From Sipunculus nudus (Eukaryota > Annelida > Sipuncula > Golfingiida > Sipunculidae): DNA of 64,000 bases. The stretch lies in the NCBI GenBank assembly GCA_026874595.1, contig CM049307.1, positions 39,412,862-39,476,861 on the forward strand, written 5' to 3'. Shown here piece by piece: positions 1 to 64,000 of this stretch. The stretch's first letter is position 1, and each line of letters starts with the position of its first letter. The position numbers were made by a program, and so were the translations under genes. The notes beneath the pieces were generated by a model. That model worked only from the letters and a program-made list of their open reading frames with translations. It was not told the DNA's origin and did no database searches.

Positions 1-3000
1 TATTATTATCAGACCAATTTGGCCTCCCTGCTATCTAACGAAGTCTCTCTAATGTGAGAAAGGCAAAACTGCCGTCAGATTTAAGCAATCCCTGCTGACT
101 TCTGTTTGACTGGAAATGGACAAAACCTCAAATGACAAAAAAAAATAGATAAAAAAATAAAATAAAATAACCACGCGAAATCGACTAGAGTGGCGTAACT
201 CCAAGTACAAATGGCAAAGCAGTGGAAATCCATAAAGCCATTGCAGGGAAAATCTTCAATTTAAGTCCGAATTGACAAATAATATTAAACTTTCAGTCCA
301 TATGACAAATGTTTACGACAGCTCTGCAAAAATAGTTTGGCTAATTGTGATCACATAACAACCCCAAGTACTCTTGTGTAAGATCGCTCGTACACCAGTG
401 CAATTTGTAGGTGGCGCCACTAAATTTGTTTTGCAGCACACCTAACAAAACATTCACGGGTAAAAAAAATTCATGCAAATAGGTCCAGCTATTGTTTAGA
501 AAGCTGCTGATAGACCGATAACGAACAGACTGACGACACCCACAGAACTTTGTTCACAGGGTAGCGTTCTTTATAAAAAGTGGATTTGGGATGGGAAAAC
601 CTCGGTACTCCGCACTTATGGATCAAACAAGAAGATTGCAAAGATTATTTCTTACGCTTCAATTGGCATCAAAGCTGGTATTGTGTTTTATTTCATTGTT
701 TTACTTAATTTTGGAACAGACAATCCTGTGCATTGTAGCTGTACTTGAAGAGATTCCATAAACAATGAAACACTAAGTCAGTGCCATGTTCTGTTTTGAC
801 GAGTCTCTTTTTATATGGAGTGATATTATTTTGGTTTGATCGTCTGACTGATCCACGTGGTTCATCTTCTCTTCCAGCCGCGAGAATGCACCCACTGATC
901 AAAGAAGATCAAAACAAGCTTTGATCTTTCAACAATGTGTATGTATCAGTCCATGTCTGTCTCCAGTTAACATTTTATGCCACAGTGATGTAGGCATGAG
1001 ATACTGCTCTGTTGATTGTCATTGCTATTTTTTTACATACTCCCCTTTAGATAATAAGAAGTTTTTGCATGGTCAGCTGTTTTGGCAAATGAAGTCACCC
1101 GTGAATCCGAAATTTAGTTTTGATCTCTCACGACAGGTGGCAATACTGTGTACAAAGATCAAGCCGAAATGTAACCATCATATTTGGAAAATATTATTTT
1201 TTCGATATCATTTGTTCAGTAGTGAAACGCCTGAAGAGCGTCAAAAGCATTTAACACAGTTTTCTTATTAAACAAATTTACCTGGTATATATCCCCACAA
1301 AATTCATTCATTATTGAATTATTTCAATAAACACTCTAGCCGCCGACGGCGACGCGACAGTTTCTTTAAGTCTGTTGCGTCGCTGGCCCACCAAAGGGTT
1401 AATTCGGATTATGGCACGAAACAATCTGTTACTCTTATAGAAAGGAAATTAAATAAAAATATTATCTATGGATGAAACATTACAATGTTCACATTACGTT
1501 GTAATTTGACAGGCCTTTTATCTAAAATAACCATTCAGGAAAGAATGAAGCATCTGTATCATCAATAACTGATTTATTTTTCCAGAGAGAATTGAAGCAT
1601 GAACAGGCCTAATAACATCATGTATTTTGCGGCAGTCCTGTATCATGCTTCAGGTCTGTGTACTATTATGTACACATTTTCACTTCCTGTGTGCAAGGTT
1701 TTGCTGTGAATTGAACAGTTATGTTTTCAATGTTCAAACATTCAATACACATAGATGTACTGAACATAATCAATCGAAATATGTTCAATCGCACAGGTGT
1801 GTATGGAGTGATATAATCATAGGTAACTCAAGGGGTAATCTACGGACTCATTGCGCCAGTCCCTAAAAAGAGCAGTTGAGGAGTCAATTTTTATTGGCTA
1901 TATATTTGGGTTTGCTTTGTGTTTGTGTGATCATATGTTACAAGTAAAAATTAGTTTTAATGTTGCACAATAGGAATAAATGAGATGGACATATCAGAAT
2001 GTCCCATATAACAAAGCCCGATCTCTTTAAATGCTCATGATGGCGCACACCGGTGGACACAGAAATGTACAGGTCTTATTCTGTCCGTCGGTTGAAAGAA
2101 CTTCACCTTTGATATCGGATGCCACAGTTTGGACATGTTAGCGTCATTAGTGGTTCCATGGCGGCCAGGGGCACGCGATAAGCAGGTATAAGGTCGTTTC
2201 CGGGAATACCAGATGGCCGGCCATGTGTTTGTGTCAGGGTAACATCTGGTCGGTCTGTGTGACGGCGGGGCAGCGTGGGATCACTGGACGATATACAGAC
2301 CCGACATATACAGAACAACACGCTGAATGGAATGAAGCTGTGGCTTACTCAATCAGATGGGGACACCAGACCAAAACATAAGCAGAAACGAAGTGGTATG
2401 ATGTCATTAAAATCTGGCTTTAAGTTATTTTGTAAGTAATGGTATCAAGTCGGAGATGAGATCAGTTTAAAAAACTATGATTCAGTCTGTAATAAATCTT
2501 CAAAGTATTAAGACGTTTAGTGTTTCATAAGATTTATGTTTTTTGTATTTTTTTCTGAGATTTTAACGAAGTGAAATGTGCCCGAGTTAAACTATACCAT
2601 GGTAAACAGGCGCACTTTTTTTATATATCGCCTATCATCTTGGTATGCCAGTTAACGATGATAGAATGTTACATACAATTGCGCCAAGACAATTAGTTAA
2701 GAGAATTAAAGGTCAGACAGTTTGGGTAAATTTCTCAATAAAAAAGGGCAAATAGTTTCTTGCTATGTGCAGTAACTTAATATAGGAGCGGATATATGGG
2801 TATATGCTAAGAGGGAAATATGTTGGTGGTACGCGAATATGTTCGTGCTAGTACTGGAATCACATTCTTTGAGATTTGACGCTAGATAAATAATATTTTT
2901 TTTATGATAGTAGTTTTATATTATAATTATTTCAACAGGCACGTACAACCCAAGTATACGTTCTTCCGGCAGATAAATCCAGCCCTACGCACCAAGCGGT

Positions 3001-3899
3001 ATAAGATGGATGCAATCATGGTACAAGATTCTTTAAAACGTCATCTTATGTGTAAATTGACAAAATTAGGTCATTTTAAATTTTATTCCACCTGTATAAT
3101 TTACTCATTTTAGAATCATAATTTTATCATCAAGACATTTTCTTCTTATTTCATTTCTTCATTGGCACATAATTATTTACTCAAAAAGATTTTCTTAAAC
3201 AGCAATACAAGGCAACCCCGAATAATCTTAATCCGACAAATATTTATAAATTTAACCTACTTATTAAAACAGCAATATGGTTTTAACATTTACTCACCGA
3301 TATTTTTTATAATAAAACAATACGTACCAAAAGTCTAATTTATGTAGGCTTAGATGTGCTCTGCATATAAAAAACTAATTATTTAGGGCTGTAAATTAAC
3401 TAATTATTTGAATCTAGTTTGTTTATAGCAATGATAGTCACACGGGCGTTATCATAAGCGTCATTTGAGCCACGTGACAATAATGGCCCGGGCACTTCGT
3501 ACGTTATCACCCGCTGTCCCTGAGTGAGTAATGTAATATCTCCCGAACCGGCATGCCTTTCATGTGCATGCTGAATCAAGCATGGTTAAAACCACACAGG
3601 ATTCCAGCAGATAACTTGTCCGGTGCCGCATAAATACATATCCGTTACATTAAATATCCATTTGTGTGAGCTTGAGGGGACAGCTGCGTCACGGGTGGTG
3701 GCAGTGCCGCCGAAAGGTTCACCGTATCACATATTATGTTACTACATAACTACAAAACTTCAGCCATATAGTACACCAGGCTCCAGCAAGGCTTCCGGGC
3801 GGTAGGAGTAATGCTGTCGATATCAAGTGCTGTGTAAATTTTGGCTGGATTAAATCGGTGCTGACAGAGAAGTTGTAACAGTCAACAGTTCTTGAGTAA
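1..3899. other. Upstream intergenic DNA, no gene recognised
   Basis: Open frames here are short, mostly lack good ATG contexts and resemble no family I know. The DNA is AT-rich with poly-A/T runs. A slightly GC-richer patch lies at about 2100-2330 without recognisable coding sense. A perfect E-box CACGTG is at 3471-3476, about 600 bp upstream of the PDZ gene start, and could belong to its distal promoter; that is inference only. Confidence 0.5.
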
Positions 3900-4091
3900 C
3901 TCTCAAGTCTGACAGACGATCCCGACCGGAACCTGGTTACCAGAGACTTAATTGTGGTCTCACAGACGCTACAGGTGCGCGTGACGTCACGGACTGAGGA
4001 GCGCCTGAGCTGAGGCAGGCTGAAGGATTGGAAGCCGCCCCGAGAGTTCTCTCTCTCTCTCTTTGCGCCGCATTCAACCCGCGCACACACC
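3900..4091 (+). promoter_or_regulatory. Probable promoter/5'UTR of the PDZ-domain gene
   Basis: The block just upstream of the first coding exon is more GC- and CpG-rich than its surroundings. It carries a palindromic cAMP-response element, TGACGTCA, at 3982-3989 and a pyrimidine (CT) tract at about 4047-4064. The ATG at 4092 has A at -3, a good initiation context. The transcription start is not visible from sequence; no clear TATA box is seen at a useful distance. Confidence 0.5.
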
Positions 4092-4193
4092 ATGAGCAAT
4101 CTCGTGCGTTTGCGACGCCATGATACCAGCACCCCTTGGGGTTTTCGGATGAATGGTGGGGCGGAATATGGACAACCCCTCTACATACAGAAG
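4092..4193 (+). CDS. PDZ/Enigma-family protein, coding exon 1 (first half of PDZ domain)
   Basis: This exon encodes 34 residues from an ATG in good context to a phase-0 donor (AAG|gtttgt). It has the signature start of PDZ-LIM family PDZ domains: a basic strand, then PWGFRMNGG at residues 15-23 (the carboxylate-binding loop equivalent to GLGF), then GQPLYIQK. It splices in frame to VSQNSVAWKAGLRPGD in the exon at 18928, rebuilding a complete PDZ fold of about 85 residues. Enigma/ALP proteins (PDLIM1-7, LDB3, insect Zasp) bind alpha-actinin through this PDZ and organise actin at Z-discs or stress fibres. The exon boundary after the IQK strand matches, as I recall it, the family's usual gene structure. 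Intron 1 is 14.7 kb. The family call is strong; the exact orthologue is not settled, so no symbol is given. Confidence 0.9.
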
Positions 4194-5928
4194 GTTTGTG
4201 CACCCCCTCTCTAAGTTTCCTTTGCCCGCCTATGGCATCTCGAGCGCCCCTCACTGAGCAGACTTTTTACCTTGCTGGTAGGCAGACCATACCTTGCAGA
4301 TGTGGCTGTCAGTTACTGCAAGCATTTATACCGATACATTCATGCAGTATGACCAACTCCTTGTATAGAATATATATATATGTGTGTGTGTGTGAGGGTG
4401 TGTATGCATGTGTATTATTCCCGATCAATGCAGGGCATTTATATTAATATAATTATAATGTGTATGAAAGCATACGTTAATGTGATGACAAAATGACAAG
4501 TATGGTTAAGATACATATTATTTTACTCTATACATAAAATCAGCTATATACACTTTTCTTGGTGCGTCTGTACTATTGTTGATAGTGGACCAATTAGCAA
4601 CCCATTAAGAAGTTTCCAGAAGTGCTGCAATTAATCATTCGTGAAATAATGCAAAATTGCGAGTTTTTACTAAGAGTTCTTACATGCTGCAGTATCAGGT
4701 GCACAATGTGTCTCGCATACACCACGTTTCGTTTGTAAATAAATGTATTATATGTAAAGATTTAGCTAGTGAAGCAACACAAGGAAATGTGTAAATAAAC
4801 CACATGGAAAGTTTCATATTCAAGGTATATTAATAAAAGTGTCAGTATATAACAGAATCACCGAACCAGCTGCATGCAGACATATCATGCATTGACGCGC
4901 CCCAGATTCCGAACTGTTTGATATGTGAAGGGGACATACGAAACACCTCCTAAATGAGCGTGTTATCAATGAAAAAAATAATAGGCGAGCGAGAATGAGA
5001 GAGCAAATGATATATATCACAGGAATAAACACAGCCTCAAACAGCCAGCAGTAGTTTTTATCGGTCATCAAACAAAAGTGGAGGTCCCGTAACAAAGTGC
5101 TGGTAGCCTAACGGGGAGCGGTTATTACACACCATTAAGATTCGCGTTTTATTTAATGCATATGTATGCCACTGGTATGTTATGATGAACATTGATGAGG
5201 TTATTCTTAGGGAAGGAGATATGGAGTTCCCGCGGCGCTCCCAGTTATTATGATAGCGAGTGTACTGGCTTCAGTAGCCCCCGTGTGCTCCAGTCCCTCC
5301 TGAAACTGATATCCAGGCAGGCAGACCCGTGCCGCGGCCGGTTATATTTAGATAAAATGGTGCTCTTCTACTTTACAGTTGTTTGCTGCTCATCTCTAGA
5401 CCCGATTCACTGCCAGCAAATCAGCCCCCCCCCCCCCCCCCCTCTCCCGGCCTCAGGTAGAGGTACACCTCACAACATATATCCCTGAAGGATAGATATC
5501 ACCTCTGACCGCCTTCAGCAGCCTCCAAGGCTGATGGAGGTACAGACAGCTTATAATACACACACAGCGGTTCTTACTGCTTGTACCAAAGTGCTGGCTC
5601 TATTTCTTACAGATGTTCCCTCACTGAAACCTGAGTGCCGACGCGATCCAGCTGTAATATCATTTGATATTTGTCTTTAATTTACCGGACTTACATTCTG
5701 CTGAGCTACAGCAACACCCCGTTTGTCCATGCTTTCAGTTCGTTGCAAAATACTGTACATTTTGTAATTTTGCGGCTCAAGTGTTTCAGAAGTGTTCCAC
5801 CAAAAGTGTTGCACAATGACAAAGGTACGGACCAGGAGCGCCTTGCAGATAAATTCCTCCATAACGTCTATACCCTTATCAGCGTAAAATGGGAAATTTA
5901 TATAATTACACTGCAAATAATTTGTGCC

Positions 5929-6326
5929 TAAAGTCTGTTCCATCCTCTCATCTCCACCTGTTTATCCACCTTATTTAAGAAACAGAATGATTTTTAAAAA
6001 AATATGAGAAACCAATGGTCACATGGTCACATGCCAAAAAAAAAGGCTCGGTTTGACAGCTGCTGATTGGATGATGTCATGTAAACACTCTAAAATATAA
6101 CTAGATAAAGATGGCTGCTCATGAAGGGACACACCATATTTGCCAGATCATTGTGAAGAGACTAAAAAGTTGTGAGTCATGAACTGGGGATTTATTGTTT
6201 ATTCTTAATTGCCATATCAGGTTGTCACTTCCATATGTAGTTTTCTAGGCATTAATGAAAAACGTAAACTTAAAAAAAAAATATCCAAAAAAAAACAGGT
6301 GGACACAGGTTGGTGAAACGGAGTAT
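5929..6326. mobile_element. TIR element family 1, copy 1 (MITE-like)
   Basis: The ends are imperfect inverted repeats of about 30 bp: the left arm reads TAAAGTCTGTTCCATCC then CTCCACCTGTT, and the right arm reads AACAGGTGGACACAGG then GGAGTATA. The interior includes GCTGCTGATTGGATGAT and an AAGATGGC motif that recur in the copies at 17611 and 39825. This copy is the shortest of the three (about 400 bp). It has no coding capacity, and TA lies at both borders, which suits a mariner-type target duplication. Confidence 0.7.
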
Positions 6327-8364
6327 ACTTTGTTCATTTGTGACTATGATGCTATCATATTCGAGCCCTGTCAAATCTAACAAGCCTATGTACTATCGTT
6401 TAAAGATGCAGTGATCAACACACGTATTTGCGTAGTTCAAAATTAACACTAAGAATTTACTGGTAAGTTAATTCCAGTAAACCAGTAAATGTCTACTTGC
6501 GCCTGGTCCGGACCTCATCACGTGATATGATGCAATCCAGCATCAAGTCAAAAACTTACTTGAGGCTAAAATGGATAATAACGGATACATGTTATATCAG
6601 TAATATAAAACTCCTCCATGGCGGTTAGTACATAGAAGTCATAGATCTATATATAGCAAAATATAAGCCACAGATACTTTACTGGTTTGTAGGCCATGTC
6701 TCATACCAAGCTTCTATAGTGGTGTCTGTATGACCATGCATGTATCTTTAACCGATGTACGGCTTAAAGGGGTCCAATCACCTATCTGACCTTTATAAAC
6801 TAAAGGTAGGCATTAGAGCTCTTATAAAACGAGGCCAGAAAAGGTGGATATCACCGCACACAGACTGCTTGTTTTGTGTATATCCACGTGTTTATAATAT
6901 GTAGTGGCCCGCCAAAATAATCAAAATAAATTCAACAAGGGTATATGGCAGGAAGTCAGATAAGCCAGAACTTTGCAAATGGCGCTTTGCAACAAGTGAC
7001 CTTTCCACCTGTGCATATATGCAACCTACCACCTTCGGTTACACGTTATTCCTGTTTGTCAACATTTGTGTTTACAAACATTTTGTTGGTAAAATAGTTC
7101 ATACATCCTTCACCGAGGCCTTATAAGAACTTTTCAGAATTAAATTTTCCCTTAGATCATTAATTTATACTAGGAGGAAGCCAGAAAATATGTACATTTT
7201 TTCAAAAGGTAGGTGAATGGGCAGCTTTAACGTCATGGACCATGGGTCACACGTTATATCAGGTTTCACTACTCTCATTGATGTGGATTCCAGGAGCTTG
7301 GACATTAAGTGTAGGCTATAATAGTATTTACCTATATCCTCAGAGTTTTAACATGATAAATTAATAGATGATATATCAAAAACATATACTGTATCTCAAT
7401 CATCACAGACCAATTTCTGCAGGTAAGTTTATTTTATGCAACGTTTACATAGAATCAGCCGAGCTGAAGAATAAGAAAACAATAACACCAAAACCAACAG
7501 ATGTATTTGATTGGATTAAATAATGGATGAACGAAATACGATAACAAAAAAGCCTGAGAGGCTCAGGCAGACATTATTATACCACAGCCATGATGTTATA
7601 TTAATAAGATCTGTGATATAAATGTTTATAATAAAATCGGGTCAAGATAACATCTGATTCAGATGAAGGAAGTTGCTGGGAGTGATATTGGCTGTAAGTG
7701 TACAGGACTGCCGGCTCTTACCTTTATTATGAAGATTTATAATGACAGTATAATCCCGTTATATGTATAACGTATATGTTATAATGTATCAGGCGTATAT
7801 ATATGTGTAGGCATATCACAGCATAATGTGGATAAACTTGCTTTGCCAATGTACGCAAAGTGAAATTAAAACATCGTCAACAAAATAGCATATCTAAAGG
7901 GTTCATCCGTATAAATGTATATTAGTTCTGGAAAAAAATACAAAATTTCCCAGGGTTCCATGTCATTCTTAAATAAACAGCATATCCACTGAATGAATGA
8001 ATGGTTAGATTGTAGTGTGCAAAATAAGTAGATCTAATTACATTGGCTTGATTAATTAGGGAAAAGCCCGGGAATTTTTTTTATGAAATGCGGGGAACCA
8101 ATTGCCAAGAACCTGATGTATAAAATATGTATTAACAAGCAAAAAACGGTTTATTGAAAACGCATATAGATATTTTACAGACAATCGCCTCTTCTTTATC
8201 TCGATACATAAATATGATAAGTTTTATGATGTTATTTAGATTTAATGTAAGATTTAAAAAAACCCCCAAAAATATGTATTCTCACGAATGCAGGCCTCCG
8301 CCGTATGAGGTTCCCTGCATCATTTGTTTCATTCACTAATTAGCCGATATTTCCATTTTCATTG

Positions 8365-8655
8365 GTACATATGTTCCCAAACAAGTGTTTGCATTCATTT
8401 TTTCGGTCCGTATTCACATTTTAATTGGGCATACGTGACTGCACATTTGTTTCCTGGACCCTGATCGTGAGGCATATCCACACCAAAATCTAATCTATTC
8501 TTCACTGGCCCTCTCCCGAGGGGCCTTGAAAATTTCATGGGATTCCTTTCATGATTGCGTGAGTTATATATGTTGTTAACAAACACACACACCATCAAAC
8601 ACACACACGAACGGTGATGAATGCATTCCCTCTTGACGGAGGAAAAAAAAAATAG
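8365..8655. repeat. Dispersed repeat with CA-rich tail, copy 1
   Basis: This stretch shares an ordered series of blocks with the repeat at 10262-10560: TTCCCAAACAAGTGTTTGCA, TTCGGTCCGTATTCACA, CCACACCAAAATCTA, a GAGTTAT-containing stretch and AACAAACACACAC, ending in a GACGGAGGA-like block. The layout recalls 3' tails of invertebrate non-LTR retrotransposons or SINEs, but no family is assigned. Confidence 0.55.
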
Positions 8656-10261
8656 ACCACAAATAGTCTGTAGAATCGAAAAAAGAGTCCCAATGTTTAA
8701 AAAAAAAATTGACGTCGATCCATGAAGCATACGTCAGAATTATCAGCAGCTGATATTAAGAAAGGCAGGCATCATTGTACCAAGTTTACAGCAGTTTACA
8801 GTGATGGATTGTATAAAACCAGCTGATATGCGGTGGATGGCGGGATTCTGCTCATATTGAGCTGTTTATCTGGAATCCTACTACGTAAGGTTAGTCCGGC
8901 CAAGTACTTGTTTTCTTATCTTGATCTTTATCACAGAACCTGGCAACTAACGCTTGTGTACACAGCTGGGTACTAAGATGCTATACGTGTCTACGTCATG
9001 GGAACGGCCCGCATCTTACCGGCCTACCTGCATGGAGGTTGGAGCCATTGACAAACAGCTACGGCCATCTTGTTGGCTCACCTGTAAGCTATACATTTCT
9101 CGTGATGCAACCTCCATTTTGGAAACTCGCACTTTATATACCAACACATGTACTCTAATCGAGGGTGGCCATCTTGTATTATCTGGGATGCATCATTTAT
9201 ATAAAACAAGATTGTTGAAACCGTTTTCAACGGTGCAGGATTGGACAACAAAGCATTGTCCTGTATCTATGTCTTTTCTGCAAGTATTTAAACTGTTTCT
9301 TGGAATATATCATTGAATCTTGCATAAACCTGTTAAAGAAAATATTTTAATTAAGTCATGGAATATATATAATATTACTATTATTATCAAACGTTAAAGT
9401 TGTTTACAAATTCAAAAATAAGTAAAGCATTACAATATCAACTTTCGGGGATTCGATCTTGAAACTTTATATTTAATCTGGAGGCCATTCAGTTTTTTCA
9501 GGAGATTCGACAAATCGAATATTGTATCCTTACATGAGTAATCTTTATTTACCGATTTAGAATATCTGATCAATGCCTTTAATGTATCCATGTAAAGCTT
9601 GGAGCTGCAGCGGTCACTAAATTTGTCTTGATTTATTTTGAAGACTATACATGTACATGTAGCATTCAGGATTAGGATTCAGATTCAGAATTTTTATCAA
9701 AATACGATATAACTGATTTTTCAGATTGGATATCATAATGTATTTATATGCTTGTTTTATATATCATACATATGTCATTAAAAAGGAATCTGGTGGCCTT
9801 AATACATGCACGTAATCAAATTAAAATTTATATCAAATAACCATTTATTAGTCTCGTGATTTGACGGATAGGGATATATATAAACTAGATATCTGAGGAC
9901 GTACTGCGCGCTTTATCGACCGCACATATATCCGCTTAAAAACTCTTCTGTGGTTGCAATCAGATTGATTTTTTGTGAGTAAATAATATAAGCCTCTTTC
10001 AATTGCAGTATGCTTTTATCTGTTCATTGAATGGTCGTTTGAAAAAGGAAGGATATGGAGCGGTTATTCCATTTAAAATGGGTTCTTATTATCAGAATCA
10101 ATTACCCCACCAATTGTTTAGGAAATCCATTTAAACCTGTTAACTAATCCTGTTAATAAACCGAAGGATGTAATGACAAACTAGAAATCTGCATTTTAAG
10201 GAATTCAAGCCTCTGCCATGTGTAGTTGTGTGTGTGTGTTTCGGGCGGGGGGGGGGGGGGG

Positions 10262-10560
10262 GTTCCATTCCATGGGATGCTCCCAAACCAGTGTTTGTAT
10301 TCATTTATTCGGCCCATATTCACAGGATCATTATTGCAAAAGTGGCTTAACATCTGTAAATATTTTTAATGACATTTCTAAATCCGGATCATGTTTTGGA
10401 TCCACACCAAAATCTATTCGAAACTTAAGTGCTCAGAACATTTCATGCGGTGTCGTTCATCATTACACGAGTTATGTTGTGAACAAACACATGCACATAC
10501 ACATGAAAGGGGATAAACGCTTGTCCTGCATGTTTAGTGATGGCGGAGAAAATAAAGGAA
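10262..10560. repeat. Dispersed repeat with CA-rich tail, copy 2
   Basis: This is a second copy of the repeat at 8365, with CTCCCAAACCAGTGTTTGTA, TTCGGCCCATATTCACAGG, TGGATCCACACCAAAATCTA, GAGTTATGTTGTGAACAAAC and a terminal GGCGGAG block. It follows directly after a poly-G run. A 122-codon frame across it is not conserved in copy 1 and is not considered coding. Confidence 0.55.
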
Positions 10561-13500
10561 AGTGCCATTCTACCATGGTAAATTGAAGGACTTGCAGTAG
10601 GTTGATAATTTCCTGTGGCTTAGGTTTGTCTGGTCAAGGTTAGCACACGCGTTGCTAAGATACAATTAAGATTCGCGTGTAAACAATGATCTGAACAGAT
10701 TTCCTTGACCCAGCCTCTTGACGATATATGAGCAATTTACCGTTCCCATAGGCTTACATGCTTAATTTTACAAACGGCATACAAACGGCATGCATGCGGT
10801 TGTGAAGATAAACAAAATTGGTATGGTAAATTCTGTTTAGACTGGTCCTCTGCTCCCTTCCTATGGAGGGATACAGTATTTTCCGTCTTATGTAATTTGT
10901 TACAGGATAAAATGACTGGACGGGTAAGTGGGGAGTGAGACTGTTACAAAATGAATTGGTTATATACGACATCAAGCGCACAAAACCCGAGTTACTGTCA
11001 GAAAAAGAGAGGCAATGAATGTAACGTCTGGTCGGCTGGAATTTCGCTGGTTTATGCAGCGCGGCTGGTTGCTAGATGATAAATATTGTTCCTATATGAA
11101 GTGACATTATAAGCGTTATTTTTGCGCGATTAGTTGTTTTCCGGATATCCTGGCTCAGCTTGGAGAGTACAGTTTTGCAACGCATTTACAGGTATATAGC
11201 ACTGGAACTGTTGACTGAGGCAATGAACCGTTGCTGAATGTATACTTGCATATGCTACATCATGATTTGTACAGACACGGTAATATTTTAATATTTATTA
11301 TAACTTTTTATATAAGGCATCAAAAGTTTACATATTGAAAAACGAGTACTTGCACTTTTCGACGGTTAAGTTTAAGCACGTAACTCTATCCTATACATAC
11401 ATCCAATATATACTGAATTCATGACATAAAGAGAGATATGGGTCAGTTTTATTTGAACCTTCTGTTGTTCCGTAAGTGTGATGTTTCGAACAGTGCTGTC
11501 TGTCCCAGTATATTCCTAAAACATATGTACCGGAGTCACGTGACATTACGTAATTTGCACGCGACCGATAAGATTACCACAAGGCATCACTAGTAGTTGA
11601 TGAGTCATTGTGTCATATCTTTTTCTTTGTTTTTCATCCTATCACATGACAGGGGGCGTTTGGGCTAATTGCTGGTACCCTTATCTGTGGTTAAGGGACG
11701 CTTATCCAAAATTTCCATCTTTTATATATATATTTATGACTGTAACCCCGGAACTATTACAAGCCTGATTTAATACTAAGATGGTCGTATGTTAAACATA
11801 TGTACGTCTGTTTTTGAGAGCGAAATATAGCCATCACGATCCCGATGAAAGATAACTATGGAGGCATGTGACCTCGACTCATCCTATTTTTGAGGGAAAC
11901 CTAGCTGTCTTTGGCACGTATTTAACACAACGTGTGGCTGACATGTGTGTCTTCTTTTTCGTGTTGTGGATCCATGTGAAAAGTATATTTTTTTCAAGTT
12001 AACGTCTTGTCAAATAAGCTTGGGGAAAGCTTTAACACATTGTAAACTATTATGTGAATTTTCAAAACACTTACTCACTGTACCTGAATAAGGTGGTGAA
12101 AATCGAAGGTATACTTAGTAAAACTTTTCTGATTGTGTAAATTGAGTTAAAGTACTCTATGAGGTGCAGTTTTAAGAATAAACGGGCTTTCATATGTGAA
12201 TTTGCCCAACAGTCTTTCCTCCAGCCTCGTGTTATATTGTTCCTGTCGGAACGGCAAGACCACCCTTCCGCCAAAATCGTCTCTACTAAAGAAGAACCTC
12301 TTCCGGTTTGGCACTGTTGGACGACGGGGACTACTTGTCTAAACTGTCAAACTTTAAAATAAAAATTTGTTACATTTCATGGAACAGCTTTTGTTTACAT
12401 TTCACAAATTATTACTTATTCGGTGAAATCCTAACCACAGGACACCCATCTTTATACCTCAAAACACTCACGTTTATGTTCTTTGCGTTGAAACAATTCT
12501 TATCCAACGTATTTGAACAGACTACATTAACCTCTTCACTGCATTTATACCTACGCCATCTGTGTATGTAGAAACCTTGGTGAATTGCTAATTTGTGATT
12601 CAAAAGCATGCACACAAACCCTAAACCCGGAGAGTCCTACTCTTATGAGTCCGATTCTGCGCAGTGTGGGGTGCGCAGTGTGTAGAATCAGAAATATTTG
12701 TAAGGTATAGCAGATGATCTAGTGTACGAAATGTACACTCTGTGAAATATGGCTGTTCGTACATGGGAAGGGTTCAGTGAGCGAGGGGCTGAGTAAAGCT
12801 ACGTTGAGCGTGGTTTGCCATTAAGACCAGGTGTATACGACATCTGTATACATTCAGGCTTGTACGCTTTTTTTTCTTGAAAGTTTCCACATGTGCCTTT
12901 ACCTGCCGAGGTCTTCCCGTTACGCCCCGATGGTGAAAGACCAAAGGATAATCATGATGTACACTACACCTGACGTTAATGTAACTCTTTGAACAAGAAT
13001 TATAAAGCTGATAGTCCTTGACTGTTTCCTTATGTTATCTTATAATCTGCTGTGCACAGCCTAGTAAGTAAACAACCACGGCAAAGAATATTTGTGGATA
13101 CCCCCCCCCCCCCAAGGATTGTTTGGAAAACTGGTAAAGCCAAATCAAAAATAGTTTTATCAGTTACCCTCAAATCTGTATTTAATATTGTTGCTGTAAT
13201 GCTAATACCATTCACATATCTCTGACATTGCCTGACAGAGCCCTCGCCCACCAGCGCATATGTATAGAGTCGAGTTGCCGCCTATATATATTCCATAGCG
13301 AACCTATGAGTTGTCTATAGTACAAGGATTCTTGAATGATTAGTGCTGGTAGGGTTCCACTGGTATATTTGAGAATGGTTGTCCTCACGACAATTTTTGT
13401 AATATGAAAAAATAGGGCCGCCATTGACAAAAATTAAATTTTCTCACCATGATAACCGATCAAACATTGTGTCTTTTACCATCACAAATTCAATCGAAAA

Positions 13501-13614
13501 CCTTTCTCTATATTCAGTTCATTTCACTCCAAGCAGTAACTCGACTAATACGTCATTTACGGGGTGCTCTGTTGGGTTTTGCTTAGTTTACAATAGAATT
13601 GGCTAAGCAAGGAG

Positions 13615-15395
13615 TAATTTGTTAGCGAACCTGTGAACTTGTGCGATGGTTTGGCGTCGTCTGTCGTCTGTACGTTACCCCATACTATCTCAAAATCGAC
13701 AGGAGCTGTCATCACCAAATTTTATGCAAACAGTTTTTCATCTCAAAACTATCGGATTTTGCTATCTGCATTTATTTAGATTTTATAGGGAAAAAGCGAG
13801 AAAAAAAATCTTTAAAAATCTTCTTTTCCGAAACTGCCCAACCATATTGTTCAATATTCCACAGGAGTATAATCTCTAAAACTATCTCTCTCCAGTTTGT
13901 TCGAATGGTTCCTGTTCGGTGAGTTTTTGCCGAGTTACAGGAAGCTGAATTAAGTCATTTGGCCAATAATGGATATAAAAATTACAGTTTCAAAAATGGC
14001 TGGAGCTACCTTCACCAGATTTTATGCAAATGTTGGTCACATGACTCATATATGAATTTTAAGTATTGGTGGAGCCACCTGCATCAATCTTTTCTGTACG
14101 AGGGTCATCAGTCATCAGTACATTAACACATAATTTCTCAGGAATAGCAGGAGCTAGAATCAAGCAAAATTTATGCAAAAATGTGTCACATAACAAATGT
14201 GGGATTGAGCGTTTTCTGGCGCCAACTGCATTAAATTACATATTACGAAGAAAAGATGAAAAAAAAACTTTGAAAATCCTCTTCTCAGAAATGATTCAGT
14301 CAAATGGTTAAATGATCACAGAGATAGGCTCTCTCCAGTTTGTTCAAATGGTTTGGATTCGTTGAATTTTAGCGGAGTTACAGGAATTGGAACTCAGTCA
14401 TTTGGCCAATTAAGCATACTGACATAACAGAATCGACAGGAGCTAGCATCACCAAATTTTTGTGCAAATGTTGGTCACATGAGTCATATTTGAAATTGCA
14501 GTTTTTTTGTGCCATCTACATCAACCTGTTTTTTTTTACGGACAAAAACCTCATAATTTTAAAAATGGTTTCTGATGAAACTGTCAAGCTGAATCATTTA
14601 ATTTTTCACAAGAATTATCTTAGGGCAGGGTTCTTTCATTTGTATAAGAATTTATTAAGTTAATTTATATTTGGTAGAGACAAAGAAAGCTGCATGAAAT
14701 TGGTCTTGTGGCCAGTGAGCCTATTTTACACTGAGGACTGCAATAGTCTTCTTCTGTAAAACTGTTGTTTCAACTTCTGTAACACTGCACAAAAATGATT
14801 CTTAGGAGGCCTTTGTTCAAGTTTACTGAAATTATTGTTGGCAGAATTATTGGACTTTTCACATTAAAAGGACTATAAATATATTATAATTCTAAACAAT
14901 TTTATAAACCAATCTTATGGATATGTCAGCTTGAAAAAAAAGCATTGTAGCCAAAGTCTTTCGGTATGTGTAAACAGATTTACCAACAGGCCATTATTGT
15001 GTATGTATCTATAAATAGCTTAGCAGACTGCCAACTATTTCAGATTTGGCAACAGGCCAAAGGTCAGTCTGGACCTATTTATAGCTTTGGCAGACTGCCA
15101 AATTTGTCAGATTATGCAACAGGTCAAGAGTTCATTCAGTGCAGCCAGATGCAGGTCAAGAGTTTACTCAATGCAGTAGCTGCAGAATGCAATTCGTTCT
15201 GGTTCCATCGGAGGCAACTGCCTTCCTCATATAAGCCTGGTCAGCCAAGTGCACCTAACTCAAGAGAAGTTTGATATATTGGCCTAAATTTTGACCTGTC
15301 CATGAATCTTTGATGGCTTTCTCGTTCACAAGACTGGTGGCGCCACCTACAATGACTTTTGCACAGTGTATGTCCATGTTTATTTCTCAGGAGGG
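13615..15395 (+). mobile_element. Helitron-like repeat family C, copy 1 (3' truncated)
   Basis: It starts with the family C 5' end, TTAGCGAACCTGTGAAC (inverted-repeat core GCGAACCTGTG at 13625-13635), followed by GGCGTCGTCTGTCGTCTGTACGTTA. The body consists of diverged units, each with an 'aggagctagcatcaccaaa'-like block, a 'gccgagttacagg'-like block and a GGTGGMGCCACC core. A perfect GGTGGCGCCACC is at 15336-15347. It matches the element at 48851-51558 but lacks that copy's 3' hairpin, ending near 15395. Two MEF2-like sites, CTATAAATAG (15009-15018) and CTATTTATAG (15075-15084), lie in its distal part. No intact protein is encoded. Confidence 0.75.
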
Positions 15396-16225
15396 GTTTG
15401 ATATTTTTACAAAACGGGCCCCATCCCGTATGCTGATAAACAGTAATACAGGGATGGGATTTGTGTAATTAAATAGTTTTGGTAGCGTGGCTGAATTTAC
15501 AAATACTCCTCCATGCATACAACAGAGAATATGGACTAAAGCAGATGAAGGTCAATTAGTGGCCACAAGAATTTATTTAGACAGAACTACGTAAAATACA
15601 ACTAGAGGCCCCATGAACTAACTATGATTACATAAAGTATATATACTGATCTAATGAAGAACTACACCAAGTTGTCAATGATACTCTGGCCCTTTTTCTT
15701 AGCTTCTGTAAAACAAAAGGCTCGCTGTGATTCAGGGAGACAGGGCTCAGCACGTCTGCCCCGCTCTGTATCCCCAAACCGAGAGAGAGGGCAAGGCTGA
15801 AACAGACACCAGCTTTACCCGGGTCAAATTTCGGTCCTGCATCACCAGCTCTGTTGTCAATCCAGAGCAGCATCTATGGCATCATTGCCAAGGGAACCTC
15901 CCCTGGTTGCCTTGACGTCATAGGGTGTTCCCCCTGTAATACCAGGGGTAGGGCATTCGTGTAACAATATATATCAGCCTGAAATAGGGCATATATAAAA
16001 ACAATTGGTTCCTTTAGCGCGCCTGTGCACAAGTGATGTTGCGCCTAATTTGGCAATCACGTGTATGTATGGGCATTATTCCAGGGGAAATCGGGGATTC
16101 AGAGGGCGTACGTATAATGGTTTGTTAATAGGATTGCGTGGATGGAGAAGGTAATCCAGAAATTTTAATTAAGAGAACGATAAGGGAGATGGAGCGAGTG
16201 GTGTTAATTTACATTTTAGCTCCGG

Positions 16226-16370
16226 AAAAAAACCTACGCCCTTCGTTCAATCTCTGATGCCCCTATGTTCAATCTCTGATGCCCCTCAAAAAACCTACGC
16301 CCTTCGTTCAATCTCTGATGCCCCTAAAAAACTACGCCCTTCGTTTAATCTCTTACGCCCCTGTAAGGCG
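16226..16370. repeat. Tandem repeat, about 37-bp unit
   Basis: About three and a half copies of a unit built from CCTACGCCCTTCGTTCAA and TCTCTGATGCCCCT are separated by short A-runs. One unit is reduced to its second half (about 16265-16283). The last unit is diverged. Short open frames here are products of the repeat. Confidence 0.8.
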
Positions 16371-17112
16371 TACCGCCCTTTTATCCCAAACAACCCGTAT
16401 GAAACATCACCATTTCTCATGCAGCACCGGTTCTCATGTAACCTCCTTGGTTCTACTTGTATGGATGGACTGGAGCAAGGCGTTAATATAAACTTGATTA
16501 GCTTAGCGCGGAGGCAGAGTTCGCCAGTGGTACATGTAAACATCCGTTCTGTGTTGATTTTAGGCACCATTGTGTTTATGTTGACCCGGACACCAAACGT
16601 GGATACACAGGACAGACTTAATATTTAGTGTGGAAAGCAATTGCACTGTCTGACACTGCCATACTGATAATGTCACAAGCCGGTTTGACACGTGAGCCCG
16701 GTCTGATATGTATACAATATATGTATATCGTTAAATATAATTGCATGAGCCAACATCTAAAATGCACAAGCATTTATGAAAAGACACAGTAGGCTTATCC
16801 TTTATCTTAAGTTCCAGTATGCATTTAAACCTGTACGGATAGAGCCTATGCATTGACACTGCATCGGATCGTACTCACAAAAGCTGCATTCTGTTTATGG
16901 AAAATGTGTGAAGAAATGCTTTAGCGTAAAATGCACTTAATTGGCCTTCTAAATACATAATTACATGCTTACATTGCCTTAGTATGTTTGCAGTGAGTTT
17001 AGGCCATTAAACTTTGAGGCAAAAAGAGCATCTGTAAGATATACATATAACTCAAAATTCAAATTAAGAATTATAAAGATAATGCAAGTTTATCTATATA
17101 AACTGAATGTGG

Positions 17113-17155
<43 letters not shown>
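17113..17155. repeat. (TA)n microsatellite
   Basis: An uninterrupted TA dinucleotide run inside intron 1 of the PDZ gene. Confidence 0.95.
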
Positions 17156-17157
<2 letters not shown>

Positions 17158-17610
17158 GTCGACAGTATAATAATTCCTGTAAAGCTTTTTTTCGTGCACT
17201 TCGACGAAGTACGTTTAAAATAAACATGCATACTAAAACGGAACTGACTGCCATTATTTCAGCGCAATTATTTAAGATTATTGTTAACTTTCGTGACAGC
17301 AGGCTATATTGTTACATGATAATATATATTGAAATAACCAAGGTATCACGAATCACGCCATTCAGCCTGTGAAATAACCACGTGACGCCTGTAGAGTTCT
17401 GTCAGTGGGTTCACACACGGATCACATATTGTGCCTGTGTGACAAACCAGTGTTTATTCGGTTGAGCTGCAAACGTTTTTGCCCACCGGTTTTCAAATCT
17501 GGAAAACTGCTCTTGCTTATATAAGGTGATATTGTTCACGCGTGATCGTCAAAACACATAGAAAACCAATCTTCTCACATGTACAATGTCACTCATGCAG
17601 TCATATCAAT

Positions 17611-18151
17611 TATAGTCCGTTTCATCCCCTCATGTCCACCTGTTTTTTGCTATGAAAATTTTTAATAGGAACATTTCAAGGGAAACAATTATAGTGTAAA
17701 GGAGAGGATTACAGAACCTAATTTTCAACAAGGTAACTAAATTCCTACCTTATACCTTATTTGATTAACAGAATTTTCTGAAAATATGAGAAATCAGTCT
17801 ACATTTTACAACATATGAGACCCACTTATGGCGGTCAAGGTCATTGGTCACATGCAAAAACAGCCTCAGCTGACAGCTGCTGATTGGATGATCTCATGTA
17901 AACACTCTAAAAAATATAAACAGCTAAAACAAAGATGGCTACTTATGGAGGGACACACCACATCTGCCAGATCATGATAAAGAGACTAAAATGTTGTGAA
18001 ACATAAATGGGGGATTTATTGTAAAATTCTTAACTGCCATATTAGGTTGTCACTTCCATATGTTGTTTTCTTGGAAAATATTGAAAAATATTAACTTTTA
18101 AGTAAATCATCTACAAAAACAGGTGGACAGCAGGTGGTGAAATGGACTATA
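17611..18151. mobile_element. TIR element family 1, copy 2 (MITE-like)
   Basis: The termini are inverted: TATAGTCCGTTTCATCCCC at the left and GGTGGTGAAATGGACTATA at the right, followed inward on both sides by the CCACCTGTT/AACAGGTGG block. It is about 540 bp and non-coding. The interior has GCTGATTGGATGATCTCATG and ACAAAGATGGCTAC, shared with the copies at 5929 and 39825. The palindromic TATA at each border hides the exact TA target duplication. Confidence 0.85.
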
Positions 18152-18927
18152 GCACGTGTTTTTTTAGTATTATATGTTTCATGGACAAGATGGGTAATAT
18201 GTTTCATGAAAACTCATACATCGGCTTGACAATGACCAGCGGAACAGTAATCAGTGAAATGATTAATTGATAATGTACGTGAAACCGCCAATGATTACAG
18301 AAAAAAGAGATTCTTCGTTTCTTGCTATGGGTTCATAACTGAATTGGAGATTGGAGCCCGGGTCCCTGTTCTGATATTCTCAGCCCTGCACCAAGGCAAT
18401 TTACAACTTTTAACATTTATCAGGAGGAACTGCACGCCGATATGATATAAACATGCGTTTAAGAGTTTCTTTAATTTCGCCCAGCTCGTGTTAAGATTAC
18501 ACCTCCCTGAATCATTTCCACTCGATGGACGATATGGACCTTTATATACATGTGTGTTATTCCAATGACTTACAATCTTCTCAAACATTTCAATGTTTTC
18601 ACATGCGAACTTTTATAGCTCTTGATTTAATCGCTTGTTTTGGCCATGCCTGAAAGTAAACGTATAATTAATACTCAATTGAGTGAGAATTTTATATTAA
18701 ATAAAATCCGAATATAAGACAGTGCACCGGTCTGGATATTTGTAGTTCTTATAGTTTCAGTATAAAAACAAAATATTTATATCTTTCTTATATGTCATCC
18801 TTCTTATAGTTTTTATATGACGTTAGAAAGGACTTGCGTGATAAATACATATACTATCATAATAATATTACCGTATTTGCGTTTTATATAATACAGTATG
18901 TTAACATTTAAATATTTGTTACTTTAG

Positions 18928-19079
18928 GTATCCCAGAACAGTGTGGCCTGGAAGGCGGGGTTGAGGCCTGGAGATGGCATCCTTCAGATCTGCAGCACTC
19001 CCACCCGCGGCATGAGACACGACCAGGCCAAGATGGAGATTATCAGAGCCGGAAATGACGTCGACTTCATTGTTCAAAG
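18928..19079 (+). CDS. PDZ/Enigma-family protein, coding exon 2 (second half of PDZ domain)
   Basis: This 152-nt exon follows a clear acceptor (ACTTTAG|GTATCC) in phase 0. It encodes residues 35-85 of the rebuilt protein: VSQNSVAWKAGLRPGDGIL, then STPTRGMRHDQAKMEIIRAG, then NDVDFIVQR. These are the betaC-to-betaF elements and the alphaB helix of a PDZ domain; the histidine in GMRHDQA sits at the start of that helix, as in class I PDZ domains. The RHDQAKMEIIRAGND pattern is typical of the PDZ-LIM/Zasp group. The donor is G|GTGGCC, a weaker-than-average site, and splits the arginine codon (AG|G). It continues in frame into exon 3. Confidence 0.9.
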
Positions 19080-19609
19080 GTGGCCGCCATCTTGATTGTC
19101 TATTCTTTTGACACCAAATACAAAATACAGCAGAACTCATTTCTCGAAATTTTCTAAATAAAGCTGTTAAGGTCATGTGTTTGGTGACGTCATCGAACTA
19201 TCAAATTTTCCGTCAAATATGCTTTTTGCAGTAAAATTGCAATTTTGGTTACCTTCCGCAAAATGGCATTACTCATACTTAATTTTTCCTTTGATTCAAG
19301 TTTCATGAAGATTTATTTTATGGGTAAAAAAAGTGTGCAAGTTGATGGAATCATCAAGTAACCTGGATATTGGAAGAAGAACAATAAGGACGGACAATCG
19401 GTAAAAAAAGCAAATTTTTGGCAGGTCACCTGTACTGGTGCGAGTGCGTGTCAACCAGTTTTGCTTTATCAGCTTTCAGTAGTACAACGTACAGCACCAC
19501 CTCGAGTTAACCAGATAATCAGGCATGCAATTTGTCACTTTAAGAAAACCTCATCATATAAAACGCTGATACATTGTAGGCCTACTATAATTATTGCGTT
19601 TTCTTTCAG

Positions 19610-19797
19610 GGCAGCTATTGACGTTGGCGCGACCCCTGAGCAGATGGCGCCACCTGCCGCCCAGCCAGTGCGCGCCCAGCAGCAGCAGCAGCAGCCTCGG
19701 GCGGAGATCGTAGAGGAGACGTCTCCCTGGAAGAGCGAGGAACACACACACACTACGCAGTCCAGGTCGTTCAGGATTCTCCAGAGCCATCTGGAAG
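19610..19797 (+). CDS. PDZ/Enigma-family protein, coding exon 3 (linker with QSRSFRIL motif)
   Basis: This 188-nt exon runs from TTCTTTCAG|GGCAGC to GAAG|GTGAGA. It encodes a linker just after the PDZ: AAIDVGATPEQMAPPAA, a run of six glutamines (CAG repeat at 19678-19695, residues 108-113), EIVEETSPW and QSRSFRILQSHLE (135-147). The QSRSFRIL motif is characteristic, from memory, of PDLIM5/LDB3-type linkers, favouring the Enigma branch over PDLIM1/3. The exon ends in phase 1, so more coding sequence must follow. I could not find LIM-domain exons between here and the next gene; they may lie further off, or this locus may use a short PDZ-only terminal exon. Confidence 0.87.
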
Positions 19798-20215
19798 GTG
19801 AGATCTGATGATCATTCAGACACAGCTTTCGGTTATGTATGTTGTCCTAGGGAGAAGGCGACTAGAATGTGTTCTGCATGCTTCAGTTGGGTGCTGCATG
19901 TTTGTTCCTTAACATTTTTCAGCTCATAATATCGGTCACAAGCTTGGCACAATAGGAGGAGTGGGGTGTTGTGGGTATAAGCACTAGAGGACTCCTCCCC
20001 CGACCGTCATTTTAGCATAACTAATCGTTCATGAAACTAGTTATCCTTATTGTGAGTGCCCATTTACCAATGCCGTTATCTGCTCTTAAATGCATGCCTT
20101 AAATATGACTTTTCAAACAATTCGTATCGTCCAGCTTCCACTGGTAACAATAAAAAAAACCTGGTACGGGTGTATGAAGTAAAGGTGCGACTTATCAACT
20201 TCTTGATTATTAAAA
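19798..20215. other. Non-coding stretch after PDZ exon 3
   Basis: It begins with a consensus GTGAGA donor. Nothing else recognisable was seen before the family A repeat begins. Confidence 0.5.
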
Positions 20216-22128
20216 TATCTTGCCACAAAGTGGCCGGGGCATATAGTTTTACCCATGTCCGTCATTCCGTCCTTCCGTCATTCCAAAATCAAACAGTTGT
20301 ACGGACTATTTTTCGCAATGCCTGCAGATATTGGCCTGATTTTTGGTGTGTGGGCAGATAATGACCAGTTACAGATCGAGTTTGCGTTTCGTCCCGGTTG
20401 ACTTTTTTGACAGTTTTTACGGCTCCTTAACATAGAAAATTTCATGAAAAATAGAAATTTTCATGACAAATACACATGTATGGACTTTTTTTCGCAATGC
20501 CTGCAGATATTGGCCTGATTTTTGGTGTGTTGGCAGATAATGACCAGCAACAGATCGAGTTGGCGTTTCGTACTGGTTGACCTACTTTTGACCGTTGTAC
20601 TGCTCCTGAACATAGAAAATTTCATGAAAAATAAAAATTTTCATAACAAATGCATATGAACGGACTTTTTTTTCGCAGTGCCTGCAGATCCTGGCCTGAT
20701 TTTCGGTGTGTGGGCAGATAATGACCAGTTACAGATCGAGTTTGCATTTTGTTCCAGTTGACCTACTTTTGACCGTTTGACAGTGCTCTAACATAGAAAA
20801 TTTCATGAAAAATAAAAATTTTCATGAGAGATGTGCATGTACAGCCTTTTTAGCCCTCAGCTCATAGGCTGATGGGCTATAGTCGTCACCCATGCTGTCC
20901 GGCTGTCTGTCCGTCCGTCCGTCCGTCCGTCCGTCTGTCCATCAAGTGTCTGTCCTGTGTCCGTTAACTTTTACCTTGTGAGCGGGATATCTCTAAAAGG
21001 ATTCACCGTCGGAATTTTATATCATCAGTGGAGATGTTTATCGATAAAATCTCGGTCAAGTTCGAAGATGGGTGACCTTGACCCATTTTTCTACATTTTA
21101 GAGCTGATTATAGAAAAACACTCAGAAGCTTATATCTCAGGAACCATTGTGTTGTTTTTCACAAAACTTACTATGATAATTGGGACTGATGGTATGTACG
21201 TTCTACACAATTTTAGTGGTGCCACCTGCAATTTCTGATTTTTTTTATCAATTTTTATTGTATTTTTAAATTTTGGCCATGTGAGTGGGATATCTCTAAA
21301 AGGATTCAACGTTGGAATTCAATTTCATCAGTGAATTTGTATATCAACAAAACCTTGGTCAAGTTGGAAGATGGGTGACCTTGACCTATTTTTCTTTGTT
21401 TTAAAGCTGATTATACAAAAACACTCAGAAGCATATATCTCAGGAAGCATTGTGGATTTTCACAAAACATACTATGATCATTTGGAATTATTGTTTGTAC
21501 GTGCTGCACAATTTTGGTGGCACCACCCACAATTTCTGATTTTTTAATGAATTTCAATCGGATTTTTCAATTTTGGCCTTTTGTGAAGATATCTCCAAAG
21601 GTATTCAACACAGGAACTTCATTTCTTCTGTGCTATTGCATGATATTTACAAAATCTTGGTCAAGTTCAAAGATGGGTGATCTTGACCTACTTTTCAAGG
21701 TCACAGAGCTTAGAATAGAAAAAAAAAACTTAGGAGCTTATTTCTCAGGGCGCATTTGGTGGATTATCAGGAAATATGGTACATACCTCTCCAATTTAAG
21801 TTTATAACTGATTATCAGCTTTTGCTAATATTCTAGTTCGCAATGCAATGCTTACAGATACTGGCCTGTTGTTTGGTCTGTGGGCGCATAATGACGAGTT
21901 CGCGTTTCGTCCCAGTTGACCTATTTTTGACCATATGACAGATCCTGACAGGCCTAATTTTTTGTGTGATGCTTGTTAATGACCCGTTACAGATCGAGTT
22001 TGCATTTTGCCCTCGTTGACCGACTTTTGATTAATGACAGCTCCTGAACTTTAAAAAATTGACAAAATTTATCAAATTTTTCTAATTTGCACCAGGCGGG
22101 GGCATTCGTGTCGTTCCGACACATCTAG
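20216..22128 (+). mobile_element. Helitron-like repeat family A, copy 1 (with nested family D block)
   Basis: The 5' part reads CACAAAGTGGCCGGGGCATA followed by CCATGTCCGTC; relative to copy 2 it has lost the leading ATGCCCCC. The body has three units of about 181 bp with CGCAATGCCTGCAGATATTG, then a D block (20846-21836), then further A units. The 3' end is GGCGGGGGCAT, a perfect hairpin GTGTCG-TTC-CGACAC (22108-22122) and ATCTAG, followed by T. Hairpin plus CTAG before a T host base is the Helitron-type 3' end. No Rep/helicase is encoded, so it is non-autonomous. The Helitron assignment is inference from structure. Confidence 0.75.
20846..21836 (+). repeat. Family D block nested in family A (three about 300-bp units)
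   Basis: It starts with TTTTTAGCCCTCAGCTCA, whose flanks fold (TAGCCC with GGGCTA), then runs of GTCC. Three units of about 300 bp follow, each beginning near GGATATCTCTAAAAGGATTC and containing GATGGGTGACCTTGACC. It ends in TTCTAG, after which the family A unit resumes (TTCGCAATGC). The start resembles that of family B, so D is probably a B relative inserted into A. Confidence 0.65.
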
Positions 22129-22519
22129 TTTTGAACTTGTTTTAATGAAATCATCGTTTCATTGCAAGGACTGACCGCGTGCATGTGTTCTATCGAGCTC
22201 CGTTTTGAATAACTTTCGTGACCTTATCGATTCACAAAGTCTGCCCACACATTGGGGAGCGAACAGGAATTTAAATCAAGCAACGGCATGACCTATGCTT
22301 CATTCACCCACAACCTATAAAATTTATGGAAATATTACCGAAAAGTCTTTCTTTATAGTTTAGCCCTTCTTGTAACATTAGCTCGAATAAATGTCTCAAT
22401 TCAATCAAAAATTAAAGTAAAAAATTAGGTAGAATCGAACTTATTTTGGATACATTGTAGTGATGGGTTTAACTGGTTTAATAGTAAATTCAATGATGTA
22501 CACACCCACACATACACAC

Positions 22520-22527
22520 TTTCTCTC

Positions 22528-22567
<40 letters not shown>
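22520..22567. repeat. (CT)n microsatellite
   Basis: A nearly pure CT dinucleotide run, preceded by a short CA-rich stretch. Confidence 0.95.
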
Positions 22568-22574
<7 letters not shown>

Positions 22575-23139
22575 CATAGATCACCATACTTTATTACAAG
22601 TAATCCATAATTTGTGAGTACGAGTATTAGGGGAAAATGGTATTAAAGCTACGATACATAATGCTTTAAATATTGCAGATAACAAGTCTACATTATGAAC
22701 AATATTGTTTATATAAATAATGTTTATGTTGTGCTGGCATTCGACAACTGCGGTCAGAGAACTGGAAATCATGTAGATAAGCGAAGGGAATTCGAGCTAT
22801 GTAGAATTTATTGACTGCCGAGTACTTACTAATCGAATACACTATTGTGTCAGTAAACACATTCTGCATACTTCCCATGTTTTCATGTCTGACATGTAAT
22901 TACACGGCACCTTTACACACAACAATGTATATCACGTATCGTGTTTGGGTGTACCGGTACGTTTGTGTATGGGTCAATATTTTGTATACTATGTGTGACA
23001 TTAGAGAAAGGTAGACTGAATGGTACAATAACAAACGGTCTTATCACTATTCAGATGCTAGCTGTCCCGTCTGACTTCACAGCAGCGCAACAACAGCCTG
23101 TTCTGTCACCGGGTGCCTACTTGCTATAATGTTTTAATA

Positions 23140-23400
23140 TTATAGCTCACTGACAGACGTTATTTGAGCTATAATTCGTCCACCGTCCGTCTGTCATTTC
23201 GTTGTACCGTTAACAGTGCACCATTTGTAACCCTTGGACCAAAGAGCCTGTCATTAAAAGAGGTTCCAGGTAAACATCCATAAAAATTCGAAAATAGGTC
23301 ACGGTGACCTATTTTCTACGGACTGCTGGGTAAACACAAACAGACAGACACTACTTAGTATTCAAGGTTGCTGGACTAATATTTTCATTGGATAATATGA
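23140..23400 (+). repeat. Degenerate family B 5' fragment
   Basis: It begins TATAGCTCACTGACAG with a facing TTGAGCTATA, then CCACCGTCCGTCTGTC, then one unit with AAAATAGGTCACGGTGACCT. This is the family B order of parts, but it stops after one unit and has no 3' hairpin. Confidence 0.6.
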
Positions 23401-23639
23401 ATCATATACCCCATTTGCATTAACGCTATTAGTACCCAAGTTTAAACGAAATTACTCAGACACGTTACTGACATTTGTGAAACCTCATCATGGTTAGTTT
23501 ATTTTTCTCCTATATATAGGAATGTATTGCTGTGTCCAGTTTAACATTTGGCTTCACCATTACCTGAACATCTCTTCTTCTCCTGCCGTACAGGCCCATC
23601 CAAAAAAAAATAAAACAAATGTGATCCTCTGGTTACAGA

Positions 23640-23925
23640 TTTAGCCCCTTTGTTTTTCGCTCAGCTGGCTGTGATCGATCATGCTTTGTCCGTCGTCCGT
23701 CCCCTTCCATCGGGCAGTCTGATTGTCAGGGCACAAATCGCAGAAGCTCCTTACTTCGAGGGAGGTCCTTGACAAATTTTCTTGGACACCTGAAATTAGG
23801 TCACTGCGACGTATACTCTCTGAGCCATTCGGCCTGTTTGTGCAACCCATGATATTAAAAATTTGGTACAAATACTCCAGTACGCAAGTAACGCATGGAA
23901 TGCCATGATTCCTGCCTCGCATGTT
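23640..23925 (+). repeat. Degenerate family B 5' fragment
   Basis: It has CGCTCAGCTGGCTGTGATCG, then GTCCGTCGTCCGTCC, GGGCACAAATCGCAGAAG and CCTGAAATTAGGTCACTG. This is a single diverged B unit without a 3' end. Reading frames on both strands here are repeat-derived. Confidence 0.65.
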
Positions 23926-24925
23926 GATAATTGGCAGTTTAATTAGTTCCTGAAGACAAGTGCGTTACCTGTATTTTTTACGCATTGTTACGCATTTAAG
24001 AATTATTCCTAAAATTAAATAATGGGCACCTTTAAGTGGAATGGTTTTGAAGAGTTTTTCATTTCTTCTCCGATTTGAACAATATCATGATCATATTTGA
24101 AGTCTCTGGTTTGTCTTCCTGTCACATACATAACTTTTATATTGTTATTTAGCTATTGTGTTTGGAAACGTGACATCCTAATTGATTTTTAAACAATAAA
24201 TTTCGTTTGGTAATCTAAAACAGTACATTTCCCCAGCCTGATAATATAAGGAGTCACAATACATTTTATCTGATTTCACATTATATTAAAAGCTTAATCA
24301 GATACACTTGTAAAAGGAAGGAGTTTCGAGTTAAACCACGTATATTTATACACTAGTATATTGACGTACGTAACGCGCCAGGTTTTATGGGCTTATACGC
24401 TGAACTTACGAAGATTTCTAATTAGTTAACGAAACATTGACACAGACTAATGTTGTAATAATGAGTCCTGTCAACAACCGAGGTCCAGATAATCACACAG
24501 TTAATACATGCAGTTTACAATTGTTTCATAGTTACCCCGAAAAGTTATAACCACGCATGTTGTTATGTCACAGCAGACCTTTATTTAACATATATACAAT
24601 ATCAATAAAATCTGTCAACTATAACCTGATAAAAGATGATATATAACATCAGTACCAAACGTCCTGGTTGATATGTACTGGGATGTAAAGGTATTGTATA
24701 GCCTTTCAATATTTATGCCAAATGCATAATATAAGACTTTTCTTCTGTAATTATGAATATCCTGATGTATGAAAAATGAAATTTTTGTAGAACTTAACGA
24801 CCACAGGAAATTTCTTTTTTTTCTATGTGCACTGGGATTCCAAGGACCTGCATTTTACAGATTCTAGAGAAACAAGAAATTTCTGTGTCACTGCTGGTTG
24901 AAATATATGCCAAAGATTCCTTTTA

Positions 24926-25790
24926 ACTCAGCTCATTGTAAGTCAGTTTAGATATGTCGATGACCCTTTTTCTGATATGTCTGTCCGTCCGATCTTCCTT
25001 CACCGTGTATCCGTATAAAGACTCAGGAAGTCCGGATAGTAGTAAAGTATCTCACCATGACCTACTTTTTCCGAGTTATGTATCAAAAATATCGAAAACC
25101 ATCGTCCTTGTGTAATTCCAAATTACGTACTTTTTTCTATACTCTCTGCGTTACGGGATAAAAACACAGGCTTCAGCACCTCTGAAGTTATGACTCTCAA
25201 CAGTAATACTTCATACTAAAGGCCAACTTTTTCAGTAACTACCTGATAAATTGTCTTGGTTTTTCGAGCTGTGAGAATCTGACAGCTAAGGAAAACTTCA
25301 GCCACCGCCTACAATTTATCAATTTTATGTATTTTAATAGCAGTTTTGAGAATGACTTTGCTTTAACCAGGAGGACTCAAAGCCTCTAGGTCGAGAGTTC
25401 AAGTTATATACCGAGTAGTGGTCAGAGTTTTCACGGTCATTCCCTACCAAGGGTGAGCGCTCTGTATGCTCAGTGGGAAGGCTTTGTCCCACAGCCGTGT
25501 ATCACTCACCAGTGAATGCGTCTTCGTTTGTTTTTTTTGTTTTTTTACCCAGTAGTGGGTATGATTACACACCATGGACCCGCATGTGACACCTTATCTG
25601 GGCGAAACCATGATACAAAATAATATGATAAGAACCGAGCTCTGAGATACTTGAATTAAGATAAGACGTACAGCATAAAAGTGGAGACGGTCAACTCCGC
25701 CAAAGTCATTGTAATATATATTTACGTTCTACAGTCTCTAGAAATATGGATGCAGCTGAGCGTCATGACCCATTGGCCCGTACGAAATTG
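24926..25790 (+). mobile_element. Family B element, degenerate, interrupted by a SINE
   Basis: The 5' part (ACTCAGCTCATTGTAAGTCA, then TGTCTGTCCGTCCG) and one unit (CTCACCATGACCTACTTTTT) are followed by a SINE-like insertion at about 25358-25640. A decayed B 3' end, GCAGCTGAGCGTCATGACCC then ATTGGCCCGTA, lies at 25752-25782. The hairpin has lost several pairs, which suggests an old copy. Confidence 0.55.
25358..25640 (+). mobile_element. tRNA-type SINE, 5' degenerate copy
   Basis: It is related to the SINE at 61449: both contain a TTTTCACGGTC block, AAGGGTGAGCGCTCTG-like and AGTGGGAAGGCT blocks, CCCACAGC, and a downstream GATACAAAATAA tail. A weak box-B-like GAGTTCAAGTT is retained, while the box A region is unrecognisable. 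Confidence 0.6.
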
Positions 25791-27072
25791 CGATTTTCAT
25801 ATTGTGATTTTGTCGTCTTTGATGATATTTTGATCATTTGCAAGACTAAAATTAAGAAGCTGGTTCGATTTTGTGATTTTCTTATGTTTTATCATTGTAT
25901 TCCACTTGTTTTGTTATCCTCAGCCTTTTACTTGTTTCAATGAACCCTTGCATGGTGTTATCACAGAGTTATGTTTCTTTTCAGACTGAAGCGTGTGAAC
26001 GAACTCCTGAGTGGACGAAAAAGAAAAAAGTTTACAGACTGATCCCGTCGTTTCTGGCCTATATGTTGATGACATGATCAGGGTTTATCCTTCGCTGTCC
26101 TACACAGAATCCTAAACAAGCAAATATAAACCATTATGTTTCGATGTCAGGTAACGTTTATGACACAAGCTACATTTTTGTACTCTGTCCTGACGGGGTG
26201 GCTTAGTGTGTCTTTTACAAGTTCTTATGCGTCTTATTTTACCTTGAGGTGGCAGAGATATGTAGCTTTATACACAAACTGCTTGTCGTGTTATTTTGGC
26301 GTGTTCTGGTGTGATGGTCCGCTTCCGACTGGAGCACCGATGCTCAGTTCCTTAATTTACCTCTAGAGGGCAGCACGGAGAATGATTGGGAGGTCATTTT
26401 TATGAGTGCAATATGAACCATCTGCCATGAACCTGTATCCAAGCGTTATAAAAACCACGACCGTCTGGTTCTAGTCCTGTCATATTTATCGTTGAATGAA
26501 TCCGTGTTTATTTTGATTTACTGACAAAGATGTCACAGAGCAAACAGAGTTTAGCTAGGGTTTAATCTTTATGTGGAATATGTATCATCGTATAACCTCA
26601 GAGGTTATAGCAGAACACCGAGACATTGACATATGTTAAACATCTTTTATATGATATCATTGACTTTATTTTTTGAATGGTTGTGGCGTGATTTGCGATT
26701 TTACATGTTGGTTTTCCAGTATTATTCCAATATAATATATACGGGAAGAGGTGCTGTATTTTTGCTGCCATTTCTCCTGTGGGTTTTTACTACAAGGCAT
26801 ATGTATTTATATATTTACAAATGGATAAAAGAGAAGAGAAGAGACGTCGTCATCATCATTGCATCACGTTGTTATTCATCCTTTGCGCCATCTGGGAGCA
26901 ACTAGTAGAACTACTTGAAGAGAGCAGAATTATTTAGGATCATCATTCATAAAGTAGTAGTTCTTCTTGTGGTCACAAGGTGGCGGCATGCTTGGCACAC
27001 TTCTGTGAAGATGACCTGTGGTCTGTTTGTTTGTTGAAATAAAAGGTTCCTCTTCGACTTGTTACGATTTGT

Positions 27073-27078
27073 TTTATT
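27073..27078 (-). promoter_or_regulatory. Candidate polyadenylation signal of the glycosyltransferase
   Basis: AATAAA on the minus strand, about 250 nt past the stop codon at 27330. It is the first clear signal downstream. If used, the 3'UTR includes the SINE-like stretch at 27190-27335. Confidence 0.45.
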
Positions 27079-27189
27079 CCTACACACATGTTCCTATCAA
27101 TATACCGCGTCTCTATTATTCCGTCTTCGTTTATGGACCTTTTTTTAGTTTATTCAAATGGATTGTACAAATACATTTCGTAATTGTTC

Positions 27190-27335
27190 GTGGCACTCTC
27201 CACCGCTCAGGTGGTGACCTGTAGGGGTGGAGGACATCGGAGAAACCCAGTAGTCAGGCAATCCACTCCTAGCCACGCCCGGGATCGAACCAGCTCAAAT
27301 GTCCGGGCTCCCTTGACGAGTGACCATGGTTATTT
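27190..27335 (-). mobile_element. SINE-like fragment with box B
   Basis: On the minus strand it reads GGAGCCCGGACATTTGAGC, then GGTTCGATCCCGGGCGTGG (a near-perfect RNA polymerase III box B), then GGGTTTCTCCGATGTCC. A good box A is not seen. It differs from the SINEs at 25358 and 61449 and lies in the presumed 3'UTR of the glycosyltransferase. Confidence 0.5.
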
Positions 27336-27778
27336 AGAACCATAATAGATATGTCGCATTATTTCCCCTAGTGTACTGTTAGAATCTTTCATTTCCTGTA
27401 CGCTGTTTGGAATGTGACCGCAACTTCTCCAAACATGCACCGCATAGTTCCTACTCCAGTCGTAGTGAGACGCCACGAGTTTGTGGCACTCCATGACGTT
27501 TGGCCGAAAGAAAGATTCTCTTTCGACATTGACATGTTGGGGATATATCTTGTGTAGTTTTACTGGAAGTGCTAAAGAGTGGTAACCATAATTTTTGGGA
27601 TTATAATTACGATAAGCTTCCATCCAGAGGCGAATAAACGGAGCCGCTTGACGCGCCAACAGAATGGCGTTACACCACCTTCCGACGCCAGTGCTACCAC
27701 CTGTCATCTCAAAACACCTCAAAGGATCAAATGATGCCACCGGTAACACGTCCGAATCCACATAGATCCCACCGTAAT
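27330..27778 (-). CDS. GT32-type glycosyltransferase, exon 2 (catalytic DxD to C-terminus)
   Basis: This exon follows a CTTTGTCTCAG acceptor and completes the protein to a TAA stop at 27330-27332. The split aspartate codon (G|AT) gives LSDYGGIYVDSDVLP across the junction. Its DSD (residues 255-257 from the ATG at 29415) is the metal/sugar-nucleotide DxD of the Gly_transf_sug family. Downstream are GGSTGVGRWCNAILLAR, PFIRLWMEAYRNYNP, NVERESFFRPN and YDWSRNYAVHVW, a C-terminal layout typical of animal GT32/alpha-1,4-glycosyltransferase-like proteins. The N-glycosylation sequon NST is near the end. The sugar specificity cannot be read from sequence. A PF04488 search would be decisive. Confidence 0.9.
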
Positions 27779-28673
27779 CTGAGACAAAGAAAAGGAGAAT
27801 CATGTTTTACTAATTATAGATATATAATAATAATGCATTCCTTTTTACCTCTAAGAGTTTTTATTTGAAGCAAAGTAGAAAGAGAGTTAAAATTGAATGT
27901 TAAAAAAACAACATATTTAATTCTCTACCGAAAAATATTTGAAAATAAATAGTCAGCCCAAGTCCAAATCAACACATCCTCCTTGTTCTTTTGGATTCTT
28001 TAAAATTTTGAGCGCGTCCTATTTCCGTTTTCAAATTCCCGCAATCATTCGAGGATCCAAGACGCAGTTTACTTGAATTGGTGTAGGGTTTGAGAGGGGA
28101 AATTTTCCAGTTTTCAAGACAATATGAAACAGTTCATGCGGGGGGTAATAGCATAAAAGTAAAATAAAGAAAAATATAATAAATCGCAATTTGAATCGTT
28201 GGTATGAATATGGCCCATGTGTCTCTGGGTGACAGCACCTTGGACACTGTAGATCTGGTAAACGTTTTGTCTTATCTATGGGAAAACCCACATAATCTAT
28301 AGGCGCCAGTTGACAGAGATGAAGGAAACAATTTTATATTTAAAAGGTAACGCTATACGTCATGGTGACTTATCACACTACAACAGCCAGAATGTATCAT
28401 ACCTGAAGTCGTGGCAAGCTTGGGTCCTTTTACTCGGTGGGTATCATAGTTAAGACAGGCGGAGATGGTAAGACAAATATAGGTGTCGCTCTTGGAACTT
28501 TCTGACCGCCTCATACCACACGCATTTCTCAGAACCTGGCTAAGTTCTGTTGATGCCATTCAACAGCTAATTTTATAACCAAATCGGTGAAACTTAAAGG
28601 ATTATGTGACATTAACTAAACCTGTAAGCAGATGGAGAACAATGGATTCTTCCGTGTGCAATTTTTTTCTTAC
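27779..28673 (-). other. Intron of the glycosyltransferase gene
   Basis: An 895-bp intron with consensus GTAAGA donor and TCTCAG acceptor on the minus strand. It contains two short same-strand frames (28353-28559 and 28031-28291), one with a hydrophobic stretch, neither with a recognised domain. Confidence 0.8.
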
Positions 28674-29415
28674 CTGAGAGTATCTGAAGCCTGTAGATGT
28701 CGGACACGTGTTGAATGTATATAATTTCGTGACCCATATAATGTGTTAGTACCGGGACTCTGACGTGGTATAAATTAGAAACTCTCGCGAGAGTTTCCGT
28801 CCACCAGTGACCGGAAGGGATTACATCCCCATGCATAAGAATATAATCCGGTTTAATGTATCGTTCTATTCCTAAGAAGGAGATAAAGTTTAGAAATGAC
28901 AACTCCGTTTTCTTAAACCACACAACATGAACAATGTTAGGAACGGGGTTTTTGCATCCAGGTTCCGAAACGGTCTTTTTCCGGACTTTCATAAAAGAGA
29001 GTAAAACAGGTTCGGTGCCGCTATATGCCTTCACATTTTCAGGAAACCTTAAAGGTTCACCAGTTTGCGCATAAACCATATCCCGTGTGAGATCCCAAAA
29101 GTGAGAGGGTTTACCAAGGCATTGTGCAATTATGTCTCCGTTCCGTGTTTTATACGTTGCGGTGCTTAGTCTGTGCTCATCATGTGTATAGTTCCGTCTG
29201 AGGCAGGTTTTGGCTATTTCCAGATGACCTCCTGCACCAGGGCAGGCTCTTTCAATCTTCATCCTTAAATCGTCCAGATATTCTTCAGCGCTCTTCTGAC
29301 TGTGGGAACCAGTGAGACCAAAATCAGATGATATGCCGATATAAACAACAAAAAGACAGATGCTCACAATCTGCAAGAATATGAAAAATCCCTGCGCCTC
29401 CAAACGTGTTGTCAT
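28674..29415 (-). CDS. GT32-type glycosyltransferase, exon 1 (anchor, stem, first part of catalytic domain)
   Basis: This exon encodes 247 residues plus one base and ends CTCTCAG|GTAAGA. From the chosen ATG the order is: a short cytoplasmic tail (MTTRLEAQ), one membrane anchor (about residues 9-28, GFFIFLQIVSICLFVVYIGI), a stem, then the catalytic start PNIVHVVWFKKTELSFLNF, YILMHGDVIPSGHWW and IIYIQHVSDIYRLQIL. This is a Golgi type II topology. NYT in the stem is a glycosylation sequon. The frame is open to another ATG at 29556, which would add 47 residues with a second hydrophobic stretch. I prefer 29415 because it has A at -3 (29556 has T) and gives a standard short tail. The gene stands alone, with flanking repeats on both sides. 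Confidence 0.88.
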
Positions 29416-29556
29416 GTTTCTTAAAAACAGCCTTTTTGAGAACTCCCATGAAAAAAAAATTATTATAAAATTATAAACCAGATACCATTTGAGCGTGCAT
29501 GTTTGATGCCGATAGTCTTTATGGCGGCGTGTCTTCTTATTCCGAACATTATACAT

Positions 29557-30154
29557 GTATGCTTTTTATAGTGAGGCAAAGGTTGTTTTTATGAGGTTCC
29601 ATTTTATGAATACATTAATGTATATAAGTAAAGGGGTCCGATGATAAAATAATAGTTATTGTCCACTCCGACTATTAGCCATAAGGTGCTTAACACAAAG
29701 ATGGCTGCCACACCTCAGTCATGGCGGTATCCAAATGGCCCGTCCCTCGTATAGATATGAACACAAAGAAAAGGAGATACCATTAGCGTGTTGAAAGCAG
29801 AGTCTGCTATGTACTGCATATATATGAGGCATAAAAACACCTCGACTGTCTTTGATCTGCTTCGTTCCTACTTTTTCTTATTTGTAAACTTTTCAGGTTG
29901 GGTCTCCATTAATTAGGTTTCTTTTGATGAAGACGCATATTATACTGAAATATCATCTTTCCTTTTGACATTTTGGATTTGGAAAATGGAAACATTCTTT
30001 TGAAATATTGCATTCAAATGTTTGAGTGCCACAGTTTTTCCTTTGAAAGTTTATTAAGAATGTAATAAATGGTTATACTATTTTTTTTTTAAATTCTAAA
30101 ATAAGAAAAATATATATCATTTTTGAAAGACATGGGAAATAAGTCGATGGGTTT
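29557..30154. other. Presumed 5' flank of the glycosyltransferase, no gene
   Basis: AT-rich DNA with an ACAAAGATGGCTGCC motif (YY1-like) near 29697. No exon seen. The promoter should lie here or just inside 29416-29600. Confidence 0.4.
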
Positions 30155-33100
30155 TTAGCTCAGCTGACTTTCAGTCATGCTGAGCTATAGCGATCACTCT
30201 TTGTCCGTCGTCCGTCTGTCCGTCTGTCCATCTGTCCGTTAACCTGGCACAAATCGTAACCGCTGGACTTAGAATCTTGTAACTTTACATTCTGAGAGGT
30301 CAATGAAAAATCTTCTTGGAAACCAGAAAATAGGTCTCTGTTACCCATATCCTTCGAGCTATGGGGCCCCAAAGTACCCCCCCCCCCCCAGAAAAGTAAA
30401 AAATTTCATACAAAAACTTCAATATCTCATTAACTACTTGACTGATGGTCATGATTTTTGGCATACATATTGATCATGAGATGTTCCATCAGTTCCTGAG
30501 GACTGGTGGCGCCACCTGTATTTTTCGATTTTTTACGAATTTTTTTTCTCTATTTTGATACCTTTAAAAATGTGAACATCTGTTAACAAAGCACAAATCG
30601 TAACGACTGGACCTAGAATCTTCATTCTCGACACACTGAGAGACCTATGGAAAGTCTCCATGGAAACCAGAAATTAGATCTCTGTTACCCATATTCTTTG
30701 AGCTATGGGGCCCCAAAGTACCCCCCAGAAAAGTAAAAAATTTCATACAAAAACTTCAATATCTCATTAACTACTTGACTGATGGTCTTGATTTGTGGCA
30801 TAACTATTGATCATGAGATGTGTCATCATTTCCTGCAGACTGGTGGCGCCACCTGTATTGTTGGATTTTTTATGAATTTTTTTTCTCTATTTTTGAGACC
30901 TTTAAGGATGCTGTCATCTGTTAGCGTGGCACAAATCGTAACGACTGCACCTAGAATCTTCATTCTTGACACACTGAGAGACTTATGAAAAGTCTCCGTG
31001 GAAACCAGAAATTAGGTCTCTGTTACCCATATCCATTGTGATATGGGGCCCCAAAGTACCCCCCAGAGTAGTCAAAAATTTCATACAAAAACTTCAATAT
31101 CTCAATAACTACATCACTGATGGTCATGATTTTTGGGATACATATTGATCAAGAGGTGTTTCATCAGTTCTTGCAGACTGGTGGCACAACCTGTATTTGT
31201 TCAGGGTTTTTTTTTACGATTTTTTCCTCTATTTTTGAGACCTTTAAGGATGCTGTCATCTGTTAGCGTGGCACAAATCGTAACGACTGGACCTAGAATC
31301 TTCATTCTCGATACACTGAGAGACCTATGAAAAGTGTCTATGGGAACCAGAAAATTAGGTCTCTGTTGCACATATCCTTTGAGCAATGGGGCCCCAAAGT
31401 ACCCCCCAGAGTAGTCAAAAATTTCATACAAAATCTTCAATATCTCAATAACTACAACACTGATGGTCATGATTTTCGGCATACATATTGATCATGAGCT
31501 GTTCCATCGCTTTCTGCAGACTTGGTGCGCCACCTCTATTTTTTTCAAATTTTTACGAATTTTTTTTCTCTTTTTTTGAGACCTTTAAAGATGTGGTTAT
31601 CTGTCAACAGGGTACAAATTGCAACAACTGGACCTAGAAACTTCATTCTTGTCATGCAAGGAGGCCCATGAAGAGTGCCTGTGGAAACTTGAAATTAGGT
31701 CTCTGTTACCCATATCCTTCAAGCTATAGGACTCTGAAGTATCCCTCAGAATAATGGACAATTTATGATACAAAATCTGAAGTATCTGAACAACTAATGC
31801 GGAGATCACCATGATTCTTTGCATGGATATTGACCATTAAGTGTTTTTATTAGTTTCTGCAGACTGGTGGAGCCACCTGTTTTTTTGTATCCTCCAAAAC
31901 AAAGTTTTGCAGATACTATGTTTTTGACCGGGTTCCTCCGCCGCCGCCACGTTTGTTTCCAGAGAGCTCCTCTGAGAAAAATGGACCGATTTTTCCGAAA
32001 CTTACACCAATTATCTAGTCACATGTGAACTAGTGCCTAACCAATTTGTGTTGATCTCTGACCTTTCCCCTCTATCCAGCGTCCATTTGTGCATCTGTTT
32101 CCACACATAAACCCTCATATCTCGGGAACCGATTGACCAATCAGGAAATAAAATTTATACAAATGTAGCCCTTGGATTGCTTTATAACATACACAAAAAT
32201 GGTGGCGCCACCTATAACCATGTTTGCACAGTGTCCATCTGTTCATCTGCCTTGGGTTAAAATCACTTATATCTCTGCAGTGAATTGACTAATTCACCTG
32301 AAATTCGGCATGCATATACATCCAGGATAGCTTTCTTGATTTTATGACAGATGGCACCACCTACATTCACGTTCAAGCTGATCACATCCAAGCTCATATC
32401 TCAGGAACAGTTTGACCGATTGGGCCAAAATTTTGCATGTGTATAGATATCACATAGCTTTTTATCATACGCAAAACTGGTGGCGCCACCTGCAACCATT
32501 TTTGCACAGCGTCTGTCTGTTTTCTGCCGTGGGATAATGTCACTCATATCTCGGCAGTGGTTTGACATATCTGCCTAGAATTTTGCAGTTTTATACATCC
32601 TGGATAGCTTTCTTGATTTTATGACAGGTGGCGCCACCTACATTCTAGTTTACACTGCAGACATCCGAGCTCATATCTCGGGAACCGTTTGAACGATTGG
32701 GCCAAAATTTTTCATGTGTATAGATCTCACATAGGTCAACTGGAGGGGCCACCTGTAACCATTTTTGCACAGCGTCTGTCTGTTTGTCTGCCGTTGGCTA
32801 AAATCACTCATACACATGTAGTGGTTTGACTTTTCTGCCTAAAATTTTGCATATGTATACAACTTGGACATCTTTCTGGATTTGCGGTAGGTGGCACAAC
32901 CTACATACACATTTAGGCTGCAGACATCCATGCTAATATACAACATACCTCACTCTATTTCCCCTTGCCACTCAATCCATGCCTCACTTCAACCGTTCCA
33001 CTCTGATTTTGGCGGATACACGTGATCACTTGTCGGCTACCCGTATTCTAGTTTTTAAAGTTTACACATTTTTTCTCTATTTTTGAGATATATAAATAAA

Positions 33101-33234
33101 GACTAAATCTTGGCCTGTTGGTTAATCTGTTTGATGCTTCAGTTGAATGGGTAATACTACCATTCTGATGATAAAATTTCCTTTAGCGAATCTCTTCCCT
33201 GTCAGCTGAGCGACATGACCCATGGGTCACTTGT
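30155..33234 (+). mobile_element. Helitron-like repeat family B, long near-complete copy
   Basis: The 5' end is a hairpin at 30157-30186 (AGCTCAGC pairing with GCTGAGCT, TGACT with AGTCA, loop TTC), then TTTGTCCGTCGTCCGTCTG. The first body has five units of about 340 bp beginning near 30246, 30588, 30929, 31271 and 31611 (GGCACAAATCGTAACGACTG). The second body (about 31900-32940) has a different unit of about 270 bp (TTTTTGCACAGCGTCTGTCT). The 3' end has TCAGCTGAGC (33202-33211, the reverse complement of the 5' GCTCAGCTGA), the perfect palindrome TGACCCATGGGTCA (33216-33229) and CTTG before T. No protein is encoded. Confidence 0.8.
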
Positions 33235-33908
33235 TTTATATGTGATTCTATACTGATTGATCTAACCTGAATATAAAGGTCGTATATTAGCGGTGCCACT
33301 TCGTTCTCTCCCTTTAGATAACAGTACTCATAAAATTTAAGTTGAACCGTAACCACTAAACCCGAAGCGGATCCAGGAGGAGGGAGGGTCATCGAGAACA
33401 AGACATGCACCCCGCCTTTCCAGCCGCGGCAACATTTTTAAGGGTTTCAGGCCATATCTTTGCGGCCTGGACACCCCTTTTCCAGTCCTGGGGACCTTTT
33501 TTTTATTATTATTTTTTTGTCTTGATTCCTCCAGGGCTGGACCCCTCCTTTTCCTTAATCCTGGATCCGCCCCTGTAAAAAGAGCGACACAATGATGATG
33601 TCATAGCAAGTTATATATACCAGAAAAGTCATGTTTACTTTGTTCTATACTCGGATTTATCATAAATTAATTTTGCACGTCGTGTAGTCCCATGTATTTT
33701 CATGTATGGCACACACCGAAATAATAAACACGCATTGGTATTTTATTATCTATATATAAAGATAAAGAGATGATAATTATTTTATTCTGACACAATTACT
33801 ATATATATTAATTTTTAATTTACACACGCGTACGACCGTCCGCATTTATACGTATAAGTCCACTTACACGATAATGATTGCAATTTAATAAATGGAACCT
33901 GACAAATA
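33235..33908. other. Intergenic DNA, no gene
   Basis: Includes a short C/T-rich stretch near 33360-33580. Nothing else recognised. Confidence 0.4.
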
Positions 33909-34038
33909 CAGTCCACACCCTCCCCACTGCGCAGCCGACAATGCTTTAACTGATATCACTAAATGTCAACTGCCTAGATGTGTTACATTCTAGACCTAGT
34001 AGCTATTTATTTATTTGAACTTTTGTTGTACAAAATAT

Positions 34039-34045
<7 letters not shown>

Positions 34046-34090
<45 letters not shown>
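34046..34090. repeat. (TA)n microsatellite
   Basis: A long TA run directly abutting the left end of the nested pogo-like element. Confidence 0.95.
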
Positions 34091-34094
<4 letters not shown>

Positions 34095-35391
34095 AAAACT
34101 GGGCTAACGGACACCTCACTAAGGCGGACAACTAGCTATAACGGACAATATATTTAAGTCTCTTCAAAATTCCCTTTTTGTTATGTATAAGCGGAACCTC
34201 TATAAGGCGGACACCTCACTACTGCGGACAACGGACAGCGGATTGCAACTCAAACTAACATTCTAAGAGTAAATGAACCTGACAAATACGGACACGATAC
34301 GCCATCTCCGACGGACACTGATCACTCGCCCCGGAAAACATCAAAGGCCACTGTTACTGTTGTTCCCGGGACTGGAACATAAAGGATTGAGCAATCCCCA
34401 GTTGTAACCTTAATGCGTGTAGGTGTTCAAGTCACGGTGTGATGTGCTCATAGGATAAACAAAGCAAGGGTGAAGCGGTAAACATCCTGTCACTTTATTT
34501 TACGGTAGATCATTCACACGTTGCGAAGTTGCATATTATTTGTTCGACCGCGGGGTCATTAAAATGATTAAACGACTGCCGATTACCCGTGCCTCCCCGA
34601 TTTCACCACGCAATATCTTACTATAAACTAGTCACTTTGTTGTAGCAGGCTGTTTGATATAAATTAATTAGTTTTGCTCAATATACTCAAACTGATCTGC
34701 TCAGTGTCAACCATGTGCTCGCTCTGTAGTTACGCGTACCGTGCCGACGTGCACAAGCTCGTCGGGGTTCGTTTTATCTCCGGTGCCATCAACATCAAAG
34801 CAAATCAAACCAAACAACCATCATCAAAAAAAGATTATTTAAGGCTAAAGCTACATTCACCTATAAAAAAATAATGTTCCCAAGTTCGTAGCCATTACAA
34901 TCTTCGCATTATCAACGTCGTCATTTTTTTTTAGATTATCGCATTTGGGCAGCTGAACAGGATAGTTTAGACAATGCCGCCAGGTGACACCACGCATACT
35001 TCTGGCGGGCGCTTACGCTATCTGAAAAAGTCGAGCTTATTGGACCGAGTGAATCCGCGAAAAAGAGCGACCGCGCCCTTGCAGCAGAATTTATGAACAT
35101 TGTTTTACGGATGATTTTATAGACCCTTCTCCTCATATGGTTTACTACTCGAGATAAGTAAAAATAATCACATTTTGTATATGACTATTGAATGCATGAT
35201 GTGTGCATGATAAGTTGTATATGTACATGAAACCTGATATAATACAATAAACACGTTCTTGCAGCTGTTCTTTGTCTTTATTTATAATCCCTCAGTTATC
35301 AACCAAGGTCAACCTGCCTAATAAGGACACCTCACTATTAAGGACAAAATGAATGAGTCCCTTGACTGTCCGCTTTAGACAGGTTTCACTG
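34090..35391. mobile_element. pogo/mariner-like non-autonomous element
   Basis: The right end, read inward, is CAGTGAAACCTGTCTAAAGC then GGACAGTCAAGG, then ...GTGAGGTGTCC. The left end is the diverged counterpart, GGGAAAACTGGGCTAACGGA then CACCTCACTA. TA flanks both ends. Iterated GGCGGACACCTCACTA motifs near each end look like repeated transposase-binding sites. A 66-codon frame inside has no recognised domain. Confidence 0.65.
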
Positions 35392-35544
35392 TATATAATA
35401 TTCATGACATATATGACACTGAGATATAGTGTGGTCTGGTTATATATACTCAACCATACATTAAGGTAATGCTCAGGACTGGTTAAATTCCTGAAAATTG
35501 ATGTTTTTGCAATAAAAGGTGTACTTAATATTCAAATTAAATTA

Positions 35545-35735
35545 AGAAGCTTATAAATTGAAACATGTTCCTTCAAAACAAAGTTTAAATTTATCAAATT
35601 GTAGAAAATCTCCTTAGCTTTCAGAAAATGTATACCTTAAAAAGCTTATTAATTGAAACATGTTCCTCGAAAACAAAGTTTATATTTATCAAAATGTAGA
35701 AAATCTCCTTAGCTTTCAGAAAATGTATACTGTAA
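35545..35735. repeat. Tandem duplication, about 95-bp unit
   Basis: Two adjacent copies of a unit containing AATTGAAACATGTTCCT and AAATCTCCTTAGCTTTCAG. Confidence 0.85.
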
Positions 35736-36949
35736 TGGGTCCTAAGGCATTAAATTGTTCAATGCAAAGGAAAATCTGAAACAAAGTCGGTTCATGTGGG
35801 GGGACCATTCCTGCTTCCTTTAATCAGAATGGACAATTTTTATATTTGCGGCCACCATGGACACCTGCATAAGTGTGCAAGGGATGTATATTTTATTTTA
35901 GGGTTAAATGACTCATTAGAACACCGCTTCTTTGATCCAGCAATGGTTTTAGAATCCCATTTCCACAATTTGACATGATGGGACTTTTGTTACAGATTTA
36001 ACTTTGTCTCCAAATCACAAAAAGAGGGAAATTCATCCCCAACAGAGATTTTGACTGCCATGGTGCTGACAAGCCACTATTAACTATCCTTGATTTTAAC
36101 CCTTTATTCTATGTGAAGCCCTAAAGACCAACATATATTCAGTATCTACTCACTCACTACTCACCAGGAACTCAGAATCTGCTCTCTACCCACTAGTGGT
36201 ATTAACTTATGAAATCATTGGTGTACCTGATTGCCAAACCATTAAGCTAATAAATACCCACAATAACATCAGTGGATCATAAAAAGGGGTCTAGTGCAAA
36301 ACAAACAATAAAATGTGTACACTGCATTATAATCACTTGACCTGGTCAGTCAATGAAATGCAAATACATGCTTTTGAGATACATGTAGTGTTGGTGTTTG
36401 TATTCTAGTGCATAAGAATTAAATTTTTACTGTATTTTAATATTTTAATTACATGAAATGTGATTCTGCATTTAGTGTTTTCATTTTCCTAGTTGAAAAT
36501 CCAACCCTGTTACCTTTTTTTTTCTTAATTCAGCAACATTTTACTCACTATTACTAGTAGGTGTAGAATGTCTGACACCTAGGCAGTAGACACTTATTGA
36601 TATCAGTTAAAGCATTGTCGGCTGCGCAGTGGATGGAGTGTGGACTGTCTAGGAATGTCGGCTGCTTAGACACTTCCTTTGATAATAGTCATTATTTACA
36701 TATTATAAGACGAATATATACTGCCATCTGGGGTCGATATCACGAATTAGATTCTGTTATGATATGAAGTTCTTTTATAGTTTAAATAACAAGCGTTTGT
36801 CTAACTTGCCTTGTCACATAGAATATGTATTAAAATATGCATCAAATATATCGGATCAGCTTAAATTAGACGTGAGCATTTTGACTGTAAGTAGTTAATA
36901 TTCAGCTCAAGACGTGTATAAAAGAAAAAAAGTGGTCAGTGGTGATGTA

Positions 36950-37040
36950 AAGTGCTGCCATCTGGCGTCGTGCGCGTCACTTCCGGCAACAAAGGCAATG
37001 CGGTGATGGATTGACAGCAGTGTAAACACATCAACACAAA
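36950..37040 (+). promoter_or_regulatory. Promoter/5'UTR of the FAM234 gene with ETS site and two mini-uORFs
   Basis: A strong ETS-type motif, CACTTCCGG (36978-36986), sits 55 bp upstream of the start codon in a CpG-richer patch with no TATA box, typical of broadly expressed genes. Two minimal upstream frames, ATG-CGG-TGA (36998-37006) and ATG-GAT-TGA (37006-37014), overlap by one base and precede the main ATG, which has AAA at -3 to -1. Whether they are transcribed depends on the unseen transcription start. Confidence 0.6.
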
Positions 37041-37065
37041 ATGCTGGGCAGGGTTTTCAAGCCAG
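37041..37065 (+). CDS. FAM234-type membrane protein, coding exon 1 (8 residues)
   Basis: The 25 coding bases give MLGRVFKP plus one base of a split codon, then a GTAGGC donor. The phase (1) matches the exon at 55577, and the joined N-terminus MLGRVFKPAPSRQTAQYAKL resembles the start of vertebrate FAM234 proteins (a short basic lead-in, then a Y..L segment and an acidic run). The ETS-bearing promoter immediately upstream supports it. Because it is so short, a gene finder without transcripts would miss it. The evidence is phase, context and family resemblance; a spliced transcript would prove it. Confidence 0.72.
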
Positions 37066-37449
37066 GTAGGCAAGTTGATCGTGATAAACAAATGTCGTGA
37101 TTAATATACACACGGGTAAACATATTAACTGTCAATTGAATCTTCGGTAGTACGTTTTGTCTTGAGTGGAGGGGGCAATCTGCCAGAATCTGGTGCCAGC
37201 ACTGTTCATTATAACATGAACACTTAGGACTCACTGACTGTCAGTGTAATCTGGTGGTCACCGACACAAGTGACAGCCAGGTGGATCAGTATGGGGTGGT
37301 GGAGGAGAGGGGGACGGGAGGGAGGGGAGGGGGCGTGGTGGGCGTGCCCCTTGTAGAGCAACAATAAACTGATAAATTCAGTTCTACAGGTTGGATAGAG
37401 AAAAACCCAAAAGAGGGTGATATTTATTGAGTGGATAGAGAGAAAAAAT

Positions 37450-37655
37450 CAGTGTTGTTAAGTTTTTCCCAGTGCGGTATTTACCAGCTGGTAAATACTG
37501 ATATTTACAGCCTTTGGAAAAACCTCTCAAAGTGGGAAAATGGGAAAAACTGGGAAAAACCTCTAATAATCTTATAAAAGGAGAGACCAGCAGATATCTG
37601 ACTGAATTAAAAGGAAATATCATCTCACACACACATATATATATATATCTATATA

Positions 37656-37696
<41 letters not shown>

Positions 37697-38405
37697 TTAA
37701 ACAAACATACTCAAATCACAAAACCAAGATATGAAAATATATGCATATATGTATATATGTATCATAATGTATGTGTATATCAGAGTTGGGTCCAGGTACT
37801 TTTAAAGTACTCGAGTACTAGTACTGAGTTCTTTAAAAGTACTCGAGAACAAGGATGGGTACTTTTGCACTTTTTTCAAAAGCACTCGAGTACGAGTACC
37901 AAGTACTCAAAATGTACTCATGAGTACTTAAATGTGTACTTTTTGTAACCAAACTTGTTTAATGATGTTATTGAATTAAATATATTCTCAGAAAGTTAAA
38001 ATTATTTTTATTAATGAAAACCCAGTACAAAATAAAAATATATACAATGTTGTGTTATACTTAATCAAGATACTGAGGCGAAATGTAAACCCTAGGGCAT
38101 ATAAACAGGCCATATACAGTTGAAATACTTAACACATTAACTTAATAAAGTAGGCAGTTTGCATATATCTTACTATAATATTCTAAAATAAACTATAACT
38201 AATATAATGAATTGAGATTAAAGGGTATTTAGAAAAATATGAAACACCCAAAAGTACTCATGAAGTACTCATATGAGTACTGAATACTTTCAAAGTACTT
38301 GAGTACAAGTACGAGTACTTTTGTGATTTTTAAAAAGTACTCAGGTATGAGTACTGAGTACTCAAAAAAGTACTCATTAGTACGAGTACTTTTGGACCCA
38401 ACTCT

Positions 38406-38458
<53 letters not shown>

Positions 38459-38652
38459 GCACACATATAATTTCAACATTAAACAGAATTAATTAACTAT
38501 ACATCATTATACTCTCTCAAAAATTTTGATCAGACATTTTCCCCAGTAATTCCTGGTACTAACCAGTTTTCCCCCAGTTATTCCCAATTAATCCCGGGTT
38601 TTTCCCACTGTCCCGGAAAAACTAGTTTTTCCTGGGAAAAATAACAACCCTG
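37450..38652. mobile_element. hAT-like element with perfect 8-bp target duplication, carrying a second element
   Basis: Terminal inverted repeats are CAGTGTTGTTAAGTTTTTCC at the left and, read inward, CAGGGTTGTTATTTTTCCCA at the right. The flanks are identical 8-mers, gaaaaaat, at 37442-37449 and 38653-38660. Subterminal regions are full of TTTTTCCCAG/CTGGGAAAAA. It is non-coding apart from microsatellite frames. The element at 37781-38406 and (TA)n runs are inserted inside. Confidence 0.88.
37781..38406. mobile_element. hAT-like element rich in AGTACT, nested
   Basis: The ends are inverted: CAGAGTTGGGTCCAGGTACT at the left and, inward from the right, CAGAGTTGGGTCCAAAAGTA. Flanking 8-mers gtgtatat and ggatatat match at 6 of 8 positions and lie in a TA-rich microsatellite, so the duplication is likely but not exact. 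The subterminal 100 bp on both sides repeats AGTACTCGAGTACT-like palindromes many times. The (TA)n runs at 37637-37692 and 38410-38445 flank it. Confidence 0.8.
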
Positions 38653-39824
38653 GAAAAAATAGATAGTGGATTAGAATACAAATAGGTCCATGATTGATGC
38701 CAGAGTCAAGAGCTGCAATTGTTAAAATCAAACTGCAGGTTATATATATATATTTAATATAATATGGAATATAAGAAGATTTGGGCCAGGTACTTGTCAC
38801 AGTCCCAAGTACAGGTCCAAGTATATGCTTATTAATAATAGGTCGATGTAGAGGGGATGTATATAGGTGATGAAATAAACGTGATGTAAAAAGACCACTG
38901 TGATGTCATTACTACTAATTGTCAAGTGGATGTGTTTTTAGTCCGTCATCTTAGGTCGTCACTGACATGTCACAAGACTGGGTACATCTGATCTGTCATT
39001 TTCCCTTCTAAATTAACCTTATGGAATCCATACAGAGAGCATTATTTTGCTGGTAGATAATCGCGACATTTGTATGATTTGCCTCTGAGGTACTTAAAGG
39101 TAAGCAAGCCTTAATGAATTTTATAAAAACTATCAGGAATAAAACAAGTGGAAAGGGGTGCTCGAACTGAATATAGCTACAGGTCCAAGTACTTTCAAAA
39201 GTACCAGGGCACAGGGACATTTTAGTTTTCCTTTACAGTACTGATACTGCAGGCCTTTCAGCATCTTCAGCTATTATCATTCATATAATGAAATCATAAA
39301 AAAAAGAATATATTCATAACACTCATTGATCTTATAATATACAGAGTACAAGCTGTTTCAAGTGTAGCATACTGCATACATATATTGTAGCCATTATTAT
39401 ACCATACCATTACCTACTAAAATGACAAGCCATCATACAGGTCTGTATATGACATGGCTTAACAATAATGGAACTAGGTTGATAAGATTGGGCTAGGAGA
39501 ACATAAAAATCAAGTATTTTGTTGAGTAATTAACAGCTCTCAGAAGTTCATGTTTCTGTTGAAGGAGTCCAGTGATGGGCTGAATAATTTTGGGTTGGTG
39601 CGGTCTTGTAACCAGTAGCAGTTTAACTCTTTAACATCTGTATAGTTCAGCGATGTTAGGCAAGATTGGGAATGAGTGAGCAACAGCCACTAAATCTGGA
39701 AGGTTAATCTATTTGTCAGGAGAACGTGTACTTGGTTAATTTCTTTTGTGTGAAATTCCTCAAGTCAAGCAGTAGACTAACGTCTTACTAATGAACAGTG
39801 CAAGACTTTGTTTGTAGTTTTTAA

Positions 39825-40363
39825 CTATGGTCCGTTTCATCCCCTCATGTCCACCTGTTTTTTGCTATGAAAATTTTTATTATAAAATTTCATTATAAGG
39901 GAAACAATTCATTGTAGGTTAGAGGATCAAAGGACTTAATTTTCAACAAGGTAAATAAATACCTATATTTAAGAAACAGAATTATTTGAAAACATGAGAA
40001 ATCAGTCTACATTTTACAACATATCAGACTCAATTATGGCGGTCGAGGTCATTGGTCACATGCAAAAACAGCCTCAGTTTACAGCTGCTGATTGGATGAT
40101 GTTATGTACACAATCTAAACAATTTAACCAGCTAAAATAAAAAATGAAAGATGGCTACTCATACAGGGACACATCATATCTGCCAGATCATTGTGAAGAG
40201 GCCAAAAAGCTGTGAAACATAACCTGTACATATATTAAAAAATTCTTAAATAACATATAAGGTTTTCACTTTCATATGTAGTTTTCTAGGAAATTATTGG
40301 AAAATATCAACTTTAAAGAAAATCTCCAAAAACAGTGGACACAGGTCAGTGGAATGGAGTATA
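39825..40363. mobile_element. TIR element family 1, copy 3 (MITE-like)
   Basis: The left end is TATGGTCCGTTTCATCCCC then TCATGTCCACCTG; the right end is CAGGTCAGTGGAATGGAGTA. It matches copy 2 over almost its whole length, including CAAGGTAAATAAATACCTA, GGTCATTGGTCACATGCAAA and AGATGGCTACTCAT. Non-coding. Confidence 0.85.
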
Positions 40364-40458
40364 ACTGTAACTAGGGCTGTAATGATACATTATCTCATGA
40401 TACCATACAAATAAAATAAAAATGGATTATTTTGAATTAAACCAGATCTAAGACTATA

Positions 40459-41400
40459 CAGTCGCGACTTGACATTCCGACCCTTAACAATCCGGAAACC
40501 TTGCAATCCGACGGTATTTTGCAATAAACGAACGGGACCCATAGAAATTAGCCTTGACAAACCGACAGCCTTGGATTCTGACTCCGACATGACATTTCCC
40601 GACACAAACAAGGATACCGACGTATTGTCTGACTTGACAATCCGACCGGTATATTGTCCTTTGATGTCAGTCGTCGGGCTCGTGCACACAGCACCCTGAT
40701 CAATTAGGCGTGAAATGCAGTGATGCGTATTGTTCTAACTGTACATGAGAACCAATTATTGAGTCAATTTGGCTCACTAATTAAGTCAGTTTACATCCGT
40801 ATGTGGCACACATGAACCTCTTGGTGTGTGAAATACCCGCAGGTGGAGAATTGTGGTGGGGACCTTTTCCAGGCACTTAACAGCGCGGACCACGTGACCG
40901 CGGAGCGATACCTCGTATACCTCGATACCTTGTTTAGAAAAGTCTGTGAAAATGAAAAATAAAAGAACAAGATACCAGACAGATATGCTTGCATTCTCTA
41001 GACGCACATGAACTTAGTAGATCAACTGCTGGTTCAAATATATACATTTAGTTAATGTTTGTTCAGAAATATAAGCATATCTCATAATTGTAGAATCTGC
41101 ATAGGTCGTCAATCTTGACGAACGTAGTATATATAGACACGTATATAAAGAAATAAAAAGAGTACTCAATGACGGATGTTTTTTTATTTTCTAATTCACA
41201 TTAATCATAACAATATCATAGGGCCTATACGTAGTTTATTATAACAAAATAATTAATGAATTATAACAAGTCCTCCAAACATTTAGGTAACATTGTATCT
41301 TTACCCTCCGTCACCTTTATTGATTTGACAGTCTGACAGCCTTGCAATCCGACGTAAATTAGCGAATTACATTTAGTGTCGGATTATCAAGTCACGACTG
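40459..41400. mobile_element. pogo/mariner-like non-autonomous element with TA duplication
   Basis: Terminal repeats are CAGTCGCGACTTGACATTCC at the left and CAGTCGTGACTTGATAATCC at the right (inward); 20 of the first 23 positions match. TA lies at 40457-40458 and 41401-41402. A motif close to TTGACAATCCGAC is iterated five or six times in the left 180 bp and again in the right arm, probably transposase-binding sites. Length is 942 bp with no transposase frame. Confidence 0.85.
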
Positions 41401-41846
41401 TAATTGATGATATCAGTACCTTATTTGACTCTGTATCTGATGTGTCGATGCACTGGTGAATCCTTACAGCTCTATGGATAACTGAGACTTCAGTCAAATG
41501 ATATGGCCCTGAAAATAGAGCATTATCTTCAATCTGACTAGCATTTATATAAATTGTGTGAAGCAACACAACTTGCCAGATGTATTAATATATTAAAAAA
41601 ACTCCCAAGTTTTTGAAGCAACCAGAGAGAAAGATCATCTTTTTTGAGATGATTTTCTTATATGTTTGGATTTTGGCTAGCTGTCACATGCTGTTATCTA
41701 TATATATATATACCATTACCTCAATAATCTTGGTTTTCTTAGCATTTTCTGAGCAAATTAGATCATACATTACCGGCTTCAATATCATCAAAAAGATATC
41801 TTATCCAGTGGGGATAAGTACCTATAATAATATTAATAGTATTTTA

Positions 41847-43720
41847 AGCTCAGCTGACTGAAAGTCATCTCAGCTTTAGTGATCACCCTTTGTCCGGCGT
41901 CCGGCCGTCAGTTAACAGGGCACAAAATGTAACTGTTTGACCTAGAAACTTCTAATTGAACATCCAGGGATGTCCGGGGCAAATCTCCTTGGAAACCCCA
42001 AATTAGGTCATGGTGACCTATATTTTGTGACTTACGGGCCGAAAACATGATTTTGAGCACCCAAACAGTCAGACAGGGCACAAATTGTATCCATTAGGCC
42101 TAGAATCCTCTAACCTGACATTAAAAAAGATCCTAGGCAAATATCCATGGAAACCTGAAACTAGGTCACTGTGACCTATATTCTCCGATCTATAGGGAAA
42201 AGATGTCATATGAGCCTCCTGAATGTCACATGGGCACAAATCTTAATTATTTGACCTAGATTCTTCTTACTGTCTATCCAGAGAGGTCCTTGGCAAATCT
42301 CCTTGGAAACCTGAAATTAGGTCATGGTGACCTATATTTTGTGACCTACAGGCCATAAACATGATTTTGAGCAACCAGACAGTCAGATAGGGCACAATTT
42401 GTATCCATTAGGCCTAGAAACCTCATAAATTGCATTAAGGTAGATCTGAGGCAATTGTTCTTGGAAACCTGAAATTAGGTCACCATGACCTATATTCTGT
42501 GACCTATAGGAAAAGATGTTGTATAAACACCCTAAATGTCAGATGGCCACAAATCCCATCTGTTAGGCCTAGAATCTTCTCACACAATATCTTGGGAGGT
42601 TCTAGGAAAATCTCCTTGGAAACCTAAAATTAGGTCATGGTGACCTATAATTTGTGACCTACAGGTCAAAAGCATGATTTAAGGTACCCTGAATGTCAGA
42701 TGGGCACAAATTTTTTCTGTTAGGCCTAGAATCTTTTAACGCAACATCCTGGGAGGTCCTAGGCAAATCTCCTTGGAAACTTGAAATAAGGTCATGGTTA
42801 CCTACATTTTGTGACCTACAGGCCGAAAACAGGATAATGAGCATCCAGAAAGTCAGGCAGGGCACACATTGTATTTGTTAGGCCTAGAATCTTCATATGT
42901 AACTTTCTCAAATATTCATGGCAAAGGTCCATGGTATACTGAAATTAGGTCCCTATGACCTATTTTTTGTGACCTATAGGAAAAGAAGTCATATTAGCAC
43001 CTAGACAGTAAAACAGGGTACAAATTGTATTTATTAGGCCTAGAATGTTCTAATGTAACATTGAGGGAGGTCCTAGTCAGATGTCCTAGGAAACCTGAAA
43101 TTAGGTCATGGTGACCCATATTCTGTTGGGCTGAAAAATGATTTTGAGCACCAAGACAGAAAAGGCAAAAAATGTATCCATTAGTCCTAGAATCACAATA
43201 TCCTGGGAGATTCTAGGCAAATCTCCTTTGAAACCTGAATTTAGGTCATGGGTTACCTATATTTTGTGACCTTCAGGCAGAAAACAGGATTTTGAGCACC
43301 CAGAAAGTCAGATAGGCCTAATGTTGTATATGTTTGGCCTAGAATCTACTAATGTGACATTCTGAGTTGTCCTTGGCAAATGTCCTTGGAAAACTGAAAT
43401 TAGGTCACCATGACCTATATTTTGCGACCTTTAGGAAAAAATGTCATACCCAGACAGACTGGGCACAAATTGTATTCAATAGGTAATAGAATCTTCTTAC
43501 GCAACATCCTAGGAGGTTCTAGGCAAACCTCCTTGAAAACCTGAAATTAGGTCATGGTGACCTATATTCTGCAAGCTACTGACCAGAAACATGATTTTTA
43601 GCAGTCGGACAGGACACAAATTGTATCCACTAGAGCTAGACTCTTCTAACATGACATTGAGGAAGTCCTTGGCAATTCTCCTTTAGACACCTGAAATTGG
43701 ATCATGGTGAGCTTTATATT
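41847..43720 (+). mobile_element. Family B element with about twelve 153-bp units
   Basis: The 5' end is AAGCTCAGCTGACTGAAAGT (TGACT/AGTCA stem, loop GAA), then TTTGTCCGGCGTCCGGCCG. Units start near 41929, 42078, 42232, 42390, 42546, 42703, 42862, 43015, 43163, 43313, 43459 and 43614, each with GGGCACAAATTGTATCC-like, GGCCTAGAATCTTC and CTGAAATTAGGTCATGGTGA blocks. The mean spacing is about 153 bp. No 3' hairpin is found; the array decays near 43720. Confidence 0.85.
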
Positions 43721-45662
43721 CTGCTAGCTAAGCCAGACTTTTTTAATTCTTTGGTTTACGAACATGTTTGACTAAAGTGATAGGTAGGAGGTAGGGAAAA
43801 AAAAAAAAATGGAACAAACCTGGATACTGGTGTTTGTGAATCCTGTATTGTACAGTTGGGTTATAAAATTCATTTTTTAAATGGCACTATATTAACCTAT
43901 ATAAAATATATAAAATAATATATAAAAATTAAAAAATTATCATCCTCTTGAGTTTTCCACATGAATCATGCGTGTGCCTTGTTATTTCAAGCCATTAAAA
44001 TGTCATTGAAGGTAAAATAATGACAAATAAAAGTTTAAACAGTAACACTTATAAATGATTTCATACGCACCTGAAATAAAACTTCAGTCACTGCCCATTG
44101 TCAATTAAGTGAACTGTCTTTTTTATAGTTTTACAAATTAAAGATCAGTCAAATACTTTAAAAAAATACAAAATAATATATTTTTGTCATATATACAAGG
44201 AGAAAACTAAATATTCACTGCTAGCATGATAGACTGCAGTTTTTATTTTTCCGTCGTGAATGACAGTAACAATGACAATATGCAACTTGCAGTTATTTGC
44301 CTATTGTTTATCAAAAATTCAAATGTCAACAACATGGAACTCGAAGTTGTTTGATTCATGACCATGACCTTTTCTTTTTTGTGTTGCGCATGTTTGATAG
44401 TCCTTTGAATATACAACAACTGCTAATAAAGTGAGGTTACCTTTGGAGATCACATTGAATAATTCAACTATTTTAAAAGTTTAAAAAGTATTAATAATCT
44501 TTATTTATTAATAAAGATCTGCATTTCTTACCACGGCCGTGAAAGTACGTACCGTACTCAGTTTAATATGCCGTCAGGCGTCACTTGGCCACTGTCAGTC
44601 CGGTATTGCTTTTCGGCATCCATACTCATCAAAGCTTCCATCACATCCGTTTGGAACAATTAAATGAATCCTTTCAAAGTTTCTGCATTTTAAATGGCTT
44701 TCATTTTAGCTTGCTTTTGTTTTGACTGTAAAAATACCCACAAAACCTACGCTTCACATAAACCCGCGCCACTAAGACTACAGATAGTCGGAAATCCTGC
44801 AGAAACCCTGAGAATTCCTGGAGTCTTAAAAGAAAACATGACGACCTGGCCTGATGCAGTATATAATTTCATCTGTTCAGTAATTTTCTTTTAAGCGTCA
44901 CAAGACTACGTTTTTTAGTTTTGACAGGTTAAAACTTTTTAAGAGTAAATTTGTGAAACTTAGCCAATTTGCAGTAATAAATAGTGTCTGACTTTGAGTG
45001 CAATAATCAGTATTAAGAAGTAAATTTGTTTGTATATCTAGCAAGTTATTAACAGTGGAAAGCTGGTAAAGCCGCTATGCAACCAAACTAATTTTCTTTT
45101 CTAATTCACATCTATCTAAAACAAATATGCTTAACGAGGTAAATATGACAGAAACGCTGGTTTAAAAATGTACTGTAGTGCAGAAAACTCTCCAAGAATT
45201 CTCAATTTCCCTGCTGAACCTTTTGACTACTTGATGGCCAATCAATTGCATTTATGGCCCAAGGATACCCTATTGTGATTGGCTTAAACCCTCCCTCTCT
45301 CATTACGAAAGTGACCTTAGCCAATTAATTAGCCAATCATAAGAGTTCTAACGTTTGAGGTGATCTAATACACACGGTCACTGAACATTTCATTTGTCAA
45401 CAACCGTGTTGGATTCGGCGACGCAATATAAAAGGAAAAAAAAGTCAAAATGCCAATTTTATTTTTTTTCTGAAATGAGGATGTCGGAGGTCGGCGGGTT
45501 TATAAACCGAAAAATTGAAAAAATTCTGGCCCTATGGACCAGAAACATGATGTTGAGCACCCAGACAGACAGGGTACAAATTGTATCCATTTTCCTTGGA
45601 ACCCTGTATTGTGAAATCCATGGTATTACTGGGCAGCTCTTCTATGAATCCTGAATTTTTTA

Positions 45663-48293
45663 TTAGCTCAGCTGACTATAAGTCATCTGAGCTATAGTCG
45701 TGGTCCATTGTCCGTCGTCCGTCCGTCTGTCCGTCCGTCCGTCCGTCGTGCCGTCCGTAGATGTGGCACGTTTTGAAACCGTAAGACCTAGGAATCCAAA
45801 ATTCGGCATAATGTTAGATGTCCCCAAGATCTCCTACCAAGCCGAAAACTGGGTCTTTTCGACTTCGTTCCTTTGAAAAATTAAGGAAAAACCTCAATTT
45901 TTTATTAAAAACCTATTTTCACACTTCAGGACTGCCTAATATTAAAACCACTCATCTGTTTTTCCTCATATTTACCATAGATATTCCTCTATATAGTTCC
46001 TATGTACATTCAAGAAATTGTCTGTATTATATAATTTAAAAAAGTTATGGACCCAAACATAATGCATTTTGTAAAAAATCAGGAAAGATATTTGATCACT
46101 TAACACAAAACATGTTAAAGCTATGGACCTTTTTTCCAGTAATATAACTTTAATTAATCAAAATTAAATTTTATACCCAAAATTAGATGAAAATCTTTTA
46201 AATTTTTTAAAATATTAATAAAAATAAAAAATTGGTACCTTAAATTTTGCCCAACTTTGACCATGGCACGTTTTTTCCTGTAAGTACTGTGGATTTAATT
46301 TTCACAGCATGATTTTGCTATCTTTACAACTGTTAACACCAAAAATTAGAAACCAGTTGATCAAAAACTGTAGATTTTATTCAGGTTTTCAAGCACCATG
46401 TAACATATTTTTTACATCAAGCTAGTGTTATGCAGTTTGCAAGAGCTCAGCTCCCCAGCTTCAGCTCTTAGTTCCTTAAATTCGGCATACAGCTAGATGT
46501 CTCCAAAATCCCCAACCATGCCAAGAATTTGGTCACTAGGACTTAATACCTTCAAGATATTATTGAAAAACTTCATTTTTCCATTAAAAACCCATTGTTA
46601 CACTTCAAGACTGCCTAATATCAAAACCACTGATCTGACTTTAATCATAAATAATATACATATTTTTCATTCTCTATGCACATGCCAGAATGATATCAGT
46701 ATTGCATATTTGTTTTAAATTAGGGCCCAAACATAATGCACTTTGTAAAAAATCAAGAAATATATTTACTCCCTTAAAAAGGAGATTTCTGAAGCTAGAG
46801 ATTTTTTGTCAGGGATGTAACATTATTTAATCAAGATTCAATTGAATACCCAAAATTAGTTATGAATTTTTCAAATTTTATAAGTTATTAGTATAAATGT
46901 AAAATTAGTACCTTAAATTTTGCCCAACTTTGACCATGGCACGTTTGTTTCCTGTGAGCACTGTTGATATAATTTTCATATCATGCACACATAAGGATTT
47001 CAGCTTAAAATTTTAGAAAGCTGAAAGAAATTGGCCAAAAATTGTAGCTTTTATTAATGTTTTTATGAGACCCTGTCAGACTTTGGCTCTCTCAAGCCCC
47101 TCTTGAGTCACCTGTATGTTGACCTTGTTGAACTTTCAGCAAATTATGCATGCTTGAGGCGAGGCATACACGGGGGGAATCCAGGCAGCTTATGGCCAGC
47201 CACAGTTGATCCAGGTGTCCAACCCAACTCATCTAGTAGTTTTAACCAACTACATAACAATAAACAATAAATTAATAAATTTTTATTGGTTTTGTAATAA
47301 TAAATTAAAGAAAAATAGAAAAGGAATTTGTTAGTTTATAATAACAGGAAATTAACTTGCAGTTACTGATGATATAAGAATCTTGTATCGATGGATAGAA
47401 TGTCACGTATTCCAAATAACACCATGCAGTCACCTATGGTATTTTTCAGTTCAATTTTAATGATAAAGAAGTAAATCATATTATTCATTACTAATCATTA
47501 GGGATCATATGATGGAAATTAATGATAGACAAAGATGCAGTTGATAATATTAATCTAGATTCCTACTGTGTCTAGTGTGTACATTGATGTGAAAATAGTC
47601 CAAAATGAATTTATTACAGTTATTTTTTAATATAAATAAAAGCCATAAAACCAGGTACTTATGATCATTATTTAAATGTGTGAATTTTGTATATTCTGGA
47701 TTCTCAACATCATTGTTTGGTGAAAACTGAATAAATACCAGACATGGTGCGAATACTTTGTAATTGTATTTAAATACGAATATGATTATGTAATCCATTA
47801 TAAATTTCTTGCATAAAGAATGGGAATTCAGGTAAAAATGAAAGTATATGAATACCAGTGCAAATACTTTCAAAATGTATTCATGAATGCATTCATGAAT
47901 ATATTCTTTAATATTATTTTAATAATCATTTCAGTTATATTTCATTTTAAAAAATCATGATTCTCTTATTATTTTAATAAAAATTATATTAGGGACAATA
48001 TTTGTAATTTTTTTTAATTAATAGTTAAACCCTTATATTATATATTCTGCTTATAATTTATATGGCCAAGTCAAAATCTGTGTGACAATAGTACTCCATT
48101 TGTTAATAAAATAAATGAAATCAATCCTCTTCCCTGTCTCCAAAGGTACTATCAAAGTCATACATAAGCTAAACAACAACAACTCATAATACAGCTTATA
48201 TTTATTACCACACAAAACCAGCATGTGCCTCATTTCTAAATAATATTTTTAATCATATATAACAGCTGAGCGTCGTGACCCATAGGTCCCTTG
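45663..48293 (+). mobile_element. Family B element with long (about 670-bp) units
   Basis: The 5' hairpin at 45665-45693 (AGCTCAG/CTGAGCT, TGACT/AGTCA) is followed by GTCCGTCGTCCGTCCGTCTG and more GTCC. Units with GTGGCACGTTTTGAAACC-like blocks start near 45766, 46264 and 46936, and the GACTGCCTAATATTAAAACC block recurs. A 3' end, CAGCTGAGCGTCGTGACCC, hairpin GACC-CATA-GGTC (48277-48288) and CTTG, lies at 48263-48293. The 47110-48260 stretch is AT-rich with no clear units, so attribution of this 3' end to this 5' end is likely, not proved. Confidence 0.65.
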
Positions 48294-48389
48294 TTTTCTG
48301 TCCATTATTCAACACAGTTTCATTAGCCATAGGCTATTCTCACAGACAATATATAACAATAATAAAAGAAATGAGCACCCAGTCAAATT

Positions 48390-48421
48390 TAGCTGAGCAT
48401 CATGGCCCATGGGCCACTTGT
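48390..48421 (+). repeat. Second family B 3' terminus
   Basis: It reads TAGCTGAGCATCATGGCCC then the rest of the perfect palindrome TGGCCCATGGGCCA (48403-48416), then CTTG before T. It lies about 127 bp after the previous B terminus, with no 5' end of its own nearby. Confidence 0.75.
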
Positions 48422-48850
48422 TATAAAGACCCCATAGCAACTGAATGATATTGGTAACGTAATAGTGGTTTAATTGGAGAAACATGAAGCTATTGATTAA
48501 CACATGGGTAAGAGTCTATAGCTCTCATGTGTGTTCCTACCTAGACTAATTGGCTAGTCAGCTACAATTAGGACTAGGCTTCTGCTACTGGCTTGAATCT
48601 CTGTCATCATGCAAACCATTTATAAGGCAAGTAGATCAACATATATATGTATTCCGCCAGCACTGAATGAATGATTAACACAATGTTCCATACAGGGTTG
48701 GTTTTCTCCCGGAAGAAATGTATTTCTTCTGAGACATTGGAAGAAAGTGGAGGAGGTTTCTTATGGAAGTAATGAATGAAAGTGAAATTTAGCGGACAGT
48801 AAGAGTAATAGTGTGATACACAAAAATAAAAACAGATATTGAACTATTTT

Positions 48851-51558
48851 TTTAGCGAACCTGTGAGCTTATGCGATGGTGTGGCGTCGTGCGGCGTCCG
48901 GCATCTGTACGTTAACCCATACTATCTTGAAAACGGCAAGAATTAGCATCACAAAATTTTATGCATAAAATTAGTCATCTAAAAAACAGATTTTGCTTAT
49001 TTTATGGCTAACTGCATTTTCTTAGATTTTATAGGGAAAAAGCTAAAAAAGCTTCTCCTCTGAATCTGTTCAGCCAAATTGTCCAATATTTTACAGAAAT
49101 GATTCCTGGAACAATGTCTCTCAAATTTGTTTGAATGGTTTAAGTTTGGTGATTTTTGGCCGAGTTACAGGAAGTTGAACTTAGTCATCTGTCCAAAAAA
49201 GCATACTAAAATTACAATCTCAGAAATGGCTTGAGCTATCATCACCAAATTTTATGCCAATGTTGGTCACATGAGTCATATCTGAAATTGAGGTATTGGT
49301 GGCGCCACCTGCATGGGCCTTTTTTGTACGGGGGTCATCAGTGCCCGTATCATACTGACAGCTACAAATAACTTCTTCTCTGAAACGAAACGGTCAAATT
49401 GTTTAATATCGACAGAAATGATCCTAGGGTACTGCTTTCTGAAGTTTGTTCAAATGGTCTCAGTTCAGTGACTTTTGGCTAAGTTATGGGAAGCTGAATT
49501 TAGTCAGATGCCATAACAGCCCATTTTAGCTAAGTGGCTACAAAAATCTTCTCAGAAACCACTGGGCTAAATTCTTAAATCTCACACATTAATTATCCTT
49601 AGATGTTGATAATTCAAGTTTGTTCAAATTGTCTCAGTTCAGTGACTTTTGGCTGAGTTATGGGAAGCTGAATTTAGTCATATGCCATAACAGCCCAAGT
49701 AAGCTAAGTGGCTACAAAAATCTTCTTCTCAAAAACCACTGGGCCAAATTCTTAAATCTCACACATCAATTATCCTTAGATGTTGATAATTCAAGTTTGT
49801 TCAAATTGTCTCAGTTCAGTGACTTTTGGCTGAGTTATGGGAAGCTGAATTTAGTCATATGCCATAACAGCCCATGTTAGCTAAGTGGCTACAAAAATCT
49901 TCTTCTCAAAAACCACTGGGCCAAATTCTTAAATCTCACACATTAATTATCCTTAGAAGTTGATAATTCAAGTTTGTTCAAATGGTTTTGGTTCAATGAT
50001 TTTTGGCTGAGTTATGGGAAGCTGAACTTTGCCATTTTGCTGTATTTTCCCATAAGAGTTATAAACCTACAAAACGTTTTTCAACTGATGATACTGAGGC
50101 CAGTTTGTTTAATATTTTGCAAGAATAATTCCCTGAATCATTCTAATAATAATTGTCTTTTATGGTTCCAAAAAATGAATTTTGGCTGAATTATAAAGAT
50201 TGAATTGAGTCATTTTACCATATATGTTAGCTGTGTGAAGCAGATACATCTAGCCTAGCACCAGTATATCAGCATCCATTACATCATGCCTCTAGACATT
50301 TAGATTTCAGAATATCTATGGAAAATATTGACAAGAATGTTTTTAAAAGCTTTTAAAAAATGTAGATTTATGATATTACATATCACCTGTACACTAACTC
50401 ATAATTTCTCAGGAATAGCAGGAGCTACCATCCCCAAATTTTATGCAATTATCAGTCACATATCAAATGTTGATGGATTCAGCTTATTTTTGCTGTCAGC
50501 ATTTACTTAGATTTAACAGGGAAAAAGCTGAAAAAAAACTTTAAAAGTCTTCTTCTTGTAAACAGTCCAGCCAAATTGTTCAATATTTTACAGAAACGAT
50601 CCCAGAGGCGAGCCTTCTCAAGTTTGTTCAAATGGTTTGTGTTGGATAAATTTTAGCAGAGTTACATAACAGGCCAAGATTGTGTATGTTTCTTGAATAG
50701 GTTGAGAAACTGCCAACTGTTTCAGATTTGGCAACAGATCAAGAGTTCATTCAGTGCAGTCAAATATAGGTCAGCAGTTCAATCAGTGCAGCCAAGCACA
50801 AGGCATGTGATCACCTCATGGGCAGCATGTGATCACCTCATGGGTGTCATGCCCCTCAGGGCTGCATATGGAGCCAATCTGTGAGCTTATGCAATTGTGT
50901 GGCTACTATTTCAGATTTGGCAATAGGCAAAAGGTCAGCCTGGATTTATTTATAGCTTTGGCAGACTGCCAACTATGTCAGATTATGCAACAGGTCAAGA
51001 GTTCACTCATTGCAGCCAGGTACCGGTCAAAAGTTCACTCAGTCTAGCCAGGTGCAGGTCAAGAGTACACTCAGTGCAGTAGCCTGAGCCAGTAATTTGT
51101 CACAGTACACTCGGGGCAACAGCCTTTCTCACCTAAGCCTGGTCAGCCCCGTGCATCAGACTCAAGGTAAGTTTGATGTATTGGCCTGATATTCTGACCT
51201 GTCTATGTGTCTTTAATGGCTTTCTCGTTCACAGGACAGGTGTCGCCATCTACAATGACTTTTGCAAAGTGTATGTGCCTGCTTAATTCTATGGAGGAAT
51301 TTGATATATCAGCCTGAAATTATTATACATGTCAAATAGCTTTGTCGTATACAAGGCTGGTGGTGTCACCTACATAATTTTTGTGTTGTGTGCACCCATG
51401 CCAGAATTTCAGCAGTGATGTTTGTGTATTGTTTCTTGTTCAAAATGTTTAGTACTTGCATTGTTCATATATATATGAAAAGTAGTGGATAAGCATTGAA
51501 GCGTTATACCTGGTGTATATCAATATGCACAGGTTCGCATTAGGCCTGTAGGCCTTGT
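48851..51558 (+). mobile_element. Helitron-like repeat family C, copy 2 (complete ends)
   Basis: The 5' end is TTTAGCGAACCTGTGAGC, then GGCGTCGTGCGGCGTCCGGC. The 3' end is CACAGGTTCGC (51528-51538, perfect reverse complement of GCGAACCTGTG at 48855-48865), a hairpin AGGCC-TGTA-GGCCT (51542-51555) and the overlapping CTTG-T. The body includes diverged 450-bp-like units, a 178-bp tandem array (49440-50035) and a GGTGGCGCCACC core at 49298-49309. It encodes no helicase. Confidence 0.8.
49440..50035. repeat. 178-bp tandem array inside family C
   Basis: Units begin near 49444, 49617, 49796 and 49972 with GTTTGTTCAAATTGTCTCAG. The two middle units are almost identical, so they duplicated recently. 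An 86-codon frame here is a two-fold copy of one unit and is not a gene. Confidence 0.9.
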
Positions 51559-54500
51559 TTCTTTTAAATAAAATAAAAAATATGACTTAAAATCAGTGTA
51601 CAGGAACAATGCTATGATTAATCTAAATATTATTTCGTCAGTTTCATTCTAATAGTATTGCCAAAATTGCAGCTAATGGATGTGTATAAGTATGTAGTGT
51701 TGCATAGTATGTGTTGACATGTTATTTAACAAAAGATTCTTGTTTAAATGTCTACCTGTTTTCACATGAGGGTTAGAGGAAGTTTTCTGTATTTGTAACT
51801 AGTTCTTACCTAATTTGTGTCACTCAGCTTTATTACTTTTGCATGATAGAGAATTACAGATTGATATACATGTACTACAATTTTCTCATCTTGTATCTTA
51901 ACAGGCAAGTGCATAGCTGCCAAGGTTAATGCAGTGCTGCATACTAACACACTAACTAATGTAGAATCTAAAATAGTATGCAAACTGCACTTCCTACAAA
52001 TATAACGCAATAGTAATATCCTATGTCATATTACACTATGATTGATCAGTGATCACCAGTTAAACTTATAATTATCACTCATTTAAATTTTGGCATCTCT
52101 CTCTGTAAGTTCTGTTGTTAAACATAGTGGACTACAATCAATACCTATCAGTAATCTACATCTTAAGTTACCATGAAGCATGCAATAGCAAAACACCAAT
52201 TTTGTAGCTCTGCACACACCTAGTCTGTTCCTGAGCTTGTTGTGAATTATGCCAAAACTAGAAAATACCTAGAAAATATGAGAAACCCTTTCTCTGTACA
52301 TATGTATTTGCTTGGTAATAATCTATTATAACAAGGAGCAGTTTGACTGTTCGTATAGTGGATATAACCATGATAATTATGACATGGCTTCTCCATACCC
52401 TGACTATCGGTGCAGTCAGGGGTAAATGCAGTGAAGCTGCACTATTTTAATGTAATCACCTGGTTATCATTGCATGGTCCACTGGACTGAAACCTGTGTC
52501 CATTGATTTTGAATTATGTCACCTGAACTGACAACCTCAAAACTACAGGTGGCATATTGTCTAACTAAATTAAACTAATAGTCATACATTCTAAGATAAC
52601 ATTTTATATTTATATAAACTTTACATTTACTTTACAACTTTACAGATTATGTTTAAGCAGAAATAAAGCTGAAAATTTTATTAGATTTATATATTCTCGC
52701 ATGAAATTTAAGAGTTACTTCTGGAAGAAGTAGAGGAAACTATTTCTTCAGAGCTGGAAATTTCCAGAAGTTTCCATGGAAGGAACCACCTGTCAGAAGA
52801 AATTACCAACTGTGGTTCCATATGGGCGTTGCACTTCATTCTATCTATTTCTGTGATATTTTACTAGAGTTAACTCTGAAAAGCTGAAGTATAGCAAGTT
52901 TAAGACCTGTTCTGAGACTGAAGGATATGATTTATTTATTAAGACATATTTTGCAACTGATTTGTAGAAACATGAAGCTATTCATTAAGGTCATCAGTCA
53001 AATAGGTATTCATGCCAATCATATATTAATAAATTTATGACCTTGTACAGGTAAAAAAGACTTAGAAGTTCACTAGATTTGGGGTAGTACCTAGCCTAAT
53101 GGTCAAGGCATTGAAATCCATAGGACTTAATAATAATGTCATTCTTTCAAATGGATACCTTCATCCTCATACAATAGATAATGCTGGCAACAGGTCATGA
53201 GCTTGTCATCTTGAATATGATCACTCAACCATGTAGGTTGTTACCCTCACCTTAGTTCTCTGCTGGTATTTTCTAGGGCTTAGCGCCTCTGTCATTTTGC
53301 GCCACCACCCGAGTTAAGATTAAGCCAAGGCAGCAGAGTTTATCAGGAGGCGCATCCAATATTTCATTAAGCCAAGGTGAACTGATTTTGTGCAGCTCAG
53401 TTTGGCTTGAGAAAAAAATTAATACAAATAGATAAATCTGTTACAATTAAAAACGCCCCAAACAAATGTTTCTTGTCACTGAAAGGAAATGGTGTGATTG
53501 TTGAAGTATGAAAATGTTGGCTTATGAAAGTTAAACCACCAGGATAAACTATACTTGATATTTAATCACACACTTGTTAAATGATAATGGATGCAACATG
53601 TCACATGTAATATAGATAAATGGTTTTGATAAAATGGATACTTTGTAACATTGTCAAATGAATATAGGCTTTCAGTTTAAGCCACAAAACTCGGCTTACT
53701 ACTAAAGTCAGCCTGCTGATGAAGAAAAAACTTGCTAAAAAGTTGCATAATTGGGTAAACCCGGTTAATACAGTCCAAATGGCCAAAACTGCAAGTACAA
53801 GGGCTATGGGTCTCAAAGCAGTGTTGTTCACAAGATCCAGTTCGACTCTCGAATGACATGGCTGGGTCTCCGCTGCTGGGATCAGTGGAGGGAATGTGGA
53901 TTGCTTCTGGCTTTGTGGCTGTGGATGCTGTAGCTTTCTAAAAAAGGTCAATGGCTTGGGATGGATGGTGGCGCCCTCTACGGCTCCCTGCTTGGCTTGC
54001 CGTGGCAATGCAACTGTTGACTCAGGGAACATGCTTAAGGAGTGCACAGGGCTGAGGTCTTGACCGCAGTAACCTGTAGCTGCTCGATGAGTGTATACCT
54101 CTTATGGCTTGGCGCACACACAGTCACACACACACACTAAAGTCAGCTGTCTTTATGTCCAAGCCAGTCTCATTTGTGTGACAAACATGGCTGTGGGCTC
54201 TAGTATTTTCTACACTGAGAGATAACAGATTCATTGGAGTATGAGAGAACCAATCTATCCTGTCTTGTTAAGAGGTCTCTGCTTAAAATACATCATTTCT
54301 CAACCTGTATTCCTCCTTGTGGATTCAGAATCTTTGGATTTTAATAGATACTTATACACCAGTAGAAGTCATTATAGGTTGATTGTAAAATATGCTTTCT
54401 TATGTTAAGTATTGTTGTAAATTCTCTAATTTGTTGCCAGTTGCTGTAAAGCAAATGTTTTAGGTCAGGGTCAGCCCTGGGAGGTGAAGGGGGTTATTAT

Positions 54501-55576
54501 AAACCTGCGGTAAAACTTTGTTTGTTTGTAACTGTCATCATCTGTCATCTTATTACCAAGTCAGAGGAAATGATCGTTGATTGATTTAATAATTGGTCAG
54601 TTGTTCTAAGGAGATATAGTCTACTGCAACAGTAAGCAGGTATTTGAAACAGATTCTTAAGCTAGCAATGGAACAGGTTTAATATTGAATTATGATTCCA
54701 GACTAGTCCCTGGCCCAGACAGTTCAATATTGTTTTTACTCTCGTCTAGACCATTAGCTCTGACAGCATATCTCAGACACAGGTAATCAAAATGATGGCA
54801 CTGCATGCCACATATGAACCAGAAAACAGCATCTCTGGCAGCTAATGTACCAGTAAGACTCTGACATTTAGTGTTGTGATTTAACTGGTTTTGCATACAA
54901 CATAATACAAACAAATAACAGCCATTTATGTGCTTCAGTGTTCACTGATTGTCATAAAATTTCTTATAGAGAATGCCCAGCCAATGCAGGATGCTAGATA
55001 AAGGATAAATAGTAGACCCCCCTTCAAGTATAGGGGTCAATTTCAATCTGGGTTCCCATATTAAACCTGTAAGTAAAGTATCTAGATAACATCCAGATAG
55101 GATCATGTTAATGAATATATACCCTTTCATGATCTTAGCATTGTAACTTTCACTTTGCCTCATTATAGCCCTGATATATTATACCTAAGTTAACTTTGCT
55201 ACAATACAGTGTGTTTTGCTCTGTCGTCAGGTTATGTGGTACCTCATTCTGATTGATGTTGTTCAGCCCTGTTGATGTGTTATGATGCTAGTTTTACTAT
55301 GTTTGGTCTGCAGAAGAACTGCAGGCAAAATGAACACATTTGATACAAATAAAGTATGCTATCATATAGATATGGTGTAACAGTTAGGGGGATATTTAAA
55401 TTTAGTTTGACACATACATTCCATACTGGTATTTTCCGGAACATTAGTAAATGATAGAAGCAAGGAAAAGTATTTATCTTGAGGTGAAGATTCTTCTTTA
55501 TAATAATGTGTATTGTGTGCATGAGTTTCTCATGCAGGATTTCTTGTGTAAAATTAAGATAATTTTTGTTCCTCAG

Positions 55577-55963
55577 CACCATCCAGGCAGACAGCCCAGT
55601 ATGCCAAACTGCCACAGGAAGACGTAGATGACGACGAGAGTGACCACGTTCTGTTCAAACAAGATGGCCACATCATAGGCAGCATCCAAAATGGGTCAAC
55701 GAAAAAGTTACCTGAGGGGGAGACCTGTAACGGGGCCGCATCACCTCCCCCAGAGATGCCAGAGCTTGTCAAAGTCCGGGTACTCAAGTACAGCAAGCTC
55801 TCTCGTACCCGAATTGCCTGCTACACCCTATCTGTGATATTCTGCCTCCTTTTGGCGTCGATGTTCGCCTTTGTGTTTCCATATCTCAACTCCTTTAAAT
55901 CAGTTCTGCTGGGAAAAACATATGACACAACAGCAGACTGGGAGAAAACATTCCCTCACTCAG
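55577..55963 (+). CDS. FAM234-type membrane protein, coding exon 2 (cytoplasmic tail and membrane segment)
   Basis: This 387-nt exon runs from CCTCAG|CACCATCC to CTCAG|GTGAAA. It encodes an acidic cytoplasmic tail (EDVDDDESDHVLF at 23-35), a proline patch (SPPPEMP), a basic stop (KVRVLKYSKLSRTR) and one membrane helix at about residues 88-112 (IACYTLSVIFCLLLASMFAF then VFPYL), followed by the start of the extracytoplasmic part. Lead-in, acid run, single helix and then a beta-propeller-like ectodomain is the FAM234A/FAM234B layout. Function in this family is poorly defined. The exon takes phase 1 from the mini-exon at 37041 and leaves phase 1. Confidence 0.88.
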
Positions 55964-56279
55964 GTGAAAAGCATTTATCATCCAGCAGGAAAAGGAATAT
56001 AAATTCATTGATGTTCTAATCCACATGAAAGAAAGTGTTTGCTTTATCAGAGTAATTATTGTGTAAACTTTAGACTCTTTAATAGAGTCTGTGTCTGTGT
56101 TAATGAGCTCATGTGCATGCATGATAAAGTTATAAGAATGTTGGTTAAATCTTGAAAAAAAGTTGGATGTAGTCATCATATCATAGCATTTTATCTCTAA
56201 TTAGGACTGACATATTGGTTATAATATTACTTTATATTAATATGAAATGCCTGATGTTTAATTTTTGTGTATTTCCCAG

Positions 56280-56375
56280 TTTCAGCATCTCCTGTCAGGC
56301 TAGTTGATGTGGATGCAGATGGGAGGCTGGATGTGCTCCTTAGTACATCCAGTGCCAGGGACTGTCAAAAAGCAG
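56280..56375 (+). CDS. FAM234-type membrane protein, coding exon 3 (first FG-GAP-like segment)
   Basis: A 96-nt exon, TTTCCCAG|TTTCAG to GCAG|GTCAGT, phase 1 in and out. It encodes SASPVRLVDVDADGRLDVLL, a textbook FG-GAP/integrin-alpha-like calcium-loop pattern (DVDADGRLD), then STSSARDCQKAG. In vertebrate FAM234 proteins the same position has a DVNGDGLRDVLL-type motif. Confidence 0.9.
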
Positions 56376-57139
56376 GTCAGTGCAGCATGTTGATATATAC
56401 ATTCAACCTGAAGGGTACATCCTTCCTTCAAAATTCTAAAAAGTTATTAAACTTGATTGTAGATGTAATTCAAGTACTTGAAATGTCAGTAAATTTCAGA
56501 ACATGTTATAGGAAGGCAAAATACTGCCATTAAAGTTGGATGTCTAAAAAGTTTTCTTATGTGTTGAATATTTATGTTATATCCATCTATAAAAGTTACC
56601 CATGGAATATCATTGTGTAATGGATCTAATCTGCAGAATAATAATAATTTTGCATTTGCCTTTTGCATAGTCTGCTAGGAAATCTTTATTATATACAATA
56701 TAAATGATCTTGAATTTATACACAATAAATAGCTTCAACATTGCTGAATGTTCCTTCAACTTTGACAAAAGACTTTGGGATGGTACATGGGAAAAACAAA
56801 ATTGAAAAAAAAAATGATTCAGACTTTTAATAACTGATTACAGTTTAATTGAAGGGTTGCAACTCAGTGCATCAATTGTTCCATGCTACACCCCTAAATT
56901 GATATGATCAACTCCTGGTGCTTCATTTACAAGTCATCCACTCCTTGTTTATTGACTCATTCTGCTCTCTTAACCCTGCAACCTTTAAGCAGACTTGTTC
57001 ACATTTCCTTACAGACTGATGATATTGGCTCCTGTGGGTGAGGCCTGGGAAGGTCCTGGGAACTTCTAATAAATGTTTTATTACATGCCAAGTCTTTGTT
57101 ACTTTGTTTAGTTGCAGCCTGACTTGCTTTTCTTACAGT

Positions 57140-58846
57140 TTTTTATGCCCCCACCACAAAGTGGCCGGGGCATATAGTTTTACCCATGTCCGTCCTTCTG
57201 TCCTCCGTCCTTCTGTCATTCTGAAATCAAACAGTTGTACGGACTTTTTTTGCAATGCCTGTAGATATTGGCCTGGTTTTTTGGTGTGTGGGCAGATATT
57301 GACCAGTTACAGATCGAGTTCATGTTTCGTCCCGGTTGACCTACTTTTGACCATTTTACGGCTCCTAAACTTAGAAAATTTCATGAAAAATAGAAATTTT
57401 CATGACAAATACACATGTACGGACTTATTTCGCAATGCCTGCAGATATTGGCCTGATTTTTAGTGTGTGGGCAGATAATGTCCAGTTACAGATTGAGTTC
57501 GTGTTTCGTCCCGATTGACATACTTTTGACTGTTTTACGGCTCCTTAACTTAGAAAAATTCATGAAAAATAGAAATTTTCATGACAAATACACATGTACA
57601 GACTTTTTTTCGCAATTCCTGCAGATATTGGCCTGATTTTTGGTGTGTTGGCAGATAATGACCAGTTACAGATTGAGTTTGCATTTCGTCCCGGTTGACC
57701 TAATTTTGACCGTTTTACGGCTCCTAAACTTAGAAAAATTCATGAAAAATAGAAATTTTCATGACAAATACACATGTACAGCCGTTTTTAGCCCTTAGCT
57801 CATAGGCTGATGGGCTATTGTCGTCACCCAAGCTGTCCGTCCGTCCATCTGTCTGTCCGGTGTCTGTTCGTCCGTCCGTTCCGCGTCTGTTAACTTTTAC
57901 CTTGTGAGCGGGATATCTCTAAAAGGATTCACCGTTGGAATTTTATTTCATCAGTGAAGATGTATATCGATAAAATCTCGGTCAAGTTGGAAGATGGGTG
58001 ACCTTGAACCATTTTTCTACATTTTAGAGCTGATTATAGAAAAACACTCAGAAGTTTATACCTCAGGAACCATTGTGTGGATTTTCACAAAACTTACTAT
58101 GATCATTGGGACTGATGGTCTGTATGTGCTGCACAATTTTGGTGGCGCCATCCGCAATTTCTGATTTTTTAATGAAATTTTATCTGATTTTTTCAATTTT
58201 GGCCTTTTGTGCAGGATATCTCCAAAGGTATTCAACACAGGAACTTCATTTCTTCAGTGCTATTGCATTATTTTTACAAAATCTTTGTCAAGTTCAAAGA
58301 TGGGTGATCTTGACATACTTTTCAAGGTCACAGAGCTTAGTATAGAAAAAAACTTAGGAGCTTATTTCTCAGGCAGCATTTGGTGGATTGTTATGAAACA
58401 TGGTATATACCTCTCCAATTTAAATTTATAAATGATTATCAACTTTTGCTAATATTCCAGTTTCGCAATTCAATGCTTACAGATACTGGCCTAATGTTTG
58501 GTCTGTGGGCGCATAATGACCACTTACAGATCGAGTTTGCGTTTCGTCCCAGTTAACCTATTTTTCACCATATGACAGATCCTGAACATAGAAAATTTCA
58601 TGAAAGACATAAATTTTCATGAAAAATGCACATATATGGACTTTTTTTCACAATGCCTGCAGATACTGGCCTGATTTTTGGTGTGTTGCTTGATAATGAC
58701 CCTTTACAGATCGAGTTTGCATTTTGCCCTTGTTGACCTACTTTTGACCATACAACACCTCCTGAACTTAAAAAATTTTACAAAATTTAACAAATGTTTC
58801 TAATTTGCCCCAGGCGGGGGCATGCGTGTCGTTCCGACACATCTAG
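57140..58846 (+). mobile_element. Helitron-like repeat family A, copy 2 (with nested family D block)
   Basis: The 5' end is complete here: TTTTTTATGCCCCCACCACA then AAGTGGCCGGGGCATA. Three 181-bp units (about 57239, 57420, 57600) precede the D block (57781-58460), then A units resume. The 3' end has GGCGGGGGCAT, the perfect hairpin GTGTCG-TTC-CGACAC (58826-58840) and CTAG (58843-58846) before T. ATGCCCCC and GGGGGCAT are the subterminal inverted repeats. Confidence 0.8.
57781..58460 (+). repeat. Family D block nested in family A copy 2 (two units)
   Basis: It starts TTTTTAGCCCTTAGCTCATA, then (GTCC)-rich DNA, then two units of about 300 bp (GGGATATCTCTAAAAGGATT near 57910, and the variant at 58216). 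It ends at TTCCAG just before TTTCGCAATTC, where A resumes. It sits at the same point in A as the block at 20846. Confidence 0.65.
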
Positions 58847-59225
58847 TCTCGTTTTGCAGTGCAGTGCATACAGATAATGGCCTAATGTTTGGTCTGAGGG
58901 CGTATAATGACCACTTACAGATCAAGTTTGCATTTCATCCCAGTTGACCTATTTTTGACCAAATGACAGATCCTGAACATAGAAAGTTTCATGAAAGACA
59001 GAAATTTTTATGAAAAATGTATGGACTTTTTTTCAAAATGCCTGCAGATACTGGCCTGATTTTTGGTGTGTTGCTTGATAATGACCCGTTACAGATCGAG
59101 TTTGCATTTTGCCCTTGTTGACCTACCTTTGACCATACGACACCTTCTGAACTTTACAAAAAATTTTACAAAATGTTTATAATTTGCCCCAGGCGGGGGC
59201 ATTCGTGTCATTCTGACACATCTAG
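58847..59225 (+). repeat. Tandem extra 3' half of family A
   Basis: It repeats the last 380 bp of copy 2 directly after its CTAG. Its end is GGCGGGGGCAT, hairpin GTGTCA-TTC-TGACAC (59205-59219) and CTAG (59222-59225) before T. Confidence 0.85.
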
Positions 59226-59494
59226 TTTTTTTACAGTTTGTTGATAACTATAACCTTACTCTTTATCACCCATCCTATAAAATATTATTTTAATTTGTTA
59301 CTTTGAGGATAAAATATTTCTCAAATAAATTGCCACAGTACATTGGTGTACAGCATTTAATGTAAAAATCCAGGCATTCTTGCCCCACACCCTAGAAAAT
59401 GTTCTTGCTGTAAGATATTTTTTTTTCTGATAGTAAAATTTATAGGGAATGGTCCAAGAAAATTGATCTTTTAAAGAAACTTATTTTTGGCAGT

Positions 59495-60082
59495 GTACAT
59501 TGATGTTGTGTCCTGTTGTGTTACATTTTGTCCTGTCATGTTACATTTTTTCCTGTTATTTGACATTATGTCCTGTTTTGTGATTTCATGTCCTGTTATG
59601 TTACATTGTTGTGTCATGTTACATTATATCCTGTTATCTTACATTAATCCTGATATGTTACATTATGTCCCCTTGTCTTATGATAACACCTGATATGTTA
59701 CATTATGTCCTGTTTATGTTAAGTTATACCCTGGTATGTTACATTATGTCTGTTTATGTTATGTTATATCCTAATATGTTACATTATGTCCTATTTTGTT
59801 ACTTTATATCCTGATATGTAACATTATGTCCTATAATGTTATGTCCTGTTTATGTTACATTATATCTTGATATGTGACATGTCCTTTAATGTTATGTTAT
59901 ATCCTGGTATGTTACATTATGTCCTTTTATGTTATGTTACATTTTATTTCCTGTATTGTCACATTTTGTCCTGTTATGTTACATATGTCCCATTTATGTT
60001 ACCTAATATCCTGATATGTTACATTATGTCCTTTTATGTTATGTTATGTCCTTTTATATTAGGTTATGTCCTGTTATGTTTC
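59495..60082. repeat. About 20-bp minisatellite next to a splice acceptor
   Basis: Around 30 imperfect copies of TATGTTACATTATGTCCTGT fill the end of FAM234 intron 3. The last copies run to within about 10 bases of the AG at 60090-60091. Several short frames here read the repeat and are not genes. Confidence 0.9.
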
Positions 60083-60091
60083 TCCTAACAG

Positions 60092-60274
60092 GTTCATGTT
60101 CTGGCCGTCTGCTGCTCCTCCAAGGATCTGATGGAGCAGAGGTGTGGCACGTAAACACCAGTAGTGACATCACAGCGGTGAATTGCGGCCATATTGATAT
60201 CAACAAGGATGGGAGGCGGGAGTGTCTGGTTGTTGGTTACAGGGGGCTTTTGTTCAGTGTTGAAACCAGAACAG
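60092..60274 (+). CDS. FAM234-type membrane protein, coding exon 4
   Basis: A 183-nt exon (CTAACAG|GTTCAT to ACAG|GTAAGC), phase 1 in and out. It encodes SCSGRLLLLQGSDGAEVW, then SDITAVNCGHIDINKDGRRE, then CLVVGYRGLLFSVETRTG: a PQQ/FG-GAP-type blade with a DINKDG loop and a final 'talking to a stored value' strand. Vertebrate FAM234B has the corresponding order (LVCLSG..GSTLW, DITCLE, LVTG.., FNATSGK). Its acceptor is fed by the minisatellite. Confidence 0.9.
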
Positions 60275-61001
60275 GTAAGCTTCCCATACAAATATTTTTA
60301 TTGTTCTACAGATTTGCCATTTCCATTTTTGGTTGATCAAATTTTCCTGTTTGCAAATAAGTCTGGTCCTTGATAATATTGATAATTTGTGCTATGGCTT
60401 ATATTCCCCAAAAGAATCCTTAAAGGTATGAAACATGGACTTAGCTTTGTGTTTATCATATACACCAGTTCAACAATTGTTGAAGGTTTTTCTGGGCAAG
60501 CTGGCAAAAGTTCCACATATTTGTCTTGACCAGAAAAAAAAAAGAAAAAGTAAATGCTTACATCAAAATGTTTGCTCCCAGAGTCTGTAGAACAAGTTGT
60601 TTTTGTGTGGCCTTACTGGTATGTTGGTATTATGTAATTTGTGTGTGTCAGTGGCCAAATAGGTGGTTAAACACATTAACCTTGTACTTTCAGTAAAGAA
60701 GCTAGAAGAGCTAGATCAGTGTAACTTGGTGTTATATTGTTATTTTGTATATGAATGTTAATTTCCAAGATGATTGAATACCTGCAGTTCTCAAACAATA
60801 GATCTGAGAAATGGATATTTAAAAATTGACCATGAACTACTTTTGTCAGGTATGCTCTATATTGATAGCAGCTTGCATAATATTGGCTGGTCACGATAAA
60901 TCCTTTTTTATGTTACTTTAGGTCTAGCATGTTTTTTTTAAACTCTGGTGCACACAGTTAAATATGAATCATATGTGAACAAATCTGAGTGTCTTATTCA
61001 G

Positions 61002-61132
61002 GCACTGTCCTATGGAATCAGCACCTTGACAACGACTTGTTCCTGCATCAGCCTTTGGTGATACCTGATGTTGATAATGATGGGACACTTGATGTCCTCA
61101 TCTCTGCATCTACCATTATACCCAAGTCACAG
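61002..61132 (+). CDS. FAM234-type membrane protein, coding exon 5
   Basis: A 131-nt exon (TTATTCAG|GCACTG to TCACAG|GTATGA), phase 1 in and phase 0 out. It encodes TVLWNQHLDNDLFLHQPLVI, then PDVDNDGTLDVLIS and ASTIIPKSQ. DVDNDGTLD is another calcium-loop/FG-GAP motif, and TVLW is the usual blade-closing strand. Confidence 0.9.
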
Positions 61133-62890
61133 GTATGACAGGTCCCTTGTTTTATTGCAGACATCTTGAGTTTTCTATCTCATTATTATTAGTATTTCAG
61201 TAGTGCATAATTACTTTCTCTCTGCAGTGTACTTGGATACATCATTTTAATACTTTTAACACATACCAGATATTGTTATGAAATTTACCTAGCTTTATCC
61301 CAGGTTTAAACATCTTTTATATCCACAAGCCTTTTCTGGTTGTAATATTTGAGGCTCGAATAGAAGGAAGTCCTCATGCCATGTATTTAGGGCCTCACTT
61401 GAAAGATCTGTCTGTCTGAGGTCCAGACTAATGTAAGACTTCAAACCGGCTTCTGTGGCTCAGGGGTAGAGCGCAGGATGCAAAGCCGGGAGATCGTGGG
61501 TTCAAATCTCAGCCGAGGCAGTGAGGTTTTTCACGGTCGGCCCCCATCCAAGGTGAGCCCTCTGCAGGCTTAATGGGAAGGCTGTGCCCCACAGCTGTGT
61601 TTCGCTCAAATACGAGTGCGTCTTTGGGGGGGTTCCTTGGTGTTATGAACCAGCAATGGAGATGATTAAGCACCCAGTACCCGCAGGTGCTGTAGACACC
61701 AGGCATGGGTGACACCAGGATACAAAATAAAAAAAAATGATAGGAAGCGAGTGCTACCACCCTGTCAAGTAGTCCCAAACCGAAACTGAAACTCTGCAGA
61801 TGAACATGCTTAGATTAAGAATTAGATAAGTCAGCATTTAAAAAAAGCAGGCGGTTACCTCCACCAAAAAAATTGAAAAAAAAGACCCCTTTTGATTTTG
61901 GGGTCAGAGGACCAAAGATCAAGGTCACAGTTACAGTTGCGCACCTTTTGTTTGAAAGATGTTTGTTCAGTGCAGAAAACATGACTGCATGACCTTCAGC
62001 TTCATATCAGGAGAGGTCCTGTTGGGATTTTCTAGGAGACCTGAAATGAAGTAGCAGTGACCTGTATTATCAGAGTGGGTTACAGAGCAAAGCACTATAT
62101 TTCAGCACCTAAAAAGAAAGGTCTTTATCAATAAAAATTCAAAAGGCCAGCTTCCTCAGGAATCGCTAGATGGATTTTCAAAGAATTTTGTTTGATAAAT
62201 AATACTGAATAATTTCAACTGCTGCATAAGACTAATTTCCTATATCCTCTGAGTTACACAGCTTAATTCACCTTAGCTGGTAGCTCTTTGACACATTTGG
62301 GATTTGTCAACATTTACATACACAACTCTCAGACATTCAAGCATGTTGAAACCTTGGCCAGATTACTTAAGTACTGTAAAGATTCCATTCCCTACATGTT
62401 ATCAGGTCATCCATTGTATTTTTCCATGCTGGAAGCTGTGGGTCTTTTGCCAGACCATTCATGATCTGTCAGTGGTCTGATGGTATTTTTGCACTCTATT
62501 CCAAACATCAGCACTCTGTAGAATATTCAATGGTCACCAGAAAAACATCCTGGGAAAGGGATTTGAATTACTGTAATAGTCAAACTATGAGTATGTATGT
62601 TGGATCATGTCTCTAGAGATTCAAAAATGTTAGTAAACTCTCTACTTTGGAGCTTGCATTGTTCATAGGTGTAGCTTTTCACCATATCACAATGTCATTG
62701 TTAGCAGTCTTGTGTCATTGTCAAGCACGCCAGATTGCTGACAATAACAATGTGATAGGGTTGAAAGTTACAGCTATGAACTATGCAAGTTGCTGAGAGG
62801 AGAGTTTTACCAATGTTACTTTAATAGTATTAGGATGTCCCTTGAAACGGAAACATAACTGGGCTGAAATGTTATTATATTTTTTTTCAG
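61133..62890 (+). other. FAM234 intron 5
   Basis: It holds the SINE at 61449 and a decayed family-B-like unit near 61910-62160 (CCTGAAATGAAGTAGCAGTG, GACCTGTATTATC). Nothing else recognised. The acceptor is a long T-run plus CAG. Confidence 0.6.
61449..61800 (+). mobile_element. tRNA-derived SINE
   Basis: The head is tRNA-like: box A TGGCTCAGGGG at 61456-61466 and box B GGTTCAAATCTC at 61499-61510, with tRNA-like spacing. A body follows (TTTTTCACGGTCGGCCCCC, AAGGTGAGCCCTCTGC, TGGGAAGGCTGTGCCCCACA) and the tail has GATACAAAATAAAAAA. The lack of a tRNA acceptor-stem match downstream and the long body argue against a functional tRNA. Related to the copy at 25358. Confidence 0.85.
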
Positions 62891-63201
62891 GAAGGGCCAG
62901 GAAAAATACTATTAATATCAGGAGCATCTGGAAAACTTCTAGGGAAAGCATTTGTCCTTCCTGACCAGGCTACTACCATCATTCCATTAGTTACTCATAA
63001 ACTTAAAGATGGCTCCCTCTATGTCCTGTTTGGGGTTGGAGGCTTTAAATCTCCTGGCGGTCTCAGAGCTGTAGCACTGCCAGACCTGGTGAGGAGCATT
63101 ATGGGATGGAATTCTAAACACACGATTCCAAATGTGAAAGGAGATTACAATGCATGGACAGGAGTACAGACTGATGAAAGTGGATATTTCATAATATACA
63201 G
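62891..63201 (+). CDS. FAM234-type membrane protein, coding exon 6
   Basis: A 311-nt exon (TTTTCAG|GAAGGG to TACAG|GTAAGC), phase 0 in and phase 2 out. It encodes GPGKILLISGASGKLLGKAF, DGSLYVLFGVGGFKSPGGLR, then AVALPDLVRSIMGWN and a stretch ending FIIYR. The 'YVLFG.G' and 'AVALPDLV' pair corresponds to the 'YILFGFG..AVALRDIF' segment I recall in FAM234B. The coding total so far is 377 residues and two bases, against roughly 550-620 for the family, so the last third of the protein lies beyond the window. Confidence 0.9.
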
Positions 63202-64000
63202 GTAAGCCTTCTAGTTATAAACATTTTAAAAATTCCACTGAGCCAGGCACCTATAGTGCATTAATCACACAGTGGGAAAGAGTACTTTGTACATTGTAAG
63301 GGAGGCTAACATATTATCTTCAGTTTTCTTATTTATGCCTCTACTTTATGTTAGGCCGAAAAAAATAAAAGGTATGGTTTTCAGGCACTGCCTGCGTCAA
63401 TTTAAATCCCCCAAATAAAAAATTTTTATTTTTATTTTCAATAGTATTTTACCAAGTTTGAGCTCCAGCTGCTCGGACATTATTTTCAAGAAGATGAAAA
63501 AATACAATTTTGATCAAATAGCCTTTGTTATGTAGTGCTTTTGGCTGTTAAGCAAAGACATCTGTTATTATCATGCTTTTCCATTTTATCAAAACATACA
63601 AAAAAAAGTAAAAAAAAAAAATCCCACCCACCGGCAAGCGCCTGAGAACCAAACCTTATTCTTTTTTTGGCCCTAGTGTGATTTTTTTTTTCAATTATAT
63701 ACATTGCTAATTTGATATTTCTTTTCCTTTTGAAAATAAAATGTTTCATTGTACATTAAAGAGCACACACATAAATGTAGAGCTGATCTTATGTAAACTT
63801 GATTTAAATATTACTCCAGGTCATATATTATTAAATTTTTATTCTAATATTGATTATATACCCAAAATGTATATGCCACCATAAAGGTTGAATTGTAAAT
63901 GATAATGTAGTTCACCCATATGATCAGAATGATATGTAATTATCAGATATAAACTTTTTATTATGTTATCCATATAAATATTTTCTCACCTTTGAAAGTT
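63202..64000 (+). other. FAM234 intron 6 (incomplete)
   Basis: Begins with a GTAAGC donor and runs to the window edge. It contains one TIR element (63352-63675) and otherwise AT-rich DNA. Confidence 0.6.
63352..63675. mobile_element. Short TIR element (MITE-like)
   Basis: The left end is TAGGCCGAAAAAAATAAAAG then GTATGGTTTTCAGGCACTGC; the right end read inward is TAGGGCCAAAAAAAGAATAA then GGTTTGGTTCTCAGGCGCTTGC. These are inverted repeats of about 40 bp bounding 324 bp of non-coding DNA. No target duplication could be fixed. Confidence 0.75.

Follow-up and report, generated by a model that had tools for sequence, protein, structure and literature searches.

Probable non-autonomous Helentrons carrying satellite-like tandem repeats in a 64-kb stretch of the Sipunculus nudus genome

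Three repeat families (A, B, and C) in a 64-kb stretch of Sipunculus nudus DNA, referred to here as the window, are very probably non-autonomous Helentrons (HINEs) with satellite-like tandem repeats. Most likely, they represent an ordinary type of rolling-circle transposon that encodes no protein and is already known from oysters and fruit flies. The parts follow one another in a set order, namely a T-run, a 5′ subterminal repeat, an inverted copy giving a 5′ hairpin, a GTCC microsatellite, tandem repeats, a 3′ subterminal repeat, a hairpin, and finally CTAG or CTTG followed by T. The initial annotation attributed a shared order of this kind to all three families and assigned them to a Helentron/DINE-1-like class. 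The order is found in A2 and in family B and only partially in family C and in A1, while the class assignment, with corrections, is supported by a part-by-part match to the printed plan of HINEs and DINE-1-like elements.

Architecture of the three families

All element coordinates given below refer to the + strand. Family B includes a complete HINE-like element, B1 (30157..33233), which opens with a 5′ subterminal inverted repeat (subTIR, 30158-30168), a 5′ hairpin (30156-30187), and a GTCC tract (30202-30239). These are followed by an array with a unit of ∼338 nt (30238-31727), a second array with a unit of ∼277 nt (32187-32939), a 3′ subTIR (33201-33211), a hairpin (33216-33229), and CTTG ending at 33233, after which the sequence reads TTTT. 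The inverted repeat described for the family is present on the 5′ side of three copies (GCTCAGCTGA at 30158, 41848, and 45666), and its exact counterpart TCAGCTGAGC occurs at 33202 only. B3 (45665..48293) encloses a different body within B-type ends; it has a 5′ end at 45665, a GTCC tract at 45710-45758, a 3′ end at 48263-48293, and, in the way of central repeats, only a two-copy 147-nt repeat (46130/46803). B1 and B3 have their first ∼80 and last ∼35 nt in common, but not their bodies.

B2 appears to be an outer element extending over 41847..48420, with a 5′ end at 41847, a tandem array at 41918-43603, a B2-like body fragment at 45531-45591, and a B-type 3′ end consisting of AGCTGAGC, a hairpin, and CTTG at 48391-48420; a 1.8-kb segment of this interval (43740-45530) has no explanation. 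Two B-type 3′ ends, at 48293 and 48420, lie downstream of 45665. The B2-like body reappears just before B3, and the simplest reading is that B3 is nested in B2. Alternatively, the two 3′ ends belong to B3 alone, much as A2 possesses two. Two further B-type features and a degenerate module were absent from the initial annotation, as were the paired 3′ ends of A2 and downstream of 45665 and the B-like 5′ modules of A1 and A2 described below. B4 (23658..25780) is a decayed element whose 3′ end lacks CTTG, and it contains the degenerate second 5′ module (24921-24991). A B-like 5′ module at 23143..23196, which includes a GTC tract, precedes a B2-like body fragment (23247-23320), and downstream of it no 3′ end was found that matches the module's 5′ repeat over 8 nt. 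An old B element may have left remnants at 5682-5728 and 7229-7257, which weakly match the profiles of the B 5′ and 3′ ends (E 0.073 and 0.0023, respectively).

In family A, the A1 copy (20216..22128) combines a 5′ module that lacks a good 5′ subTIR, a 181-nt array (20301-20825), another 5′ module of B-like type that includes a GTCC tract (20847-20961), and a 3′ end made of GGGGGCAT, a hairpin, and CTAG at 22128. The A2 copy (57145..59225) contains the 5′ subTIR ATGCCCCC, a 5′ hairpin (57144-57174), a 180-nt array (57236-57789), a further 5′ module that is B-like and has its own GTCC tract (about 57785-57887), and two 3′ ends with CTAG at 58846 and 59225. ATGCCCCC had also been attributed to the copy at 20216, where it is absent; it occurs once, at 57145, and the 5′ repeat at 20216 is degenerate or cut. 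The 3′ repeat of the family, GGGGGCAT, stands as described at 22098, 58816, and 59195. The terminal ∼390 nt of A2, including the 3′ end, are duplicated in tandem (58453-59226), the copy abutting the first end. Just downstream of A2 lies a degenerate 20-nt tandem array (TGTCCTGTTATGTTACATTA, 59509-60080).

Family C displays fewer HINE features than A2 and B. C1 (13624..15404) has a 5′ end and parts of its body in common with C2, up to 15404; it had been presented, as the copy at 13615, as an element with the full plan, and no 3′ end was found for it. C2 (48854..51557) has a 5′ end at 48854, a 177-nt array (49442-50026), a second stretch resembling the C 5′ end with no GTC tract (50862-50928), a 3′ subTIR (51528-51538), a hairpin, and CTTG ending at 51557. 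The inverted repeat proposed for the family is accordingly seen as GCGAACCTGTG at 13625 and 48855 and as CACAGGTTCGC at 51528.

Describing the families as unrelated proved too strong. Since modules are shared between A, B, and C copies, the families are not fully separate: a B-like 5′ module occurs in the A copies, and a body repeat is common to B1 and C1, the second array of B1 being related to a stretch of C1.

Hairpins, boundaries, and chance expectation

The 5′ and 3′ subTIRs are exact inverted repeats over 11 nt in B1, 11 nt in C2, and 8 nt in A2; the pair is missing from A1, with its degenerate 5′ repeat, and from C1, where no 3′ repeat was found. DNA folding of the inverted repeat (IR) beside the 5′ subTIR yields a hairpin in A2 (-10.5 kcal/mol), B1 (-12.6), B2 (-6.0), and B3 (-10.6). 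It yields none in B4 (-1.5 kcal/mol), in the module at 24921 (0.0), or in family C, whose 5′ ends fold poorly (C1 -1.2, C2 -0.7). On the 3′ side, folding places a stem of 4-6 bp just inside the end in seven of eight cases, the eighth being the decayed B4. In line with the CTAG-T or CTTG-T endings of the initial annotation, CTAG-T in A or CTTG-T in B and C closes seven 3′ ends (22128, 58846, 59225, 33233, 48293, 48420, and 51557); the 4-6 bp hairpin immediately precedes this motif in all seven, and the decayed B4 end has neither. A two-sided base-pair change is present once in each of three hairpin alignments (B1/B2 3′, the two 3′ ends of A2, and B2 5′), in which 85-100% of cells pair. This covariation does not exceed that of shuffles, 166-242 of 500 of which reach the same count, and in alignments of three to four sequences it is no proof.

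Tandem Repeats Finder detects central arrays, an optional feature of HINEs, in A1, A2, B1, B2, and C2. It also detects tracts of GTCC type at 20897, 30202, 45710, and 57189. A GTC-rich stretch in every family, as previously claimed, holds for A and B; C1 contains only a short one, and C2 has none at a threshold of either ≥4 or ≥5 GTC per 40 nt. With ≥5 GTC in 40 nt, six of seven tracts on the + strand and none of one on the - strand adjoin 5′ modules as judged by eye; with ≥4 GTC, the same judgement gives 10 of 16 on the + strand and none of 10 on the - strand. Markov controls contained 2-8 and 0-8 tracts.

A loose structural scan for an exact 10-nt inverted repeat, a hairpin, and CTWG-T, with no 5′ IR, performs at chance level, giving four matches on the + strand and none on the - strand compared to 0-4 in 20 Markov sequences and three and zero in the reversed sequence. 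For this reason the scan was extended by the 5′ IR and set to an 8-nt repeat. The resulting whole-plan scan requires an 8-nt inverted repeat, an inverted copy of 6 nt adjoining the 5′ repeat, a T on the 5′ side, a 3′ hairpin, and CTWG-T, all within 300-5000 nt. It returns five matches on the + strand and none on the - strand, compared to a mean of 0.47 and a maximum of three in 60 second-order Markov sequences and one and zero in the reversed sequence. Four of the five belong to families A and B (two from the A2 5′ end, one for each 3′ end of that element, then B1, and the B3 5′ end with 48420), and the fifth, an AT-rich match at 50339-53475, looks like chance. C2 is recovered only by the looser scan that omits the 5′ inverted copy.

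Alignment of copies locates some of the boundaries. The expectation that copies stop at the hairpin ends is borne out for B at both ends and for A at the 3′ end. Agreement among B copies starts at the T-runs at 30152, 41842, and 45660 and ends 4-5 nt past CTTG (33237/48297 and 33238/48425); among A copies it ends 1-4 nt past CTAG (22129/58847 and 22132/59229). Alignment does not confirm the A 5′ boundary, since agreement between A1 and A2 starts only at 20223/57154, a position within or slightly past the A2 5′ subTIR. The C1 and C2 5′ ends agree from 13615/48845, at a T-run, and the C 3′ boundary is drawn from structure alone because only one C 3′ end is available. These alignments bear on the reading that the repeats are local satellite arrays, whose flanking similarities reflect chance or convergence and involve no transposon ends. 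Tandem repeats do make up much of the length, and the loose scan by itself is not significant; nevertheless, the same ends enclose different bodies in B1 and B3 and agreement among B copies stops at both proposed ends, and this reading is very improbable.

TT stands directly before six of eight distinct 5′ ends and after six of seven non-decayed 3′ ends, compared to a TT frequency of 0.108 in the window, although these counts partly follow from the placement of ends beside a T and from the T that belongs to the motif after CTWG, and they describe the flanks only, not insertion into TT. A duplication of fixed length had been named as counter-evidence to the class assignment, and by eye none abuts the ends. 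The longest strings common to the two flanks measure 0, 5, 5, 5, 5, 5, 9, and 9 nt in eight rows; among 4954 random pairs of T sites, 4231 share 4-6 nt and 35 (0.7%) share ≥9 nt. The two 9-nt strings are TTACAGTTT, which flanks the whole A2 composite on both sides (57133-57145 and 59226-59240) and is a possible 9-nt duplication, and an AT-rich string at C2. Their presence in two of eight rows exceeds the random T-site control and is not predicted by insertion without duplication. Such strings, the inverted repeats at both ends, and the filing of DINE-1-like elements in this group by some earlier authors (PMC4067079) speak for MITE-like elements that move by cut-and-paste, bounded by short subterminal inverted repeats and leaving target-site duplications. 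This origin is very unlikely, as the ends are asymmetric, with the 3′ repeat ∼20 nt inside the end and before a separate hairpin, and the flank strings range from 0 to 9 nt with no fixed length. When flanks of 150 + 150 nt were joined into eight queries representing seven elements (C1 and the 23143 module, having no 3′ end, were omitted, and in five of the eight queries the 3′ end differed by 1-4 nt from the listed position), no junction-spanning paralogous (empty) site was found inside the 64-kb window.

Relation to known elements and proposed mechanism

The closest counterpart by plan is the Cg_HINE group of Crassostrea gigas (PMC7492417). The left side of these elements consists of a 5′ subTIR, an IR, and a microsatellite (GTCY, GTCC, or GTCK in several), the centre of satellite-like repeats, and the right side of a 3′ subTIR and a palindrome; insertion is into T-rich sites and shows no trace of duplication (PMC7492417). 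Some carry two arrays, some families are unrelated in all modules, and both orientations are present in the oyster (PMC7492417). Families A, B, and C share this set of parts with them, together with microsatellites of GTCC type, double arrays, and T-rich flanks, a likeness in described plan, so that the label ‘oyster-type’ would denote resemblance to a published plan. Cg_HINE monomers average 140-180 nt (PMC7492417), whereas units of ∼314-338 and ∼277 nt also occur here. Two 5′ modules per element (family A) and doubled 3′ ends (A2) do not figure in the portions of the Cg_HINE account drawn on here, which mentions tandem whole elements for Helitrons (PMC7492417). The combination of unrelated families and one plan is already described for oysters (PMC7492417; PMC11136912). 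Pearl elements (CvA, CvE, and CvG, which have a structure in common and different sequences; PMC11136912), DTC84, and MgE of bivalves likewise hold short central arrays between conserved flanks, by description (PMC7492417; PMC11136912).

DINE-1 follows the HINE plan with an IR and the mite HINEs (HINE-Mo) follow it without one (PMC4067079). Both resemble the present elements in their subTIRs, microsatellite, central repeats, 3′ stem-loop, and TT preference, and DINE-1 also in its IR (PMC4067079); they differ in sequence and host, and no autonomous partner was found here in the window. Helitron2 elements have hairpins at both ends, asymmetric inverted repeats (ATIRs) of 8-15 nt, and a 5′ T (PMC3627910). 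A2 and B1-B3 are similar in their ATIRs, hairpins at both ends, 3′ repeat just before the hairpin, and 5′ T, while family C lacks the 5′ hairpin. Helitron2 is grouped by Rep/helicase phylogeny, and no such protein was found in the window; some of its members show duplications of ∼7-19 nt (PMC3627910).

Canonical Helitrons (Helitron1), which begin with 5′ TC, close with CTRR at the 3′ side, and insert between A and T, are a very unlikely source. The CTAG end of A fits CTRR, yet 5′ TC is found in none of the tabulated elements, CTTG closes B and C, the flanks are mostly T-T, and A2 and B1-B3 possess 5′ hairpins and subTIRs; the candidate fails on the 5′ end and, for B and C, on the 3′ end. CTRR is described as a canonical Helitron feature (PMC4067079), and the parts of published HINE descriptions used here name no 3′ letters as defining. 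The CTTG ends should not count as evidence against Helentrons because CTRR defines canonical Helitrons.

As HINEs, the elements would be mobilised in trans, by analogy with published elements, through a Rep/helicase(/endonuclease) protein whose gene lies elsewhere. The enzyme would nick at the T beside the 5′ hairpin, and rolling-circle replication, the mode suggested by the same elements, would follow until it stopped where the 3′ subTIR and 3′ hairpin mark the CTWG|T end. By the same analogy, the 3′ subTIR could pair with the 5′ subTIR, and the single strand would then be joined into a T-rich site. What the window itself contains is the order of parts, the ends of agreement (both in B, 3′ in A), the T flanks, the shared modules, and the doubled ends.

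Surrounding sequence and strand orientation

No Rep/helicase matched among the 77 stop-to-stop open reading frames (ORFs) of ≥80 aa in the window (Pfam, E 0.01), a scan that would miss shorter exons or decayed pieces. The sole Pfam matches in this set are Gly_transf_sug (27330-27806, - strand, just below the cut-off) and one FAM234A/B propeller. A 317-aa open frame at 28612-29565 (- strand) has no match in Pfam or to solved structures (PDB). The exact end patterns have no matches in viral and prokaryotic contig collections, which says little given those hosts. Two other repeats lie in the window. A pair of 95-nt inverted arms (33908-34002 and 36554-36648), 86% complementary and 2.55 kb apart, is possibly another DNA transposon, and a separate dispersed family occurs at 6094-6196, 17758-18020, and 39966-40236 with 78-89% likeness.

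Every element traced in the window points the same way. All 13 stretches matching the 5′-end profiles at E <0.01 (13613-57857; two of A, three of C, and eight B-type) are on the + strand, although the profiles, unlike the structural and GTC tract scans, were built from + strand copies, and the stretch at 50862, which has no GTC tract, was itself a profile row. Only three matches below 0.01 fall on the - strand, and these are the same palindromic hairpins read backwards. The GTC tracts that adjoin 5′ modules are likewise confined to the + strand. As nested and doubled modules are not independent, the orientation signal perhaps amounts to eight or nine insertions, and it is a lead, not a result. 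Bacterial IS200/IS605 elements target the single-stranded lagging-strand template. Should the one-sidedness hold along chromosomes and track fork direction, Helentrons might choose the same kind of target, a proposal that is at present improbable.

HINE-like elements carrying tandem repeats can be dense, the 64 kb considered here having ten 5′ modules that bear GTC tracts. Their modules also get reused, as seen in identical ends on different bodies, two 5′ modules per element, doubled 3′ ends, and, probably, one element inside another. For the field these elements are a confirmation; the one-sided orientation alone would raise a question.
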